Shown here: piece by piece, positions 1 through 64,000 of the stretch
Numbering within the stretch: position 1 is the first letter of the stretch
How the letters are laid out: each line of letters begins with the position of its first letter
Assembly: GCF_000802235.1 (NCBI RefSeq)
Contig: NZ_JTDL01000141.1
Span: 1 to 64,000, forward strand
Source of the DNA: Sinomonas humi
GTDB taxonomy: Bacteria > Actinomycetota > Actinomycetes > Actinomycetales > Micrococcaceae
DNA: 64,000 nucleotides
Direction: 5' to 3'
Notes under the pieces: generated by a model
The model's input: the letters and a program-made list of their open reading frames with translations, nothing else
Database searches by the model: none
Told to the model about the DNA's origin: nothing
Program-made: the position numbers and the translations under genes

Positions 1-456
1 CTCGTACCCGGTCGCGATCCCGCGGACCAGGTCCCGGCCCGTGGAGCCCACGTGCTGGGCGACGGCCAGGATCGGGGGGATGTTGTCCCCGGGGTGGGAG
101 TACTCCGCGGCCAGGAACGTGTCGTGGTAGTCCAGCTCCCGCACCGCGACCCCGTTCGCCCACGCCGCCCACTCCGGGGAGACCCGGTCGCCGATCCCGT
201 ACAGCAGCGCCCCGCGCCCCCCGGAGGAGGGCGCGTGCGCGAGGGCCTGGGCGCGGGCGGCCACGATCGGGGCCCGGTTCAGGGAGGCGATCGCAACCGA
301 GGCGTTGTCGATGATCCGGTTGATGACCATCTCCGCCACCTCGGGCGCGACCTCGACCGGGTCCGCGGCGACCTGCGCGATCCTGTACGCGAGCTGGCCC
401 TGGCGGGGCAGGTTCTCCTCGCTGCGGTGGACGCGGACCTTGTGCAGCTCAACCAT
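1..456 (-). CDS. prpD: 2-methylcitrate dehydratase, N-terminal part (runs off left edge)
   Basis: Dehydrates 2-methylcitrate to 2-methyl-cis-aconitate in the cytosolic methylcitrate cycle, which disposes of propionyl-CoA. Only the first 152 codons are present; family members have about 480-510 residues, so the gene is cut by the window edge, not by mutation as far as can be seen. The ATG at 454-456 (minus) follows a purine-rich GAAAGAGG. Visible family marks are [19 protein letters not shown] near residues 40-60, the [10 protein letters not shown] segment near 105-115 and [15 protein letters not shown] just after. The prpD assignment, rather than another MmgE/PrpD member, rests on this N-terminal pattern. 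The base composition is visibly more GC-rich than the following 60 kb, which suggests this is resident chromosome and the start of the accessory segment lies just upstream of it. Confidence 0.88.
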
Positions 457-703
457 GGGCGGCCTCTTTCGGGTAGTTCGTTCTGATGTGCTGAAGGCTG
501 TTGCTCAGGTGCACCGCCGTCGCGGCGCCAGCGACTGGGCAGAAGGGCCACCGGATCGCGACTCGGGGTGCTGCTTCCCACTCGTGGACAACTCGGCGAC
601 GCCGTCCAGCGGGGTAGTCCTCGCCCTTCTGGAAATCATGGGACCCGGAGGCGACCATCAAGTCGATTTTCGGGCGCACTCAAGCCGCCCGGCACGGCTT
701 GTC

Positions 704-1159
704 TCAGTGCTGCTCGGGCCTCGTGGCACCCACAAGGTCCCGAACGTGTGGCGGCCAAGGGGCGGATGCGTCTTCACCATGGGGCACGTGGACGGTGACG
801 AACTTCCCCGTCGCCGCGAGCCGCCGCGGGACGGGGCCCCGGGGCGCGCCGTCGAACGCCTCACCCCAGACCTCGAAGCGGAATGTCATCGAGGAGCGGC
901 CGAGGGACTCGATCTCCAGGATGGTGGTGGCCTCTTGCCCAAAGTACAGGCTGGAGAGGTAGTCCACTTCCTGCCGGACTCGCGGGGAGGACGAAAAAAA
1001 CCCCTCCAGCATCCCGAGGCGTCGGAAGAGGCGCGCTTCAGCCGCCTCGACACTCCGCAGGACGAACGAGTTGTGGTGGTGTCCCGCTGCGTCAGTGTCA
1101 ACCCACTCGACGGGTCGGGTCAGTGTCTCGCGGAGGGGAGCGGGCATGGTATCGGCCAT
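704..1159 (-). CDS. Hotdog-fold acyl-CoA thioesterase
   Basis: A 151-residue protein of the 4-hydroxybenzoyl-CoA thioesterase/YbgC-like hotdog family, which hydrolyses acyl-CoA esters to free acid and CoA in the cytosol. The N-terminal stretch VEWVDTDAAGHHHNSFVLR holds the family's conserved D-x-x-G-H-x-x-N active-site pattern (Asp near residue 21), followed by the long central helix EAAEARLFRRLGM. Length is normal for a single hotdog domain. It lies 26 bases downstream of the nitroreductase gene and on the same strand, so both are probably cotranscribed from the promoter ahead of the nitroreductase. The substrate cannot be told from sequence. The 247 bases between this gene and prpD contain nothing I can assign. 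Confidence 0.82.
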   Translation of the reverse strand: MADTMPAPLRETLTRPVEWVDTDAAGHHHNSFVLRSVEAAEARLFRRLGMLEGFFSSSPRVRQEVDYLSSLYFGQEATTILEIESLGRSSMTFRFEVWGEAFDGAPRGPVPRRLAATGKFVTVHVPHGEDASAPWPPHVRDLVGATRPEQH

Positions 1160-1185
1160 GGCGGATCCTTCCTGAAGCCTAGGGC

Positions 1186-1893
1186 TTACTGATCGGCCCA
1201 GGTCACGACCTCTTGCAGGGAGGCGCGAGCGGTACGGTAGCTGTTGGAGGGATGACTCAGGTCGGGGTAGCCGAAGGAGATCCCGAGCAAGACCTTCCTG
1301 TCGTCAGGGATGTTGAAGTGCCGGCGGATGAGGCTGGAATGGCCTGCAAGCGCCGCCTGTGCAATCGCGCCGAGGCCAAGGCTGTTAGCTGCGAGGAGGA
1401 AGGTTCCCACGTACAGGCCGGCGTCGACAGCGCCATAGACGCCCTGAGCGGCGTCCGTGGTCACGATCGCGACGTGCGGTGCCCCGAAGAAGCGGAAATT
1501 TTCGAACGCCTGACGCCCAGAGGCCTCCCGGTCGCCTCGCACGACCCCGACTGCCTCGTACAGTTGCCACCCGCTGGCCCTTCGCCGGTCGCGATAGATG
1601 CCGCGGTACTCCGAAGGTTCATCGAAATCGAATTTCATCGGATTGGAGCGGGCCCAGTCCATCATCGCCGCGCGGAACCGTTCGGTCCCGCCCCCGCTCG
1701 TCACGATCATTTCCCAAGGCTGAGTGTTGCACCACGATGCTGTGCGCTGCGCGAGCGTTAGAAGGCGCTCCATTGTCTGGCGGGGCACCTGACGGTCAAG
1801 ATAGGCGCGGCAACTCCACCGAGTACTGAGCAGGTGCTCCAAGAGGACGGACTCTTCTGTCTCTGCGACGGCGGTGTCGTTCGAGGTCATCAC
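1186..1893 (-). CDS. Nitroreductase-family FMN oxidoreductase
   Basis: A 235-residue member of the nitroreductase fold family, FMN-dependent dimers that use NAD(P)H to reduce nitro groups, quinones or, in some branches, enoates. The opening LLSTRWSCRAYLDRQVPRQT (residues about 23-42) is the classic R-R/S-x-R FMN-phosphate binding start, followed by AQRTASWCNTQPWEMIVT, the second FMN segment. GLGAIAQAALAGHS and LLGISFGYPD form the C-terminal FMN/dimer region. The ATG lies only 12 bases from an AT-rich element (1905-1925) that may be its promoter. It sits between a GntR regulator and a thioesterase. Physiological substrate unknown; enoate or nitro compound reduction are both possible. Confidence 0.87.
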   Translation of the reverse strand: MMTSNDTAVAETEESVLLEHLLSTRWSCRAYLDRQVPRQTMERLLTLAQRTASWCNTQPWEMIVTSGGGTERFRAAMMDWARSNPMKFDFDEPSEYRGIYRDRRRASGWQLYEAVGVVRGDREASGRQAFENFRFFGAPHVAIVTTDAAQGVYGAVDAGLYVGTFLLAANSLGLGAIAQAALAGHSSLIRRHFNIPDDRKVLLGISFGYPDLSHPSNSYRTARASLQEVVTWADQ

Positions 1894-1904
1894 CAGTCCA
1901 GTCT

Positions 1905-1925
1905 AACAATAAAATATAAAATTCA
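1905..1925 (-). promoter_or_regulatory. AT-rich promoter/operator-like element (site A) before nitroreductase
   Basis: AACAATAAAATATAAAATTC stands out in GC-rich surroundings, 12 bases upstream of the nitroreductase ATG and overlapping the last codon of the GntR gene. It is one of about a dozen similar A/T blocks found only in intergenic leader regions of this window. Either a -10 region or a regulator site; function is inferred. Confidence 0.45.
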
Positions 1926-2654
1926 CGATACCTGCTCGCGGGGAAGTTCCTGGTCCTGGTTGTTGTCCCGCCATAGTCCTCGCTGTTCGAGGCTGTCGAT
2001 GACGAAGTCCGCGCTTCCCTCGATATGTGCCTCGGTGAGCGTTCGAGCACGCTTCGCCTGTCGCTTCGACAGGGCGTCGAAAATCTCCTGATGCTCGAGG
2101 GGGGCGGTGCTGACGTGCGCCTCGAGCGAGGCATAGTACTGGTTGGGGAGGTGCTTGACGACGCCCGCGAGGAGCCGTGCAAGGCGGTCCGAGCGTGCCG
2201 CGACGTTGATGATCCGGTGAAACTGATGCCCCAGCCGTCCGATCTCATCTGCATCTCCACGCTTTGTCGCCACAGCGCACTGTTCCATGACGTTCCCCAG
2301 CAGGTCGAGCTCCTCGCGCGTGATCTGCTTTGCAGCCCGTGCCGCGAGCTCGCCGGCAAGGCGGCTCTGAGCCCAGAACAGGTCGCGCACATCCTGCCGC
2401 GTGAAGGGAGCCACAACGAAGCCCCGACGCGGCACCGCGGTCACAAATCCCTCGTTGCTGAGCGCAACGAGGCCCTCGCGCACCGGAGTGATGCTGACGC
2501 CGACAGCCTCCGCGATGGGCTCCAGGCGGAGGAACTGCCCGGGCGTGAGGTTGCCCGACATGATCTGCTCGCGCACGTAGGCCGCCACCTCTTCCGGGAG
2601 CTGGGTTCGGCGGCTAGGGTGGGCTCGCGGGGTTGGGTCGATCAGAGTGTTCAC
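1923..2654 (-). CDS. GntR-family (FadR/FCD subfamily) transcriptional regulator
   Basis: A 243-residue DNA-binding regulator with an N-terminal winged helix-turn-helix (about residues 18-85; VSITPVREGLVALSNEGFV is the recognition-helix region) and a C-terminal all-helical FCD ligand domain (about 95-230). In the FCD domain the metal/ligand pattern is visible as the D-x-x-x-H type segment around RLGHQFHRIINVA and a later histidine in EHQEIFDAL. FCD regulators usually repress acid or acyl-CoA catabolic operons and release DNA on binding a carboxylate. I use the GTG at 2652-2654, preceded by GAGGTGAT at good spacing. It is followed by the nitroreductase and lies just downstream of the acyl-CoA operon, so it is the best local candidate for controlling both. 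Ligand unknown. Confidence 0.88.
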   Translation of the reverse strand: MNTLIDPTPRAHPSRRTQLPEEVAAYVREQIMSGNLTPGQFLRLEPIAEAVGVSITPVREGLVALSNEGFVTAVPRRGFVVAPFTRQDVRDLFWAQSRLAGELAARAAKQITREELDLLGNVMEQCAVATKRGDADEIGRLGHQFHRIINVAARSDRLARLLAGVVKHLPNQYYASLEAHVSTAPLEHQEIFDALSKRQAKRARTLTEAHIEGSADFVIDSLEQRGLWRDNNQDQELPREQVS

Positions 2655-2682
2655 GCAGACATCACCTCATATGCATAGTCCT

Positions 2683-2698
2683 ACATATACTTTATACC
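2683..2698 (-). promoter_or_regulatory. AT-rich promoter/operator-like element (site B) before GntR gene
   Basis: ACATATACTTTATACC lies in the 62-base gap between the MaoC gene and the GntR start codon. Read toward GntR it gives GGTATAAAGTATATGT, a plausible -10 region about 30 bases from the GTG. It shares the ATACC edge with other sites in this window. Autoregulation of the GntR gene is possible but not shown. Confidence 0.45.
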
Positions 2699-2716
2699 TC
2701 GCCCCTCTGGTGGCTC

Positions 2717-3169
2717 TCAGGACGCGATCAACACGAGAGTCTCTGCCACGCACGCAGGCTTGTTCGAGCCCGCGTCGATGACGTAGCGAGCTGTCAGCAT
2801 CGTCCCCCCGGCAGTTTCCGCGATATCGGCGAAGGTCACCGTCGCCCGGAGCGGGTCGTTGACGCGGGTCGGAGAGGGAAAGCGCACCTTGTTCACCCCA
2901 TAGTTGACTCGAGCCGAGCCGAACTCGATGGAGAAGAGCTGGCGCCCGAACTGGGGGATGAGCGAGAGCGTGAGGTAACCGTGGGCGATAGTGGAGCCGT
3001 ACGGACCCGTTGCCGCTTGGACTGGGTCCGTGTGGATCCACTGGTAGTCATCCGTCACGTCCGCAAATGCGTCGATTCGCTCTTGGGTCACGACGAGCGG
3101 CTCTGACGGCCCGATCGCCTCGCCGAGAGCCTCGCGGAGTTCGGCGAGCGAAGTGAAGCGGCGAGTCAC
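2717..3169 (-). CDS. MaoC-family (R)-specific enoyl-CoA hydratase
   Basis: A 150-residue hotdog-fold hydratase that adds water to an enoyl-CoA, or removes it from a 3-hydroxyacyl-CoA. Residues about 33-50 hold ADVTDDYQWIHTDPVQA, the MaoC active-site element with the catalytic D-x-x-x-x-H pair, and GPYGSTIAHGYLTLSLIPQF follows, as in NodN/PhaJ-like proteins. GVNKVRFPSPTRVNDPLR is the second conserved strand. The ATG overlaps the stop of the upstream Meh-like gene by four bases (3166-3169), so the two are translationally coupled and may act in sequence or as partners. It ends the minus-strand operon that starts at 6802. Confidence 0.88.
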   Translation of the reverse strand: MTRRFTSLAELREALGEAIGPSEPLVVTQERIDAFADVTDDYQWIHTDPVQAATGPYGSTIAHGYLTLSLIPQFGRQLFSIEFGSARVNYGVNKVRFPSPTRVNDPLRATVTFADIAETAGGTMLTARYVIDAGSNKPACVAETLVLIAS

Positions 3170-4068
3170 GAGGGGCTCCCATCGGTCGTGAGCTCGACGG
3201 TTGAGCGGGGGCCGAATGAATCCCCGTTTGTCCCGCTGAGTTCGAGGAGGGCGCTGCCTGAGCCGTCGTAGGTCGCGCGAAGGCGGGCCGGCTCACCGCA
3301 GAACAGGGGCGCGAGGCCCCGGTGGCGAAGCCGCTCGACCCGTGCACCGCCCGAAAGGCGGTGGAGTTCCGTGAGCGCTATGGCCTGCAGTGGCCCATGT
3401 ACGAGGAGCCCAGGGTAGCCTTCGACACGGGTCGCGTACGGCCAGTCGTAGTGGATGCGGTGCGCGTTGGCTGTGGCCGCGGAGAACCGTGCGAGCAGCG
3501 AGGCGTCCGTACGGAACTCCCACTCGTGCTCGGAGAGCCTGCGGAGGGGCTGCGCGGGGGGCGGCGTCGATGTCGGCGGTTCGAGGGGAGCGATCTGGGC
3601 CTCAGCACCTTCTGTCTTGACGGCAGCCTCACGGTACACGAGGTTCTGCATCTCGGTCACGGCGAGTTCGCCGAACTCGTCGAACAGCCGCGTTGCGACG
3701 TCGACGATTACGAGCGGGCCCGAACGCCCTGTCTTCTCTGCGACCGAGACGACCTCTGACTCCCTGCGGATCGTACTGCCGACCCTCAGTGCGCCGTGGA
3801 AGATGAGGTTTCCGCCCGCGAACATGCGCCGTGGAAGCCCGATGGGCGGCAGGAAGCCGCCGCGGCGAGGGTGGCCGTCCGGTCCCAGCTCGCCCGATGC
3901 GGCCCAGCGGGGTAGTGCGGCCCAGTGCCACAGCGGCGGGAGTTCGTCCCCTTCTCCCGGGGCGGACAGCCCGTCGTCGAGCAGCGCCGCGAGAGCGGCG
4001 ACGGGGGCCGGATCCAGGAGTTCCTCCGTAACGACGGTCTGGGCTGTCCAGGTGCCGAGATCGACCAT
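3166..4068 (-). CDS. Mesaconyl-C4-CoA hydratase-like (FAS1-type/MaoC double-hotdog) protein
   Basis: A 300-residue protein of the hydroxyacyl-thioester dehydratase type 2 group, which includes mesaconyl-C4-CoA hydratase (Meh) of the 3-hydroxypropionate bi-cycle. Meh converts mesaconyl-C4-CoA to citramalyl-CoA. The N-terminal half (about 1-150) is a FAS1-like dehydratase hotdog: PRRMFAGGNLIFHGALRVGS followed by VVSVAEKTGRSGPLVIVDV. The C-terminal half carries the catalytic region FSAATANAHRIHYDWPYATR and then GYPGLLVHGPLQA (about 205-240), the sequence signature of this group. It starts by TAATG overlap with the preceding SDR stop and runs into the MaoC gene with an ATGA overlap. Association with a CitE-type lyase in the same operon supports a C5 or branched dicarboxylic CoA substrate; a simple beta-hydroxyacyl dehydratase role cannot be ruled out. 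Confidence 0.8.
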   Translation of the reverse strand: MVDLGTWTAQTVVTEELLDPAPVAALAALLDDGLSAPGEGDELPPLWHWAALPRWAASGELGPDGHPRRGGFLPPIGLPRRMFAGGNLIFHGALRVGSTIRRESEVVSVAEKTGRSGPLVIVDVATRLFDEFGELAVTEMQNLVYREAAVKTEGAEAQIAPLEPPTSTPPPAQPLRRLSEHEWEFRTDASLLARFSAATANAHRIHYDWPYATRVEGYPGLLVHGPLQAIALTELHRLSGGARVERLRHRGLAPLFCGEPARLRATYDGSGSALLELSGTNGDSFGPRSTVELTTDGSPS

Positions 4069-4814
4069 TACATGAACCTCCCACCAGTGACCTCGAGGAC
4101 CGTCCCGGTCATGTAGGACGAAAGGTCTGACGCGAGGAAGAGTGCGACCTTGGCGATCTCGTCTACTTCGCCCGCTCGGCCCATGGGGATCTCGCTCATC
4201 TTCTGGTCCCAGACGTTTTGCGGCATCGCTTCAGTCATCGCAGAGCGGACGAGGCCTGGCTGGATTGCATTGACCCGGACGCCGAGGTGCGCGACCTCCT
4301 TCGCTGCCGCCTTCGATAGCCCGACGATTCCGGCTTTCGCGGCTGAATAGTTCGTCTGGCCTGCGAGCCCGATCTTGCCCGAGAGCGACGACATGTTGAT
4401 GATCGTTCCACCGCCGTTCTCACGCATGATGCCGGCAGCGAGCCGGGTGCCGTTCCACGTGCCTTTGAGATGGACATCGATGACTTGGTCGAACTGTTCT
4501 TCGGTCATCTTCCGCATGGTCGCGTCTCGCGTGATGCCGGCGTTGTTGACCATGACATTCACATGTGAGAACACCTGAGCGGCGGTCTCGAGCATGCTCT
4601 GCACCTCATCCGCCGAGGTGACATTGCAGCGTACACCGACGGCGACTTCATCGCCTCCCAGCCGTGCCGCGGCTTCCGCGGCTGCCTCGCCGTTGACGTC
4701 GCCAACGACGACGCGGGCACCTTCAGCAATGAATCGCTGCGCGATCGCGTACCCGATTCCTTGCGCGGCCCCGGTAATGACCGCAGTCTTGCCCTTCAAC
4801 AGTGGTTCAGTCAT
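4068..4814 (-). CDS. Short-chain dehydrogenase/reductase (FabG-like)
   Basis: A 248-residue NAD(P)-dependent SDR. It has the glycine-rich cofactor loop [15 protein letters not shown] near residues 13-27, [14 protein letters not shown] at about 87-100, catalytic Ser in [13 protein letters not shown], and the YSAAKAG active-site Tyr/Lys pair near 155-160. The sequence closely follows 3-oxoacyl-[ACP]/acyl-CoA reductases such as FabG or PhaB. The ATG at 4812-4814 is preferred over a longer upstream open frame because the cofactor fold begins directly after it ([15 protein letters not shown]). Its stop overlaps the next ATG by one base. In this operon it probably oxidises a 3-hydroxyacyl-CoA produced by the hydratases. 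Confidence 0.88.
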
Positions 4815-4827
4815 GTGTGCTGTGCTC

Positions 4828-5655
4828 CTAAATCGTCCCTGAGGTGGTGGTTCGGGCAAAGCGGCGCAGGATGCGTTCCGCTCGCTCGATGACAGGCTTG
4901 TCCACCATCGCCCCGTCCACCACGCCGACGCCCTCCCGCTGCGCGGCGGTGACGGTCGCGGCCCATGACCGCTCCGCCTCGGACGGGCGGAGGGCGTCTG
5001 CAACGGGCGCCACCTGCCTCGGGTGGATGCAGAGCTTGCCGGTGAAACCGAGGCGACGTGCATAATCCGTGTCGTCGGTGATCCCGGCCGGGTCATCGAT
5101 TCCCGCCGTAATCCCGTCTACAGGGCCCGGCAGCCCCGCGCGGGCCGACGCGAGGACGAGCGCCGATCGCGAGGCGAGCAGCGCCTCGCGATCGCTCGGG
5201 TTGACGCCGAGTTCGGTGGCGAGGTCGAAACTGCCGAGCGCGAGCCGGTCTACGCCGTCGAGCTCGGCGATCGAGGCCGCGTCCAAGATTCCGCGGGCGG
5301 TCTCGACGAGGGCGACGACGCCACAACCTCCCACGGCCGCGACCAGTCGGCGTACATCGTCAGGCCGTTCGGCCTTGGGGAGCATGATGCCGCAGGACGA
5401 GGCCGCGAGCTGCGCGACGTCGTCGGCGTGCCAGGCGGTGCCGACCCCATTGATGCGGACGATGCACGCGTGGTCGCGTGCCCACGCCGCCGCATTGCTC
5501 CGCGCTGCAGGCTTGTTCGAGGGAGCCACAGCATCTTCGAGATCGACGACAACCAGTCCGGCGCCAGAGGCCGTGGCTTTCTCGAAGCGCTCTGGCCGGT
5601 CCCCGGGTACAAAGAGGAGTGTGGAGACCTCGGAGATGGCTTCGTGCATGCTCAC
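4828..5655 (-). CDS. HpcH/HpaI (CitE-like) CoA-ester lyase
   Basis: A 275-residue TIM-barrel Mg-dependent lyase of the CitE/malyl-CoA lyase group, which cleaves beta-hydroxyacyl-CoAs such as citramalyl-, malyl- or beta-methylmalyl-CoA, or condenses glyoxylate with acyl-CoA. Visible marks: [15 protein letters not shown] (about 13-27), [13 protein letters not shown] with the acidic metal ligand, the [12 protein letters not shown] glutamate, [10 protein letters not shown] and [10 protein letters not shown] near the C-terminus. I use the GTG at 5653-5655 because it overlaps the acyl-CoA dehydrogenase stop by four bases (GTGA); an internal ATG lies six bases later. It is a paralogue of the lyase at 21669. 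Partner hydratases in the same operon fit a citramalyl/methylmalyl-CoA role, which is inference. Confidence 0.85.
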
Positions 5656-6802
5656 GAGAGGTTCTTCTTGGCTTCGCGGACGAGCCCTCCGCCGATGATG
5701 AGCCGCTGGATCTCGCTGGTGCCCTCGTACAGGCGCAGAAGACGGATGTCGCGGTAGATCCGCTCGACAGTGAGCTCACGCATGTAGCCGGATCCGCCAT
5801 GGACCTGTACGGCGAGGTCCGCGGCTCTGCCCGCCATCTCGGTGCAGTAGAGCTTGGCCACCGAGGGGGCGATCCGCCGGTCCTCGCCTGCGACATACTT
5901 CGCCGCGGTGTCACGGACGAGTGCTCGCCCCGCGAGGACGCCCGTCTGCTGGTCGGCGAGCATGGCCTGCACGAGCTGGAAATCTCCGATCGGAGTACCA
6001 CCCTGCGTCGCGGTCGCCGCGTGCCGAACGGACTCATCGAGCGCACGCTGGGCCGTTCCCACGGCGAGCGCCGCGATGTGAGAGAGGTCATCGCGGCGCG
6101 GTAGCCGGTGTCCTCGTCCCCTCCCACGAGGGCAGACGCCGGGACGCGAACGCCGTCGAAACGCACGTTCGCCGTCCATGCGCCCTCCTGGCCCATCTTC
6201 TTGTCCTTCTTCGCAACCTCGAGGCCGGGGGTGTCCCGGGGAACGAGGAAGACGGCGATCCCGGGTCCGGAGGAGTCGGCGGGTCGTGTGCGTGCGAACG
6301 TGACGAAGAGGTCTGCGAGTGGGGCATTGGTGATGAAGCACTTTTCACCGTCGAGGACCCAGTCGTCGCCGTCTCGGACGGCGCGGGTACGGAGGCCTGC
6401 CGGATTCGATCCTGCTCCCGGCTCTGTCAGGGCGAATGACGCGACGACCTCACCCGACGCGATCCGCTCGAGCCAAGTCGCCTTCTGGACGTCGGTGCCG
6501 AAGTTCACGAGCACCTGACCCGCGATGCCGTTGTTCGTGCCGAACATCGAACGCAGCGAGAGCGAGGTGTAGCCGAACTCCATCGCGAGCTCGACGTCCT
6601 GCGTGAGGTCGAGTCCAAGGCCGCCCCAGTCGCTGGGAATGGCGTAGCCGAAAAGGCCCATCTCGCGGGCCTGCTGCCGCAGGTCCTCCGGGATGTCGTC
6701 GAACTCGGCGATCTCGTGCTCGCGCGGGACCACCCGCGTCCGGATCCATTGGCGGACCTCCGCCAAGATCAGTTCGAAGTCCTCTGTACTCACTTCGGAC
6801 AC
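5652..6802 (-). pseudogene. Acyl-CoA dehydrogenase interrupted by a frameshift/small deletion
   Basis: An FAD acyl-CoA dehydrogenase whose two halves are in different frames. From the GTG at 6800-6802 (preceded by GGAGGGAG) one frame gives a normal N-terminus through ALTEPGAGSNPAG, CFITNAP and GGDEDTGYRAAMTSL. The frame then breaks near 6080, and the correct continuation HIAALAVGTAQRALDESVRH is in another frame, ending in GGSGYMRELTVERIYRD and LYEGTSEIQRLIIGGG, which includes the catalytic Glu. Compared with the usual M-x-x-L-x-x-G-R-x-x-I-A helix, about five residues including the conserved Gly-Arg are absent, so this looks like a roughly 16-base deletion and not a simple one-base error. The observed length (1151 bases) is not a multiple of three. 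If real, the enzyme is dead; an assembly error is the alternative. Confidence 0.75.
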
Positions 6803-6826
6803 GGTCGACTCCCTCCATTGGGCTTT

Positions 6827-6898
6827 CGCATACAATATATTTAACCCATAGGAAGAGCCCCATTCAAGCCCTTGCGTGTAAAATATATTTTTTGTAGG
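6827..6898. promoter_or_regulatory. Divergent promoter region with two AT-rich elements (sites C and D)
   Basis: The 171-base divergent gap between the acyl-CoA dehydrogenase (minus) and the MaoC gene (plus) holds two A/T blocks 40 bases apart: CATACAATATATTTAACCC (from 6829, about 28 bases from the minus-strand GTG) and GTAAAATATATTTTTTGTAG (6878-6897, about 75 bases before the plus-strand ATG). Both resemble the palindrome AAAATATATTTT seen upstream of livK. They probably are the promoters, or operators, of the two divergent catabolic operons. Confidence 0.55.
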
Positions 6899-6973
6899 CT
6901 GGAACGAGCTTGCAGCAGCGCGGCTGAAGCAGTCCGCGGCGCAACCGCAGGACTCAGTGAGAAAGGACTCCCA

Positions 6974-7459
6974 ATGCCGGGTCTCTACTTCGAAGAATTC
7001 GAACCGGGAATGGTCATCGACCACGAGGTCCGCCGCACGGTCACCGAATCGGACAACGTGCTCTTCAGCACGATGACGCTGAACATGGCGCCGTTGCATC
7101 TGGATGCCGAGTACAGCAAGAACTCGATCCACGGTCAGCGGCTGGTCAACAGCCTCTTCCTCCTCGGCCTCGTGGCGGGGATCTCGATGCACGACACGAC
7201 GTACGGGACGACGCTCGGAAACCTCGGGTTCAACTCGATCACGTTCCCCAAGCCGGTCTTCCACGGCGACACGATCCACGTGCGCACAGAGATCACGGCC
7301 GTCCGCGAGTCCAAGAGCCGTGAAGATTCGGGCATCGTCACGTTCAGGCACTATGGCATCAATCAGCGCGATGAGGTCGTGTGCGACGCGACCCGCGTTG
7401 GCCTCATGCTCAAGCGCACACCCGGGCCAGCCCGCGTCGCCGCTGACGAAACGGCCTGA
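6974..7459 (+). CDS. MaoC-family dehydratase of the mesaconyl-CoA/beta-methylmalyl-CoA hydratase type
   Basis: A 161-residue hotdog dehydratase. The segment FSTMTLNMAPLHLDAEYSKN (about 28-47) followed by GQRLVNSLFLLGLVAGIS is the form typical of beta-methylmalyl-CoA dehydratase (mesaconyl-C1-CoA hydratase) and itaconyl-CoA hydratase-like proteins, which have T-x-N-x-x-P-L-H-x-D where PhaJ-type hydratases have D-x-N-P-x-H. GFNSITFPKPVFHGDTIHVR follows as the second conserved strand. The ATG at 6974 is chosen because GAAAGGA lies seven bases upstream and the fold starts directly with LYFEEFEPG; longer open frame upstream overlaps the promoter. It is the first gene of the plus-strand operon. The exact substrate (C5 dicarboxylic or branched enoyl-CoA) is inferred. 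Confidence 0.84.
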   Translation: MPGLYFEEFEPGMVIDHEVRRTVTESDNVLFSTMTLNMAPLHLDAEYSKNSIHGQRLVNSLFLLGLVAGISMHDTTYGTTLGNLGFNSITFPKPVFHGDTIHVRTEITAVRESKSREDSGIVTFRHYGINQRDEVVCDATRVGLMLKRTPGPARVAADETA

Positions 7460-7513
7460 GGACCGCCGAGTTCGCGAATCAACGCTCTCTGACCGAGTCG
7501 AGGAGGACACGGA

Positions 7514-9466
7514 ATGGCTGAAATGGACGGCCATGAGCCGATCGCATGGGACCCGCCGGCCGACGTGCGGGAACGCTCGAGGCTCCTGGCGGCGATGCGT
7601 CAGTGGGGCTTCAGCGATGACGCTGATGCAGTTGCCGAGCTCAACAGGCGTGCAGTCGCAGATCCCGAGTGGTTCTGGCGGGCAGCTCTCGCGGACCTGG
7701 GCGTCGAGTTCGCGGTGCCGTTCGAACGTGTGCTTGACGAGACGGACGGCAAGCCGTTCCCGAAGTGGTTCGAGGGAGGGCGGATCAACGTCGCCGAGCT
7801 TGCCGCGCTCAGACACGAACACGGCCCTCACGCCCGAAAGACTGCCGTCATCTACGAGGGCGACTCCGGCCAGCGCCGGACGCTGACGTATGCGGAACTA
7901 GCGCGGGAAGTCAGCTGGTTCGCGGCGCACCTCGCCGCGCTCGGCGTGCGCCGCGGGGACCGCGTGGTTCTGTTCATGCCGGTCGTGCCGGAGGCGGTCG
8001 TCGCCTTCCTCGCGGTTGCCCTGATCGGCGCCATCTCGGTACCCACCTTCTCCGGGTACGCGCCCGATGCACTCGCGACCCGGCTGCAGGATTCCGAAGC
8101 CGTGCTCCTCATCACCGCCGACGGGACCACCCGCCGGGGCAAGACCGTGCCGCTCAAGGAGATCGCCGACAAGGCCGTCGCCCAGGCACCCTCGGTGCGC
8201 CGCGTCGTCGTCGTACGCCATCTAGGCACCGACGCGGCCCTGGTCGAGGGCCGCGATGTCGCCTACGACGAGCTTGCCCCCGACCCCGCGCCGGTTCCCG
8301 CGGCCGACACCGAGGCGAACGACCCGCTCTCGATCGTCTACACGTCGGGCACCACGGGCCGTCCCAAGGGGATCGTGCATTCGCATGGCGGATTCGCCGC
8401 GAAGACAGCTATCGACTTCGCCTACGGGTTCGATGTCCACGCCGACGACGTCGTGTCATGGATCACTGACCTCGGCTGGCTAGTGGGGCCCATGCTCATG
8501 GTCGGACCGCTTCAGCTCGGGGCCACGATCGTCATGATCGAGGGCCTGCCGACGTATCCGACGTCGAGCCGTATGTGGGACGTCGTCGTCCGCAATGGGG
8601 TCACGGTGCAGGGCATCGCCCCGACGGCGGCGCGCGCGATCAAAGCCGCGAGCGACGGCGTGGTGCCGACGATGCCAACCCTCAAGACGTTCGTGTCGAC
8701 GGGCGAGGCGTGGGACGCTCCGACGTGGTGGTGGCTCTTCGACGTCGTCGGCGCCCGTTCCCGACCTATCGTCAACTACAGCGGCGGCACCGAGGTCGGG
8801 GGAGGCATCCTGGTGGGGTATCCCTTCCTGCCGGGACCCGCGGCTGCGTTCACGGGCCCGCTCCCGGGCATCGACGCAGCGGTGTTCGACGACGACGGCG
8901 CGGCGGTCACAGGCAGGATCGGCGAGCTCGTGCTCCGGAACACATTCCCGGGGATGACCCACGCCTTCTGGCAAGACCGCGAGCGTTACCTCAGCACATA
9001 CTGGGACCGCTGGGAGGGAGTCTGGGTGCACGGCGACCTCGCGAGCGTCGACGAGGCCGGGGTCTGGCGGATCCACGGTCGTTCGGACGACACGATCAAG
9101 CTCTCGGGCCGCCGGGTCGGGCCAGCCGAGATCGAGGCTGCTCTGCTGCGCGACAGCAGGATCGCCGAGGTTGCCGTGATCGGCGTGCCCGACGAGCTGC
9201 GCGGCCAGCGGGCCGTCGCGTTCGCCGTGCTGCGCGATCAGCACGCTGAGCCCGAAGACATCCAGGCAGTCGCCCTCGAGAATGCCGGCAAGTCGTTCGC
9301 GCCTGCCGTGCATACCGTGCGGACGCTGCCAAAAACCAAGAACGGAAAGATCATGCGGCGGGCGATCAGGGCCCGGTTCATCGGCGCCCCGGTCGGCGAT
9401 ATGTCCTCGCTCGACCCCGCGACGCCGCTCGAAGACATCCCCGTGGACGCGGGCACACAAGAGTAG
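7514..9466 (+). CDS. Acyl-CoA synthetase, acetyl/propionyl/acetoacetyl-CoA synthetase-like
   Basis: A 650-residue AMP-forming acid:CoA ligase of the long Acs/AcsA size class. The N-terminal ACAS domain (WFWRAALADLGVEF, about 52-66) precedes the adenylation core; the ATP loop IVYTSGTTGRPKGIVHSHGG is near 273-292, TDLGWLVGPM is the typical acetyl-CoA-synthetase carboxylate-pocket segment, and NYSGGTEVGGG and DDTIKLSGRRVGPAEIE mark A5 and the hinge. The C-terminal lysine that carries out adenylation is in LPKTKNGKIMRRAIR. GAGGAGG lies well spaced before the ATG. It would activate the organic acid fed into this operon; Acs-like features suggest a short or branched acid rather than a long fatty acid. 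Confidence 0.87.
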   Translation: MAEMDGHEPIAWDPPADVRERSRLLAAMRQWGFSDDADAVAELNRRAVADPEWFWRAALADLGVEFAVPFERVLDETDGKPFPKWFEGGRINVAELAALRHEHGPHARKTAVIYEGDSGQRRTLTYAELAREVSWFAAHLAALGVRRGDRVVLFMPVVPEAVVAFLAVALIGAISVPTFSGYAPDALATRLQDSEAVLLITADGTTRRGKTVPLKEIADKAVAQAPSVRRVVVVRHLGTDAALVEGRDVAYDELAPDPAPVPAADTEANDPLSIVYTSGTTGRPKGIVHSHGGFAAKTAIDFAYGFDVHADDVVSWITDLGWLVGPMLMVGPLQLGATIVMIEGLPTYPTSSRMWDVVVRNGVTVQGIAPTAARAIKAASDGVVPTMPTLKTFVSTGEAWDAPTWWWLFDVVGARSRPIVNYSGGTEVGGGILVGYPFLPGPAAAFTGPLPGIDAAVFDDDGAAVTGRIGELVLRNTFPGMTHAFWQDRERYLSTYWDRWEGVWVHGDLASVDEAGVWRIHGRSDDTIKLSGRRVGPAEIEAALLRDSRIAEVAVIGVPDELRGQRAVAFAVLRDQHAEPEDIQAVALENAGKSFAPAVHTVRTLPKTKNGKIMRRAIRARFIGAPVGDMSSLDPATPLEDIPVDAGTQE

Positions 9467-9476
9467 GAGAACGGAA

Positions 9477-10643
9477 ATGACAGTCACCGAGACAGAGGGC
9501 AACATCGAGCTCGTCAGGTCGGCGACCCGCGAACTGGCGCGGAAGTTCGACAACGAGTACTGGCTCGAGAAGGACCGCAAGCACGAGTATCCGTGGGACT
9601 TCATCAAGGCCTTCGCCGACGGGGGGTGGCTCGGCGCGATGATTCCCGAGGAGTATGGCGGAATCGGCCTAGGCCTCCAAGAAGCTGCGGTCATGATGAA
9701 CGAGATTGCGGCCTCGGGTGCCGGCATGAGCGGCGGCTCGGCGATCCACTTCTACGTCTTCCCTCCGGCCCCCATCGTGCGGCACGGTTCGGAGGAGATG
9801 AAGCGGAAGTACTTGCCCAAGCTCGCGACGGGAGAGATGCTCACGGCCTTCGCGATCACCGAGCCCACCGCGGGCGTCGATACGTCGCGGATCCGGACGA
9901 AGGCCGAGAAGGTCGATGGCGGGTGGGTCATCAACGGACAGAAGGTGTTCATCACGAACGCCCAGAACGCGCATCGCATGGTGCTGCTCGCCCGCACGTC
10001 TCCGCGTCGCGACGACAAGCCGCTGTACGGCATGACGATCTTCTTCGCCGAGATGGATCCCGAGCACGTCACGATTCGCGAGATCGATAAGCTCGGGCGG
10101 GCCGCGATCGACACGAACGAGGTGTTCATCGACAACCTCTTCGTGGCGGATGAGGACGTTGTCGGCGAGGTGGACAAGGGCTTCTACTACATCCTCGACG
10201 GACTTAACCCCGAGCGGATCGTGGTCGCAATGGAGGGCATCGGCTTGGGGCGCGCCGCCCTGGAGATCGGGACGGAATACGCCAAGAACCGAGTGGTCTT
10301 CGACCGCCCCATCGGGCAGAACCAAGCCGTCGCGCATCCCCTCGCCGATTCGTGGATCCGTCTCGAAGCCGCGGAACGCATGGCGATGCACGCGGCGAAG
10401 CTCTTCGACGAGCAGAAGGAATGCGGCCCCGAGTCCGCGGCCGCCAAGTTCCTCGGCGCCGAGGCCGGCTTCGAGGCCTGCGACCGAGCGTTCTCGACGC
10501 TCGGCGGCTATGCGTATGCGAGGGAATACCACATTGAGCGCTTGTGGCGCGAGGTGCGCCTCCTGAGGAATGCGCCGTTCTCGCAGGAAATGGTATGCAA
10601 CTACATCTCGCAGCAGGTCCTTGGGCTTCCGAGGTCCTACTGA
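9477..10643 (+). CDS. Acyl-CoA dehydrogenase lacking the usual C-terminal catalytic Glu
   Basis: A 388-residue FAD enzyme that introduces an alpha,beta double bond and passes electrons to ETF. FAITEPTAGVDTS (about 125-137), KVFITNAQNAH and the helix LNPERIVVAMEGIGLGRAA (243-261) are typical. Aligned without gaps to the other acyl-CoA dehydrogenase of the left operon, the position of the catalytic Glu of YEGTSEIQ is Pro367 (RNAPFSQEM). In compensation Glu246 sits on helix G at the place used as base by isovaleryl-CoA dehydrogenase, so a branched-acyl substrate is plausible. The C-terminus VLGLPRSY is characteristic of this sub-branch. The ATG follows GGAGAACGGAA, 10 bases after the synthetase stop. 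Confidence 0.87.
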   Translation: MTVTETEGNIELVRSATRELARKFDNEYWLEKDRKHEYPWDFIKAFADGGWLGAMIPEEYGGIGLGLQEAAVMMNEIAASGAGMSGGSAIHFYVFPPAPIVRHGSEEMKRKYLPKLATGEMLTAFAITEPTAGVDTSRIRTKAEKVDGGWVINGQKVFITNAQNAHRMVLLARTSPRRDDKPLYGMTIFFAEMDPEHVTIREIDKLGRAAIDTNEVFIDNLFVADEDVVGEVDKGFYYILDGLNPERIVVAMEGIGLGRAALEIGTEYAKNRVVFDRPIGQNQAVAHPLADSWIRLEAAERMAMHAAKLFDEQKECGPESAAAKFLGAEAGFEACDRAFSTLGGYAYAREYHIERLWREVRLLRNAPFSQEMVCNYISQQVLGLPRSY

Positions 10644-10695
10644 GCTGCTTGGCAAGCAGCCCCAGAGGGGGACATCGAGGGGAAAGGTGGAAGCC

Positions 10696-11874
10696 ATGAC
10701 GGGTCCATTGACGGGAATACGCGTTCTCGCGCTGGCGGGTATGGGGCCGGTGCCGTACGTGTCCATGCTCCTGGCCGACATGGGTGCCGACGTGGTCCGC
10801 GTCGTCCGGCCGCCGTCCCGGTCGGCGCGGGCGCTGAGCCAGACCGTGGGACTCACGGAGGAGGCCGACGTGGTCAACCGGGGCATCGACGCGGTGGCGA
10901 TCGACCTCAAGGACCCTGACGGGCGGGACGCGGTGCTCCGGCTTGCCGCCGAAGCGGACGTCTTCATCGAGGGGTACCGGCCGGGCGTCGTCGAACGCCT
11001 TGGGCTCGGGCCGGACGAGCTGCTCGACTGCAATGGGCGACTGGTCTACGTCCGGCTGACCGGCTATGGGCAGACCGGGCCCCGCTCTCGGGACGCTGGC
11101 CACGACATCAACTACGTCGCACAGTCCGGCGCACTGCATGCGATGGCGCGTGCAGGTGGAGCGCCACGCCCCCCGATCAACCTGCTCGGCGACTATGCGG
11201 CCGGAGGCGCGATGGGGGCGTTCGGCATTGTCTGCGCGCTCCTCTCGGCCGCACGCACCGGTCGCGGCCAGGTGATCGATGCGGCGATGGTCGACGGCGT
11301 TGCGGCGCTCACGGCTAAACTGCAGGGCTTGCGGGCGGCGGGACTCTTCTCGGACGAGCCGGGAACGAACTTTTTGGATTCCGGTGCGCCGTTCTACGAC
11401 ACGTATGAATGCGCTGACGGCCGTTACGTCGCGGTCGGCGCACTCGAGCCGGATTTCTACCGCGAGTTCGTCTCACGTCTGGACGTTGCTACCGAGGGGT
11501 GGCCGGCCCAGGACGACCGTGCGCGGTGGCCCGAGCTGCGCGGGCTCATCGCCCAGGCTATCGGTTCGAAGTCGCGCGACGAGTGGCAGCGCGTGTTTGC
11601 GGGGACCGATGCTTGCGTGACCCCCGTGCTCTCATTCGACGAGGCTGCCGTCGATCCGCACAACGCCGAGCGTGGGCTCTACGAGGTAGTGGGCGGCGTC
11701 CTGCACCCCGCACCGGCGCCAAGGTTCAGCCGGACGCCGCCCCGCCGACCGTCGGTCCCGCAGTCGGGCACGAGAAAGCTGGGCGAGCTCATGGACCGTT
11801 GGGGAGCCAATGGAGGTCCCCGCGAAGACGCTCCTGCCTCCGTCGGCGGGAACCCGGAGAGGAATCTGTTGTGA
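10696..11874 (+). CDS. Alpha-methylacyl-CoA racemase-like class III CoA-transferase fold protein
   Basis: A 392-residue CaiB/BaiF-fold protein that looks like alpha-methylacyl-CoA racemase (AMACR/Mcr), which interconverts 2R and 2S methyl-branched acyl-CoAs so that stereospecific dehydrogenases can act. [14 protein letters not shown] (134-147) and [11 protein letters not shown] (161-171) are racemase marks: His136 and Asp166 are spaced by 30 residues, the spacing of the His/Asp acid-base pair in bacterial Mcr. A CoA-transferase would have a catalytic Asp in a different sequence context. The ATG follows GGAAAGGTGG. Its presence beside an isovaleryl-type dehydrogenase points to a methyl-branched carboxylic substrate. 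Confidence 0.86.
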
Positions 11875-12662
11875 TCAGCTACGAAGACTTCACAGCCCTG
11901 AAGATCGATCGCCCCGAGGCCTCCGTCCTCCGGATCGTGCTCGACGGTCCGAACCTGAACGCGGTCGGACCGGACGCACACAGGGAACTCGCCGACGTGT
12001 GGCCAGTCATCGGGCTCGACGAGTCCGTCCGCGCAGTCCTCATCCGTGGAGCAGGGGAACGTGCCTTCTCGGCGGGTGGAAGCTTCGATCTCGTAGAGGA
12101 CATGATCGGGGACTACGCGTCGCGCACGCGCGTCATGCGTGAAGCGCGCGACCTCGTGCGCAATATCATCGAGGTTCCCCAGCCCATCGTCTCCGCCATC
12201 AACGGGCCTGCCGCTGGAGCTGGCCTCGTCGCGGCGCTCCTCGCAGACATCTCCGTTGCGGGACGTCGCGCCAAGATTGTCGATGGGCATGTGCGCCTCG
12301 GCGTCGCTGCGGGCGATCACGCGGCCGTTTGCTGGCCGCTGCTCACATCGATGGCGAAGGCGAAGTACCACCTGCTGACCAACGAGGTGATAACAGGCGA
12401 GGAGGCCGAGCGCATCGGCCTCGTCTCCGTCGTGGTAGAAGACGACGAGGTGCAGGACCGGGCATTGGACATCGCACGCAGGCTCGCCGCCGGTTCCCGC
12501 AGCGGCGTCCAGGGGACGAAGATGGCGCTCAACGGTTGGTACCGCCAGGCCATGCCGATCTTCGACGCGTCTCTGGGGCTCGAGTTCTATGGCTTCGGTG
12601 GGCCCGATGTCGTCGAAGGCGTCGCGTCACACCGGGAAAAACGCGATCCGAGGTTCGCATGA
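11871..12662 (+). CDS. Enoyl-CoA hydratase/isomerase (crotonase) family protein
   Basis: A 263-residue crotonase-fold enzyme. The oxyanion-hole loop [18 protein letters not shown] is near residues 62-79 and the second, [20 protein letters not shown], near 106-125. In the catalytic-Glu region it has [16 protein letters not shown], the form found in a distinct crotonase branch where Asp-His replace the usual Glu of G-x-x-P-x-x-G, so water addition may be replaced by another crotonase reaction. I use the GTG at 11871, which overlaps the racemase stop (GTGA) and has GGAGAGGAATC upstream. The end overlaps the next gene by four bases. Confidence 0.85.
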
Positions 12663-13870
12663 CGACGACGGTCGGTCCCTTGAGCGGCATCACTGTGGTT
12701 GGACTCGAACAGGCGATTTCGGCTCCGCTGGCCACACGTCACCTCGCCGACCTCGGTGCGCGCGTCATCAAGGTCGAGACTCCCGGGCACGGCGACTCCA
12801 CGCGTTCATATGACTCGGTCGTCGGCGGCCTCTCGGCGCACTTCGCGTGGCTCAACCACGGGAAAGAATCCGCGGCCCTCAACCTCCGCGATGACGCGGA
12901 CCTCGGCGTCCTGCACGGCATCCTCGCTACGGCGGACGTGCTCGTGAGCAACCTTGCTCCTGGCGCGCTCGATCGTCTCGGCCTCGCGACGCGAGGGCTC
13001 GCAGAGCGCTATCCGCGGCTCATCGTCGTCGACATCTCCGGCTACGGTGTGGGCGGCCCCTTCGACCACAAGCGAGCGTACGATCTCCTCATCCAGTCCG
13101 AGGCGGGCTCGTGCAGCATCACGGGACTCCCGGGGCATCCGGCCAAGTCCGGCATCCCGATCGCCGATGTCGGAACCGCGCTCTACGCGTACTCGGCGAT
13201 CCTCGCGGCGCTGTACAACCGGGAGCGCACGGGCCAGGGCGCGGTGATTCCGATCGCGATGCTCGACACTGTGGCGGAGATGATGGGGTTCGCCATGAAC
13301 CAGGTGATCCACGCCGGGACGGAACCGGTGCCGGTGGGCATGGGATCGCCGATGGTCGCTCCGTACGGTGCTTACGCGACAGCTGACGGCGAGATGGCCG
13401 TGCTCGGGACCACCAACGACCGCGAGTGGCGGAGGCTCGCTGAGCTCATCGACAGGCCTGAACTCGCCGACGACGAGCGCTACCTCCACAACGATGACCG
13501 AGTGGCCGCACGCGACGAACTCGATGCCGCTGTCGGCGCATGGTGCGCGACACGGTCGCTCGAGGAGATCCAGGCAGCGGCAGACGCGGCTGGCATCGGC
13601 AATGCCCGGCTCAACACAGTTCATGCCCTCGTCGAGCATCCGCAGCTCAAGGCGCGCGGCCGCTGGCGCGACATCGGAACGCCATCGGGGCCGGTGCCCG
13701 CCCTGCTTCCCCCCGCCGTTGCGCTCGGCTGGCCTGTGCGCAGCGGATCCGTGCCTGTCCTCGGCGAGCACACTGACGCCATCCGCGCCGAATTCGGGGC
13801 TGTCTCCGAACCGGCCGAAGGCGACGACATGACATTCCACCTCACGAATCCAAGAGGAGGGGCGCAATGA
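12659..13870 (+). CDS. Class III (CaiB/BaiF) CoA-transferase
   Basis: A 403-residue family III CoA-transferase that moves CoA between organic acids through a covalent aspartyl-CoA intermediate. Asp142 in [13 protein letters not shown] matches the catalytic aspartate position, with the preceding [12 protein letters not shown] and following [17 protein letters not shown] typical of formyl-CoA/succinyl-CoA transferases. N-terminal [21 protein letters not shown] is the conserved Rossmann segment. It is embedded in an operon with ATGA overlaps on both sides. Probable job: CoA activation or exchange for an intermediate acid of the operon, which complements the AMP-forming ligases at each end. Donor and acceptor unknown. 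Confidence 0.86.
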
Positions 13871-15021
13871 GCCTCACTAGCGACGAACAGCAAATGGTCG
13901 GCATGGTTGCCGAGTTCGTAGACGAGCGGGTGCGTCCGCGCGTACGCGAGTTCGAGCAGGACGACATCTACCCCGAACCCCTCATCGAGGACATGAAGGA
14001 GCTCGGCTTCTTCGGCCTTCTCGCGCCCGCGGAATACGGGGGAGTGGACGTGAGCACCGCCTGCTTCGCTCGTGTGACCGAAGAGCTCGCGCGCGGTTGG
14101 ATGAGCCTCGCGGGCGCGATCGGCGGCCACTCCGTCATCACGTATCTGATCAGGACGTTCGGCACGGACGAGCAGAAGGCCAAGTATCTGCCGGGCATGG
14201 CCGACGGGTCTATCCGCGCGACGATGGCCCTCACCGAGCCCGGCGGCGGCAGCGACCTCCAGGCGATGCGCACCCACGCGGTGCGGGACGGCGACGCGTG
14301 GTCCATCAGGGGATCCAAGACCTGGATCTCCAATGCGGCGCACTCAGGCCTCTTCGGCCTGCTGTGCGTGACTGATCGGGACGCGAACCCGACGCACAAG
14401 GGCATGAGCGTCATCCTCGTCGAACCCGGTGATGGACTCGTGATCTCGAAGAAGCTGCCCAAGCTCGGCTACCGCGGTGTCGAAGCATGCGAGGTCGTGT
14501 TCGACGGGCGCCGCGTCGGCGACGACGCGATCCTTGGCGGCACCCCCAATCAGGGCTGGTCCCACATGATGCGCGGACTGGAGGTCGGGCGCATCCAAGT
14601 CGCCGCTCGCGCTCTCGGCGTCGGCCAAGCGGCACTCGACACCGCTGTGAAGTACGCGCAGGAGCGCGAGTCGTTCGGAAAGCCCATCTGGAAGCACCAG
14701 TCGGTCGGCAACCTGCTCGCCGACATGGCAACGAAGCAGAGCGCAGCACGCCTCCTTACACTCGATGCTGCCGAGAAGGTCGACCGCGGCGAGCGCGCCG
14801 ACATGGAGGCCGGCATGGCCAAACTCTTCGCCTCCGAGACCGCGATGCAGATCGCGCTCGACGCGATCCGCGTGCACGGCGGCTATGGCTACTCGAAGGA
14901 GTACGACGTCGAACGCTACTTCCGCGACGCCCCGCTCATGATCGTGGGCGAGGGCACGAACGAGATCCAGCGCAACGTCATCGCCGCGCAGCTCATTGCC
15001 CGCAACCGGGTGGTGAGCTGA
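13867..15021 (+). CDS. Acyl-CoA dehydrogenase
   Basis: A 384-residue acyl-CoA dehydrogenase with complete family features: TMALTEPGGGSDLQAMRTHA (about 119-138), SKTWISNAAHSG, helix G LEVGRIQVAARALGVGQAAL and, near the C-terminus, VHGGYGYSKEYDVERYFRDA and VGEGTNEIQRNVIA with the catalytic Glu in EGTNEIQ. It therefore uses the canonical base, unlike the dehydrogenase at 9477. Its ATG overlaps the CoA-transferase stop by four bases and its stop overlaps the thiolase ATG by one (TGATG). Two dehydrogenases in one operon suggest two successive oxidations, or a branched and a straight intermediate. Confidence 0.9.
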   Translation: MSLTSDEQQMVGMVAEFVDERVRPRVREFEQDDIYPEPLIEDMKELGFFGLLAPAEYGGVDVSTACFARVTEELARGWMSLAGAIGGHSVITYLIRTFGTDEQKAKYLPGMADGSIRATMALTEPGGGSDLQAMRTHAVRDGDAWSIRGSKTWISNAAHSGLFGLLCVTDRDANPTHKGMSVILVEPGDGLVISKKLPKLGYRGVEACEVVFDGRRVGDDAILGGTPNQGWSHMMRGLEVGRIQVAARALGVGQAALDTAVKYAQERESFGKPIWKHQSVGNLLADMATKQSAARLLTLDAAEKVDRGERADMEAGMAKLFASETAMQIALDAIRVHGGYGYSKEYDVERYFRDAPLMIVGEGTNEIQRNVIAAQLIARNRVVS

Positions 15022-16238
15022 TGCCCGGGCTGCGGCGAGCGGCGCTCGTCGCCCCGGTCAGGACCGCCGTTGGGACGTTCGGCGGCTCCCTGCGGGATGT
15101 CCCCGTCGAGGACCTCGGCGCGACGGTGGTGAACGCCGTCGTCGAACGCTCGGGAATCGAACCCGAGCGCATCGACGACGTCGTGTTCGCCCAGTCGTAC
15201 GCCAACTCCGAGGTGCCTTGCGTCGGCCGATGGCTCGCCCTTCACGCAGGCCTGCCGATTTCCGTCCCCGGAATGCAGCTCGACCGGCGCTGCGGGGGCG
15301 GACTCCAGGCACTGATCACGGCCGCCATGATGGTCCAGACCGGCGGGGCGGATGCCGTGCTCGCCGGCGGCGTCGAGTCCATGAGCCGTATCGAGTACTA
15401 CTCGACCGCCACCCGGTGGGGTGCCCGCGCCGGGACCGTGCAGCTGTACGACCGTCTTGACCGCGGGCGGGAGCGCTCGCAGCCGGAGGCCCGGTTCGGT
15501 CGGATCTCGGGCATGATCGAGACCGCGGAGAACCTTGCCGCCGACTACTCGATCGCGCGTGAACAGGCTGACGCGTTTGCAGCCCGCAGCCACCAGCGCG
15601 CCGCGGCGGCGTGGTCCGAGGGCCGCTTCGAGGACGAGGTCGTGCCCGTGAAGGTCCCGCAGCGAAAGGGCGAGCCGATCCTGTTCGAGCGCGACGAGGG
15701 CATCCGACCCGATTCAACCGTCGAAACGCTCGCGAAGCTTCGCACGATCACCCCGGGTGGAACGGTCACGGCGGGCAATTCGAGCCAGCAGAACGACGCT
15801 GCTTCGGCCATGCTCGTCGTCGCCGAGGACGAGCTCGACAAGCTCGGACTCGAGCCCATGGGCTATCTCACAGGATGGGCGGCAGCAGGCTGCGATCCGT
15901 CGCGCATGGGCATCGGGCCCGTTGCTGCAGTAGAACGCCTCGCTTCCCGGCGCGGTACAGACGCCGTGACCCTCTTGGACTCGCTCGACCTCGTCGAGCT
16001 CAATGAGGCCTTCGCCGTGCAGGTGCTGGCCGTCCTTCAAGGCTGGGGATGGCGCGACGACGAGCGGCTCAACGTCAACGGCTCCGGCATCTCTCTTGGC
16101 CACCCCATCGGGGCCACGGGCTCGCGGATGGTCACGACGCTCCTCCATGAGCTCAAGCGCCGCGGCGGCGGCTCGGGCCTCGCCACAATGTGTATCGGCG
16201 GCGGCCAGGGCCTCGCCGCGATCATCGAGGCAGCCTGA
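15021..16238 (+). CDS. Thiolase (acetyl-CoA acyltransferase)
   Basis: A 405-residue thiolase that splits a 3-ketoacyl-CoA with CoA to give acetyl- or propionyl-CoA. The nucleophilic cysteine is Cys91 in LDRRCGGGLQALI, the middle of the chain has GGVESMSR, and the C-terminal part has LVELNEAFAVQVLAVLQ, NVNGSGISLGHPIGATGSR (catalytic His) and the second Cys in MCIGGGQG. All four catalytic blocks are intact and the length is normal. It starts inside the stop of the preceding gene (TGATG). It is the only clear thiolase in the window and so the candidate for the last step of every beta-ketoacyl-CoA route encoded here, including that of the HyuAB module. Confidence 0.91.
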   Translation: MPGLRRAALVAPVRTAVGTFGGSLRDVPVEDLGATVVNAVVERSGIEPERIDDVVFAQSYANSEVPCVGRWLALHAGLPISVPGMQLDRRCGGGLQALITAAMMVQTGGADAVLAGGVESMSRIEYYSTATRWGARAGTVQLYDRLDRGRERSQPEARFGRISGMIETAENLAADYSIAREQADAFAARSHQRAAAAWSEGRFEDEVVPVKVPQRKGEPILFERDEGIRPDSTVETLAKLRTITPGGTVTAGNSSQQNDAASAMLVVAEDELDKLGLEPMGYLTGWAAAGCDPSRMGIGPVAAVERLASRRGTDAVTLLDSLDLVELNEAFAVQVLAVLQGWGWRDDERLNVNGSGISLGHPIGATGSRMVTTLLHELKRRGGGSGLATMCIGGGQGLAAIIEAA

Positions 16239-16243
16239 GGCCG

Positions 16244-17587
16244 ATGGCTACTCCGTATTCCGCTGACTACTGGAGCGACATCGAAGCGATCCCGCGAGAG
16301 GACGCAGAGCGTATCCAGAACGAGCGCCTCGTCGAGCAGCTTGCATACGTCGCCGAGCACAGCGCCTTCTACCGAGGGAAGTTCGCCGAGCGCAAGGTCG
16401 ACGTCGCCCGCATCCGGACCGTCCAGGAACTCGCTGAGCTGCCGTTCACCGAGAAGCAGGAACTGCGAGACAGTCTCTCGACCTTCCCCCCGCTCGGCAG
16501 CCATGCGGCAGCCGCGCCTGCGAACATCGTCCAGATCCAGGCGTCCTCGGGCACGACGGGCAGCCCGTCCTATGTGGGGCTAACGCGCCGGGACATCGAG
16601 GTCTGGTGCGAGCTCGGGGCGCGCGCACTGTACGCAAACGGGTTCCGCCCGGGTGACCGGCTCCTGCATGGTTTCGGGATGAGCAAGGGCTTCGTCGGGG
16701 GCCTACCAGTCGTGCAGATCGCGCAGTACATGGGCATCGTCGACATTCCGATCGGCGCGGAGGCGGGAACCGACCGGCTCCTTCGGGTGCAGGCGGACCA
16801 GCGTCCGAATGCACTCATCGGGACACCGAACTTCCTCGCGCACCTTGGCGAGCAGGCGCCTTCGGCTCTCGGCCTCGACGCCCGCGACCTCGGCGTTCGG
16901 ACGATCAGCGTCGGCGGGGAGCCCGGAGGGGGCCTGCCTGCCGTTCGCGAGCGGCTCGAGTCGCTATGGGGCGCCACGTCCCGCGAGATGCTCGGTGGCA
17001 CCGATATCGCGTGCATCTACTGGGGCGAGTGCGCGTTCGGGGACGGTATGCACTTCCTCTCGCCCGACCTCATGATCGCCGAACTCATCGACCCTGAGAC
17101 GGGCGCCGTCGTCGTACCCGCGGAAGGTGCGAGGGGTGAGCTCGTGTACACCGCGCTGCGCCGCGAAGCGTCACCGCTCGTCCGCTTCCGGACCCGGGAC
17201 CACGTCGTCGTGACTGGTACCGATTGCGCGTGCGGACGCACCGGCTACAAGGTGCGGTGCGTCGGCCGTACGGACGACATGCTCATCGTCCGCGGAATCA
17301 ACCTCTTCCCATCGGCCGTCAAACAGCTCGTGTCCGAGCTGCGGCCGCTGACGACGGGGGAGATGCGCATCCGTGTCGACTTCGAAGGGCATTCCACGCA
17401 GAAGCCGTTGCCCGTGGTCGTGGAGTACGCGGATGGGCTGTCAGCACGGGAGCAGAACGAGCTCCGGGCATCTATCGAGCAGCGGGTGCGCTCCGCGCTC
17501 AACGTCAAGATCGTCGTCGACCTCGTCCCCGAGGGCACTCTGAAACGTCCGGACCACGTCAAAGTCGCGCTCATCGAGCGCGTTTAG
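16244..17587 (+). CDS. Phenylacetate-CoA ligase-like AMP-forming ligase (PaaK family)
   Basis: A 447-residue ligase of the compact PaaK type. QASSGTTGSPSYVGLTRRD (about 102-120) is the ATP-binding loop, LGGTDIACIYWGEC the A5-like motif, RTRDHVVVTGTDCACGRTG (about 325-343) the PaaK-type Asp/Cys-rich region and VGRTDDMLIVRGINLFP the hinge to the C-terminal domain, ending in PEGTLKRPDHVKVALIER with the expected lysine near the end. It begins five bases after the thiolase stop. PaaK-like ligases activate aryl-acetic and other bulky acids, so a cyclic or aromatic acid is possible, but the family is broad. Confidence 0.86.
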   Translation: MATPYSADYWSDIEAIPREDAERIQNERLVEQLAYVAEHSAFYRGKFAERKVDVARIRTVQELAELPFTEKQELRDSLSTFPPLGSHAAAAPANIVQIQASSGTTGSPSYVGLTRRDIEVWCELGARALYANGFRPGDRLLHGFGMSKGFVGGLPVVQIAQYMGIVDIPIGAEAGTDRLLRVQADQRPNALIGTPNFLAHLGEQAPSALGLDARDLGVRTISVGGEPGGGLPAVRERLESLWGATSREMLGGTDIACIYWGECAFGDGMHFLSPDLMIAELIDPETGAVVVPAEGARGELVYTALRREASPLVRFRTRDHVVVTGTDCACGRTGYKVRCVGRTDDMLIVRGINLFPSAVKQLVSELRPLTTGEMRIRVDFEGHSTQKPLPVVVEYADGLSAREQNELRASIEQRVRSALNVKIVVDLVPEGTLKRPDHVKVALIERV

Positions 17588-17602
17588 CGACTGAAGAGAG
17601 CC

Positions 17603-18284
17603 ATGGCAGCAACACTGATCGAGCCGCTCACCGAGTTCGCGTCCGCCACGGGATACGCCGCTTCCCACTGACGTCGTCGAGGAGTCAAAGCGAATCGTGC
17701 TCGATTCCCTGGGATGCGCCGTGGGAGCGGTCGACGAGCCGAAGGGACGGATCGGCATCGACTACGGTCGGCTTACGCGAACAGGCGTCGGCGACGCCAC
17801 CATCATCGGCACGGCCGAGCGCGTGAACGTCTTCGGCGCGGCCTTCGCGAACGGCGAGCTGATCGCGAGCTGATCAACGCGTTGGACTTCGACGCGGTGC
17901 TCCCGCCGGAACAGTCGTTCAAGCCGTACCCGCACTGCCGCATCCTCCATGCGCTGCTCGACGGACTCATCGCCATCGTGGACGAGCACGACATCGGGCC
18001 TAGCGAGATAGAGGCCATAGACGCCTGGGGCGAGGGGCGGGTTCAACTGCCGAAGTGGATGAACCGGTCGATCGACAATGTCGTGGACGCCCAGTTCAGC
18101 ATCGCGCACGGTCTCGCGGCGGCCGCCCATCGGCTCACGCCGGGGCCTGAGTGGCAGCGCCCGGAGGTCGTCTTCAGCCCGTCCCGCGAGCCGACCTTCC
18201 CGGATCGAGGTTGTAGCGCGAGGGACGCGTTTCTCCGCCGAGCGCACGTATCCGAAGGGCACGCCGTCGCCGGACCCGGCGTGA
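17603..18284 (+). pseudogene. MmgE/PrpD-family pseudogene (frameshifts, 11-bp duplication, internal deletion)
   Basis: Starts as a normal PrpD-family N-terminus (ATG 17603; IEPLTEFASATGYAA), then loses frame near 17665, continues in a second frame as LPTDVVEESKRIVLDSLGCA and ERVNVFGAAFANGELI, and is shifted again by an exact 11-base tandem duplication (17854-17875) before NALDFDAVLPP. Next it jumps directly to FKPYPHCRILHALLDGLIAI, which in intact relatives lies about 190-200 residues further on, so an internal segment is gone. Near 18200 the frame changes once more and finishes with IEVVARGTRFSAERTYPKG. Clearly non-functional. It sits directly behind the PaaK-like gene and before a strong hairpin, so it was probably the last gene of the 7-18 kb operon. 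Confidence 0.85.
17854..17875 (+). repeat. Exact 11-bp tandem duplication
   Basis: Two abutting copies of GCGAGCTGATC. Removing one copy restores the reading NGELINALDFDA of the PrpD family, so the duplication is a mutation in the pseudogene, of the replication-slippage type. Confidence 0.9.
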
Positions 18285-18344
18285 GCCAGTTCATGCGGCT
18301 GGTCTCACCGGTCAGGGCGTAGGGCAGCGCGCTTCTCACGACTG

Positions 18345-18380
18345 CGAAAGGCAGGGGACCCGCGGGTCTCCTGCCTTTCG
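18345..18380 (+). terminator. Strong hairpin, probable transcription terminator
   Basis: A 36-base near-perfect inverted repeat: arms of 16 bases (CGAAAGGCAGGGGACC and GGTCTCCTGCCTTTCG, one G/T mismatch) around CGCG. No T-run follows, as is common for actinobacterial hairpins. It sits between the plus-strand operon ending with the PrpD pseudogene and the minus-strand genes beyond, and could serve both directions. Confidence 0.75.
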
Positions 18381-18391
18381 TCGTGCGTCGA

Positions 18392-18502
18392 TCAGAACGC
18401 GATGACCGCCTTGCCGCACGTCTGCTTGTCGAATTCGACATAGGCTTCAGGGGCGCCATCGATCTGCCAGCGGTCGCTGAAGATCGTGGGAAGCACGGAC
18501 AA
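18392..18502 (-). pseudogene. C-terminal remnant of a zinc-type (MDR) alcohol dehydrogenase
   Basis: An open stretch of about 36 codons read on the minus strand ends with IFSDRWQIDGAPEAY, VEFDKQT and CGKAVIAF followed by TGA at 18392-18394. This is the usual C-terminus of medium-chain zinc alcohol dehydrogenases (a DEAPEAY-x-x-F segment followed by GKAVI). Nothing of the rest of the gene is present: the PrpD-family stop codon lies only ten bases upstream. It is a leftover of a deletion. Confidence 0.65.
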
Positions 18503-18511
18503 GCTTCCGAT

Positions 18512-19948
18512 TCAGACGACGCTTCGGGCGGTGCACAGCAGTGTGACGAAATCCGCCGCGGTCTGGTCCGGATCGGGATTCTGGATCGCGTCGAGGAGCG
18601 CCGCGCTGCCCGCGGTGCCGAGGATTGCGTCAGTGAGGTCGTGGAACTTCGCGTCCAGCTCGTCTTGCGGCATCGGGTTCTCCGCGGTGCCGATCGGGTT
18701 GTCCACGAATACGGCGCGGCGCGTGCCGTCGGTGTAGTCGACCCCGATGTCGGCGATCCAGCGCCCCGGGTACTTCGCGTCGAGTTCAGGATCGACCACG
18801 ATCTCGATCTTGCTGGCGAGCGCCGCGACGTCGCTCCCCGGCCCGATGTCTAGCTTCCCGGCGAGATAGGCGTAGTGCGCCGAGAATCCGTTGCCGTAGC
18901 CGAGTAGCGCTAGGGAGAACTGGAACGGCAGGCTGTACTGCAGGTGGTCGATGAGCTGGGGGGCGAAGGCATTCGCGTTTCGGTTGCCGATGACGACGTC
19001 GCCACCGGACTGGATCTTCAGCGTCACCTTCTCGATGTCGTCGGCTCTGCCGCGGAGCCCGATGTCGTCGGCCCCGTCCCGGAGCTGGCGCGCGCCGTCG
19101 ATGTACGCGTGATTGATTCCGCAGCAGCAGTACGGCTTGATCCAAACCCTCGTGATCTCGAAGGGGCGGCCAAGCCCGAAAGCTGCCCTGGCGCCGTCGT
19201 CCACGCTTCGCCCGACGAAGGTGCGGAAGAATCCCTTGGCGCCCGTGAGGAACGCCGTGGGGCCCGTTATGCCCGTTCCTGCCATCTTCGCTGCCCGAAT
19301 GCCATTGCGCGTGCCGATGCCAGCGTGGACGCGCTTGACCGACCCGCCGGTTGACGTGTACTCCGTGGTGCCCGAGGCGTGGCTGAGTGCGATCCCCAGC
19401 GCATTCGCCGTGGTCTCGGCGTCGAAGCCGTACATCTTCGCGGCCACGGCGGCGGCACCGAAGTTCGCGAGGAGTCCGTGCGGATGGAAACCTGCCTCGA
19501 GCAGCTCAGGCGCGGCGAGGTTGCCGATCCGTGTGTAGATTTCGTACCCCGCGACGATCCCGGTCACGACCTCACGCATGGTTGCGCCGAGCTCCTCGCC
19601 GATTGCGAGGGCCGCGGAAACAACGGCACTTCCGGGGTGCGAGGAGCTCGCTCGGTGGGCGTCGTCGTACTCAAAGCTGTGGCCGTAGGTCGCGTTGACG
19701 AATGCTGCGTCGGCGGCGCTCACAGCGTCGCCGCTCACGGAGACGTGCGAGCGCCCGGGGGCATGCTCCGCTCGGGTGAGCTCGAGAACCGCGCGGTTCC
19801 AGGGGAGAGCCGAGCAGCCGATCTGGAGCGATAGCTGGTCCTGCATGAGGGTGCGGACGCCAGTGAGGGCTTCGGGTGGGATGACATCGAACGTGAGGTC
19901 GGTGACGAGCCGCGCCGCTGCGTCTTCGACCGGTGGGAATGTGCTCAT
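18512..19948 (-). CDS. MmgE/PrpD-family protein
   Basis: A 478-residue, full-length member of the MmgE/PrpD family, which includes 2-methylcitrate dehydratase and cis-aconitate decarboxylase. NATYGHSFEYDDAHRASSSH (about 87-106) and HPGSAVVSAALAIGEE are the family's N-terminal active-site region; GFHPHGLLANFGAAAVAAK, TTEYTSTGGSVKRVHAG and WIKPYCCCGINHAYIDGA follow in the right order. The EYDDAHR form with CCCG in place of the usual P-Y-x-x-C differs from classical PrpD, so the substrate is likely another tri- or dicarboxylate. Its ATG overlaps the stop of the aldehyde dehydrogenase remnant by four bases (19945-19948), a sign that it once followed an intact aldehyde dehydrogenase gene. Confidence 0.85.
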   Translation of the reverse strand: MSTFPPVEDAAARLVTDLTFDVIPPEALTGVRTLMQDQLSLQIGCSALPWNRAVLELTRAEHAPGRSHVSVSGDAVSAADAAFVNATYGHSFEYDDAHRASSSHPGSAVVSAALAIGEELGATMREVVTGIVAGYEIYTRIGNLAAPELLEAGFHPHGLLANFGAAAVAAKMYGFDAETTANALGIALSHASGTTEYTSTGGSVKRVHAGIGTRNGIRAAKMAGTGITGPTAFLTGAKGFFRTFVGRSVDDGARAAFGLGRPFEITRVWIKPYCCCGINHAYIDGARQLRDGADDIGLRGRADDIEKVTLKIQSGGDVVIGNRNANAFAPQLIDHLQYSLPFQFSLALLGYGNGFSAHYAYLAGKLDIGPGSDVAALASKIEIVVDPELDAKYPGRWIADIGVDYTDGTRRAVFVDNPIGTAENPMPQDELDAKFHDLTDAILGTAGSAALLDAIQNPDPDQTAADFVTLLCTARSVV

Positions 19949-20192
19949 GATGTGCCTTCCTTGCTCGCGCTTACGAGCGTGCCGAGGGCTGTCGGAGGGA
20001 GCCCGTATGACTTGATCTCGATGTAGGCGTCGAAGCCCTCGGGCCCTGCCTCGCGTCCGATGCCGCTGTTCTTGAACCCGCCGATGGGGGACTGGAAGTC
20101 CACGCGGTTGCCCGCGATCGCGATCGCCTCGACCTCGGGGTCGTTGGTGTGCACGGTGAGGACGGGTCCGAGAGTTCGGTCTGAGTAGTCAT
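19945..20192 (-). pseudogene. Deletion remnant of an aldehyde dehydrogenase
   Basis: Three joined pieces of an aldehyde dehydrogenase very close to the intact gene at 41824-43305: the N-terminus MTTQTEL (from ATG 20192), then after a jump VLTVHTNDPEVEAIAIA, then after a second jump VDFQSPIGGFKNSG, GIGREAGPEGFDAYIEI and KSYGLPPTALGTLV. The last 42 shared residues differ at two positions only, and a 71-base block (20027-20097) is identical to 41882-41952. Similarity also extends into the 5' leader (ATCCCTACGTC). Most of the cofactor and catalytic domain, including the active-site Cys, is missing. Confidence 0.9.
20027..20097 (-). repeat. 71-bp exact direct repeat of 41882-41952 (aldehyde dehydrogenase 3' end)
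   Basis: This block and 41882-41952 are identical base for base and in the same orientation, about 21.9 kb apart, within a longer region of near identity. It shows that the remnant and the intact aldehyde dehydrogenase derive from a fairly recent duplication, and gives a substrate for homologous recombination across the intervening DNA. Confidence 0.9.
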
Positions 20193-20292
20193 GTGCTGAT
20201 CCCTACGTCTTTGTGCCGATCGAGCGGTTGATCATGGAGCGGAAGATCCGAGGCTGTTCGAACCAGCCTCTAGGCGGTCATTGCACCCCTCG

Positions 20293-20315
20293 ATAAAAAG
20301 TATATTATATTAGAA
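20293..20315 (+). promoter_or_regulatory. AT-rich promoter/operator-like element (site E)
   Basis: ATAAAAAGTATATTATATTA lies in the 225-base gap between the aldehyde dehydrogenase remnant and the CoA-transferase, about 100 bases before the transferase ATG. Same style as sites A-D. Likely promoter or operator for the 20.4-27.1 kb operon. Confidence 0.5.
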
Positions 20316-20417
20316 GAAGGTCGGGAAGTCCGGCCCGAAACGCTCGTAACGATGCGATGGCGATCGGTGTCCGCAGGTCCTTCCGACGCGGACCGAGCTC
20401 ACAAAGGCGGGGCAGCA

Positions 20418-21593
20418 ATGCAACATAGACCACTCACGGGCATCCGGATACTGGAGATCGGCGGGTATATCGCCCTCCCGCTGGGGACCTCGATCCTGTG
20501 CTCACTCGGTGCTGAGGTAGTCAAGGTCGAGCGCCCGGGCGCAGGGGAGGACTTCCGGCGGCATCAGAACGACAAGAGCCCCTATTTCAGGCAGTACAAC
20601 ACGGGCAAGCGCAGCCTTTCGGTCGATCTCAAATCGCCCGAAGGAGTCGCCCTCGTCAAGGCACTCATCCCGCACTTCGACGTCGTGCTCGAAAATCTGC
20701 GGCCCGGGAAGCTTGCTGCGCTCGGCCTCGGCGCCGATGCGTGCCGCGAACTCCGCCCCGACATCGTCTACGGCTCAGTCACCGGCTTCGGTTCGACCGG
20801 GCCGCTCGCGAACCGCGCTGCCTATGACACCATCGGGCACGCATTCGGCGGCCTCTATTCCATGTGGGGCGACGCCGGCCAGCCCCGTCTCGCGGGCGGC
20901 CTGAGCGCCGACCTGGTCACAGGCCTCAGCACCGCGACCGGTGTGCTGGCTGCACTCGTCGGGCGCCTCAAGACCGGGGAGCCACAGCATCTCGAGACGT
21001 CCATCATGGAGGCAGTGAGCGTCCTGACGACCGATGCCATCACGCAGTCCTTCGAACTCGGCCACGATCCGACCCGCACGAGCCGCCATCCGCAGGCGCA
21101 GAACTTCTGCGTGCCCACGTCGGATGGCGAGTACCTCGCCATCCACCTGTCGTCGTCCCAGAAATTCTGGCGCTCGCTGTGCTCGGCCCTGGGCCGCCTC
21201 GACCTGGCAGAGGATCCGCGCTTCGCTGAATACCGTCCCCGCGAAGCGCACTACTTCGAACTCGTTCCGATCATCGAGAAGGAGTTCGCGACCAAGCCCA
21301 AGGCTCACTGGGAGGCGGTCCTCGCTGAGGCCGACGTGCCGTTCGCCCCGGTCCTGTCGCTCACGGGATACCTCGAGCACGACCAGGTCAAACACCTGCA
21401 GATGATTGATCGGCAGCCCGATGGCCTTGCGCTCGTCCGGCCGCCGTGGACGTTCGACGGCGAGCGCCCCGATCGTCGTGGGCGGGCACCCAAGGTGGGC
21501 GCGGACACCCGCGCCATCGCGGGCGAGGTGCTCCCTCCCGAGCAGGTGGATGAGTTCCTCGCCAAAGGCATCCTGTATGCCGATGAGTCGTGA
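20418..21593 (+). CDS. Class III (CaiB/BaiF) CoA-transferase
   Basis: A 391-residue family III CoA-transferase with catalytic Asp137 in NRAAYDTIGHAFGGLYSM and a normal N-terminal Rossmann segment (LCSLGAEVVKVERPGAGEDF). The ATG at 20418 is chosen because the family start PLTGIRILEIG follows immediately; GGCGGGGC upstream is only a weak ribosome site. It is followed after 75 bases by a CitE-type lyase and then by an Mct-like isomerase. In this context it may transfer CoA from succinyl-CoA to a C5 acid such as mesaconate, itaconate or citramalate; this is inferred from neighbours, since class III members are not predictable by sequence alone. Confidence 0.86.
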   Translation: MQHRPLTGIRILEIGGYIALPLGTSILCSLGAEVVKVERPGAGEDFRRHQNDKSPYFRQYNTGKRSLSVDLKSPEGVALVKALIPHFDVVLENLRPGKLAALGLGADACRELRPDIVYGSVTGFGSTGPLANRAAYDTIGHAFGGLYSMWGDAGQPRLAGGLSADLVTGLSTATGVLAALVGRLKTGEPQHLETSIMEAVSVLTTDAITQSFELGHDPTRTSRHPQAQNFCVPTSDGEYLAIHLSSSQKFWRSLCSALGRLDLAEDPRFAEYRPREAHYFELVPIIEKEFATKPKAHWEAVLAEADVPFAPVLSLTGYLEHDQVKHLQMIDRQPDGLALVRPPWTFDGERPDRRGRAPKVGADTRAIAGEVLPPEQVDEFLAKGILYADES

Positions 21594-21668
21594 CGGCACC
21601 GAATTCCTTCCAGCAACATTCCTTCCAGCAACGAATTTCATTTACCCCGACGATCAGAGGAGATCGCT

Positions 21669-22562
21669 GTGAAACCGTACCGTTCCATGCTCTTCGTTCC
21701 CGGCCACAAGGCCAGCTGGGCGGACAAGGGCCTCGCCTCGGGGGCAGACGCACTCATCCTTGACCTCGAAGACTCCGTTCCCGCGGCCGAGAAGGACGAT
21801 GCCCGTCCCATCGTGGCAGCGACCATCGATAGGCTCCATGCCGACGGCGTTCGGGCGGACCTCTGGGTGCGCCCGAATGCATCGGTGACGGGCATTCAGG
21901 GCAAGGACCTCGAGGCTGTGATCCGGCCTGGTCTCGCGGGCCTGTTCCTGCCGAAGGTCTTCAGCGCCGAGGAGATCGTTCGCATCGACGCAGTCGTCTC
22001 GCACATCGAGGCGCGCGAAGGCCTCGACGCCGGCAGCATCGGCCTCATCGTCAGCTACGAGACGGCGGTCTCGATGGCACACTGCGAGGAGATTGCCGCT
22101 GCATCCCCGCGCGTCGTGAGCTTGCTCGGCGCCACGGGCCCAAGTGCCGACGTCGGCCGCGAGCTCGGGTTCGAGTTCACTCCCGAGGGCCTTGAGACGC
22201 TCTATCTGCGCAGCCGGATCGTGCTCGCCGCGAGGGCCGCGGGACTTCACCATCCGGTGGCCGGTGTCTGGCAGGACATCAAGGACCTCGAGGGCGCTCG
22301 CAAGTTCACGCTCGACAACAAGCGCCTGGGGTACCGGGGCATGGTCTGCATCCATCCGTCGCACGTCGCAATCGCCAACGAGGTGTTCACACCATCGGTT
22401 GAGGAGGTCGACTTCTTCCGCCGGATGATCGAGGCCTTCCGCCATGCCGAAGCGTCGGGGAGCGCAGCCGTCGACTTCGAGGGCCAGCACATCGACATCG
22501 CCCACGTGAAGACCGCGCAAGGTGTCATCGCCCTAGCTGACGCCATCACAGCGAACGTCTGA
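21669..22562 (+). CDS. HpcH/HpaI (CitE-like) CoA-ester lyase
   Basis: A 297-residue CitE-type TIM-barrel lyase. SMLFVPGHKASWADKGLASG (6-25), LILDLEDSVPAAEKDDAR with the metal-binding Glu/Asp, LIVSYETAVSMAHCEEIA with the second acidic ligand, LLGATGPSADVGRELG and the C-terminal GYRGMVCIHPSHV are all in order. Such lyases cleave citramalyl-CoA to acetyl-CoA plus pyruvate, or malyl/beta-methylmalyl-CoA to glyoxylate plus acyl-CoA. It lies between a class III CoA-transferase and an Mct-like isomerase (gap of eight bases to the latter), which fits citramalyl- or methylmalyl-CoA. Paralogue of the gene at 4828. Confidence 0.86.
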   Translation: MKPYRSMLFVPGHKASWADKGLASGADALILDLEDSVPAAEKDDARPIVAATIDRLHADGVRADLWVRPNASVTGIQGKDLEAVIRPGLAGLFLPKVFSAEEIVRIDAVVSHIEAREGLDAGSIGLIVSYETAVSMAHCEEIAAASPRVVSLLGATGPSADVGRELGFEFTPEGLETLYLRSRIVLAARAAGLHHPVAGVWQDIKDLEGARKFTLDNKRLGYRGMVCIHPSHVAIANEVFTPSVEEVDFFRRMIEAFRHAEASGSAAVDFEGQHIDIAHVKTAQGVIALADAITANV

Positions 22563-22570
22563 GGACGAGT

Positions 22571-23788
22571 ATGAGCACAGCGCCCCTGGCCGGCCTCCGA
22601 ATCGTCGAGTTCGCCTCGTTCGTTGCGGGTCCCTCGGCGGGAATGAACCTCGCCCAGCTGGGCGCTGAGGTGATCCGGATCGATCCGCTACGCGGCGGCC
22701 CTGATGCTCGCCGTTGGCCGGTCTCGCGTGGGACCGGAAGCAGCCTGTACTGGTCGTCGCTCAATCGCGGGAAGAAGTCGGTCACCGTAGACGTAAGGTC
22801 TCGCGAGGGGCAGGAACTCGTCCTCGCGCTCGCGACCTTGCCGGGCCCGGATGCCGGCATTCTCGTGGACAACCAGGTAGGACGCCCATGGCTCTCCTAC
22901 GACGCGCTCGCCGAACGCCGCCGGGACATGATCCGAATGCACATCGGCGGTCGGGCCGACGGTGGACCCGCCGTTGATTACACCGTCAACACAGAGGTGG
23001 GCGTCACAGACCTCACCGGGCCCGGCGACTCACGTACGCCTGTCAATCACGTGCTGCCCGCTTGGGACTACCTTGCCGGAATGACGGCCGCGACCGGGCT
23101 CCTCGCCGCCCTGCGGCGGCGTGACCGCACGGGAGAGGGAGCGGACCTCAAGATTGCGCTCGCGGACGTGGCCTTCGCCGGAGTGGCCAATCTCGGCTGG
23201 CTCTCTGAGGTCCGTGAAAGGGGCGATCGGGACAGGCACGGCAACTACGTGTACGGAACCTTCGGCGTCGACTTCGAGGCGGCCGACGGCGGGCGGGTCA
23301 TGGTCGTGGCGCTCACCCCGCGCCAGTGGGCCGCCCTCGGCCGGGCAACGGGAACGGAGACGGTGCTCGCCGCTCTCGAGAAAGCGGCGGGCGCAGATTT
23401 CGCCCGGGAGGACGACCGCTACCTGCATCGCGAGGTCATCGCGGCACTCATGCGGCCATGGTTCAGAGTGCGCAGCAGCGGCGAGGTCGGCGCCGCCCTC
23501 ACTGAGGCCGGCGTGCTGTGGAGCAGGTATCGCACGATGGCAGATGTCGTTGCCGACTTCGAGGCGGGCCTTACGAGCCCTGTGCTCGCGGAGGTCGACC
23601 AGCCCGGGATAGGCTCCGTGATCTCGGCCCGCTCGCCCATCCGGGACTGCGACGAGTACGGCCCTACGGCCGTTGCGCCCGCGCTCGGGGCAGACACCGA
23701 GGAGGTACTCACGGACCTGCTGGGGCTTCAGCCCAGCGCGTTGGGTCGGCTCCAGGATGCGGGCGTGCTCGAGCCGTCTTCCCTCTAG
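22571..23788 (+). CDS. 2-methylfumaryl-CoA isomerase (mesaconyl-CoA C1-C4 CoA-transferase)-like protein
   Basis: A 405-residue class III CoA-transferase-fold protein that departs from ordinary CoA-transferases and resembles Mct of the 3-hydroxypropionate bi-cycle, which moves CoA within the mesaconate molecule from C1 to C4. From memory of that family, the shared marks are LNRGKKSVTVDVRSREGQEL (64-83), WLSYDALAERRRDMIRMHI, the GGPAVDYTVN block (131-140, catalytic Asp136), PVNHVLPAWDYLAG and GNYVYGTFGVDFEAADG, plus VDQPGIGSV near the C-terminus. It starts with a poor ribosome site eight bases after the lyase. With a Meh-like hydratase, a mesaconyl-type MaoC and two CitE-type lyases elsewhere in the window it would complete a C5-CoA branch. 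A plain CoA-transferase role is the alternative. Confidence 0.75.
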   Translation: MSTAPLAGLRIVEFASFVAGPSAGMNLAQLGAEVIRIDPLRGGPDARRWPVSRGTGSSLYWSSLNRGKKSVTVDVRSREGQELVLALATLPGPDAGILVDNQVGRPWLSYDALAERRRDMIRMHIGGRADGGPAVDYTVNTEVGVTDLTGPGDSRTPVNHVLPAWDYLAGMTAATGLLAALRRRDRTGEGADLKIALADVAFAGVANLGWLSEVRERGDRDRHGNYVYGTFGVDFEAADGGRVMVVALTPRQWAALGRATGTETVLAALEKAAGADFAREDDRYLHREVIAALMRPWFRVRSSGEVGAALTEAGVLWSRYRTMADVVADFEAGLTSPVLAEVDQPGIGSVISARSPIRDCDEYGPTAVAPALGADTEEVLTDLLGLQPSALGRLQDAGVLEPSSL

Positions 23789-23792
23789 CCAC

Positions 23793-23815
23793 GTTTGAAT
23801 ATTTTTTATATTATT
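23793..23815 (+). promoter_or_regulatory. AT-rich promoter/operator-like element (site F) before etfB
   Basis: GTTTGAATATTTTTTATATT immediately follows the Mct-like stop codon and precedes the strong ribosome site GGAGGAAGGAGG of etfB. It suggests that etfBA and the b561 gene have their own promoter, or share the regulator of the upstream genes. Confidence 0.5.
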
Positions 23816-23833
23816 GGAGGAAGGAGGTTCACA

Positions 23834-24610
23834 ATGAAGATTTTCGTCCTGGTCAAGGAAGTCCCGGATACTTACGGCGATCGCCGCCTCAATCTTGAGA
23901 CCGGGCTGGTTGATCGCAACGCGAGCGAGCCGGTGCTCGACGAGATCACCGAGCGTGCCCTCGAGGTGGCTCTTGAGTATGCGGATGCCAATCCGGGCAC
24001 GCAGGTCGTCGCGCTGTCCATGGCACCAGAGTCGGCGACCCCGTCGGTGCGGCGAGCGCTCGCGATCGGCGCGGAATCCGCCGTCCAGATCGTGCATGAT
24101 GACCTCGCGGGAGCTGATCTGGGACTAACCGCTGAGGTGCTCGCAGCCGCGATCCGCCGTGGCGGCGCTGATCTCGTCATCACCGGCAATGTGTCAACGG
24201 ACGGTTCGGGCGGGGTGATCCCCTCCATGATCGCCGAGCACCTCGGATTCGCCCAGCTCACGGCGCTCAGTGCGGTGGAGATCGGCTCCGGGAGTGTGTC
24301 GGGCACCCGCGCTTCGGACTTTGGTGCGCAGCCCGTGTCGGCGCAGCTCCCCGCCGTGATCTCGATCACCGAAGCATTCCCAGAAGCGCGCTTCCCGAAT
24401 TTCAAGGGCATCATGGCGGCCAAGAAGAAGCCGCTCGAGGTCCTCTCGCTAGCGGACCTCGGTGTTCAGGCCGACCCGTCAGCGGCGCCGAGGACCATCA
24501 TGACGTCGGTGTCGGAGAAGCCTCCGCGCGCGGCAGGTGTGAAGATCACCGACGAGGGCGACGCCGGTGCCCAGCTGGCGGAGTTCCTTGTCCAGAACCG
24601 GTTGGTGTGA
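23834..24610 (+). CDS. etfB: Electron transfer flavoprotein beta subunit
   Basis: A 258-residue ETF beta subunit, the small AMP-binding half of the soluble heterodimer that collects electrons from acyl-CoA dehydrogenases. Family marks: [13 protein letters not shown] at the start, [34 protein letters not shown] (about 114-134), and the recognition-loop region [20 protein letters not shown] followed by [11 protein letters not shown], which docks on dehydrogenases. An AAGGAGG ribosome site sits seven bases upstream, making this probably the best translated gene of the cluster. It is followed after seven bases by etfA. A dedicated ETF next to three acyl-CoA dehydrogenase genes fits a self-contained oxidation system. 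Confidence 0.95.
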
Positions 24611-24617
24611 GGAAATC

Positions 24618-25595
24618 ATGAGCTACCCCGAGAATGCGATCCTCGTCCTGGTCGATGTGACCCCGACAGGCGAAGCAGCCAGCAGCACGGCCGCTCTGAT
24701 CGGCGCTGCCGCCCAGATCGGCACGCCGGTGGCGCTCGTCGTCGCACCTGCCGGCATCGCTCAGGCCGCGGTGGATGCCGCCGCATCGGCAGGCGCGGTC
24801 TCCGTGCTGACGGCCGAGGCAGACGCGTCCGCTCTCACGGTACCGGTCGTCGACGCGCTGGAGGCCGCCTACAACGCGGTGCAACCCGACGCCGTCCTTG
24901 TCTCGAACTCGATCGCGGGGCGTGATGTCGCCGGCCGATTCGCGGCGCGCACGCGTGCCGCGCTCGCCGTGGATGCCGTCGGCCTCTCTCGCGACGAGGA
25001 GGGTGTTGTAGCGCATCACTCCGTGTTCGGAGGCGCCTATCGGGTAAACTCTGCGGCAACCTACGGCGCTCCCGTCATTACGGTGCGCCAGGGCGCCGTA
25101 GACGCACGCGCTGAAGCTCAGCCGCTCAACGTCGAGACTCTGGCTGTTTCACCGTCGGGCATGCCGGCCGCTCTTGCCGGTGAGGTCGCGATCGTCGAGA
25201 AGGCGTCCTCGCGGCCCGAGCTGCGCGGCGCCACCCGCGTCGTCTCGGGCGGCCGTGGCCTCGGCTCGAAGGAGCAGTTCGTGCTCGTCGAACAACTGGC
25301 CGACACCTTGAGCGCGGCCGTCGGTGCCTCCCGTGCAGCCGTGGACGCGGGGTTCGTCCCGCAGTCGCACCAGGTCGGACAGACTGGGGTGTCCGTGTCA
25401 CCCCAGCTCTACGTCGCCCTCGGCATCTCCGGCGCAATCCAGCATCGGGCCGGGATGCAGACCTCGAAGATGATCGTCGCGATCAACAAGGATCCCGACG
25501 CGCCGATCTTCGACGTCGCGGACTTCGGCATCGTCGGCGACGTGTTCAAAGTCGTGCCTCAGGCCATCGAAGCGCTCGAAGCGCGGAAGAAGTAG
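24618..25595 (+). CDS. etfA: Electron transfer flavoprotein alpha subunit
   Basis: A 325-residue ETF alpha subunit. The C-terminal FAD domain is complete: [20 protein letters not shown] (about 210-229), [39 protein letters not shown] and [18 protein letters not shown]. The N-terminal domain ([19 protein letters not shown]) forms the interface with EtfB. The ATG at 24618 follows GAGGAAATC. Gaps of seven bases to etfB and six to the b561-type gene indicate one operon. Usually ETF passes electrons to a membrane ETF:quinone oxidoreductase; none is encoded here, but a cytochrome b membrane protein follows directly. Confidence 0.95.
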
Positions 25596-25601
25596 CGTGT
25601 C

Positions 25602-27143
25602 ATGACGGAACGGACATTGCGGCGAGGTCTGCCGCGCGCTGTTGGCGGGGACCCGTGGCCCCCCGCGGGTCTTGTCACCGCGGTTGAACCTGAAGCGAGT
25701 GCTGGCCCTGGACCGAGTGAAGGACAAGAAGGTCCGATCACGACGGCGACGACAGCAGGGACTGCAGTGACCACGACACCGTCGAAGACCACACTGCTGC
25801 GTCGCGGCCTGCCGCGCGTTCCGGGCGGTGATCCTTGGCCCTCCGCAGGGGGAGATGCCGCTGCGCCGGCGGTGGGCGTGCCGGTCCCGGCGTCGGACTC
25901 CGTCGCCTCCTTCGAGGCGGCAACTGCTTCTTCGGCAATCGGTGGAGTGGCTGTCTCGGGAAGCCGAACCGCTTCGGAAAGCCCGGCGACGGCAGGGAAC
26001 GGCGTCAATGTGGTGCTGAGGCGGGGCTTGCCGCGCATTGCCGGGGGAGAGGCTTGGCCACCTCAGGGTACGACGGCAACGCTCGGCCCGAGCGTGGAGG
26101 CCGCGGGTGCGCCTGAGACGACTCCTGCGGCTGCCCAGAGCCAAACGCTGCCCACCCAAACGCCCGAGACCCAAACGCTGTCGAGCGCGGCGCCCGTGCC
26201 CGCTGCGCCTCCGAGCAAAGCTCTCCGAGAGCGGCGCAGAGCGCCACGAGAGCGGCAAAGGTGGCCAGTGGCCGTGCGGGTGGCGCTGGCCGCCGTGGCC
26301 CTCGGCCTCGTCGCGGGTGCTGTGGTAGCGCTCGTCCGCGCGCTCTTGGGCACTGAACCGCTCAAGGAGTTTCTCGTTACCTACCCGGGGGAGTACCGCC
26401 TCCCCGACGGGGCTCCCATCGGAATCCCCGCGTGGGTCGGATGGCAGCATTTCTTCAATGTCTTCCTCATGGTGCTCATCATCCGTTCCGGCCTAGGGGT
26501 GCGTTCCGAGAAGCGGCCAACGGTGTTCTGGACCTCGAAGAGGACCGGCGGGACCAAGATCAGCCTCACCCTGTGGTTCCATCAGTCACTCGACATCCTG
26601 TGGCTCGCCAACGGTGCGCTGTTCGTTGTGGTGCTGTTCGCGACAGGACAATGGATGCGGATCGTGCCGACGAGCTGGACGGTTTTCCCGAACGCGCTCT
26701 CGGCGCTCTTGCAGTATCTCTCCTTCAATTGGCCCACTGAGAACGGGTGGGTCAACTACAACAGCCTCCAACAGCTCGCCTACTTCACGACGGTGTTCGT
26801 CGCCGCGCCGCTTGCGGCGGCAACAGGGTTACGCATGTCTGGGCTCTGGCCCAAGCGCGCTCAGCGCCTTTCCAAGGCGTACCCCGTCGAATGGGCGCGC
26901 GCTCTGCATTTCCCCGTCATGCTGTACTTCGTCGGCTTCATCGTCGTCCATGTGTTCCTTGTCCTCTCTACCGGGCTTGTCCACAATCTCAACCACATGT
27001 ACGCCTCGCAGGACGGGTCCTCATGGGCTGGATTCTGGATTTTCGTCGGCTCGGTGGTCGTGATCGCCGGGGCTTGGATGGCGGCTCGTCCCCTCCTGCT
27101 CGTGCCCGTCGCCAAGCTTTTCGGCAAGGTCAGCGGCCGCTGA
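25602..27143 (+). CDS. Cytochrome b561-type membrane protein with three N-terminal RGLPR repeats
   Basis: A 513-residue integral membrane protein. Residues 1-220 are Pro/Ala/Thr-rich, probably disordered and cytoplasmic, and contain three copies of a 15-residue repeat, LRRGLPR followed by a GG(D/E)-x-WP tail, at 6-20, 66-80 and 139-153. After an Arg-rich hinge the membrane part starts: helices near 222-248, 280-298, 331-349, 391-410, 435-458 and 476-500. Histidines that could ligate two b haems are H283, H327, H436 and H450, with H461 and H465 further on; the pattern resembles the b561/Ni-Fe-hydrogenase cytochrome b domain. Its position six bases behind etfA suggests that it links ETF to the quinone pool. 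That role is inference; such proteins also pair with molybdopterin oxidoreductases, none of which is here. Confidence 0.75.
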   Translation: MTERTLRRGLPRAVGGDPWPPAGLVTAVEPEASAGPGPSEGQEGPITTATTAGTAVTTTPSKTTLLRRGLPRVPGGDPWPSAGGDAAAPAVGVPVPASDSVASFEAATASSAIGGVAVSGSRTASESPATAGNGVNVVLRRGLPRIAGGEAWPPQGTTATLGPSVEAAGAPETTPAAAQSQTLPTQTPETQTLSSAAPVPAAPPSKALRERRRAPRERQRWPVAVRVALAAVALGLVAGAVVALVRALLGTEPLKEFLVTYPGEYRLPDGAPIGIPAWVGWQHFFNVFLMVLIIRSGLGVRSEKRPTVFWTSKRTGGTKISLTLWFHQSLDILWLANGALFVVVLFATGQWMRIVPTSWTVFPNALSALLQYLSFNWPTENGWVNYNSLQQLAYFTTVFVAAPLAAATGLRMSGLWPKRAQRLSKAYPVEWARALHFPVMLYFVGFIVVHVFLVLSTGLVHNLNHMYASQDGSSWAGFWIFVGSVVVIAGAWMAARPLLLVPVAKLFGKVSGR

Positions 27144-27352
27144 TTGGGTGGATAACCGTCCTGTCCTCAGGGTGGACAATGTGCTCCCTGCGATGAATTC
27201 GGCGCGGCCGCTGAAATCTGCTTGCGGCGTGGCATCCGATTCTCCGGGACTTGCCCGAGTGGGAGAAACTGCGGCAGGTTCTCCTTCTGGCTGCCCAGGT
27301 CCGTTCGTCAACGCAATCCAGCGCCAACGTGAGAGAGCATGAAGGAAGCAGC

Positions 27353-27427
27353 ATGACCGCGGCGGCCTCGCGGACACAAGACCCTCGGGTGGACGGTCGG
27401 GCTGATTGCGTGGCGGCGAAAATCTGA
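27353..27427 (+). CDS. Possible 24-residue leader peptide coupled to the IclR gene
   Basis: A short frame with ATG at 27353, preceded by AAGGAAGC, runs 24 codons (it begins TAAASRTQDPRVDG) and stops with TGA at 27425-27427, overlapping the ATG of the IclR gene by one base (TGATG). This is a typical arrangement for translational coupling and helps choose the IclR start, which has no ribosome site of its own. It could equally be a frameshifted N-terminal extension of IclR. The remaining 200 bases back to the b561 gene hold nothing else I recognise. Confidence 0.35.
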   Translation: MTAAASRTQDPRVDGRADCVAAKI

Positions 27428-28224
27428 TGATCGACCGCGTCGTCGAGATCCTCGAAGCCTTCAAAACCGCTGGCAGCCCCCTAACCGCGTCGGAAATTGC
27501 GCGACGGACACGGCTTCCGATGGCATCCGCACATCGTCTGGTCGCCGAAATGGTCCGCACCGGCATTCTCACAAAGGACGAGAACAACAAGCTCAGTATC
27601 GGCATGCGACTATGGGAGATCACCGCACGATCCTCAACCCTTCGCATCCTCCGGGAGTCAGCCCTCCCATACATGGAGGAGGTCATGACGACGGTCTGTG
27701 CGCCGACGCTGCTTTGTGTGCTTGACGGCAACGATGTCGTCAATGTGGAGACTCTCATGCCGCGCGGACCTGCCGCCACCAACGTGACACAACCCGGGGT
27801 ACGGCTGCCGGCTCTGGCCTCCTCGCCTGGCATAGCTTTGCTAGCTTTCGCCGACCCGCCGACCTGCGCCGAGGTTCTCGCAACTGCTAAGGCTATCCGC
27901 TTCACTCCGTATACCCCTGTCGATTTGGCCGTCATCAGGAAGCTGATCGACGAAGCGAAGCGTCTGGGGCGCGCCGTGGCACCTCGGTGGATGTCGTCGG
28001 ACTCCACCGGTATTGCCGTTCCGGTGCTGGGGGGCGACGGTCGAGCGGTGGCCTCGTTGTCGGTCACCCTTCCGGTCGGCTCGGTCGACCTCGATGCGAT
28101 CGTGCCGACGCTGAGGGCCGCGGCACGTGGTATTTCGAGGGCTGCCCAGTCCGGGGGCGAGACAGCCAACCCGCGTCTGGCACTACTCAAACACCAACTA
28201 AGGCGGGCGACGGAAGGTCGCTGA
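27427..28224 (+). CDS. IclR-family transcriptional regulator
   Basis: A 265-residue regulator with an N-terminal winged helix-turn-helix (MIDRVVEILEAFKTAGSPL, then ASEIARRTRLPMASAHRLVA, residues 1-45) and the C-terminal IclR/GAF-like ligand domain (LPALASSPGIALLAFADPPT; ends with SVTLPVGSVDLDAIVPTLR). Length is normal. An in-frame TTG at 27406 is an alternative start, but the TGATG overlap with a short leader frame favours the ATG. It stands 250 bases upstream of a PrpD-family gene and an aromatic-acid-type MFS transporter on the same strand and is probably their regulator. Inverted repeats at 28299-28319 and 28322-28444 are candidate operators. Codon choice in this 27-31 kb module is less GC-biased than around it. 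Confidence 0.87.
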   Translation: MIDRVVEILEAFKTAGSPLTASEIARRTRLPMASAHRLVAEMVRTGILTKDENNKLSIGMRLWEITARSSTLRILRESALPYMEEVMTTVCAPTLLCVLDGNDVVNVETLMPRGPAATNVTQPGVRLPALASSPGIALLAFADPPTCAEVLATAKAIRFTPYTPVDLAVIRKLIDEAKRLGRAVAPRWMSSDSTGIAVPVLGGDGRAVASLSVTLPVGSVDLDAIVPTLRAAARGISRAAQSGGETANPRLALLKHQLRRATEGR

Positions 28225-28298
28225 CAGGCCGGAAGCTCACTTCGCCACGAATCACAAAGCGCCCGCACGCTCAGCTGCTGCAAAGTGGGAAGAGGATG

Positions 28299-28319
28299 CT
28301 TTCTCGTGAATCGAGAAAG
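28299..28319. promoter_or_regulatory. Perfect palindrome between IclR and PrpD-family genes
   Basis: CTTTCTCG, five spacer bases, CGAGAAAG: an eight-base perfect inverted repeat 75 bases after the IclR stop. It may be an IclR operator for the following operon or a small terminator hairpin for the iclR transcript; the absence of a T-run favours an operator slightly. Confidence 0.4.
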
Positions 28320-28321
28320 AC

Positions 28322-28444
28322 GTTGGCACGGCGGGTGACGCCTCCCATACCGTGACATACACCACACTTGGCCCGGCATCCGTTATTCCACGGCTCGTCT
28401 GACGGTATCCATCCAATCGTCCGCCCAAATGCCGCCGTGCCAAC
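28322..28444. repeat. Widely spaced 13-bp perfect inverted repeat flanking the promoter region
   Basis: GTTGGCACGGCGG at 28322-28334 is the exact reverse complement of CCGCCGTGCCAAC at 28432-28444. The second arm ends 32 bases before the GTG start of the PrpD-family gene. Paired binding sites for a dimeric regulator with looping, or a leader-RNA long-range stem, would both fit. Confidence 0.5.
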
Positions 28445-28476
28445 CATGTGACCGCTCATAACAAAAGGAGATCAGA

Positions 28477-29928
28477 GTGTCTCGGTTCGGCGTAAATTCC
28501 TCTCAAGACCCGATGAGTGCCCTGTGCCGCATGGCGCTCGACACCACCTTTGAAGAACTTCCTGACGAGGTTATAGCCCACGCCAAGCACACCTTGCTCG
28601 ACGGTGTGGCGGTCATGATCGGGGGGTCCGGTCTCGAAGGTATTGCCGAGATCGTCGAGCTGGTTAAGGAGAAGGGCGGGGCTGAGCAGTCTGTCATCCC
28701 GTTCTACGGCGGCCGTGTCCCGGCGGCAGAGGCTGCGCTTGCAATAGGTCCGATGCCGCGCGCCATGGATTGTGGTGATCTCCATGAGGAAGCGGGCCAC
28801 GTCAGTGAATACATTGTGGCGAGCCTCTTTGCTGCAACGGGTTTGCTTCCGACCGTCTCAGGCAAGGACTTTCTCACCGCTATGGTGGTCGGCCAGGAGG
28901 TGCTGATCCGCATAGGCTCCGCATATCAGGTGATCAGCAAGGCGATCGTCAATAACGACTGCGGGGGTCATTACATCTTCGGGGCAGTGGCCGCCGTCGG
29001 AAGGCTCCTTCGTCTCACCCACGAGCAGCTGGAAAACGCCCAGGGGATTGCCCGCACCATGACCCAGCCGCACACGATGGGCATCTATTCTCCAGCGACG
29101 CTCATGGTGCGGATGCATCACGGGTTGGTGTGCCAGTCGGCAATCACAGCGTGCCTCATGGCACAAAAGGGGATCACCGGCCCGCGGCAATCAGTCCTCA
29201 CGGGCCCAAACGGATTCCTCGAGACCGCTCGGTGGGAGACCAAACCGGAGGCTCTGACCCGTGATCTGGGCGACCGTTGGGAATCGACACAGATCACGAC
29301 GAAGGCGCACAGCGCCTGCTATTTCTCTCACTCATCGATAGACGGGATCCTCGGGCAGATGGAGATGCATGGCTTCGGAGCGGAGGACATCGCACGCATC
29401 TATATTGAGGTTTCCACAGCGGGCTGGCAGGCGGTATGCGAGCCCGTGGAGAACAAGTGGTCGCCGCAAACGGTGCCCGAATGCCAGTTCAGCTTGCCCT
29501 ACGTCGTGGCGTCTGCGGCATTCGACGGACATGTATTCCTCGACACCTACAGTCCGCGAGCGCGAGCTCGCCATGAGGTGCGCGAGCTCATGAGCCGAAT
29601 CTCTGTGGAAGCGACCCCGTCGATGGCTGACTGGGGCGCCCGGGTGCACACCACACTGCGTGACGGCCGCGAGTTCACGTCCGAACACGAATACGTCAAG
29701 GGCCACCCGAAAAACCCATTCGATCTCCAGGACTTCATCGACAAGTTCCGCCTGTGCGTCCCCTACTCGGTGTTCTCATTGAACAGGGACGCCGAGGACG
29801 CTCTCATAAGCAGCCTTCTCGATATCGAAAACATCGTAGATGTCGTAGACGCGTTACTTCTCCCCTTGACGCCGCCCGCAGCGGTCTCCGCTTTTCGCAA
29901 AGACGACGCCGCTCTCGCGGCTTACTGA
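28477..29928 (+). CDS. MmgE/PrpD-family protein (IclR module)
   Basis: A 483-residue MmgE/PrpD-family protein. The N-terminal helix FEELPDEVIAHAKHTLLDGV (about 25-44) and the active-site region GPMPRAMDCGDLHEEAGHVS (about 91-110) are where PrpD has a D-x-D/E-D-x-H type motif; here it is CGDLHEEAGH, an unusual variant. NNDCGGHYIFGAVAAVGRLL, TTKAHSACYFSHSSIDGILG and PQTVPECQFSLPYVVASAAF follow in family order. GTG start at 28477 with AAAGGAG upstream. It lies 14 bases ahead of an MFS gene and behind an IclR regulator, as expected for a small organic-acid uptake and degradation unit. Substrate unknown; the variant active site suggests it is not methylcitrate. Confidence 0.82.
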   Translation: MSRFGVNSSQDPMSALCRMALDTTFEELPDEVIAHAKHTLLDGVAVMIGGSGLEGIAEIVELVKEKGGAEQSVIPFYGGRVPAAEAALAIGPMPRAMDCGDLHEEAGHVSEYIVASLFAATGLLPTVSGKDFLTAMVVGQEVLIRIGSAYQVISKAIVNNDCGGHYIFGAVAAVGRLLRLTHEQLENAQGIARTMTQPHTMGIYSPATLMVRMHHGLVCQSAITACLMAQKGITGPRQSVLTGPNGFLETARWETKPEALTRDLGDRWESTQITTKAHSACYFSHSSIDGILGQMEMHGFGAEDIARIYIEVSTAGWQAVCEPVENKWSPQTVPECQFSLPYVVASAAFDGHVFLDTYSPRARARHEVRELMSRISVEATPSMADWGARVHTTLRDGREFTSEHEYVKGHPKNPFDLQDFIDKFRLCVPYSVFSLNRDAEDALISSLLDIENIVDVVDALLLPLTPPAAVSAFRKDDAALAAY

Positions 29929-29942
29929 AACGGGCTACCAGC

Positions 29943-31232
29943 ATGTCAACAAACAGCATTGCAAAGTATGCACCCGAGAGCAGCTCGGGAATGGGTGTTC
30001 GCCAGTGCGGCATTGTCGCCCTGTGCATGTTCCTCAACATGACGGACGGCTTTGATCTCTTCCTCATAGGTTTCGCGCTGCCGCACCTGCCCAAGGATTT
30101 TGCCTCCGCCAGCGAGAAGGGCGTCATCATCAGTCTTGCCTTAGTGGGAATGGGCATTGGTGCGATCTTCCTGGCCCGATTAGCGGATCGTTTCGGACGT
30201 CGGTCGACAGTCCTCTGCGGACTGCTGGTCAATCTGGTCGGCCTTGTCGTCTCCACGCTTGCGGTCAATCAGGTGATGCTCATGACCGGACGCTTCATCA
30301 CCGGTCTGGGCGTGGGAATGGTAAGCGTGGTCATCGTCGTCATTGCCCAAGAGGGGGCCCCTCGCAATCGGCGAAACATGTCCACCGGCATGGTCATGAT
30401 CGGTTTCCCATTGGGAAGCACCGTAGCCGGGTTGGGAGGTGCTGCTGCATTGTCTCTGACGGCAGGCGCCTGGCAGTCCTTGTTCTGGCTCGGGGCGGCA
30501 CTCGCAGTGGTGAGCCTAGTCGTAGCCTTCTTCACAGTTCCGGAATCTGCGGCCTTCCTTGCTCGGTCCTCAGGAGTCGCTTCAGATAGTGGGCCGGGGA
30601 TCGCGCCAGTCGCGGCATTGGAGGATAGTCCGGCATCCGGGGCGCATCGGGCTCTGTTGGGCAGATCATTGTGGGCTACCACGGTCCTGCTGGCGGGTGG
30701 GTACGGAATGCTGTCGGCCGCATACTACTTCGTGGGCACATGGACACCACAGCTCATCACCGATCTCAGCAGGAATGGGGCCACGGGCTCCCTGGCAGGT
30801 ATTGCCGTGAGCGTGGGGACCTTCGTCGGTGCGATTCTCTTCGCCCTCCTCGGCCTGCGCCTCAGTGCCGTGCGCTTGACGCTAGCGTTTCTGTTCCTCG
30901 CTGTGGTTGCGATCGTCGGATTCGCGCTCTTGCTTCCGAACGCGGTCGCGAACGTCTTCGCGGGCCTGCTGGGTGTGGCGGTCTTCGCGTCGTTGTGCGG
31001 GTACACCGCAATGGTTCCGACGTGGTATCCGGTACTGGCACGCGCGAAGGGTTACGGCATGATGTTGGGGGTCGGGCGAGTCGGTGCCGTCATCGCCCCC
31101 CTGCTCGTTGGCGTCGCGGTGGGTGTCATCGAGCCGGCCATGATCTATTTGCTGACCGTCATCCCCGTCGGCTTCGCGGTCGCCTCCTCGCTGTTCCTAC
31201 TGCCGAGGTCACGTTCGAAGATTACGGGCTGA
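29943..31232 (+). CDS. MFS transporter, aromatic-acid:H+ symporter (AAHS)-like
   Basis: A 429-residue 12-helix major facilitator. LCMFLNMTDGFDLFLIGFAL in helix 1 has the GFD motif of aromatic-acid and related symporters, and LARLADRFGRRSTVLCG between helices 2 and 3 is the MFS signature loop; the helix-5 region has TGLGVGMVSVVIVVIAQE. The ATG at 29943 is chosen because the conserved helix-1 block begins about 25 residues later. Its ribosome site is weak, so translation may depend on the PrpD-family gene that ends 14 bases upstream. Probable proton-driven import of the acid handled by that PrpD-family protein. Confidence 0.87.
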   Translation: MSTNSIAKYAPESSSGMGVRQCGIVALCMFLNMTDGFDLFLIGFALPHLPKDFASASEKGVIISLALVGMGIGAIFLARLADRFGRRSTVLCGLLVNLVGLVVSTLAVNQVMLMTGRFITGLGVGMVSVVIVVIAQEGAPRNRRNMSTGMVMIGFPLGSTVAGLGGAAALSLTAGAWQSLFWLGAALAVVSLVVAFFTVPESAAFLARSSGVASDSGPGIAPVAALEDSPASGAHRALLGRSLWATTVLLAGGYGMLSAAYYFVGTWTPQLITDLSRNGATGSLAGIAVSVGTFVGAILFALLGLRLSAVRLTLAFLFLAVVAIVGFALLLPNAVANVFAGLLGVAVFASLCGYTAMVPTWYPVLARAKGYGMMLGVGRVGAVIAPLLVGVAVGVIEPAMIYLLTVIPVGFAVASSLFLLPRSRSKITG

Positions 31233-32589
<1,357 letters not shown>

Positions 32590-32638
32590 TCCATTCGCTT
32601 GCGAAGCGGTCTTCCAGACCCTCTGATGGCTGTCGAAT

Positions 32639-33107
32639 TCACGCTGCCATCATCAGGCTGGGTCGGGCTGCGCGGCCCTGCTGCGCCTCCTCGAAGGGCC
32701 TGGTCGATGTCCTCCAGCCGTATGTCACAGTGCCGGCGACTTTCGGCAGCCCCTCCGCATCGCGGGCCAGGAAGTCCAGTGCTCTGGCCATGGTGCGTCG
32801 ATGGCAGAGTTGGTGCCGGTATACCTGCTGCCCATTTTGAGGCCGCCGGCGGAGACCATTTGCAGCCCCTGCTCGATCACGCCGGGGCGCCGATCAGCTC
32901 GAACATCTGGTTGCCGCCGCCGGCCATGAGAGTTCGAACGTGCTTGAGGCGCGCGGTGGGGGAGTCGAACTCGGTGAAGTTGACGACCTCGTCGGCTCCC
33001 ATCTCCCCGAGCGAGCTCAGCCGCCGGGTGCCCCAATTAACTACGACGACCTCAGACGTCCCGATCGGGAGGAACCAGGCGATGTAGTCCGCTCTATTGC
33101 GTAGCAA
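32639..33107 (-). pseudogene. Decayed zinc-type (MDR) alcohol dehydrogenase
   Basis: Read on the minus strand the remains of the nucleotide-binding half of an MDR alcohol dehydrogenase can be followed across frames: EMGADEVVNFTEFDSPTARL and GGGNQMFELIGAP, a one-base shift, GVIEQGLQMVSAGGLKMG, a further shift, then ALDFLARDAEGLPKVAGTVT and QGRAARPSLMMAA before TGA at 32639. The N-terminal zinc domain is absent or unrecognisable upstream of 33107. At least two frameshifts, so it is not functional. A different alcohol dehydrogenase C-terminus remains at 18392. Confidence 0.75.
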
Positions 33108-33487
33108 GGATCGCGCTCCGATCGCCCTTGTGCACCCCGCACACCAACTCGAGCTCCCGCCGCCTTACTCGACGCACGTGATTGCTTGCCCGATTCCGAC
33201 CGCGACCGTCGGGGGTGTCCGCCGGCATGCTCGGGCAGCGTCCGACGATGGCGTCGGTGATCCGGGAGATGCTCGTATCCGTGGATTCGACTTCTCTGTC
33301 CTCGACTTCGGCTTCGGGGTCTACGCAGACGCTAATATTCCCGCGTGGATCGGTTCCGCCTTCCCCCAGAAGCCAGGATCTGCCGAGGAAGACTTAGTCT
33401 GGGTACGGGACGACGACGCGTGCGATCTCGGCCCCGACATGCGATCGCTCCTTTCGCAGGCGTTGCTCGCCGTCCTGTGTCGGGCGT
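33108..33487. other. Unassigned 380-base region
   Basis: No gene I can support. A plus-strand frame contains FSVLDFGFGVYADANIPAW and following coding-like residues, which may be a fragment of an unknown enzyme, but it has no plausible start and merges into the antisense of the ABC ATPase gene. Probably more gene debris between the alcohol dehydrogenase pseudogene and the Liv transporter. Confidence 0.3.
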
Positions 33488-34270
33488 TCAGTTGGCGAGG
33501 CCGGAGATCTGGGTCGATCCCGTACCGAAGGTGGATCCTGTGCCGAGGTAGGCCTCGATCACCTGCTTGTCGTTGACGATCTCGTTGTAGGTGCCCTCGG
33601 CGATCAGTCGGCCGCTGTCGAGCACGTAGACGTGGCTCGCGAGGCGTTGCACTGTGACCATGTCGTGCTCGATGAGCAGCACGCCGCAGCCGAGCTGATC
33701 AAGGCCCGCGTGCAGGGTGTCCAAGAACTGCTCGGTATCGGCCAGACCAGCGACGGGCTCGTCGAGCAGCAGCAGCTTCGGACGCGTCACGAAGGCCCTG
33801 GCAAGCTCGACCAGCTTGCGCACGCCGTACGGCAGAGCACTCGTGGGTGCGTGCGCGTATTCCTCGACGCCGAGGGTTGCCAGACTCTCCATGGCGACAG
33901 CACGTCGCGCACGAGCCGTGGGCGGCCAGAGCGAGCTGCCGAAGCGCGTCCCCGCATCGACAGCCGTGAGCACGTTCTCCAGCACGGTCATGCTCCCGAA
34001 CATCTCGAGGTTCTGGAAGGTGCGAGAGATGCCCATCCGGGCGCGGCTCGGAGCCGACACAGCGTTGATGCTCTCTCCGAGGAAGGTGATCTCCCCGGCA
34101 GACACCTTCGTGACACCCGAGAGGCAGTTCACCAAGGTGCTCTTGCCCGCGCCATTCGGCCCTATGAGCGCAACGCGCTCGCCCTCATCGATCGATAGGC
34201 TCACATTGTCGACGGCCTTCACTCCGCCGAAGTGTCGGGAGACCTCTGTGACCCTCAATAGCTCACTCAT
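33488..34270 (-). CDS. livG: Branched-chain-type ABC importer ATPase (LivG)
   Basis: A 260-residue ABC ATPase of the LivG type that powers import from the inner face of the membrane. Walker A is LIGPNGAGKSTLVNC (about 35-49), ISRTFQNLEMFGSMTVLENV is the LivG-specific Q-loop region, LPYGVRKLVELARAF stands in for the signature (YGVRK where LSGGQ is usual, as in LivG proteins), and LLLLDEPVAGLAD is Walker B. The C-terminus has an unusual tail with GTGSTFGTGSTQ, a short repeat that may have arisen by duplication. The ATG overlaps the LivHMF stop by four bases (34267-34270). Confidence 0.92.
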   Translation of the reverse strand: MSELLRVTEVSRHFGGVKAVDNVSLSIDEGERVALIGPNGAGKSTLVNCLSGVTKVSAGEITFLGESINAVSAPSRARMGISRTFQNLEMFGSMTVLENVLTAVDAGTRFGSSLWPPTARARRAVAMESLATLGVEEYAHAPTSALPYGVRKLVELARAFVTRPKLLLLDEPVAGLADTEQFLDTLHAGLDQLGCGVLLIEHDMVTVQRLASHVYVLDSGRLIAEGTYNEIVNDKQVIEAYLGTGSTFGTGSTQISGLAN

Positions 34271-37092
34271 CCGTGCACCGCCAGATAGCTCTCGGACAAT
34301 CGGGAATCGGCGCGTAGCTCGTCGGCAGTGCCGGAGATCGCGACGCGGCCGCGCTGGATGACGTAACCGCGATCAGCGAGCTCCAGAGCGGCGTGGGCAT
34401 TCTGCTCGACGAGCAGCACTGACACCCCGCCAGCGACGATCTCGCGCAGCTTTTCGAACACCTGCTCGCTGACCAGCGGGGCGAGCCCCAGTGAGGGCTC
34501 GTCGAGCATCAGCAGCTTCGGCATGCCGATAAGTGCGCGGGCGATGGCGAGCATTTGCTGCTGGCCCCCAGAGAGCGATCCGGCGCGCTGCGCGAACCGC
34601 TCCTTCAGGATCGGAAACATCTCCAGTACCCGCTCCCACTCGTCGTCCCCCTGACCGGTTCCTTCTCCGCGCGCGAAGTAGCCCATGCGCAGGTTCTCCC
34701 GCACCGACAGGTCGGGGAAGATCCCCCGGCCCTCGGGCACGTGGCCGAGACCGGTGTGCGCGATGCGCTCCACACGTGACAGCTTGCCGGAACCGATCTG
34801 CTGCCCCTGCCAGAGGATTCGACCGCCTACTACCGGGACCAGCCCGGAGACTGCCCGCAGCACAGTCGACTTCCCGGCACCGTTTGCTCCGAGAAGCGTG
34901 ACGACTTCACCGGCGCCGACCTCGAGCGAGAAGTCGCTGAGCACCAGGCCAGCCTCGTAGCCCGCGCTGATGCCCTCTAGTGCCAGCAGCGCGCGGGGCG
35001 CGTCCTCATCTGGAAGGTCCGCAGGCGTCGTTCCCTGAGCCGGCTTGACGACGTCTGCGGTGACGGCGGTACGCTCCATCCGGCCCGAGCCTGCCTCAGT
35101 TTCCTCTAGAACGGAGGTCCCATCGGTATGGAGCGAGCCGGCGAGCACTGGGGCCTCCGGGACAACCGTCTCGCCGCGTGGCGTGACCAGACCGATGAGC
35201 CAGGCCCAGAGCCGGAACAGCAGCGGTGCAAGGCCCCCTGGTGCGAAGATCAGCACCAGCACGAGCGCAAGACCCATCACGAACTCGCCCGGGACGATGC
35301 CGCCGCCGGCTGAGGCGCTCGGCACGATCACGATAAACGCCGCGCCGAGCAGGCTGCCGAAGACGGAACCGGATCCGCCGAGCACGACGGCCAGAAGCGC
35401 GTAGATTGCGACGAAGACGCCGTAGTTCTCTGGGCTGATCTGGCCGATCAGCACGCCAGACACGCCGCCACCAAAGCCGACCAGCGCGGATCCGAATGCG
35501 AATGAACTCAGGCGCACCCGCGCCACACGGTAGCCGAGCGCCTGCGCGCCGGCAGGGCTGTCCCGCACCGCGCGCCAAGTGCGGCCGAGCTTGGTTGTGG
35601 CGGCGATCATCACTACGACCGCCGACACTGCGGCACCGCCGAGGGCTAGGTAGAACTGTGGGATCGCGTCCACTACTCCGAAGCCCGGCGGGTTGAGGCG
35701 GGAGCCGTCGGCGCCGCCGGTGATTGCGGGGATCAGCGCGATCAGCTCCGGCACCGCGAAGGCGAACATGAGCGTGTAGAGCAGCAGGTAGATGCCGGAA
35801 AGTCGTGTCGCGGGAAGCCCGAGCAGGAACCCGACGACCGCGCCGACCACGGCGGCAGTGATCAGGGCGAGGAACAGGTCGACGCCGTTGTTTACGAGGT
35901 AGGCCGTTGTGTAGGCGCCGATCGCCAGGAAGGCCCCGTTCGCCAGCGACGCTTGGCCGCTGAAGCCAGCGATCACGTTCAGGCCGAGCACCGCGATGAA
36001 AGTGGCGAGGATGGTTGCGGCCGTGTTCATGCTCAGCTCGTCGAGCACGAACGGCACGGCTATCAGCATGATTGCGAGAAGGACCCATCCGAGGTACTTC
36101 ACGGCGGGTAGGCGGGCCACGAGCGATCCCGGTCCAGTCAGTGCGGCGGACGCCGCTGCGGCCCGGTTGCGTGATGCGGCTGCCCCCGCACTTCGGCCTG
36201 CTCGCGACGGGCGGGACAATCTCGGCTCACTGATCTCCTGTTCGGATCGACCGAACAATCCGTGCGGGCGGAGCACGAGCATCAGGGTGACGCCGATGAA
36301 CGTGTAGGTCGACAGCAGTGAGCCGTCGACGTACACGGACATCAGGTTGAACGCGATGCCGAACAGCACTGCGCCGATGATGACTCCGACGATGCTCGTC
36401 AGACCGCCGAGCACAACCGCTGCGAATGCCGTCAGCAGGAAGGTGGTGAAGCTCGACGGCGAGAGGTAGGTTAACGGGATCACGAGCAGCGCCGCCAGAC
36501 ACCCGTAAGCGCCGCCGAGCATCCACGAGGACATCCGTACCCGCCGCACGTTCACACCGAGCAGCGCCGACGTCTGCGCGCCCGCACTGATGGCGCGCAT
36601 CCTGAGACCGAAGGAGGTCCGGTCGACGACGAGTACCAGCAGCCCAGTGGCTGCGATCGCGACCAGCACGATGAAAATGCTGTTCCACGCGACTGTGAGG
36701 CCGCCGATGTGGAGAACCTCGGCCGGGTCAATGAACTGGGGCAGCACGGCCGTGTTGGTCGTCCACCGCCAGTCGATGACGCCCTCCAGCAGCAGCAGAG
36801 CGCCCAGCGTGGCCAGACCGATCGACAAGTGAGACTGCCTGCTCATCGGCCGAGCTATGAACAGCTCGAGCAATCCGCCGAGAACCGCGCCCATCACCAC
36901 GCAGATCGGCAGTGCCAGCCAGTAGGGGATGCCGGCGCCGAGAAGATCCTTGGCCAGATAAGCGACGAGCGCTCCCATTCCGCCCAAGGCGAAGTTCATC
37001 ACCTTCGATGCCCGGTAGACCACGACCAGGCCGAGTCCGGCCAGACCGTAGAGCAGCCCTGTCACCAGGCCGCTGATCAGAACACTCAACAT
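34267..37092 (-). CDS. Fused LivH-LivM-LivF branched-chain-type ABC importer protein
   Basis: One uninterrupted 941-codon frame carries three proteins that are normally separate. Residues about 1-290 are the LivH permease (LVTGLLYGLAGLGLVVVYRA; ends LVLRPHGLFGRSE), a 40-residue Ala/Arg-rich linker follows, residues about 330-655 are the LivM permease (LNVIAGFSGQASLANGAFLA; RAVRDSPAGAQALGYRVAR; LGGSGSVFGSLLGA), then a 45-residue acidic linker, and residues about 700-941 are the LivF ATPase (VVTLLGANGAGKSTVLRAVS; LSGGQQQMLAIARAL; LLMLDEPSLGLAPLVSEQVF). All catalytic motifs are intact, and no frameshift is needed. LivK lies 45 bases upstream and livG overlaps the end. Substrate could be an amino acid or a carboxylic or aromatic acid. 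Confidence 0.9.
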   Translation of the reverse strand: MLSVLISGLVTGLLYGLAGLGLVVVYRASKVMNFALGGMGALVAYLAKDLLGAGIPYWLALPICVVMGAVLGGLLELFIARPMSRQSHLSIGLATLGALLLLEGVIDWRWTTNTAVLPQFIDPAEVLHIGGLTVAWNSIFIVLVAIAATGLLVLVVDRTSFGLRMRAISAGAQTSALLGVNVRRVRMSSWMLGGAYGCLAALLVIPLTYLSPSSFTTFLLTAFAAVVLGGLTSIVGVIIGAVLFGIAFNLMSVYVDGSLLSTYTFIGVTLMLVLRPHGLFGRSEQEISEPRLSRPSRAGRSAGAAASRNRAAAASAALTGPGSLVARLPAVKYLGWVLLAIMLIAVPFVLDELSMNTAATILATFIAVLGLNVIAGFSGQASLANGAFLAIGAYTTAYLVNNGVDLFLALITAAVVGAVVGFLLGLPATRLSGIYLLLYTLMFAFAVPELIALIPAITGGADGSRLNPPGFGVVDAIPQFYLALGGAAVSAVVVMIAATTKLGRTWRAVRDSPAGAQALGYRVARVRLSSFAFGSALVGFGGGVSGVLIGQISPENYGVFVAIYALLAVVLGGSGSVFGSLLGAAFIVIVPSASAGGGIVPGEFVMGLALVLVLIFAPGGLAPLLFRLWAWLIGLVTPRGETVVPEAPVLAGSLHTDGTSVLEETEAGSGRMERTAVTADVVKPAQGTTPADLPDEDAPRALLALEGISAGYEAGLVLSDFSLEVGAGEVVTLLGANGAGKSTVLRAVSGLVPVVGGRILWQGQQIGSGKLSRVERIAHTGLGHVPEGRGIFPDLSVRENLRMGYFARGEGTGQGDDEWERVLEMFPILKERFAQRAGSLSGGQQQMLAIARALIGMPKLLMLDEPSLGLAPLVSEQVFEKLREIVAGGVSVLLVEQNAHAALELADRGYVIQRGRVAISGTADELRADSRLSESYLAVHG

Positions 37093-37137
37093 GGCAAACT
37101 CATCCGATCGTCGTGTCGCTCGCCCGGTCGCACGGGG

Positions 37138-38343
37138 TCAGTTGGTGGGCAGCTGCTGGTAGTCCTGCACCTTGACGAGCTGGCCGCCCTTGACCTGCCA
37201 GTACGAGTTCTCCCGCACTGAGGCGTGTGAGGCGGAGTCGAATGACTGCCCGGGGGTGATCCCCAGCTCCATGTTCTTGACGTTCGAGAGCGCAGCGTTG
37301 AACTTGTCCACGTCGAGCTTGGCTCCGCCCTGGGTGGCCTGCTTTACGCCGTAGACGATCGCCGCGGCCGACGCGTAGCCGGTGTCGGCGGCGTTGTCGC
37401 CCACGAGCGCCTTGCATTTCGGCATCGCAGTTAGCGCATCGACGTACTGCTTCACCGCCGGGTCGCTAGTCTCCGAGGCTGGGATCCCCCAGCGAGAGGT
37501 GTAAGTACCCTCGGCCAGCGCGCCTGCGAGCTTCACGTAGCTCGGGCCATAGGCGATCGCCCAGGTGACCCACGCCGGCTTGTAGCCGATGGCCGCCGCG
37601 GCCTTCTGCAGAGCCGATAGCTGGGTATCGACGAGCATGGTGTAGACGGCTGGCGCCCCCGTGTCCTTCAACTTCTGGGCCAGCGGGGCGAAATCGGTCA
37701 CGGTCGTCGGCACGCCCTCGATCATTGGCACCGTGCCGCCGGACGCCTTGAACTTGTCCGCGAACGTGTTGGCGCCCTTCTCGACTGCAGGAGCCAAGTA
37801 GGCCACGGCCGCGCTCTTCAGCTTCAGGGTGTTCGTGATAAATTGCGCCGCCGATGCGCCTTCGTCGGCATAGATCGGGTTGTATCCGTAGATGCCCTCT
37901 TGGCCCGGCGTGACGATTGCACCATCGGGGCCGCCGAACACCGGCACCTTCTTCGGCTGCAGCACGGGTGTGGATGCGGTGAACATCGCCGTGCCCTGGA
38001 CGATCACCGCGAACGAACCGTCCGCGGAGAAGCCCTGAGCGATCTGCGCCGCCTGGGCGGCGTCGTACTTGTTGTCTTGCGCGCTGGTCTTGAATGTGTA
38101 ACCGTTCACTCCGCCCTGCGCGTTGATCGTATTGAAATAGGCGTCCGCGCCGCACGCCGTCGCCGTGCCGGCGGTCGCCGTCGGGCCGGAGAGCGGCACC
38201 GAAAGACCGATCTTGACCGTCGTTCCGGTCTGGGTGTTCTTGTTGCCACCGCCGGCGGCCGCCGATCCGCTGCACGCAGCGAGCGATGCCGCGGTCAGCA
38301 GAGTGAGGGATGTCAGTGCGAGCTTTGCTGGTATCTGCTTCAT
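37138..38343 (-). CDS. Extracellular substrate-binding lipoprotein of the Liv-type ABC importer
   Basis: A 401-residue type I periplasmic-binding-fold protein (Peripla_BP_6). It begins with a lipoprotein signal peptide: basic start MKQIPAK, hydrophobic core, and the lipobox AASLAACSG with the lipidated Cys near residue 24, followed by a Gly/Ser/Ala linker. TVKIGLSVPLSGPTATAGTA starts the mature fold; KVPVFGGPDGAIVTPGQEGI and QDNKYDAAQAAQIAQGF are ligand-lobe segments. It is anchored outside the membrane and passes its ligand to the LivHMF-LivG complex. GAGAACTGCA precedes the ATG, and a 14-base palindrome lies 60 bases upstream. The ligand cannot be predicted; relatives bind branched amino acids, short acids or aromatic acids. 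Confidence 0.9.
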   Translation of the reverse strand: MKQIPAKLALTSLTLLTAASLAACSGSAAAGGGNKNTQTGTTVKIGLSVPLSGPTATAGTATACGADAYFNTINAQGGVNGYTFKTSAQDNKYDAAQAAQIAQGFSADGSFAVIVQGTAMFTASTPVLQPKKVPVFGGPDGAIVTPGQEGIYGYNPIYADEGASAAQFITNTLKLKSAAVAYLAPAVEKGANTFADKFKASGGTVPMIEGVPTTVTDFAPLAQKLKDTGAPAVYTMLVDTQLSALQKAAAAIGYKPAWVTWAIAYGPSYVKLAGALAEGTYTSRWGIPASETSDPAVKQYVDALTAMPKCKALVGDNAADTGYASAAAIVYGVKQATQGGAKLDVDKFNAALSNVKNMELGITPGQSFDSASHASVRENSYWQVKGGQLVKVQDYQQLPTN

Positions 38344-38402
38344 TGCAGTTCTCCCTGTTCGCGCCTCGAGGGGCGTGTCGGAAACGTGCCTTTGATACTA
38401 TC

Positions 38403-38416
38403 GAAAATATATTTTC
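38403..38416 (-). promoter_or_regulatory. Perfect AT-rich palindrome (site G) before the Liv transporter
   Basis: GAAAATATATTTTC is a perfect 14-base palindrome 60 bases upstream of the binding-protein ATG. It is the most symmetrical of the A/T elements in this window and gives the clearest candidate consensus, so it is more likely an operator than merely a -10 box. Confidence 0.6.
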
Positions 38417-38469
38417 TAGGCAATGCCTTCGACCTGTACCTGACGGCGCGGTCATCGCCGACGCTTGCG

Positions 38470-38923
38470 TCAGGCGAAATCGGTGACTAGCTCTGCGATC
38501 TCTAGCTGGTGCAGGATGAGCTCGAGCTTTCGTGCGGCTTCGGAGTGCCCGTCGTCAAGCAGAGAGGTGATGGCTTGGGGCAGGGCGTCGATCGTGCGGG
38601 GCTTGCGACGCTTCACCGGGGCTCCCCCCTGCAATCCGGCCAGAGGGGAGGGAGCCGAGTCCCGCGCGCGTGAGATCGTGGAGCAGTTGGTGGTAGCCGG
38701 CAATCGCCAGTGGCGGGGCCTGTTGGAGATCGGGGATCGTGGCGTGGGGCCGGTCTACGCGGTAGAGGGCAAGAATCGTCCTGTCTTCCCGTTCGTCGTC
38801 GAGGGCCTGACGCGCACCCATCGGGCCGTCCGCGGCCAGGGCCCCAGCATGGTGGGCGAGCCGTTCGCGCGGCGTATTGTTCCCTGCCCAGCACCACGCT
38901 CGGACAACGTCTTCAGTCTCCAT
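38470..38923 (-). pseudogene. Unrecognised, apparently frameshifted coding region
   Basis: The minus strand shows coding-like sequence in two frames. From an ATG at 38921-38923 one frame reads METEDVVRAWCWAGNNTPRE and continues through QALDDEREDRTILALYRVD; after about 38660 the coding character moves to another frame that reads VKRRKPRTIDALPQAITSLL and LELILHQLEIAELVTDFA before TGA at 38470. I do not recognise the family. An AT-rich element at 38978-38995 lies upstream at the same distance as for livK, which suggests a once expressed gene. A one-base sequencing error would make it intact. Confidence 0.35.
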
Positions 38924-38977
38924 CGCGCCTCGCCCCTTCTGGGTCTTTCTGATATGAGGATCCGCAGGCTGCCGAAT

Positions 38978-38995
38978 ACATAATATAAAATACCG
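38978..38995 (-). promoter_or_regulatory. AT-rich element (site H)
   Basis: ACATAATATAAAATACCG sits 55 bases upstream of the possible minus-strand gene ending at 38923. It shares the AAAATACC edge with other sites here. Candidate promoter or operator. Confidence 0.4.
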
Positions 38996-39251
38996 AGCTC
39001 AACGTCAAGCTTGTCTTGTGGCGGCCCATGGGGAGATCTCATGCCTGGCCGAGTGTCTTCGCCCGGCGCCCGACCGCGAGAGCCTGCAAGAGCAAGTCGG
39101 TGGAGAGGGAGTTGGGCCGAGCCTGTCCGCGGCCCGAGAAGTGCTGACGTATCGGGTCGCGTTTCGGGCATGGGGAGGGGGCGCCAGACATGACATCGCT
39201 CGCTCGCTTGCCGTCCCGGGTTCGCCCCAAATTTCGGGGGCCGGGAGCAAA

Positions 39252-39334
39252 TGTATACAATTGCCACCCAAATTCTTAAGATACCCCGGTCTTTCCTAAG
39301 CCATCAGGTTGCAACTAGTAGATCCGTGTATACA
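39252..39334. promoter_or_regulatory. Pair of TGTATACA operator-like palindromes
   Basis: Two identical eight-base palindromes in ATGTATACAA and GTGTATACATG contexts. GntR/FCD regulators typically bind short GT-x-x-AC palindromes of this type, so the regulator at 1923 or an unlinked one could act here on the MHS transporter gene 250 bases downstream. Inferred. Confidence 0.4.
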
Positions 39335-39365
39335 TGTGAACGATCTGGCTGATAGGGTCTCGATC

Positions 39366-39406
39366 GGCGCGCCCGGAACAGCTGGTGCCTAGTCTCCGGG
39401 CGCGCC
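39366..39406 (+). terminator. GC-rich hairpin, possible terminator or attenuator
   Basis: GGCGCGCCCGGA and TCCGGGCGCGCC form a perfect 12-base-pair stem with a 17-base loop. No T-run follows. It lies between the TGTATACA pair and the transporter promoter and may stop read-through transcription. Confidence 0.5.
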
Positions 39407-39500
39407 GTTGCGGCCGTCGTTGTCGCTGACGCGGCGGGTAGGCGTCTCCCGGGGAGGGGCGCTGAGGAACCAGTTCGGTCGTGAGGCTTGTCACAAACAA

Positions 39501-39526
39501 AGATATAAAGGATCATATATTTGATA
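39501..39526 (+). promoter_or_regulatory. AT-rich promoter/operator-like element (site I) before MHS transporter
   Basis: AGATATAAAGGATCATATAT continues into TTGATACC, 60 bases upstream of the transporter ATG. It shares TTGATACC/GTGATACC edges with site K2 before the second aldehyde dehydrogenase and TCACGATACC of site A. Confidence 0.5.
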
Positions 39527-39584
39527 CCGAGCCGATGGTGATTCGGTCAAGGATGTCCGGAACGGCTCTCTGAAAGGTACTTCC

Positions 39585-40904
39585 ATGAGTCTCGAGACCA
39601 GTGCAAATCTGCAGGTGAGGGCGCGCCGCGGCCAGCAGGGCCGACTCCTATTCGCCGGCGTCGCCTCGCAGTCGATTGAGTATTACGACTTTTTTGTCTA
39701 TGGCACGGCTGCCTCACTCGTGCTCAACACCCAGTTTTTCCCCTCGGCGGACCCAGTGGTCGGCGTCCTCGCTGCCTTCGCCACGTTCGCGGTAGGCTTC
39801 GCGGGACGGCCGATCGGCGCCGCCGTGTTCGGCCACATCGGGGACAGGTTCGGACGGAAGCCGGCGCTGCTTTTGGCGATCCTCATCATGGCCAGCTCGA
39901 CGATGCTCATCGGCTTCCTGCCGGGCTACGGGACGATCGGCGTGGCGGCCCCGATCATCCTCGCGCTCCTGCGGATTCTCCAGGGGATTTCGCTAGGCGG
40001 TCAGTGGGCCGGCTCGACGCTCCTGTCGATCGAGCATGCTCCGGCCAATCGCCGCGGGCTGTTCGGCTCGCTGCCGCAGGTCGGCGTCTCCGTCGGCATG
40101 GTCGCGGGAACGCTCGTATTTCTCTTCATGGGTCAGGTCACGACCAACGAGCAGTTCCTCGCGTGGGGATGGCGGATCCCGTTCCTCCTCACAGTCGTGA
40201 TGTTCCCGGTTGCCTACATCGTGCACAGACACATCGAGGACACGCCCCAGTTCCAGGAGGTCGAGGCCAAGTTGAACGAGCGCATGCGTGCCCCGCGCTC
40301 CTCCGTCCTCCAAGTGCTGCGCCAGCCTCAGCAGGTGCTCCTCATCGCGTTCGCATACTTGCCCCCTACGATCATGTTCTACGTCGTCTCGACGGGTCTG
40401 CTGCAGTACGCGGTGAGCGATCTGCACCTAGCAAAGGACCTCATGCTTTTCGTCGTCATGATCTCCATGGCGGCCTTCGCAGCGGGCACCATCTTCTTCG
40501 CCTGGCTCTCCGATAAGGTCGGACGGCGCTGGCTGTATGCCGCCGGAGCCGCCGTGACGGGAGTCTGGGGCTTTGTAATGTTTCCGCTGGCGGAGACCCG
40601 CAGCTTCGCCCTGCTGACCTTGGCGGCCTGCGTGGGCATGATCGCAGTGGGCATGATGTTCGGCCCGGGCGCTGCCTTGTGGGCTGAAATGTTCCCCACC
40701 GGCGTGCGCTACTCGGGCATCTCACTGGGCACTCAGCTTGCCAACGTTATCGGCGGCGGCCTCGCCCCCTTCATCATGGTGGCGCTCCTTGCGGCGACCC
40801 ACACGACCGTTTCCGTCGGCGCCTATGTCGCACTCGGATCTGTGCTGAGCCTACTGGCGCTCGCCATGCTCCGTGCCCCGCGTGAAGTCGCCAAACACGC
40901 GTAG
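39585..40904 (+). CDS. MFS transporter, metabolite:H+ symporter (MHS) family
   Basis: A 439-residue, 12-helix transporter of the ProP/ShiA/KgtP type, which imports organic acids, betaines or dicarboxylates with protons. ASQSIEYYDFFVYGTAASLV is the MHS helix-1 motif, GHIGDRFGRKPALLLAILIM the loop 2-3 signature, RILQGISLGGQWAGSTLLSI helix 4-5, and WGWRIPFLLTVVMFPVAYIV the central loop mark. AGGTACTTCC lies before the ATG, a weak ribosome site. It stands alone between two noncoding stretches; nearby gene content suggests import of the substrate or a carboxylic intermediate of the catabolic island. Confidence 0.9.
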   Translation: MSLETSANLQVRARRGQQGRLLFAGVASQSIEYYDFFVYGTAASLVLNTQFFPSADPVVGVLAAFATFAVGFAGRPIGAAVFGHIGDRFGRKPALLLAILIMASSTMLIGFLPGYGTIGVAAPIILALLRILQGISLGGQWAGSTLLSIEHAPANRRGLFGSLPQVGVSVGMVAGTLVFLFMGQVTTNEQFLAWGWRIPFLLTVVMFPVAYIVHRHIEDTPQFQEVEAKLNERMRAPRSSVLQVLRQPQQVLLIAFAYLPPTIMFYVVSTGLLQYAVSDLHLAKDLMLFVVMISMAAFAAGTIFFAWLSDKVGRRWLYAAGAAVTGVWGFVMFPLAETRSFALLTLAACVGMIAVGMMFGPGAALWAEMFPTGVRYSGISLGTQLANVIGGGLAPFIMVALLAATHTTVSVGAYVALGSVLSLLALAMLRAPREVAKHA

Positions 40905-40949
40905 CCAGGCTTGCGACCGGCCGCGGGAAGCCTGGGCTCCCGTATGACT

Positions 40950-41005
40950 GATAGCAGATAGCAGATAGCAGATAGCAGATAGCAGATAGCAGATAGCAGA
41001 TAGCA
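40950..41005 (+). repeat. Eight perfect tandem copies of a 7-bp unit GATAGCA
   Basis: The heptamer GATAGCA is repeated eight times without error, starting 46 bases after the MHS transporter stop. A heptamer array of this purity is prone to slipped-strand length change. It is downstream of the transporter and downstream of the stress-protein remnant on the other strand, so no coding sequence is altered by its length. Confidence 0.95.
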
Positions 41006-41023
41006 GGGAGGGAACCGTGCACA

Positions 41024-41584
41024 TTAGTGCGGTTCCCGTCCCCTCTTCGGCCCTACGTCCCGGCAGCTCGGCTGGGCGTGGACGAGCACGAACTCGGTAA
41101 TGAGCCCGTCCGGGGGCGAGGCTCGCCTTGAGCTGGCTGGCCAGGGGGCTGTGCGGGACGTTACGGACCACAATGGCGCGTGCCCCGACGGCGGACGCGT
41201 GGCGCACGAGCGCTTCGGCAGCGGCCGCGCGGTCGACAACGCTGTGAAGGACGAGGCCGTGCACTGTGACACCATTTGCCGGCGCGAGCCGATCGAGGTG
41301 GTTCGCGACGGTGGCGCAGCTTCTTCTGCGGTTTCAGGGCTGATCGCGAGCTCTTCGATGACCTCGGTCTCCCGTATGTGGACGATTTCGAGCGGCGGGC
41401 CTTCCCTCGCAGCGAGCTCCGCGGCCTTGTCGACAACGGCGGCCGCAGCCGCGTTGGCCCGAACGGTGGCGATGACCGGCTGCTCCGAGCCCGCTGGGGC
41501 GAGGTAACTCGTAAACAGGAGAAACACATCGCTCGGCGAGGCATGCAGACCCGTCGCTAGGGCGGGCAGAATCGCGTCGACCAA
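41024..41584 (-). pseudogene. Universal stress protein-like gene with compensating frameshifts
   Basis: A universal stress protein (UspA) fold can be followed, but in two frames. The first frame gives SEQPVIATVRANAAAAAVVD, KAAELAAREGPPLEIVHIRE and ISPETAEEA; the middle continues in another frame as VHGLVLHSVVDRAAAAEALV and HASAVGARAIVVRNVPHSP; the end returns to the first frame as GLITEFVLVHAQPSC. Thus two indels of opposite sign, about 240 bases apart, interrupt it. The N-terminal 30 residues (ILPALATGLHASPSDVFLL) do not look like UspA and may be part of a fused or neighbouring protein. Non-functional, or functional with an altered middle only if these are sequence errors. Confidence 0.6.
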
Positions 41585-41745
41585 GCACCCCCGGGATGCT
41601 CATCGGCTGCTCCTATTCCCGCAGAGGCGACTCGGACTCATGCAGGCGGAGTCGGCCGTGGTGGACGTCGATGCAACAGCTTGCGCACGAGTCCCTCGAT
41701 CACTTGTGAGAGACGCTCTTCGATCCTCTCCTCCTTCCCCACAGA

Positions 41746-41764
41746 CTCATAAGTCACTTATGAG
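41746..41764. promoter_or_regulatory. 19-bp palindrome, possible operator
   Basis: CTCATAAGTCACTTATGAG has nine-base perfect arms around one central base, typical in size of MarR- or TetR-type operators. It lies in the 239-base gap between the stress-protein remnant and the 3' end of the aldehyde dehydrogenase. On the minus strand a 37-codon frame (VTYESVGKEERIEERLSQVI) begins inside it, which may be the start of a lost gene controlled by this site. Confidence 0.5.
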
Positions 41765-41823
41765 ACAAGGAAAGCTATGTTCCGACGTCGCCCGCCTTGG
41801 CGGGAGTTGACTTCCTTCCTGAG

Positions 41824-43305
41824 TCAGACGAGCGTTCCGAGGGCCGTCGAAGGGAGCCCGTATGACTTGATCTCGACGTATGCGTCGAAGCCCTCGGGCC
41901 CTGCCTCGCGTCCGATGCCGCTGTTCTTGAACCCGCCGATGGGGGACTGGAACCCTACGGGGTTGCCGTTGACCTCGACCGTTCCCGTGCGTATGTGCCG
42001 GGCGACGTTGAGCGCGTGCTCGAGGTCGGCGGAGAAGACGGACCCGTTGAGCCCGTATTCGGAGTTGTTCGCGATCGCGATCGCCTCGGCCTCGGTGTCG
42101 TAGGTGTGCACGGTGAGGACGGGTCCGAAGATCTCCTCCTGGGCGATGCGCGCATTTGGATCGACGTCGGTGAAGATCGTGGGGTCGACGAAGTAGCCCC
42201 GGTCGAGGTCGGTAGGCCGGCCGCCGCCGATGAGCAGCGAGGCGCCGGAAGATTTCCCGTCGGCGATGTAGGCCTCGACGCGGTCGCGCTGGGCACTGCT
42301 CGCGACAGGCCCGATCTCGGTCGCAGGGTCGAAGGGATCGCCCACGGGCATTGAGCGGATGAGATCGATGAGGCGGTCGTTGAGCTCGTCCCGGATCGAG
42401 CGGGCGACGACGATGCGCGTCTTGTTGCTGCAGACCTGGCCCGTATTGCGGAGGGAGACAGCGCGGATGGCGGCGATCGCCGCGTCGAGGTCGGCGTCCT
42501 CGAGGAGAACGGCGGCCGACTTGCCTCCGAGTTCGAGCGTGCAGCGCCGCAGGTCCTCTCCGCAGATTGCGCCGATGCGACGACCGGCCGCCGTCGAGCC
42601 AGTGAAGGAGACCTTGTCGACGCCGGGGTGGCGCACGAGGTGCTCGCTCACCTCGCGGCTCGCGGGCACGACGTTGAGCACGCCCTTAGGCAACCCCGCC
42701 TTCTCGAGCAGGTGTGCGAGGAGGTACGCGTCGAGCGGTGTGGCCGGTGTCGGTTTGAGCACCATCGTGCACCCCGAAAGCAGCGCAGGAGCGAGCTTGA
42801 TCATCGAGATGAGGAGGGGCGCGTTCCAAGGCACGATGGCGGCGACGACGCCAACAGGCTCCCGGGTGACGAGCGAGTTTCCCGTCGTCGACTGCCGCGT
42901 ATCGGCCCACGGGTACGACGGCGCCAGCTCCAGGAAGGCGTCCAGGAGAAGCCGCGGTCCGATGGACTGCATTTTGGTCGAGAGAGTGATTGGGCAGCCC
43001 ATTTCTGCGCTCACGAGGCGGGCTGCCTCGCCCTCGTGGGCAGCGAGGTCGGCGCTGAGCTTGCGCAGGACTGCGATCCGCTCCTCGAGGGCCATGCGCG
43101 GCCATGGCCCGTGGTCGAAGGCGTGCCGGGCGGCGGCAACGGCGGCGTCGACGTCGGCTTCGAGCGCCTCGGGCACGGTCGCGATGACCTCTTCGGTGGC
43201 GGGGGAGATCACCTCGAGCCTGCGGTCGGATGAGGGGCGAACCCACGAACCGTTGATGAAGAGCCTGTCGTACTGTCCCTGCCAGAGTTCAGTCTGAATG
43301 GTCAT
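41824..43305 (-). CDS. NAD-dependent aldehyde dehydrogenase
   Basis: A 493-residue aldehyde dehydrogenase. GVVAAIVPWNAPLLISMIKL starts the cofactor domain, VSFTGSTAAGRRIGAICGED is the Rossmann helix, LELGGKSAAVLLEDADLDA holds the general-base Glu and SLRNTGQVCSNKTRIVVAR the catalytic Cys. It oxidises an aldehyde to the acid, presumably an aldehyde made from the P450/SDR product. The ATG at 43303-43305 (MTIQTELWQGQYD) is chosen over an upstream extension because the fold starts there and AGGGAT lies upstream. Its 3' end and leader are duplicated as a remnant at 19945-20192. It ends the minus-strand operon begun by the P450. Confidence 0.93.
   Translation of the reverse strand: MTIQTELWQGQYDRLFINGSWVRPSSDRRLEVISPATEEVIATVPEALEADVDAAVAAARHAFDHGPWPRMALEERIAVLRKLSADLAAHEGEAARLVSAEMGCPITLSTKMQSIGPRLLLDAFLELAPSYPWADTRQSTTGNSLVTREPVGVVAAIVPWNAPLLISMIKLAPALLSGCTMVLKPTPATPLDAYLLAHLLEKAGLPKGVLNVVPASREVSEHLVRHPGVDKVSFTGSTAAGRRIGAICGEDLRRCTLELGGKSAAVLLEDADLDAAIAAIRAVSLRNTGQVCSNKTRIVVARSIRDELNDRLIDLIRSMPVGDPFDPATEIGPVASSAQRDRVEAYIADGKSSGASLLIGGGRPTDLDRGYFVDPTIFTDVDPNARIAQEEIFGPVLTVHTYDTEAEAIAIANNSEYGLNGSVFSADLEHALNVARHIRTGTVEVNGNPVGFQSPIGGFKNSGIGREAGPEGFDAYVEIKSYGLPSTALGTLV
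41882..41952 (-). repeat. 71-bp exact direct repeat of 20027-20097
   Basis: Identical to 20027-20097 and in the same orientation; lies in the last part of the intact aldehyde dehydrogenase gene. See the remnant entry for what it implies. Confidence 0.9.
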
Positions 43306-43462
43306 TGCTAAATCCCTACGTCGTTGTATCGGTCGAGCTGCGGATCGCCAAGGTTGGGAGGGCTTGCGCGGACCCTGGGAACAGTCGATGAAGAAACACA
43401 CACGCTGCCGCCGCCGCTGCCCCGGCGCGTCTAGATCAAGTCCTCTTCGGGACGATCAAAGG

Positions 43463-43798
43463 TCAGTCCTCTTCGGGGGCGATGGTGACTGTGATGCCGT
43501 CGAGGCTCTCGCAGCGCTCGACTTGGCACGAGAGGCGCGAGGTCTCGGGGTCGTAGGCCTCCTGCTCCTCGAGGAGTTCGAGCTCGTCGCTGCTGCGGGG
43601 GCCGAGGGTGTCCACGACGGCCTTGTCGAGGAAGACGTGGCACGTGGCGCAGGAGGCGGTTCCCCCGCACGAGGCGAGGATGGGGAAGTCGTTGTCGCGC
43701 AGGGTCTCCATGAGCGACTGGCCCGGCTCCCATTCCACCCCGCGCCGCTGGCCGTCGCGGTCGACGACGTTGATCGTGGTCTTGGTTGTGGTTGTCAT
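43463..43798 (-). CDS. Adrenodoxin-type 2Fe-2S ferredoxin
   Basis: A 111-residue plant/vertebrate-type [2Fe-2S] ferredoxin. Cluster ligands are Cys44, Cys50, Cys53 (CGGTASCATC) and Cys91 (RLSCQV), the C-x5-C-x2-C-x37-C spacing of ferredoxins that serve class I bacterial P450s. DELELLEEQEAYDPETSRL is the acidic helix that docks on the P450 and reductase. The ATG at 43796-43798 opens a Thr-rich start. It lies between the reductase (40-base gap) and the aldehyde dehydrogenase and is most likely the direct electron donor to the P450 at 46798. Confidence 0.93.
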   Translation of the reverse strand: MTTTTKTTINVVDRDGQRRGVEWEPGQSLMETLRDNDFPILASCGGTASCATCHVFLDKAVVDTLGPRSSDELELLEEQEAYDPETSRLSCQVERCESLDGITVTIAPEED

Positions 43799-43838
43799 GG
43801 CAAGTCCTTTCAGTTCCTCTGTGGATCTTCGGATCAGG

Positions 43839-45077
43839 TCAGCGGGTCTGGGCGACCGGTTCCTGCACGGTTGCAGAGAGCTTGACGGCGGGGTCCGAGG
43901 CGAGGTCTGGGTCGAGCGCGGCGCCGGCCGCGACGAGCTTCTTCCCGGAGATGAAGTCAGCGAGCGAGCCGACGGTGTCGATGGCGGCCAGACGCCCCTC
44001 CCGCAGGTACAGGACGGCGAACTTCCCGCTCGCCGGGTCGCCCCTGAGCACGATCTCGTCCTCTGGAAGGCGCAGCCCGGCCGTCTGCAGGCGTACTCCG
44101 TGCTGGACCGTCCAGAACCAGGGGACCTCGTGCCTTGCACTCGGCTGTCCCATGATGCTGTTGGCGGCATTGACGGCCTGAGCCTGGGCGCTCTGGATGC
44201 TTTCGAGGCGCCGGTCGATGCCGTGCTGCTGGTCGACCAGCCTGGTCGCGTCGCCGGCGGCGTAGACATCGGGGTCGGAGGTCCGGGAGTCGAGGTCGAC
44301 CAGGATGCCGTCGCGCACCGCCAGCCCGGCGGCCGCGGCGAGCTCCTGACGGGGAACCACCCCGATGCCGGCGACGACCACGTCCGCCGGATAGGTCGCG
44401 CCGTCGGCCGTGATGACCTCCTCGACGCGGCCCTCGCCGCGGAGCTCTGTCACGGCGGCCCCGAAGACGAACCTCGTCCCGTGCGAGGCGTGGACCTGCT
44501 CGAAGAAACGGGAGACCGGCTCGGACGTCACCCGGCTCATGACCCTGTCCATGAATTCGAGCACGGTCGTATCGCAGCCAAGGGCGGCGGCTGCGGCGGC
44601 CACCTCGAGGCCGATGTAGCCGGCCCCGACGATCACCACGCGCGCACCGGGATGCAGGGCTGTACGCAGCGCTCGGGCGTCGTCGCGGGTCTTGAGCAGG
44701 TGCACCCCCTCGAGGTCCCCACCCGGGACCTTGAGGGAGCGGGCGCTCGAGCCGGGGGCCAGGATCAGGCGGGCGTACTCGAGTGCGGTGCCGTCGGCCA
44801 GCACGACCCGGCGTGCAGAGCGGTCGATCGCTGCCACTGATCCGGTGACCCGCTCGATGCCCTTATCCGCGAAGTACTGCTCCTTTCGCAGTGGCGCGAC
44901 GTCCTCGCCCGCCCCCGCCTTGAGGAACTCCTTGCTCAGCGGAGGACGCTCGTAGGTGTCGCCGGCCTGCTCCTCGACGATTAGGATCCGGCCCGGCCAC
45001 TCCAGCTCGTGCAGCCGCACCGCGGCCTGGACCCCGGCGTGGCCGGCTCCGACGATGACAATCGCTTCTTCGGACAT
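43839..45077 (-). CDS. Ferredoxin reductase (putidaredoxin/rhodocoxin-reductase type)
   Basis: A 412-residue FAD enzyme that passes electrons from NAD(P)H to a ferredoxin. IVIVGAGHAGVQAAVRLHEL (6-25) binds FAD, YERPPLSKEFLKAGAG is the reductase signature, VVIVGAGYIGLEVAAAAAAL binds the nicotinamide cofactor, and SDPDVYAAGDATRL is the second FAD segment. GIERVTGSVAAIDRSARRVV follows the usual order. Together with the ferredoxin and P450 it forms a class I bacterial P450 chain. Only eight bases separate it from the FprB-like gene upstream. Confidence 0.93.
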   Translation of the reverse strand: MSEEAIVIVGAGHAGVQAAVRLHELEWPGRILIVEEQAGDTYERPPLSKEFLKAGAGEDVAPLRKEQYFADKGIERVTGSVAAIDRSARRVVLADGTALEYARLILAPGSSARSLKVPGGDLEGVHLLKTRDDARALRTALHPGARVVIVGAGYIGLEVAAAAAALGCDTTVLEFMDRVMSRVTSEPVSRFFEQVHASHGTRFVFGAAVTELRGEGRVEEVITADGATYPADVVVAGIGVVPRQELAAAAGLAVRDGILVDLDSRTSDPDVYAAGDATRLVDQQHGIDRRLESIQSAQAQAVNAANSIMGQPSARHEVPWFWTVQHGVRLQTAGLRLPEDEIVLRGDPASGKFAVLYLREGRLAAIDTVGSLADFISGKKLVAAGAALDPDLASDPAVKLSATVQEPVAQTR

Positions 45078-45084
45078 TTCCCCT

Positions 45085-46764
45085 TCACTTCCCTCTGAGG
45101 CTTGTTGGAAGTGCTCCCTGCTCGCGGCCGGCCGTCAGGCCGATCGATATGAGGTGGGCTTGGTCGACGATCTTCACCCTGGGCCGTTGAACTCTCGTTC
45201 CCGCTTGGATCTCGTAGTCGTCGATAGCCTGAGCCCCTACGTCGTTGAAGGATCGATCGAGCCTTCCGACGAGATCGTCAGGGTCGTTCGTAGCACTCAG
45301 TCGGCCGTGTTCGAAGTCCTCGACGATCGCGGCGACGGTCGCGTTCGCGCAAGCCTTGTTAGCGCCGATGCCTCCCGTGGAGCCGCGCTTGATCCAGCCG
45401 GTGGCGTAGACGCCCGCGACCGTTCCGCCGCGTTCTGGATCGATCACGCGCCCGCCGTCATTGGGTATGATCCCCGCGTCGTCATCGTAAGGGACCCCGT
45501 CAACAGCTGAACCGCGGAATCCCACGGCTCGGAGCACGAGCCCGCAGTCGATCGTTGCCTCCGTACCCCGCGAGACGACCCGCACGCCCGTGACAGCGTT
45601 CTCACCGAGGATGAGTGTCGGAGTGGCGCCGAATTTGAAGACGATCCTCCGAGGGTCACCAGGGGGTGTCCCTTTGCTGGCGATCTCACCGAGCAGAGCC
45701 AGCTTCTGGTCCTGGTAGTAGCGCTCAAGCTCATCGTTCGTGACCGCTGTGTTGGCCGATTCGAGATCCGAAGGATCCACCACCAGAGCAACCGAGGTCG
45801 AACTCATCAGCCCGAGGAGCTCCGGCGATGTGAAGGCTGCGTACTCAGGTCCGCGCCGAGCCACGAGGATGACCTCCCGGACCCGGGACCCCCGCAGCGC
45901 GTTGAGGGCGTGATCGGCTATGTCAGTCTCGGCTAGGTCGTCGGGATCAGTGGTCAGGATCCGTGCGACGTCGAGGGCGACGTTGCCGTTGCCGAGCACC
46001 ACGACCCGTTCGTGCGAGAGGTCGAAGGAGGCGTCGGCGAACTCCGGATGGCCGTTGAACCAGGCAACGAATTCTGCGGCTGACGCGCTGTTGTGCAGAT
46101 TCTCACCCGATAGGCCTGACGATCTGCCCTCTATTGCGCCCACCGCGTAGACCACGGCGTGGTATCGCTCGGCAAGCTCCTCGTGGGTGATGTCCCTGCC
46201 GACTTCGGTGTTGAAGAAAGTGCGGACGCCGGAACGGCGCCGTGTCGCCGTGAAATTGTCGAGGACCCGCTTCGTGGCAAGGTGGTCCGGAGCCACGCCG
46301 AAGCGCACCAGACCGCCCGGCGTGCACAGGCGCTCGAAGATGTCGACGCGTGCACGTACGTCGACGCGATCGAGCAGCGCTGCCGCGGTGTAGTGGCCGG
46401 CGGCGCCACCCCCGACGACGGCGACACGGAGTGGCTCGGCATCGGGGGCGGCGGGATGCTGTCCCGCAAGTGGATCCGCCCACTCGCTCTGGCGGTCCGC
46501 CGCCGAGCCCGTCGCAGTGTAATAGTCGGCGTTGAGCTTCAGATACTGCTCGTCGCGGGGGCCGAGCTCGGTGTCGGGGATGATCGCCCCGACGGGGCAG
46601 GCCGGGATGCACGCGCCGCAGTCGATGCAGACATCGGGATCGATGTAGAGCATCTCTGCTCTTTGATAGTCGGGCTCGTCGGGAGTCGGATGGATGCAGT
46701 CGACGGGGCAGACCGGCACGCAGGAGGCATCGTTGCAGCAGTTGGAGAGGATGAGGTGGGGCAT
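45085..46764 (-). CDS. Ferredoxin-NADP reductase fused to a 7Fe ferredoxin domain (FprB-like)
   Basis: A 559-residue protein. The first 75 residues are a bacterial 7Fe-type ferredoxin domain (CCNDASCVPVCPVDCIHP and DVCIDCGACIPACPVGAII) and the rest an adrenodoxin-reductase-like FAD/NADP domain (VAVVGGGAAGHYTAAALL; GGLVRFGVAPDHLATKRVLD; VVVLGNGNVALDVARILT; GVYATGWIKRGSTGGIGANK). This is the architecture of mycobacterial FprB. It could feed electrons to the P450 in parallel to the dedicated ferredoxin/reductase pair, or to another acceptor. It lies 33 bases downstream of the P450. Confidence 0.92.
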   Translation of the reverse strand: MPHLILSNCCNDASCVPVCPVDCIHPTPDEPDYQRAEMLYIDPDVCIDCGACIPACPVGAIIPDTELGPRDEQYLKLNADYYTATGSAADRQSEWADPLAGQHPAAPDAEPLRVAVVGGGAAGHYTAAALLDRVDVRARVDIFERLCTPGGLVRFGVAPDHLATKRVLDNFTATRRRSGVRTFFNTEVGRDITHEELAERYHAVVYAVGAIEGRSSGLSGENLHNSASAAEFVAWFNGHPEFADASFDLSHERVVVLGNGNVALDVARILTTDPDDLAETDIADHALNALRGSRVREVILVARRGPEYAAFTSPELLGLMSSTSVALVVDPSDLESANTAVTNDELERYYQDQKLALLGEIASKGTPPGDPRRIVFKFGATPTLILGENAVTGVRVVSRGTEATIDCGLVLRAVGFRGSAVDGVPYDDDAGIIPNDGGRVIDPERGGTVAGVYATGWIKRGSTGGIGANKACANATVAAIVEDFEHGRLSATNDPDDLVGRLDRSFNDVGAQAIDDYEIQAGTRVQRPRVKIVDQAHLISIGLTAGREQGALPTSLRGK

Positions 46765-46797
46765 GGCAGGTCCTAGCGGATCGGATCTTCTCGCGGT

Positions 46798-47997
46798 TCA
46801 GTACCGGACGGGGAAGGTGTTCAGTCCTCGAACCCAGTACGACGGCATCCATTCCGGGGTTTCGTGGATTGGCTGCAGACTGGGCATCCGCTCGAGGGCT
46901 CTGGTCAGCGCGGTGCCGCACATCATCTTTCCGAGCAATGCTCCGAGACAGTAGTGTGTGCCGAGCCCGAGGGCGAGATGGCGGCTATTGCCCTTGCGCG
47001 TGATGTCGAAGGTATCCGGATCTTCGATCACGGTCTCGTCCCTGTTGGCCGAGCTGATGTACGCCATCACTATGGAGTCCTTGGGTATGGTTTGGCCGTG
47101 GATTTCGATGTCCTGGGTGGCGGTCCGGCTCACGAAGTGCACCGGCGAGGAGTAGCGGAAGGTCTCATCGATTACTGCATCGGCTGTCTTCGCGGGATCC
47201 GCTTTGACGGCTGCCATCGCATCCGGATGGTCGAAGAGGTTGAGCAGAGACGAGCTGATGAGATGCGATGGGGTCTCCGAACCACCGAACTGCAGGATGA
47301 AGGCCAGTGAGAGGATCTCGTCCGCAGTCAGGGCCTGAGAGTCCTCCTCTGCCTGCACGAGCACCGAAACGAGGTCGTTGCCTGGGTTCCTCCGGCGGAA
47401 CTCGATCAGCTCGGTGAAGTACTCGCGGAGTTCCGTCATGCTCCGTTTGATCTGGTCGAGGTCCTCCTGTGGAAGAACGCTCCGGCTCGGAGCACGCAGC
47501 AGATCCATGGTCCACCGCTTGAACTCGTTGCGGGCCGTCCGCTCGTCGGCGCCCAGGATCTTGGCGGTCACGTTGACGGGAACGTGGGCGGCATAGTCGT
47601 GCACGAAGTCGAACTCGCGGCCGCGGTCCTGCACCTCGTCGAGGAGTTCCTCGATGAGCGCGCGGATGTCACCCTCCATCTTGCGGATCACTCCGGGGAG
47701 GAAGGCTTTGTTCGCGAGCTTGCGGATGCGGGTGTGATCCGGCGGATCCATCGCAATGAGGTTCGTCACCTGGGGGACGGGGTCGTATTCACCCAGAGTG
47801 TTGCGGATCCAGTCCCGGGATGAATAGAGATCCGGGCGCCGAAGTGTATCGACAACGTCGTCGTACCGAAACAACGCCCAAACGTTGAGGGGTTCTATGT
47901 AATAGGCGGGAGCCTCGTTGCGCATTGTCCGGTAATAGCCATGAGGATTCTGCTGGTAATCGCGGAGAAACGGATTGAACTCTAGTGCGACGGTCAT
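46798..47997 (-). CDS. Cytochrome P450
   Basis: A 399-residue soluble class I P450 mono-oxygenase that inserts one O2-derived oxygen into an unactivated C-H bond. FILQFGGSETPSHLISSSLL is the I-helix with the G-G-S-E-T proton-relay element, DETFRYSSPVHFVSRTATQD the E-x-x-R helix, and LALGLGTHYCLGALLGKMM the haem loop with the axial Cys. In that loop the otherwise nearly constant Phe (F-G-x-G-x-H-x-C) is Leu. ATG at 47995-47997 (MTVALEFNPFLRDY) with GGAG upstream is preferred to an in-frame start 51 bases earlier. It heads the operon and is divergent from an AraC regulator. Substrate unknown; the size and chain suggest terpenoid, alicyclic or aromatic compounds. Confidence 0.93.
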   Translation of the reverse strand: MTVALEFNPFLRDYQQNPHGYYRTMRNEAPAYYIEPLNVWALFRYDDVVDTLRRPDLYSSRDWIRNTLGEYDPVPQVTNLIAMDPPDHTRIRKLANKAFLPGVIRKMEGDIRALIEELLDEVQDRGREFDFVHDYAAHVPVNVTAKILGADERTARNEFKRWTMDLLRAPSRSVLPQEDLDQIKRSMTELREYFTELIEFRRRNPGNDLVSVLVQAEEDSQALTADEILSLAFILQFGGSETPSHLISSSLLNLFDHPDAMAAVKADPAKTADAVIDETFRYSSPVHFVSRTATQDIEIHGQTIPKDSIVMAYISSANRDETVIEDPDTFDITRKGNSRHLALGLGTHYCLGALLGKMMCGTALTRALERMPSLQPIHETPEWMPSYWVRGLNTFPVRY

Positions 47998-48197
47998 ATC
48001 GGCTCCGTTCAAGAGGTCGAGTGTGAGCTGGATTACGGACGTCTTCACGCTAGAAGCAGACGGAACGCCTCTGCTATCCGCTAAACGTCGCGCTTCATCC
48101 GGTTACCGCAGATTGCCTCGAGATCAGGGGCGGTGATTTCGTCAATCCGCCGCGGACCGTAGCGCGGTGTGAATGGGGTCACTATTATTGGCGGCCT

Positions 48198-49229
48198 ATG
48201 GATCCTCTTGACGACGCGGCGCTCCAGCCGGGGTTTGTGGGCGCTGATCCCGAGCACGACCGACTCGTCGGCCAGAAGAGCGGTCTCGTGTCTCTGCGGG
48301 GGCGCGACGCTGAGTTGGTCCGGCGGCAGACATCGGCGGCCTTCAGCGAGGTCGACATGCAATTCGCGGGTGTGAATGATCTGGACTTCCAGCTCGACCT
48401 CGCCCGCTCGTCGCGGCTGACCCTCGGCCGGATGGGGTACGGGGATGCGGCGACCGTCTTCGGACCCCCGATGGAGGACTGGTACCACATCAATGTCCCC
48501 ATGACGGGGGAGTCGCGCGCTGAACAGAACGGGCGGCGCGGCGCTCTGACAGCCGGTCGAGCTGCCATCATGTTCCGTCCTGGCGAGCCGCTCAAGGTGA
48601 CGATGAGTGCGAGATCTTGGCAGTACCACGTCAAGATTCCGAAGCGACTGCTCGAGGCACGGGCAGCTAAGATGGCCGGTTTGCCAACGGGTGAGCCCAT
48701 CGACTTCGACCTCACCTTCGATCTGACTGACGGCATGGGACCGACCCTGCTGTCGGCAGTCCGCTTCCTGTACGAGGAGTGCAGCCGTCCTCAAGGCCTA
48801 AGTGCCGTTCCTCTCGCATGCCAGGAGTTCGAATCAGCGTTCTTGACTCAGATCCTCATGACAGTACCCAGTCAGCTGATCAGGATTGTCGCCCGCCCGC
48901 CCGAACGAGTACGACGGTCCCGGGTACGAGACGTGTTCGAATACATCGATGCCAATGCCGACCGGGAGATCACGACTGCCGATCTCGCCCAGATCGCCGG
49001 GTGCAGCATTCGGTCACTGCAGGCCGAGTTCCGCGAGTCGGTGGGTATCAGTCCCACCGCCTACCTACGTGGAGTCCGCCTGGACCGCGTTCACGCCGAC
49101 CTTCTGGCGGGCGGTGCGGTCACCGCCGTCGCCGCAAAATGGGGCTTCTACCATTTTGGGCGGTTCGCGGGCCATTACCGCGAGCGGTTCGGGGTCACGC
49201 CATCGGAGACGGCCCGAGGCACGCGATAA
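48198..49229 (+). CDS. AraC-family transcriptional regulator (divergent from P450 operon)
   Basis: A 343-residue activator with an N-terminal AraC_binding_2-type ligand domain (about 50-200; HINVPMTGESRAEQNGRRGA) and C-terminal double helix-turn-helix (EITTADLAQIAGCSIRSLQA and FRESVGISPTAYLRGVRLDR, then VAAKWGFYHFGRFAGHYRER and FGVTPSETA). It is transcribed away from the P450 operon across a 200-base gap, the usual arrangement for the operon's activator. No clear AT-rich element of the A-K type is seen in that gap, so this operon seems to be under different control. Paralogue of the regulator at 56895. Confidence 0.9.
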   Translation: MDPLDDAALQPGFVGADPEHDRLVGQKSGLVSLRGRDAELVRRQTSAAFSEVDMQFAGVNDLDFQLDLARSSRLTLGRMGYGDAATVFGPPMEDWYHINVPMTGESRAEQNGRRGALTAGRAAIMFRPGEPLKVTMSARSWQYHVKIPKRLLEARAAKMAGLPTGEPIDFDLTFDLTDGMGPTLLSAVRFLYEECSRPQGLSAVPLACQEFESAFLTQILMTVPSQLIRIVARPPERVRRSRVRDVFEYIDANADREITTADLAQIAGCSIRSLQAEFRESVGISPTAYLRGVRLDRVHADLLAGGAVTAVAAKWGFYHFGRFAGHYRERFGVTPSETARGTR

Positions 49230-49242
49230 GGTCCTCGGGCGC

Positions 49243-50058
49243 TCAGCGCGCCGTCGTCGCCTGACTGTGCCGGCCTACGGTGACGGCCTTGTCAGCGTTG
49301 GCGAGTCCGACGACGCTCGCCGAGCCCAAGGTTCCCTGCCGGTCGAAAAGGAGTGCTGTTCCCGCGGAGATCCCGGCCTCGGCGGAACGGTGGTTCACCA
49401 CGACCCCGAGCCCGGGGCCTATCGGGAGGCGGGAAAGGGCGACGGAGACATCGGCGTTAATGTACTCGACGCCGCGGTCGCCCCAGTGCACGACGAGGCT
49501 TGTGAGGTCGCTCGTGCTCGCAACGCACTGGAAGGGCGTCGGTGGTTCTCCGTGCACGATCGTGAGCGGCTCCTGCCACACGGCCTTGGCGTGCTCGTTG
49601 TAGTGGTCGGCGGGCTCGGGCGTCCAAGCTCCCCCGTGGCTCTGATAGACGCGTCCCTCTTCGTCGGATCTCACACCAGCCGGGGGAGGATCTGGGTGCC
49701 CGTCGGCGGCCCAGAGCCGGCCCTCCGGATTCTCCGATAACGCGAGGAAGAGGACATGGGCGCGTGCCACGACGACACCGCCTTGGACCATCTCGCTGTC
49801 GACGAGCGTGAGCCTACGACCGCTGCGCACGACCGTAGCGCGCATGGTCGAGGCAGTCATGAGCGCGGGTCGGAAGAGCTCGAACGTGGCGCGCGCGGGC
49901 TGCCGGTCCTGGGCGGGGCAGGCCTGTTCAGCGGCCCGCGCGAGGAGGCCCGTGACGGCGGGGCCGCGCAGCTGTTTGGGGTGCCAGCCGCTCGATGCCG
50001 TCGGGAGAGGCTCGAAGACTCCGTCGTCGTGGCTGAAATAGCCCTCGGTCGCCCTCAT
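49243..50058 (-). CDS. Acyl-CoA thioesterase-like protein (TesB-type double hotdog)
   Basis: A 271-residue protein of the thioesterase-like superfamily related to TesB/acyl-CoA thioesterase II. An N-terminal hotdog has GPAVTGLLARAAEQACPAQD and ARATFELFRPALMTASTMRA (about 31-78); the C-terminal hotdog has DLTSLVVHWGDRGVEYINAD and GPGLGVVVNHRSAEAGISAG with the conserved D-x-x-S/T pattern, then GTALLFDRQGTLGSASVVGL. Both domains are complete. The ATG at 50056-50058 overlaps the SDR stop by four bases. It faces the AraC gene convergently (13 bases apart). Likely role is release of an acid from an acyl-CoA, substrate unknown. Confidence 0.75.
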   Translation of the reverse strand: MRATEGYFSHDDGVFEPLPTASSGWHPKQLRGPAVTGLLARAAEQACPAQDRQPARATFELFRPALMTASTMRATVVRSGRRLTLVDSEMVQGGVVVARAHVLFLALSENPEGRLWAADGHPDPPPAGVRSDEEGRVYQSHGGAWTPEPADHYNEHAKAVWQEPLTIVHGEPPTPFQCVASTSDLTSLVVHWGDRGVEYINADVSVALSRLPIGPGLGVVVNHRSAEAGISAGTALLFDRQGTLGSASVVGLANADKAVTVGRHSQATTAR

Positions 50059-50858
50059 GCGTTCGCCGCGTCGAAGATCTCGGTCGAGGAGTCGACGACG
50101 GCGCCGCCGCCGTCTGCCACCACGGTATGGCCCGTGACCATCGACGCATCCGACGATGTGAGGAACGCGCAGACGGCGGCGATTTCGGCGGGATCGGCGG
50201 GGCGTCGCAGCGGCACGCGCGCGGTCGCTGACTCGTAGGCCTCCTCGACGGTGATGCCGTCCCGCTGGGCGATGAACGCCATGCCGCCGTCGCCGAAGGG
50301 GGTGCGGATCCACCCCGGACTCACTCCATTGACTCGCACGCCTCGGGGGCCGTACTCGCGGGCTAGCCAGCGGACGATGCCGACGATGCCGGTCTTGGCA
50401 GCGGTGTAGCCTGCGGTGCCCGCTGGTCCGGAGAAGATTCCCGCCGAAGAGGAGATCAGGACGGCGGAGCCTCTGGACTCAATCAGACGGGGCATGGCTT
50501 CCGCGACGAGGTAGAAGGGTCCACTCAGGTTGATGTCGAGGTTGCGGAGCCAGGCCTCCTGGGTCTTCGGGCTTGTGGTCGAGGGGATCTGTGCTCCTTG
50601 GGCGGCGATGACGGCATCGAGGCCTCCGAGTTCTTTGGCTGCTTCTGCGACCACGTCGTGCAGTTCGCCGCGCACCGTCCCGTCCGCCGGAAGTGCGAGA
50701 CCGCCTACCTCCTCGGCCAAAGCGGCGAGGCCGGTGGCATTGATGTCTGTGAGCGCGACTCGCGCGCCGTCGGCGGAGAATCGACGGGCGACGGCGGTGC
50801 CGAGGCCCCCGGCTGCGCCGCTTATGAGGACTCGGGTAGGACGGCCAATCTGGATCAT
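50055..50858 (-). CDS. Short-chain dehydrogenase/reductase, alcohol-to-ketone type
   Basis: A 267-residue NAD(P)-dependent SDR: cofactor loop ISGAAGGLGTAVARRFSADG (11-30), acidic DINATGLAAL favouring NAD, AAQGAQIPSTT, catalytic Ser in LISSSAGIFSGPAGT and the YTAAKTG Tyr/Lys pair near 155. GVSPGWIRTPFGDGGMAFIA is the substrate-cap region. The ATG at 50856-50858 has no ribosome site; an A/T-rich -10-like element ends only six bases upstream, so the mRNA is probably leaderless. It is placed next to a P450 operon and the HyuAB/ligase operon and may oxidise the alcohol made by the P450 to a ketone (inference). Confidence 0.88.
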   Translation of the reverse strand: MIQIGRPTRVLISGAAGGLGTAVARRFSADGARVALTDINATGLAALAEEVGGLALPADGTVRGELHDVVAEAAKELGGLDAVIAAQGAQIPSTTSPKTQEAWLRNLDINLSGPFYLVAEAMPRLIESRGSAVLISSSAGIFSGPAGTAGYTAAKTGIVGIVRWLAREYGPRGVRVNGVSPGWIRTPFGDGGMAFIAQRDGITVEEAYESATARVPLRRPADPAEIAAVCAFLTSSDASMVTGHTVVADGGGAVVDSSTEIFDAANA

Positions 50859-50863
50859 GGATC

Positions 50864-50880
50864 TAATTTTATATATTTTT
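50864..50880 (-). promoter_or_regulatory. AT-rich promoter element (site J), probably driving a leaderless transcript
   Basis: Read toward the SDR: AAAAATATATAAAATTAG directly before ATCC-ATG. A -10 box at TATAAA would place the start of transcription at, or within a few bases of, the ATG. The 180 bases to the right also hold the unmarked promoter of the divergent zinc-ribbon/HyuAB operon. Confidence 0.5.
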
Positions 50881-51044
50881 CGAGCAACAGCCAAGGCTTA
50901 GACCTGATTCGTCGGTCAGGATCCGGAACTGCGCAAATCGGATGGGTGCAATGCGCCAGCTGGATAGTGACTCGGATCACAGGATCCTATCTTCGAATAG
51001 CGGCCATGGAGGCCGCGAAAAGAACGACGCCGGAGGTCCCCCCC

Positions 51045-51263
51045 ATGAGCCAGGACATCGCCACGAGCCCACCTCTTGCCCAAGATCGCGTCCCGGTCCA
51101 GGGCCTGTGCCCCCGGTGCGGATCAGCCGCCCTGGCCGCCTATCCCGTCTTTTCGGAAGGCGGCTGGTTCGACGTCGTGAAGTGCCAGGGGTGCCTTCAC
51201 TCGGTGAGCCGGGAGCGCGGACCGCTGCTCGGCGCCCTCCGCCTACTCGCGGACCAGATCTAG
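51045..51263 (+). CDS. Small zinc-ribbon protein, putative third subunit of the HyuAB-type enzyme
   Basis: A 72-residue protein with a C-P-R-C-G knuckle (Cys22, Cys25) and a second pair K-C-Q-G-C (Cys47, Cys50), the four ligands of a zinc ribbon, joined by a short beta hairpin (ALAAYPVFSEGGWFDVV). CGGAGG lies nine bases before the ATG. It ends 11 bases before the HyuA-type gene, so all are one operon. Acetone and acetophenone carboxylases have small zinc-containing subunits beside HyuA/HyuB-like subunits; this protein could be the equivalent, but direct sequence similarity cannot be tested here. Confidence 0.7.
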   Translation: MSQDIATSPPLAQDRVPVQGLCPRCGSAALAAYPVFSEGGWFDVVKCQGCLHSVSRERGPLLGALRLLADQI

Positions 51264-51274
51264 GAAGGGTCGCT

Positions 51275-53317
51275 ATGTTTGCAGTAGATGTGGGCGGCAC
51301 GTTCACGGACGTCGTCGCCGTCATAAATGGCCGGATCGAAACCGCGAAGGTCTCAACGAGCTACGCCGACACGGCCGCTCCGGTCCTCGAGGGGGCCGAG
51401 ATCCTCGGCGTCGCCGACGCACCCGTCTTCAATCATGCGAGCACTCACGGACTCAACGCCGTGATCACACGGAATCTCCCCAAGATCGGCTTCCTGACCA
51501 CCGATGGGCATCGCGACATCTTGGACATGGGGCGCGTATGGCGACCAGCCACGGCCATCTTGGACCCCTCATGGCGGCGCAGCTTCGGTGATGCCTCTCG
51601 GCCCCTGGTGCCCCGTTATCTGCGGCGCGGGATCGCGGAGCGTCTGCTCGCCGACGGCAGCGTGCTGTTTGAGCTCGATGAGGATCAGGCCCGCCAACAG
51701 CTAGAGGTGCTCGGCCGATGCAACGTCGAGGGCATAGCCGTCTGCCTTCTGAATGCCTACGTCAACCCGGACCATGAGATCAGGCTTCGCGAACTCGTGC
51801 ATGAGGTCCTCGGCGACGTCGCCTGCTCGATTTCGAGCGAGGTCTCTCCGCTGGCCAAGGAGTACGCCCGCGCCTCCACTACCGTCATCGACGCCTTCAT
51901 GAAGATCATCTACGGCGATTACACGCACCGGCTCGATCACGGGCTGAAGGGCCTCGGCTTCTCCGGCCAACTCAACTTCGCCGACTGCGCGGCCACTCTG
52001 GTCCCGGCCGACCGAGCCATGGAACAACCCTTCCGCATCGTGTTCTCGGGGCCGTCTGCCGGAACAGTGGCTTCGGCGCACTTCGGCAATCTCATTGGGG
52101 CCACGAACCTCCTCTGCGCAGACATCGGGGGCACCTCCTGCGACATCAGTGTCGTCGTGGATGGCAGCCCGTTCGTCAACACGAGTTTCGAGCTCGAGCA
52201 CGACCTCGTCGTCAACGCGCTCGCGAACGACATTACGGCCATCGGCGCAGGCGGCGGCAGCCTCGTCACCATCGGCCCAACGGGCGAGATCCAAGTCGGC
52301 CCGGGCAGCGCCGGCGCCGATCCCGGGCCGGCCTGCTACGGGCGTGGTGGCACGCAGCCGACGACGACGGACACGTGCCTACTCATCGGCATCATCGATG
52401 CGGAGTCCTTTGCCGGAGGAACCATCGAGCTCGACAGGGAGAAGGCGGTTGCCGCCTTCGAGGGGCTTGACTGTGACTTCTCCTTCCGCCAGCGTGTCCG
52501 CTACGCGTACGACATGGCGATCAACAACATTTCCGAAGGACTTCTCAACGTCGCGATCAAGAACGGAGTGGATCCTCGGGACTACACGCTCGTCGCCTAT
52601 GGCGCGGCCGGGCCGATGCTGCTGCCCGCAGTGCTCGATACGGTCCGTTGCAAGGAGGTGTTGATCCCGCCCTATCCGGGGCTCTTCTCCGCCCTCGGCC
52701 TTCTCGCCGCCGATCAGGTCTACACCGCCAACCGCAGCGCGTACACGATCCTGTCGCCCGAGGAGGCCTCTGGAATCGACCGTATCTTCGCCGAGATGGA
52801 GGCACAGCTCCGGGAACGGTTGGAGGGTGATGCGTCGGTCACCTTCGAGCGCAGCTTCGACGGACACCTCGTCGGGCAGAGCTGGGACACCCCCTTCGTC
52901 CCTGTACCGGACGGGACGATCGACGCCCTCGCCGTCGAGCAGATGATCGCGTCGTTCCATGACACCTACCAGGCCCGTTCTGGAAATCGGTTCGACCAGT
53001 TCCCGGTGCAGGGGGTGACTTTCCGCGTCCGCGCGGTGCAGGACACCGACAAGGTCGAGTACCCCGAACTGCCCGGCCGGGAAGACGACGCCGGTCCGGT
53101 TCCGACCCGGACCACGACGCTGTCGTATCTCGGTGCATTGGACGATCCTGACGAGGCAGGCCAGGCTGCCACCGTCTTCGACAGGGAGTCGCTGCGCCGG
53201 GGCGATGTCATCGAAGGACCGAGCATCATCGCCGAGAGGCTCTCGACAACCCATGTGGGTGAGGGGCAGCAGGCCATCGTGGGCCGCTACGGCGAGATCG
53301 TGATCAGGAAGAAGTGA
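51275..53317 (+). CDS. HyuA-type (hydantoinase A/oxoprolinase/ketone carboxylase) ATP-dependent subunit
   Basis: A 680-residue subunit with the ASKHA-type ATP fold of hydantoinase/oxoprolinase and of the ketone carboxylases AcxA and Apc. DVGGTFTDVVAVINGR (4-19) is the first phosphate loop, ITRNLPKIGFLTTDGHRDIL the HyuA N-domain mark, LLCADIGGTSCDISVVVDGS the second phosphate loop and AIGAGGGSLVTIGPTGEIQV the adenosine site, followed by GPGSAGADPGPACYGRGG. The start ATG at 51275 is set by this conserved beginning and by GGAAGGG. Family enzymes phosphorylate a carbonyl or amide using ATP. With the zinc-ribbon protein upstream and a CoA ligase downstream, carboxylation of a ketone fits better than hydantoin hydrolysis (inference). 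Confidence 0.88.
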   Translation: MFAVDVGGTFTDVVAVINGRIETAKVSTSYADTAAPVLEGAEILGVADAPVFNHASTHGLNAVITRNLPKIGFLTTDGHRDILDMGRVWRPATAILDPSWRRSFGDASRPLVPRYLRRGIAERLLADGSVLFELDEDQARQQLEVLGRCNVEGIAVCLLNAYVNPDHEIRLRELVHEVLGDVACSISSEVSPLAKEYARASTTVIDAFMKIIYGDYTHRLDHGLKGLGFSGQLNFADCAATLVPADRAMEQPFRIVFSGPSAGTVASAHFGNLIGATNLLCADIGGTSCDISVVVDGSPFVNTSFELEHDLVVNALANDITAIGAGGGSLVTIGPTGEIQVGPGSAGADPGPACYGRGGTQPTTTDTCLLIGIIDAESFAGGTIELDREKAVAAFEGLDCDFSFRQRVRYAYDMAINNISEGLLNVAIKNGVDPRDYTLVAYGAAGPMLLPAVLDTVRCKEVLIPPYPGLFSALGLLAADQVYTANRSAYTILSPEEASGIDRIFAEMEAQLRERLEGDASVTFERSFDGHLVGQSWDTPFVPVPDGTIDALAVEQMIASFHDTYQARSGNRFDQFPVQGVTFRVRAVQDTDKVEYPELPGREDDAGPVPTRTTTLSYLGALDDPDEAGQAATVFDRESLRRGDVIEGPSIIAERLSTTHVGEGQQAIVGRYGEIVIRKK

Positions 53318-53325
53318 GGTCAGTC

Positions 53326-55266
53326 ATGAGCACTGTCGAGATTTCCGGGGTCGCCCGGCTCCGGGACATTTCCGAGGATGAGTTCCATGCGGCCTACGGG
53401 GCTGATCGGTTCACATCCTCGGTCCTCCGAAGCAGGCTGCAATACGTTGTCGAGCACATGTCGACGGCCTTCATGCGGGAGGCATTCTCGCCCATCATCC
53501 GCGACTGGTACGACTTTGCCTGTACGATCAGCGGCCCGGCGGAGCAGGACTATCCGATGGCGGTTGTAAGCAACAGCCTCACCCCCTTCCTCGGGACCAT
53601 GGCCGACGCTTTGCGCAACACCGTCGTCGAGTACGGTGTGGACCGACTCCAGCCTGGCGACGTGTTGATCTGCAACGATCCCTATCGGGGAGGGCGGCAC
53701 GTGAACGACGTGCTGTTCATCCGGCCGGTCTTCGTGGACGGACGGATCGTCAGCTTCGTCAACATGTGTGCCCACCAGCTCGACATGGGCGGCACGGTCC
53801 CGGGCGGGTTCTCGGCGACGAAGCAAAATGTGTTCGAAAACGGCTTGGTCATCCCGCCAATGCTGCTGTGGTCCAAGGACGAGCCGGTGCGGTCGACGTT
53901 CAGCCTCATTTTCGACAACACACGCTGGGGAGCCCTGCTCCTGCCGGACTTCAAGAGCATGCTCGAGCAGCTCAAGCTGGGTGAGAGGCTCATCCTCGAG
54001 AACATCGCACGATACGGACTCGAGGCCTATCTCGGAACCCTCGTCTATGCGACCGACACATCTGCGGAGCGGATGCGGGACGCGATCGCACTGATCCCAG
54101 ACGGCGACTACGAGGGCAGCGCCCTCATCGATGCCGACGGCACGGATGCCTCCGTCGAATACCGCGTGCACGTCACCGTACGCAAGCGCGGCAGCTCCGT
54201 CGAGGTCGATCTCTCCGGCACCTCGGCACAGGCCCGCACGAGCATCAACGCCGGCGTGCTTGACGCGAAGACAGCCGTCGGCGTCGCGCTCACCATGATG
54301 CTCGACCCTAAGGTCCCCTTCACCTCCGGCACGTGGCGCAGCATCGACCTCGTCGCCCCGCCAGGCTCGCTCGTCACCGCCCTGCCGCCGGACGGCCCGA
54401 CGATGATGTTCTGGGAGAGCTCGGGAGCACTCATAGCCGCCATCTTCGAGGCCCTTAATCCCGTGCTCGGCGAACGCGGGGTCGGCGGCGACTACGGCTC
54501 GACGAACACCCACAATTCCCACGGCCTCCGTGCGGACGGCACCCTCTGGACGAGCGCGACCCAGGCGGGAGGCGAACATGGACCCTGGGGCGCAACGCGG
54601 CACGGCGACGGGGACAGCTACACCGTGCTCTACAACCTCAACAATCTCGACCCGGCCACAGAGACGATCGAGCACGACTCGCCCGTCGTCATGCTCCGCA
54701 AAGGTCATGCCATTGACACGGGCGGTCCGGGCACGCACAGGGGAGGCGCCGCGAACGTCCGCGACACGCTCTGGCTCACCGACGCCAGCCATTGGCTCTC
54801 GCCATTCAGGACAAAGGAGCCAAGCGGGGTAGGAGCGAACGGAGGCCGACCCGGGCCGAATGGCGCAATGTGGTTCTTCCCCCCTCGAGACGACGGCTCT
54901 GCCCCCTCCGGGCTCGTCGGCTTCTCCGACGAGGAATACGCTGCAAGCGAGCCCATTGCGGGAATGCTCAATATTCAGACCAAGAAGCTCGATCCCCAGG
55001 GCGTCTACCACCATTTCGCCAGTCGTCCTGTGTGGAAGACGAGCCCGAATACGGTACTGAGGGCCATGACCAACGGCGGCGGCGGATGGGGAAACCCATT
55101 CGAGCGGGAGCCAGCGAAAGTGCTGCGCGATGTCCGCGACGAGTATGTGAGCGTTGAAGGGGCGGCGCGGGACTATGGAGTTGTAGTCGTTGGCGACCCC
55201 GCCTTGGACCCCGAGGGACTGCGCGTCGACGAGCATGCAACCGCTGCGCTGAGAAAGGGGCGGTGA
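53326..55266 (+). CDS. HyuB-type (hydantoinase B/ketone carboxylase) subunit
   Basis: A 646-residue hydantoinase_B family subunit, partner of the HyuA-type protein. VLRSRLQYVVEHMSTAFMRE opens the domain, GDVLICNDPYRGGRHVNDVL (about 104-123) and VFVDGRIVSFVNMCAHQLDM hold the conserved metal-site residues (Asp, His), and later GGGGWGNPFEREPAKVLRDV near the C-terminus is the family's closing motif. ATG at 53326 after GAGGTCAGTC is used; a GTG at 53314 overlapping the HyuA stop is possible. It is longer than typical HyuB (about 520-580), with extra residues mainly around DASVEYRVHVTVRKRGSSVE. It overlaps the ligase start by four bases. Confidence 0.88.
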   Translation: MSTVEISGVARLRDISEDEFHAAYGADRFTSSVLRSRLQYVVEHMSTAFMREAFSPIIRDWYDFACTISGPAEQDYPMAVVSNSLTPFLGTMADALRNTVVEYGVDRLQPGDVLICNDPYRGGRHVNDVLFIRPVFVDGRIVSFVNMCAHQLDMGGTVPGGFSATKQNVFENGLVIPPMLLWSKDEPVRSTFSLIFDNTRWGALLLPDFKSMLEQLKLGERLILENIARYGLEAYLGTLVYATDTSAERMRDAIALIPDGDYEGSALIDADGTDASVEYRVHVTVRKRGSSVEVDLSGTSAQARTSINAGVLDAKTAVGVALTMMLDPKVPFTSGTWRSIDLVAPPGSLVTALPPDGPTMMFWESSGALIAAIFEALNPVLGERGVGGDYGSTNTHNSHGLRADGTLWTSATQAGGEHGPWGATRHGDGDSYTVLYNLNNLDPATETIEHDSPVVMLRKGHAIDTGGPGTHRGGAANVRDTLWLTDASHWLSPFRTKEPSGVGANGGRPGPNGAMWFFPPRDDGSAPSGLVGFSDEEYAASEPIAGMLNIQTKKLDPQGVYHHFASRPVWKTSPNTVLRAMTNGGGGWGNPFEREPAKVLRDVRDEYVSVEGAARDYGVVVVGDPALDPEGLRVDEHATAALRKGR

Positions 55267-56831
55267 CTGTGGGCATCAGCATGTCGTGGGTGTCCGATTC
55301 GATTGCGGGTCAAGCTCCTTCGGTGGCCCCCGACCGGGCGGCCGTCTCGATCGCGGACCAGCCGCCGCTCACTTGGAGGGAGTTCCGCGAGCGCGAAATT
55401 CTCTTCGCCTCGGCCCTGCAGCGCGCCGGCGTCCAGCCTGGAGACCGAGTAGGAATGCTTTTGAAGAATTCCGTGGACTATATCGTCCTGGTCTTCGCGA
55501 TCGCCCGCGTCGGCGGGGTTGCCGTCCGCCTCAACTGGAGGCTCATGCCCAGAGAGCTGAAATTCATCCTCGAAGACTCCGGCACGAGTCTGCTCTTCAT
55601 AGACCACGACCTCGTGGACAAGGTCGAGCCCATCAGGGACGGTGTTCCGGTGCGAAAGTTTGTCGTGCGCGGCGATCCCGAAGTCGCCGCAGACTGGGCC
55701 GAGCCGCTCGAGGACTTCCTGGACGGCGAACTGCGCACCGACTTCCCCGAACTGGACATGGACGCGCCGGCGACGCTCATGTATACGTCGGGTACGACGG
55801 GCCTGCCCAAGGGGGCGATCTGGACTCACGGCAACAATCTGTGGTTCAGCACGATCCAAGCGCTCCGGTGGAAGTTCGATGCATCCACCGTCGCCGTGAC
55901 GGCCGGCCCCCTCTTCCACGCGGGCGGGTGGGAAGCCCTCCTCCTCGCCGCCATGGTCAACCACGGTACTGCGATCACCTATTCGTCGGGAGCATTCGAC
56001 CTCCTCGAATACCTCGCGGCCTGCCGCATTCAAGAGGCGACAGACATCCTGCTCTACTCGTTCATGGTCCCGGAATTCATTCGGCTCCCGAACTGCGAGG
56101 AGCTTCTCCCGTCGACCCTTCGACGGATCGTGTGCGGCGGGGACACCCTCATGCCGTGGGTCTACGAGGAATTCGCCCGGAGGCTCCCGCACATCGAGCT
56201 GGTCCAGGTCTATGGCCTGACTGAGGGAGGGGCGATCACGTGCTGCCTCGATGGTGCGGACAGTGACAGGGCAGGTTCGGTTGGCCGCACGATGCCGTTC
56301 ACCGAGGTGAAGGTTCTCGATCCTGAGGGAAATCTCGTCAGTCCGGGGGTCGCTGGCGAGCTCTACGTGCGCAGTCCAGCCGTGAGCCCGGGCTACTGGA
56401 ACCGGCCGGACGCGAATGCCGAGACCTTCATCGACGGATGGTGCCGCACGGGCGATCTCGCGAGCATCGATGCCGCGGGATTTATCACCCTCGGCGGCCG
56501 CGCGAAGGACATGATCCGCAGCGGTGGCGAGAACGTCTACCCCGCCGAGATCGAGGCGGTACTTGCGACGGCGCCGGGCGTCGCAGACGCTGCCGTGGTT
56601 GCTGTGCCAGATGCTAGGTGGCACGAGGTTGGCTGCGCAGTCCTTGTCCCGATCCATGGCAACACGATCGACATCGCGGCGGTCCGGTCCTACTGCCTAG
56701 AGCACTTGGCCAAGTACAAGGTGCCGCGCTACTTCGTTGTCGAAGGCGAGTTACCTAGGACGCCCTCCGGCAAGGTGAAGAAGTTCGAGCTGAGGGACCG
56801 TTGGAGAGCTCTGGGTGCGGCGGCGTCCTGA
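55263..56831 (+). CDS. AMP-forming acyl-CoA ligase of the HyuAB operon
   Basis: A 522-residue fatty-acyl/aryl-CoA ligase. ATP loop ATLMYTSGTTGLPKGAIWTH (about 167-186), LVQVYGLTEGGAITCC (A5), DGWCRTGDLASIDAAGFITL (A7), GGRAKDMIRSGGENVYPAEI (A8 hinge) and the catalytic C-terminal Lys in ELPRTPSGKVKKFELRDRW are all present. GTG start at 55263 overlaps the HyuB stop (GTGA). A ligase behind a HyuAB/zinc-ribbon set mirrors acetophenone carboxylase followed by benzoylacetate-CoA ligase in anaerobic ethylbenzene degraders; by analogy it would convert a beta-keto acid to its CoA ester. That reading is inference from gene order. Confidence 0.88.
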   Translation: MTVGISMSWVSDSIAGQAPSVAPDRAAVSIADQPPLTWREFREREILFASALQRAGVQPGDRVGMLLKNSVDYIVLVFAIARVGGVAVRLNWRLMPRELKFILEDSGTSLLFIDHDLVDKVEPIRDGVPVRKFVVRGDPEVAADWAEPLEDFLDGELRTDFPELDMDAPATLMYTSGTTGLPKGAIWTHGNNLWFSTIQALRWKFDASTVAVTAGPLFHAGGWEALLLAAMVNHGTAITYSSGAFDLLEYLAACRIQEATDILLYSFMVPEFIRLPNCEELLPSTLRRIVCGGDTLMPWVYEEFARRLPHIELVQVYGLTEGGAITCCLDGADSDRAGSVGRTMPFTEVKVLDPEGNLVSPGVAGELYVRSPAVSPGYWNRPDANAETFIDGWCRTGDLASIDAAGFITLGGRAKDMIRSGGENVYPAEIEAVLATAPGVADAAVVAVPDARWHEVGCAVLVPIHGNTIDIAAVRSYCLEHLAKYKVPRYFVVEGELPRTPSGKVKKFELRDRWRALGAAAS

Positions 56832-56894
56832 CAGCGGTGACGCGCTGGGGCCTAGGTCCCCGTGACGGCTCGCCTGCATCGCAGCGCGGGGCTG

Positions 56895-57884
56895 TCAACG
56901 GGATGCGCCAGCGCGCCACCCCGCGGTCTGGGACGGCAGCTGCCCGAACCTCGCGCGGTACTGCTGGGCGAACCGTCCCGGGTGGAAGAACCCCCATCGC
57001 ATCGCGACGTCGGTTACCGAGGCGTTGGCCCCAAGGAGAAGTTCCTCATGAACCCGGTCGAGTCGGGCTCCACATAGATAGGCCGTCGGGGTCATGCCGA
57101 CAGCCTCTTGGAATCCGAGCTGGAGCGAGCGAAGGCTCATCCCGACTTGCGCGGCGAGCTGTGCTGTCGTCAGGGGAGCCGATGGGTCCTCATCGATGAT
57201 CGCGAGTGCCTCACGGATCTTGGCCGGCCGTCCAGCGGAGGCTTCGCCGTGGAGGATTCGACTGAGCTGGCTTGGGACGACGAAGAGGAGCTGCGTCATC
57301 AAGGCCGCCTCAAGTTCTTGGCATGCGGCGGGGATGGCGGCGATCCCTCCGGGGCGGATCAGCTCGGCGTAGACGAAAGCCGCCGTCGCGAGGAGGGACT
57401 GGGCGGCCCCGGAGCGCAGGTCGAAGGTCAGGTCGAAGTCGATCGGCTGGATGGGCTGGCCCGAGAGCCTGGCGGCATACGCCTCAAGCTGCTCCTTGCG
57501 GAGCCGGATGACGTATTGCCGCTGATCGGCGCTCCAAGTAACGGAGAGCGGGCCCGAAGGGAGAAACGCCACCCCGGATTCGCCAGCACTCACCGTCCGA
57601 CGCCGACCGTGCTGGCTCGCCGTGCTCACGCCAGTCAGCGGCAGATTCACGTGATAGCAGGAGCGCATGGGCGGGGCATCGATGGAGATCTGCGCGCCGT
57701 AGGTCAGGAGACCGACGGACAGTCGGGAGGACATGGTCAGATCGAGCTTGAAGTCGAGGGACCTGCTGCTTTGCACAGCGAGATGGTGGTCAGCGAAGTT
57801 GAGGGCGACCTGCTCCCGCGCGGCGTCGAGATCGCCCGTCTCGAAAGACAAACGCTGCGCTGCAGGTGAGCGCATCGAGTCCAT
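56895..57884 (-). CDS. AraC-family transcriptional regulator (convergent with HyuAB operon)
   Basis: A 329-residue paralogue of the regulator at 48198: same layout with ligand domain (HVNLPLTGVSTASQHGRRRT; FDLTFDLRSGAAQSLL) and C-terminal double helix-turn-helix (PLTTAQLAAQVGMSLRSLQL, VTDVAMRWGFFHPGRFAQQY, FGQLPSQTA). It is transcribed toward the HyuAB-ligase operon and divergently from the aldehyde dehydrogenase at 58022, which it most likely controls. The close likeness of both regulators suggests that they sense related compounds, such as substrate and ketone intermediate. Confidence 0.9.
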   Translation of the reverse strand: MDSMRSPAAQRLSFETGDLDAAREQVALNFADHHLAVQSSRSLDFKLDLTMSSRLSVGLLTYGAQISIDAPPMRSCYHVNLPLTGVSTASQHGRRRTVSAGESGVAFLPSGPLSVTWSADQRQYVIRLRKEQLEAYAARLSGQPIQPIDFDLTFDLRSGAAQSLLATAAFVYAELIRPGGIAAIPAACQELEAALMTQLLFVVPSQLSRILHGEASAGRPAKIREALAIIDEDPSAPLTTAQLAAQVGMSLRSLQLGFQEAVGMTPTAYLCGARLDRVHEELLLGANASVTDVAMRWGFFHPGRFAQQYRARFGQLPSQTAGWRAGASR

Positions 57885-57911
57885 TGCGCCTCCTCGTGCT
57901 CATTTCGGAAT

Positions 57912-57971
57912 CATATGAAAAATATGGTTCCTTCCCATCATTCTAACCGTCCGTATAAAATATGTGATACC
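57912..57971. promoter_or_regulatory. Divergent promoter region with two AT-rich elements (sites K1 and K2)
   Basis: CATATGAAAAATATGGTT (57912-57929, 28 bases from the AraC start on the minus strand) and GTATAAAATATGTGATACC (57952-57970, about 52 bases before the aldehyde dehydrogenase ATG). K1 contains CATA-TATG-type symmetry. The pair has the same geometry as sites C and D at 6.8 kb. Confidence 0.5.
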
Positions 57972-58021
57972 CCGTCAGGCCGGAGTTCTTGGTGGGCAGG
58001 ACAAGCGAAGGAGACCACAGC

Positions 58022-59506
58022 ATGCAGACCGCTGTCGCTCAGACCCTCGGGTCCCGACTCGGCGAGGTCTATCTCGCCGGCACATGGGTGCCTGGCCAGG
58101 GCGGGACCGAGACGGTCGTCTCGCCGTCGACCGGAGAGGTTGTCGCGGAGGTCACGCTTCCGAGCATCGACCAAGGCCACGCTGCCGTGGCCGCCGCGCA
58201 CGAACAAGGCCGGACCGGCTGGGGACAGACCTCACCAGACGAACGTATCGAGGCCATCCGCCGGATGTGCGACCTCTTCGAATCCCGTCTCGGCGACATG
58301 GGCCTCCTGTGGGCTATCGAGGCAGGTATGCCCATCCGGTACAGCCGAACATTGCACAAGTTCGGGGCCGTGGGTGCTTGGAATGCGTCTATCGAGGCCG
58401 CGGCCGACGCGTTGCGGGAGGAGCGGCGGCGGGGGCCGATGGGCGACGTGCTCGTGCGTCGCGAGCCGGCCGGCGTGGTCGTCGGCATCCTCGCGTACAA
58501 CGGTCCACTCGTCACCATGGCCACTAAGATCATCCCTGCCCTGCTCGCGGGATGCCCCGTCATCGTCAAGGCAGCCTCGGAGTCGCACCTCATCATGCGC
58601 CTCGTCGCGGAATGCGCCCGCGAGGCCGGGCTCCCGCCCGGCTCGTTGAGCATCTTCTCGGGAGCGACTGACGTCGGTCGGGCGCTAACCCGCGATCCGC
58701 GTGTGGACCTCGTGTCACTGACCGGTGGCCAGTCGACTGCCCGGGACATCATCGAGGCAACCGCACCTCGCTTCGCGCGCACCCACCTCGAGCTGGGCGG
58801 CAAGTCGGCCGCCGTCATCCTTCCGGATGCAGACATCGATCACGCGCTGCGCAGCCTCACTCCCGGTGCGACGTCGGGAACCGGCCAAGTGTGCGCTCTC
58901 CTGTCACGCGTGCTCGTCCCGGACCAGCGGCACGATGAGATCGTCGACGCCATGTGCGCGGCGTGGGGCAAACTCGTCATTGGCAATCCGCTCGACCCTC
59001 AGACCACCATCGGGCCGTTGGCCAATCGTGCGGCGCTTGAACGCACTCAGGCATTCCTTGAGCGGGCGCTGGACGAGGGAGGCAAGGTGGTCTTCGGAGG
59101 CGGCGCCCCTGAGGGCCGCGAGGGGAGCCTGTACTTCGAGCCGACGATCGTCACGAACGTCGCCCGGGATTCCCACCTTGCCCGGAACGAGGTCTTCGGC
59201 CCGATCACCGCCGTCATGGCGTATTCAGATCTCGAGGACGCGATTTCGCTCGTGAACGACACAGAGTTGGGGCTCGCGGCGAGTGTCTACACGCAGGACC
59301 GGGAGGCCGCGCTCGAATGCGCGAGCCGGATTAGGGCTGGGTCGGTGGCGCTGAATGGTTTCGGCCCGGATGTCACCGCGCCATGGGGTGGGCGTGCCAG
59401 CTCAGGATGGGGCCGCGAAGGTGGGGCTGAGGGCATTCAGGAGTTCACAGAGCTTAAGCAGATCCTGATCGGTCCGGGCCTTCACGGGGGGACCGCCACT
59501 CATTGA
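58022..59506 (+). CDS. NAD-dependent aldehyde dehydrogenase (second)
   Basis: A 494-residue aldehyde dehydrogenase, clearly diverged from the one at 41824. GVVVGILAYNGPLVTMATKI opens the cofactor domain (note YNGP where W-N-x-P is usual), SLTGGQSTARDIIEATAPRF replaces the common FTGS loop, THLELGGKSAAVILPDADID has the base Glu, and GATSGTGQVCALLSRVLVPD the catalytic Cys. ATG at 58022 with GAAGGAG upstream. Divergent from an AraC regulator and followed after 43 bases by the EthD-like protein. It may act on an aldehyde intermediate or on the same substrate range under different control. Confidence 0.92.
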   Translation: MQTAVAQTLGSRLGEVYLAGTWVPGQGGTETVVSPSTGEVVAEVTLPSIDQGHAAVAAAHEQGRTGWGQTSPDERIEAIRRMCDLFESRLGDMGLLWAIEAGMPIRYSRTLHKFGAVGAWNASIEAAADALREERRRGPMGDVLVRREPAGVVVGILAYNGPLVTMATKIIPALLAGCPVIVKAASESHLIMRLVAECAREAGLPPGSLSIFSGATDVGRALTRDPRVDLVSLTGGQSTARDIIEATAPRFARTHLELGGKSAAVILPDADIDHALRSLTPGATSGTGQVCALLSRVLVPDQRHDEIVDAMCAAWGKLVIGNPLDPQTTIGPLANRAALERTQAFLERALDEGGKVVFGGGAPEGREGSLYFEPTIVTNVARDSHLARNEVFGPITAVMAYSDLEDAISLVNDTELGLAASVYTQDREAALECASRIRAGSVALNGFGPDVTAPWGGRASSGWGREGGAEGIQEFTELKQILIGPGLHGGTATH

Positions 59507-59549
59507 GGCCTCAACTAATACACCGACTGCCGAACTTGAGAGGAAAGCT

Positions 59550-60284
59550 ATGACCAACGACACCAACACCGCCGCGACGGGGGAGCGCTATCTATTCCTC
59601 GCCTGGTCCACGTACACGAGCGACCGCGGGACGTTCGACGTCTGGTACGACAAAGAGCACATCCCGCAGGTCATGGATACGACAGGCATGGTGGGCGCGC
59701 AGCGCTTCGTCCTGGACGACACGAAGCCGCTCCCCGGCGTCAAGACGATCGACTGGGGCCACTTGGCGCTGTACGAGCTCAATCGGGAGCCTGATGCGTT
59801 CCGCGAAGAGGTCAAGCGGATGCTCATCTCAGCCGACATGGTGCTGCCCGACTTCATGGTGCAACCGTTCAAGGCGCTGTTCCTCAAGCCTGTGAGCAAG
59901 ATCCATTACGGGGAGTCGTGGGACCCAGACCCAGATCGCCTCGACGACCGGCACCTCTTCTTCGCATGGAGCACCCACACGACTGATTGGGACACCTACA
60001 ACGCGTGGTACGACGAGGTGCACATTCCGCAGATTCTGTCCGTCCCAGGGATGCTCCGCGCGCAGCGCTTCCTCCCGGCGGAGACGAAGCCACTGCCCGG
60101 AGTCGAGGTCCCGAATGAGGGGCACCTAGCTCTTTACGAGATGGACGGGAGCCCCTCGCTCTTCCGGGAAGAGTGCAAGCGCATGCTGATGTCGGGGGAA
60201 ATGGTGCTGCCGGATTTCATGGTGCAGCCTTTCGGCGCCACCTTCATGGCTCCGGCGAGCCCGTGGTGGCCTGCCCAAGACTAA
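59550..60284 (+). CDS. Tandem-duplicated EthD-like (dimeric alpha/beta-barrel) protein
   Basis: A 244-residue protein of two repeats, residues about 13-116 and 136-239, which I align by hand without gaps at 62 identical of 104 positions. Each repeat starts with LF-x-AWST, then W-Y-D-x-x-HIPQ, GM-x-x-AQRF, TKPLPGV, GHLALYE, FREE-x-KRML and MVLPDFMVQPF. The small beta-strand/helix pattern with a W-Y-x-x-x-H centre resembles EthD/ferredoxin-like dimeric barrel proteins found beside P450 and ring-degrading genes, where one domain per subunit is usual. AGGAAAGCT precedes the ATG. Function unknown; a fused dimer could bind an unstable intermediate or haem. Confidence 0.7.
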   Translation: MTNDTNTAATGERYLFLAWSTYTSDRGTFDVWYDKEHIPQVMDTTGMVGAQRFVLDDTKPLPGVKTIDWGHLALYELNREPDAFREEVKRMLISADMVLPDFMVQPFKALFLKPVSKIHYGESWDPDPDRLDDRHLFFAWSTHTTDWDTYNAWYDEVHIPQILSVPGMLRAQRFLPAETKPLPGVEVPNEGHLALYEMDGSPSLFREECKRMLMSGEMVLPDFMVQPFGATFMAPASPWWPAQD

Positions 60285-60329
60285 GCGACATCGAGCAGGG
60301 AGACATCGGTCGGGGAAATGGAATAGCGC

Positions 60330-60697
60330 GGAGGTCCTCCGCAGTAGGTGCTGGCCTGAACGTCACCGGATACGTCTATGGCGGCGGCGTCCCCGTTGGT
60401 GTCGTCGCCGTGATCTTGGCGATCGGCCTCCCGGTGCTCCTCTTCACAGCTTGCGTCTTCGTACTGCACTCGTGGCTAGTTTCGGCACCCTCCCGCAACT
60501 TCATGCGCATCCTGACGCTCCTTGCGCCGCTGGCCGCGATCGCCCTGGCTACAGCTGGCTGGCCGCTCCGGGCATGCCTTCTTGTGGTCCTGGCCTAGTC
60601 GGCCGCTGTCGTCGTGTCCTACGAGCTCTGGCAATGGCGGCCTCTGGCCGCCCAACTCAACCGGGCGATCAGCAGCGCTGGGCGCCAGCCCGGGTAA
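60330..60697 (+). pseudogene. C-terminal remnant of a polytopic membrane protein with an in-frame stop
   Basis: One frame shows two likely membrane helices (GVVAVILAIGLPVLLFTACV and TLLAPLAAIALATAGWPLRA), an in-frame TAG at 60596-60598, then continues in the same frame as SAAVVVSYELWQWRPLAAQL and NRAISSAGRQPG to TAA at 60695. There is no plausible start upstream. This looks like the end of a larger protein, possibly of the low-temperature-requirement A type (weak memory match), truncated and inactivated. It lies in the 577-base gap before the PEP synthase gene and may mark the right border of the accessory region. The rest of the gap has nothing I recognise. Confidence 0.45.
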
Positions 60698-60860
60698 GGA
60701 AGTGCCGACCACCTAGTTGGGCCAATCTTGATGACTCCCGATGACCCCCGCCTCCTGTTGCCCGTGTCACACCTGCTTGTTTCCGCCGCCTGCCTCGGGG
60801 AGTCTTGCTTCACCGTTTCCCAGCGCTTATGAGGCATGCCCCAAAGAAGGAGCACCTTTC

Positions 60861-63269
<2,409 letters not shown>

Positions 63270-64000
63270 ATGCCCGAGCCGCACAGGGAAGACGCCATCG
63301 GGGCCGGGCACGGTTCCGGTCCCGTGGTGTTCTTCCTCTCCGACAGCACCGGCATCACCGCCGAGACCCTGGGCAACACCCTGCTGACCCAGTTCCCCGG
63401 CCACGCCTTCGAACGGCACACCATCCCGTTCATCACCACGGAGGAGGAAGCCGCCCGGGTGGTGGGGGCCGTCGACCGTGCCGCCGCGGGGGGCTCCCGG
63501 CCGATCGTCTTCTCCACAGCGGTGAACCCGGCAATCCGCTCCATCCTCTCCCGTTGCAACGGGCACTTCATGGACCTGCTCGGCGCCCACGTCGCCCAGC
63601 TCGAGCACGCCCTCGGCACCCCTGCGAGCGGGGAACCGGGCAAGGCGCACGGCCTCGGCGACGCCGTCCGCTACCAGTTGCGCATGATGGCCGTCGAATA
63701 CGCCATCGAGCACGACGACGGGCAGTCCATCCGCGCCCTGGAACGGGCAGAGCTGATCCTGATCGCTCCCTCACGCTGCGGCAAGACCCCCACGACCATG
63801 TACCTGGCGCTCCAGCACGGCATCCTGGCCGCCAACTTCCCGCTCGTCGACGAAGACTTCACCAGCCGGTCGCTGCCCGAGCCGCTGCGCCCCTTCGCCG
63901 GCAAGTGCTTCGGGCTGACCTCCCAGCCGCTGCGGCTGAGCCAGATCCGCCAGGAGCGCCGACCGGAGAGCACCTACGCCTCCCTCGCCCAGTGCACCTG
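63270..64000 (+). CDS. PEP synthase regulatory kinase/pyrophosphorylase (runs off right edge)
   Basis: First 243 codons of a bifunctional PSRP/PpsR-family protein (DUF299), usually about 270-290 residues, which inactivates PEP synthase by ADP-dependent phosphorylation of the threonine beside the catalytic His and reverses it by pyrophosphorolysis. VFFLSDSTGITAETLGNTLL (20-39) is the N-terminal mark and LILIAPSRCGKTPTTMYLAL the phosphate-binding loop with the expected S-R-x-x-K-T-P-T pattern; FTSRSLPEPLRPFAGKCFGL follows. The ATG abuts the ppsA stop (TGA-ATG), so the two are coupled. In ppsA the target Thr in GGRTCHAA is present. Confidence 0.92.
   Translation, partial: MPEPHREDAIGAGHGSGPVVFFLSDSTGITAETLGNTLLTQFPGHAFERHTIPFITTEEEAARVVGAVDRAAAGGSRPIVFSTAVNPAIRSILSRCNGHFMDLLGAHVAQLEHALGTPASGEPGKAHGLGDAVRYQLRMMAVEYAIEHDDGQSIRALERAELILIAPSRCGKTPTTMYLALQHGILAANFPLVDEDFTSRSLPEPLRPFAGKCFGLTSQPLRLSQIRQERRPESTYASLAQCT

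Follow-up and report, generated by a model that had tools for sequence, protein, structure and literature searches.

Does the locus of Sinomonas humi studied here, in which a cytochrome P450 gene lies close to an operon for HyuA- and HyuB-type proteins, encode a route by which a ketone is carboxylated in air? The window analysed is a stretch of 64,000 nucleotides from contig NZ_JTDL01000141.1 and is crowded with other catabolic genes. On its forward strand a small protein, HyuA, HyuB and a CoA ligase are encoded by one operon, divergent from the gene of an SDR alcohol dehydrogenase (50055..50858, minus strand; 57-67% identity to SDRs in related clusters). The first gene (51045..51263) encodes a zinc-ribbon-like protein of 72 aa with four cysteines, a subunit candidate in a gamma-like position before HyuA. 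It is followed by the HyuA-type ATP-binding (ASKHA) alpha subunit of 680 aa (51275..53317; PF05378, PF01968 and PF19278, with NCBIfam and PDB matches), the HyuB-type metal-binding beta subunit of 646 aa (53326..55266; PF02538, 405.8 bits) and, as the operon's last gene, an AMP-forming acyl-CoA ligase of 522 aa (55263..56831). The original prediction described this arrangement correctly, and the named genes of the locus are all present with intact frames. The tight spacing also held, but the claimed overlaps of 0-11 bases in fact range from 4-base overlaps to an 11-base gap: 11 bp separate the small gene from HyuA, 8 bp separate HyuA from HyuB (or they overlap by 4 bp with the alternative GTG start at 53314), and HyuB overlaps the ligase gene by 4 bp.

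The SDR gene is overlapped by 4 bp by the gene of a thioesterase-like protein (4HBT_3; 49243..50058, minus strand), for which no homologue above 60 bits was seen in the related loci. Beyond it lie an AraC-family regulator (48198..49229, plus strand) adjoining the P450 (46798..48048), a ferredoxin/FNR fusion (45085..46764), a dioxygenase-type ferredoxin-NAD reductase (43839..45077) and an aldehyde dehydrogenase (41824..43401), the last four on the minus strand. The P450 with its own redox proteins is thus real, as predicted, but these genes fall outside the interval 50055-56831 to which they had been assigned. On the other side of the operon follow a second AraC-family regulator (56895..57884, minus strand), whose ORF cluster is present in 27 related loci, and on the plus strand a second aldehyde dehydrogenase (57989..59506) and a 244-aa EthD-like protein (59550..60284), both with homologues near the small protein-HyuA-HyuB trio in several loci; the homologue of the 244-aa protein in L011 matches EthD with 23.0 bits (cut-off 22). 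The PPDK-like gene at 60741-63269 was considered as an HpeHI-type aryl kinase and rejected, as its 1216 bits exceed the cut-off of the PEP synthase model (598). Close homologues in Actinomycetota support the earlier reading of the host as an actinobacterium. The cluster is of a rare type and more than a chance assembly, since its genes match curated families and since the trio, the ligase, the SDR, the aldehyde dehydrogenase, the AraC regulator and the EthD-like gene co-recur elsewhere.

The sequence shows a P450 and its electron chain, together with an SDR, a pair of aldehyde dehydrogenases, a CoA ligase and an enzyme of three components; these probably make up an accessory catabolic cluster for a compound without nitrogen. 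Our main reading, to which we give a probability of roughly 0.45, is that the P450 cluster and the operon may together carboxylate a ketone in air. The P450 would hydroxylate the substrate and the SDR would oxidise the product to a ketone, whereupon HyuA would use ATP to phosphorylate the ketone enol and/or bicarbonate. The activated pieces would move to the HyuB metal site for formation of the C-C bond, the small protein would clamp HyuB in the manner of the gamma subunit of Apc, and the ligase would convert the beta-keto acid to a CoA ester for thiolysis. A thiolase had been placed at 15021, and its ATG lies exactly there; it is weak evidence because it sits at a distance of 35 kb, surrounded by other acyl-CoA genes. 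The claimed absence of a Baeyer-Villiger monooxygenase holds for the 40 ORFs of the window that were searched with Pfam, but the genome has a candidate elsewhere, on contig C85, an FMO-like protein of 624 aa carrying FRGHTFHTSRWD, which we take to be the BVMO fingerprint.

The trio shows the superfamily hallmarks, with phosphate motifs in alpha and a D/H/D/H metal site in beta, and the assignment to HyuA- and HyuB-type subunits was borne out. Among PDB structures, HyuA scored best against N-methylhydantoinase (322 bits), followed by caprolactamase (235), Apc (220) and Acx (175), and it stayed below the NCBIfam equivalog cut-offs for both ApcC (228.4 of 1500 bits) and CapA (356.2 of 1000 bits). 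In our trees, which left out HyuA matches spanning less than about 560 query residues or containing stops, the HyuAs with a small partner group in a single clade (100/97), which is separate from Apc and Acx and falls on the side of the hydantoinases. A grouping with hydantoinases or oxoprolinases, named beforehand as speaking against a carboxylase, was therefore seen only by half: the side of the tree is the same, but the clade is separate and its union with Apc plus Acx was not rejected (p-AU 0.149). The phosphate-1 and phosphate-2 motifs are preserved in the 66 HyuA rows of the clade, and the first glycine of the adenosine motif GxxPGP is present in 57 of them, the window HyuA included. Residue 319, which is aligned to the pocket glutamine of Apc, is D or E in 64/66 rows; this position is also acidic in 9/9 ribbon-less Hyd rows and in N-methylhydantoinase, while it is Q in CapA and Apc and A in Acx. 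The top score, the hydantoinase-side branch and the acidic residue in the place of the pocket glutamine argue against the Apc-type enzyme originally proposed.

HyuB gave the same ranking (N-methylhydantoinase 166 bits, caprolactamase 153, Apc 88, Acx 53) and likewise fell below the equivalog cut-offs for ApcD (94.4 of 1500 bits) and CapB (187.5 of 1000 bits). The fold comparison did not separate N-methylhydantoinase, Acx, Apc and CapB, all of which had TM values of 0.77-0.80 to the query; the best E-value was that of N-methylhydantoinase. The metal ligands D63, H125, D128 and H150, including the gate ligand Asp63, are retained in all 74 rows of the HyuB comparison (matches below 430 residues were left out), and residues 526-559 form a 34-residue insertion relative to six short ribbon-less Hyds. 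The genome's only other HyuB match is on contig C28. No second ASKHA subunit (alpha') was found adjoining the trio genes and no epsilon subunit was found for the trio.

The small gene adjoins HyuA in 52/52 close-homologue loci of the clade; the small protein thus forms a single unit with HyuA and HyuB, in agreement with the partnership that had been proposed. The gene order varies, the small gene being located 3' of HyuB in the own-genome paralogue and in a second Nocardia/Gordonia set. The cysteines are C22-C25-C47-C50 (CxxC/CxxC), the clade's small proteins share the core YPV.SEGGWF.VVK, and the AlphaFold2 model has a pLDDT of 86. All four cysteines are absent in 3/52 focal small proteins (L029, L035 and L040) and also in those of two Rhodococcus plasmid loci (L057 and L059); each of these keeps the YPVLSEGGW core, and a catalytic zinc was rejected on these grounds. 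Homology to the Apc or Acx gamma subunits was undetected by sequence, profile and Foldseek comparisons: the sequence search against the Apc structure 5l9w gave no match, PF08882 was absent among the listed matches of 31 small proteins (E up to 1), a genome search with PF08882 came back empty, as it did for its controls, and Foldseek ranked RNA-polymerase zinc ribbons above 5l9w_C, which came 35th (E 4.5). Together with the lack of alpha' and epsilon, this leaves the Apc-like subunit composition of the original prediction unsupported. VdcD was matched by 16/31 small proteins when E values up to 1 were admitted, the best being 1.4e-5, and by the window protein at E 0.035 over residues 22-53, and 7ae5_b, used for the VdcD comparison, came at Foldseek rank 10 (E 1.3). 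This resemblance may be a generic zinc-ribbon likeness, because ECs_2282, another zinc-binding family, matched 20/31. In the search of the phylum for the small protein, no more than 14 candidates were scored in any one genome.

The neighbours of related trios came from a genome scan seeded with short peptide patterns of the window HyuA, which therefore retrieves close relatives only. Neighbouring ORFs were picked by codon-composition score, the five nearest per locus (four for L050), and the count covers 134/149 ORFs near 27 trios, those of L012, L057 and L065 being left out. The families found were AraC (13), aldehyde dehydrogenase (12), CoA ligase (9), SDR (8) and zinc ADH (4), and these carbon/CoA neighbours count in favour of the carboxylation route. 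As control we used 13 annotated plasmid loci of ribbon-less Hyds, chosen by product name and with flanks of 4 to 8.5 kb (the unannotated L069 and L070 stand outside it). A CoA ligase was named in 0/13, an SDR in two (L075 and L077) and an aldehyde dehydrogenase in one (L077), while at least 7/13 had amino-acid or amide genes. The small protein matched 3/72,556 plasmid records by tblastn and none of the control loci, where its absence is based on tblastn for all 13 and on a further basis for 5/13. The test loci and the control differ in the type of replicon and in how their genes were named, so that the contrast between the neighbourhoods is indicative.

The most serious competitor, which we judge rather unlikely, is an ATP-dependent lactamase: the P450 would hydroxylate an N-heterocycle next to the nitrogen, the SDR would form the lactam, HyuA/HyuB would open it, and aldehyde dehydrogenase and ligase would process the resulting semialdehyde and diacid. 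The hydantoinase-side phylogeny, the acidic residue 319 and the top PDB matches fit this scheme, which also gives the aldehyde dehydrogenases a role, and a report on Gulosibacter (PMC9477822) proposes a P450-dehydrogenase-caprolactam scheme. In the same report, however, the Gulosibacter HyuAB, which may lie outside the trio's clade, did not degrade caprolactam in E. coli. Also against the lactamase, a gamma is absent from two-subunit Hyds, the annotated cluster genes include neither an aminotransferase nor an amine oxidase, and no amine-handling family is among the 25 commonest of the 89 neighbour families (134 ORFs, 27 trios), a coverage by which a rare amine-handling gene could be missed.

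It is unlikely, too, that the trio is an ATP-dependent activator of some other carbonyl or CoA-bound substrate (e.g. a lactone, a cyclic diketone or a hydroxyaromatic), in which case the ligase may act first. Both the Apc and the Hyd branch are diverse, their substrates were not discriminated by consensus motifs, and the trio's neighbours differ by locus, with EthD-like, aldehyde dehydrogenase, ligase and SDR genes in some and zinc ADH and aldehyde dehydrogenase in others, a nitronate monooxygenase in Rhodococcus GD02, whose trio (L057) is located on plasmid pGD02.2.1, and, next to the own-genome paralogue, a ribose-type ABC transporter; what speaks against this reading is that nothing points directly to a substrate of this kind.

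The P450 link bears on the last alternative, which is compatible with any reading of the trio. The association recurs in two other genera, which supports the original prediction. In L012 (Saccharopolyspora) a single run of 13 kb holds the trio, right after a P450 (72%) and a ferredoxin/FNR fusion (59% over 558 aa), along with EthD-like, aldehyde dehydrogenase, ligase and SDR genes, and L021 repeats the link (P450 66%) with homologues of the regulator at 48198..49229 (58%, beside the P450) and of the aldehyde dehydrogenase at 41824..43401 (66%, near the P450). That the P450 module and the trio are chance neighbours from separate pathways in a catabolic island is quite unlikely: an orthologous P450 is near the trio in only 2/52 loci (flanks up to 8 kb) and the window is full of other catabolic genes, but L012 and L021 repeat the link and close P450 homologues (E <= 1e-100) are rare, found in 1/394 class genomes, the own genome.

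Returning to ketone carboxylation, there is slightly less than an even chance that the trio would act like a ketone carboxylase without belonging to the Apc or Acx families. Against the route count the aldehyde dehydrogenases, which have no role in it, the hydantoinase-best scores, the acidic residue 319, the missing alpha' and epsilon and the unfixed gene order; against its coupling to the P450 count the 2/52 loci and a Desulfobacteraceae MAG (L050) that carries the trio, which is therefore not tied to O2. A bolder version, which we regard as doubtful, would make the trio a third class of ketone carboxylase that depends on ATP but not on biotin. Its HyuA/HyuB, from the hydantoinase branch, would have acquired a mini zinc-ribbon gamma of their own independently of Apc and Acx, and transfer would have carried the set into Actinomycetota, Burkholderiales, Gammaproteobacteria and Chloroflexota; in this locus its coupling to a P450 would allow an unactivated C-H bond to be converted to a beta-keto acid under air. 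Should the trio prove to carboxylate ketones, CO2 fixation with the help of a gamma subunit may have evolved repeatedly in the superfamily, aerobes would possess a CO2-fixing alternative to Baeyer-Villiger cleavage for ketones that a P450 produces, and a number of genes that at present carry the name hydantoinase would be wrongly labelled; should it instead hydrolyse lactams, the zinc ribbon would be a hydrolase subunit of a new kind.

How does the trio compare with known systems? It was not recognised in any published description, in a literature that was mainly open-access and mostly covered at title or abstract level. With Apc (ApcABCD(E) of Aromatoleum aromaticum, PDB 5l9w) it shares alpha and beta homologues, a small four-Cys protein, a CoA ligase in the operon, the Asp gate ligand and the order gamma-alpha-beta, which is the apcABCD order minus alpha'. 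It differs in the missing alpha' and epsilon, in a HyuA that our trees place apart from ApcC, although its union with Apc plus Acx was not rejected, and in a small protein of 72 aa, as opposed to 127 in the Apc structure, with cysteine pairs 21 rather than about 50 residues apart and undetected homology. Acx (AcxABC, PDB 5svb and 5m45) likewise has three components, alpha and beta homologues and a known aerobic host, but its gamma gene follows beta whereas the window's small gene is upstream of HyuA, its chains are longer (717-776 aa in the structures), it has Glu89 where HyuB has Asp63, and the PF08882 match is not seen in window-type small proteins. N-methylhydantoinase (7hk5/9h03) and caprolactamase CapAB (6yra) give the top sequence scores for HyuA and HyuB, and the former shares the acidic residue 319, but both are without a small subunit, as are the two-subunit Hyds of the published gene sets, and annotated ribbon-less Hyds have neighbours unlike the trio's. 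The Hpe/Acv systems of Rhodococcus GD02 and Sphingobium SYK-6 resemble the proposed route in aerobic aryl-ketone carboxylation, followed in Hpe by CoA ligation, but a kinase step comes first. According to PMC9618137, HpeCBA, which carboxylates hydroxyacetophenones, depends on biotin and shares no homology with the Apc-type carboxylase, which rules out the trio as an Hpe/Acv acetovanillone system, and PMC10865871 reports acetone carboxylation by Acx in Xanthobacter, described there as an aerobic species. Aerobic ketone carboxylation as such is already known, and the novelty claimed for the route is to that extent reduced; what stands is a trio that fits none of the published Apc, Acx or Hyd gene sets.

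All genes named in the original prediction exist in the window, with the operon and the SDR inside the proposed interval 50055-56831, and the P450 (46798-48048), a ferredoxin/FNR fusion (45085-46764) and a ferredoxin reductase (43839-45077) just outside it. The operon, on the plus strand, encodes a small four-Cys protein of 72 residues (51045-51263), HyuA (51275-53317), HyuB (53326-55266) and an AMP ligase (55263-56831). An 11-bp gap separates the small gene from HyuA, HyuA and HyuB are 8 bp apart (or overlap by 4 bp if the alternative GTG start of HyuB at 53314 is used), and HyuB and the ligase overlap by 4 bp. The SDR gene (50055-50858), divergent from the operon, shares 4 bp with a thioesterase-like (4HBT_3) gene. 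The cluster also contains an AraC regulator (AraC48, 48198-49229) and an aldehyde dehydrogenase (ALDH41, 41824-43401), and on the far side of the operon a further AraC regulator (56895-57884), a further ALDH (57989-59506) and an EthD-like protein (59550-60284). Homologues of the latter lie close to the small protein, HyuA and HyuB in several genera, and the homologue at locus L011 consists of two similar halves with an EthD match just above the cut-off. A PEP synthase gene (60741-63269) directly after the cluster, which would fit C2/C3 products as growth substrate, has no homologue above 60 bits in related loci. The thiolase is likewise present (ATG at 15021), 35 kb off and within a separate acyl-CoA gene group. 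Positions 7514-31300 form a dense catabolic island with four family III CoA-transferases, two acyl-CoA dehydrogenases, the thiolase, an HpcH-type lyase, an ETF pair, MmgE/PrpD and two AMP-ligase-like genes.

From the observed genes, motifs, metal site and co-conservation we infer both the reactions and the order of a ketone carboxylation route, which we regard as the most likely reading, at a rough probability of 45%. The P450 would hydroxylate the substrate, the SDR would oxidise the product to a ketone, HyuA would use ATP to activate the ketone and/or bicarbonate, coupling would take place at the HyuB metal, and the product would be ligated to CoA. The main rival, which we consider rather unlikely, is a lactam route where the P450 and SDR are followed by a lactamase. 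A comparable scheme has been put forward for Gulosibacter, where HyuAB failed to degrade caprolactam (PMC9477822). Since a related caprolactamase is hydrolytic and yet requires bicarbonate (PMC8453981), bicarbonate dependence alone would be no proof of carboxylation.

A scan of one genome per species (84,980 species) gave 54 loci. In 52 of these HyuA is 49-76% identical to that of the window, and all 52 carry a homologue of the 72-residue protein directly before HyuA, completing a trio with HyuB; a small-protein homologue was looked for and not found at the two remaining, Rokubacterial loci (HyuA 34-35%). Ten loci, from nine Nocardia and Gordonia asplenii (L004, L006, L013, L015, L016, L017, L030, L045, L047, L049), have, within a few kb of the first, a second, distant trio (HyuA 33-35%) in which a separate small protein follows HyuB. 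The same placement is seen in a paralogous cluster on contig C28 of the window's own genome (locus L065; SDR 67%, HyuA 55%, HyuB 50%, small protein 46%, ALDH 55%, ligase 49%). The small protein is thus a constant partner in a variable position, and its profile hit four places in 3 of 396 genomes of the phylum, all four adjoining HyuA/HyuB. The C28 trio is accompanied by a SnoaL-like protein and an ABC transporter of the ribose type, which hint at a polar substrate. At E <= 1e-120 the window HyuA was matched in 2 of 98 genomes (its own and another from that family) but in none of the 14 other genomes of the genus, so the trio is accessory. Since it also occurs in a Desulfobacteraceae MAG (L050), the enzyme is not restricted to aerobes. 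A possibly incomplete copy in Burkholderia stagnalis (L055) has a HyuA match to residues 1-211 only beside an apparently intact small protein, and the trio of a MAG labelled Klebsiella pneumoniae (L028) is nearly identical to that of a gammaproteobacterial MAG (L027); the label of L028 is doubtful.

The four cysteines are kept in 49 of the 52 small proteins and in 10/10 of the second set. All four are absent from L029, L035 and L040, which cluster together in the HyuA tree, and from the plasmid copies L057 and L059 within the same wider group. Because these proteins still retain the motif YPVLSEGGW, the zinc looks structural at most. The predicted structure of the small protein (pLDDT 86) had RNA-polymerase zinc-ribbon subunits as top matches, with VdcD at rank 10 and the gamma subunit of acetophenone carboxylase (Apc) at rank 35. 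This model had no match among PDB structures at E <= 0.001, and the HyuB model (pLDDT 87) fitted N-methylhydantoinase, acetone carboxylase (Acx), Apc and the caprolactamase subunit CapB about equally.

In phmmer searches against the PDB the best match was N-methylhydantoinase (HyuA 322 bits, HyuB 166 bits), followed by caprolactamase (235 and 153), Apc (220 and 88) and Acx (175 and 53). HyuAs that have the small protein as partner group into a single clade, both in a 79-row tree made by a quick method (66 rows; support 97) and in a careful 25-row tree (13 rows; 100/97). In the latter, Apc and Acx, both on long branches, are paired (100/99) and sit with the caprolactamase subunit CapA (97/94), and N-methylhydantoinase joins two plasmid hydantoinases (Hyds). 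Constraining the clade to join Apc plus Acx was 11.3 log units worse and was not rejected (p-AU 0.149). Across the 66 rows of this clade, DVGGTFTD (phosphate-1) has a single variable Thr (Ser in two rows) and DxGGT (phosphate-2) does not vary; 57 of the rows retain the first Gly of the adenosine motif. HyuA position 319, which aligns to the Gln of the pocket-lining pair Gln344-Thr345 of Apc (PMC5214803), is D/E in 64 of the 66, as in N-methylhydantoinase and 9/9 rows of Hyds without the small protein (ribbon-less), whereas CapA and Apc have Q and Acx has A. Both this residue and the hydantoinase-side phylogeny favour the lactam route. HyuB residues D63, H125, D128 and H150 are kept in 74/74 rows, and the gate residue is Asp where Acx has Glu89. 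Compared with six short ribbon-less Hyds, the clade HyuBs are extended at the N-terminus and carry a 34-residue insertion (526-559) where the small protein might dock; the ribbon-less HyuBs L070 and L073 are also long.

The 134 ORFs near 27 trio loci include AraC-type regulators (13), ALDHs (12), CoA ligases (9), SDRs (8), zinc ADHs (4), CoA-transferases (3) and MmgE/PrpD (3). While the ALDHs would suit a lactam route, the presence of the small subunit and the missing amine-handling genes speak against it, no such family being found in the 25 commonest of 89 around these loci. By comparison, genes of the amino-acid, amide or amine type, for example racemases, aminotransferases, dihydropyrimidinase and arginase, occur in at least 7 of 13 annotated ribbon-less plasmid Hyd loci (L068, L071, L074, L078, L080, L081, L082); no CoA ligase is named among the products around the 13, an SDR in two and an ALDH in one. 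Homologues of the EthD-like protein, ALDH, ligase and SDR occur jointly at 9 of the 52 trio loci (L003-L009, L012, L033). L012, from Saccharopolyspora ipomoeae, reads P450 (72%), ferredoxin/FNR fusion (59% over 558 residues), trio, EthD-like, ALDH, ligase, SDR, AraC, with 13 kb from P450 to SDR, and L021 from Pseudonocardia endophytica joins the trio to homologues of AraC48 (58%), P450 (66%) and ALDH41 (66%). The window cluster therefore looks like a rearranged form of one found elsewhere, to which the P450 belongs at least sometimes; such a P450 is absent from the available flanks of the other 50 trio loci. In the same-family genome G770 (HyuA 59%) the trio has different neighbours, namely acyl-CoA dehydrogenase-like, flavin reductase-like, iron ADH and catechol dioxygenase genes.

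The argument for carboxylation from a missing Baeyer-Villiger monooxygenase does not survive at the genome level, because a candidate lies outside the window: a 624-residue FMO-like protein on contig C85 of the same genome (L092:542-2416) contains FRGHTFHTSRWD, which we take to be the Baeyer-Villiger fingerprint. Aerobic ketone carboxylation as such is known for acetone (PMC7888143), with Xanthobacter termed an aerobic species in PMC10865871, and for hydroxyacetophenones by the biotin-dependent Hpe, whose authors were in 2022 aware of no further aerobic aromatic pathway with carboxylation (PMC9618137). An annotated acetophenone carboxylase cluster of Rhodococcus ruber is termed anaerobic (PMC6498646). 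Within the literature searched, as far as its accessible text goes, we recognised no set of P450, SDR, HyuAB and small zinc-ribbon protein.

According to Weidenweber et al. 2017 (PMC5214803), the consensus motifs are unable to separate substrates, and the classes differ in gene content: Hyd is encoded by two genes, hydAB, Acx by acxABC with gamma after beta, and Apc by apcABCD(E) in the order alpha', gamma, alpha, beta. The window trio differs from Hyd in having a gamma-like gene, from Acx in having this gene in front, and from Apc in lacking alpha'. As it fits none of these gene sets, the trio appears to be a separate variant of the hydantoinase/ketone-carboxylase superfamily.
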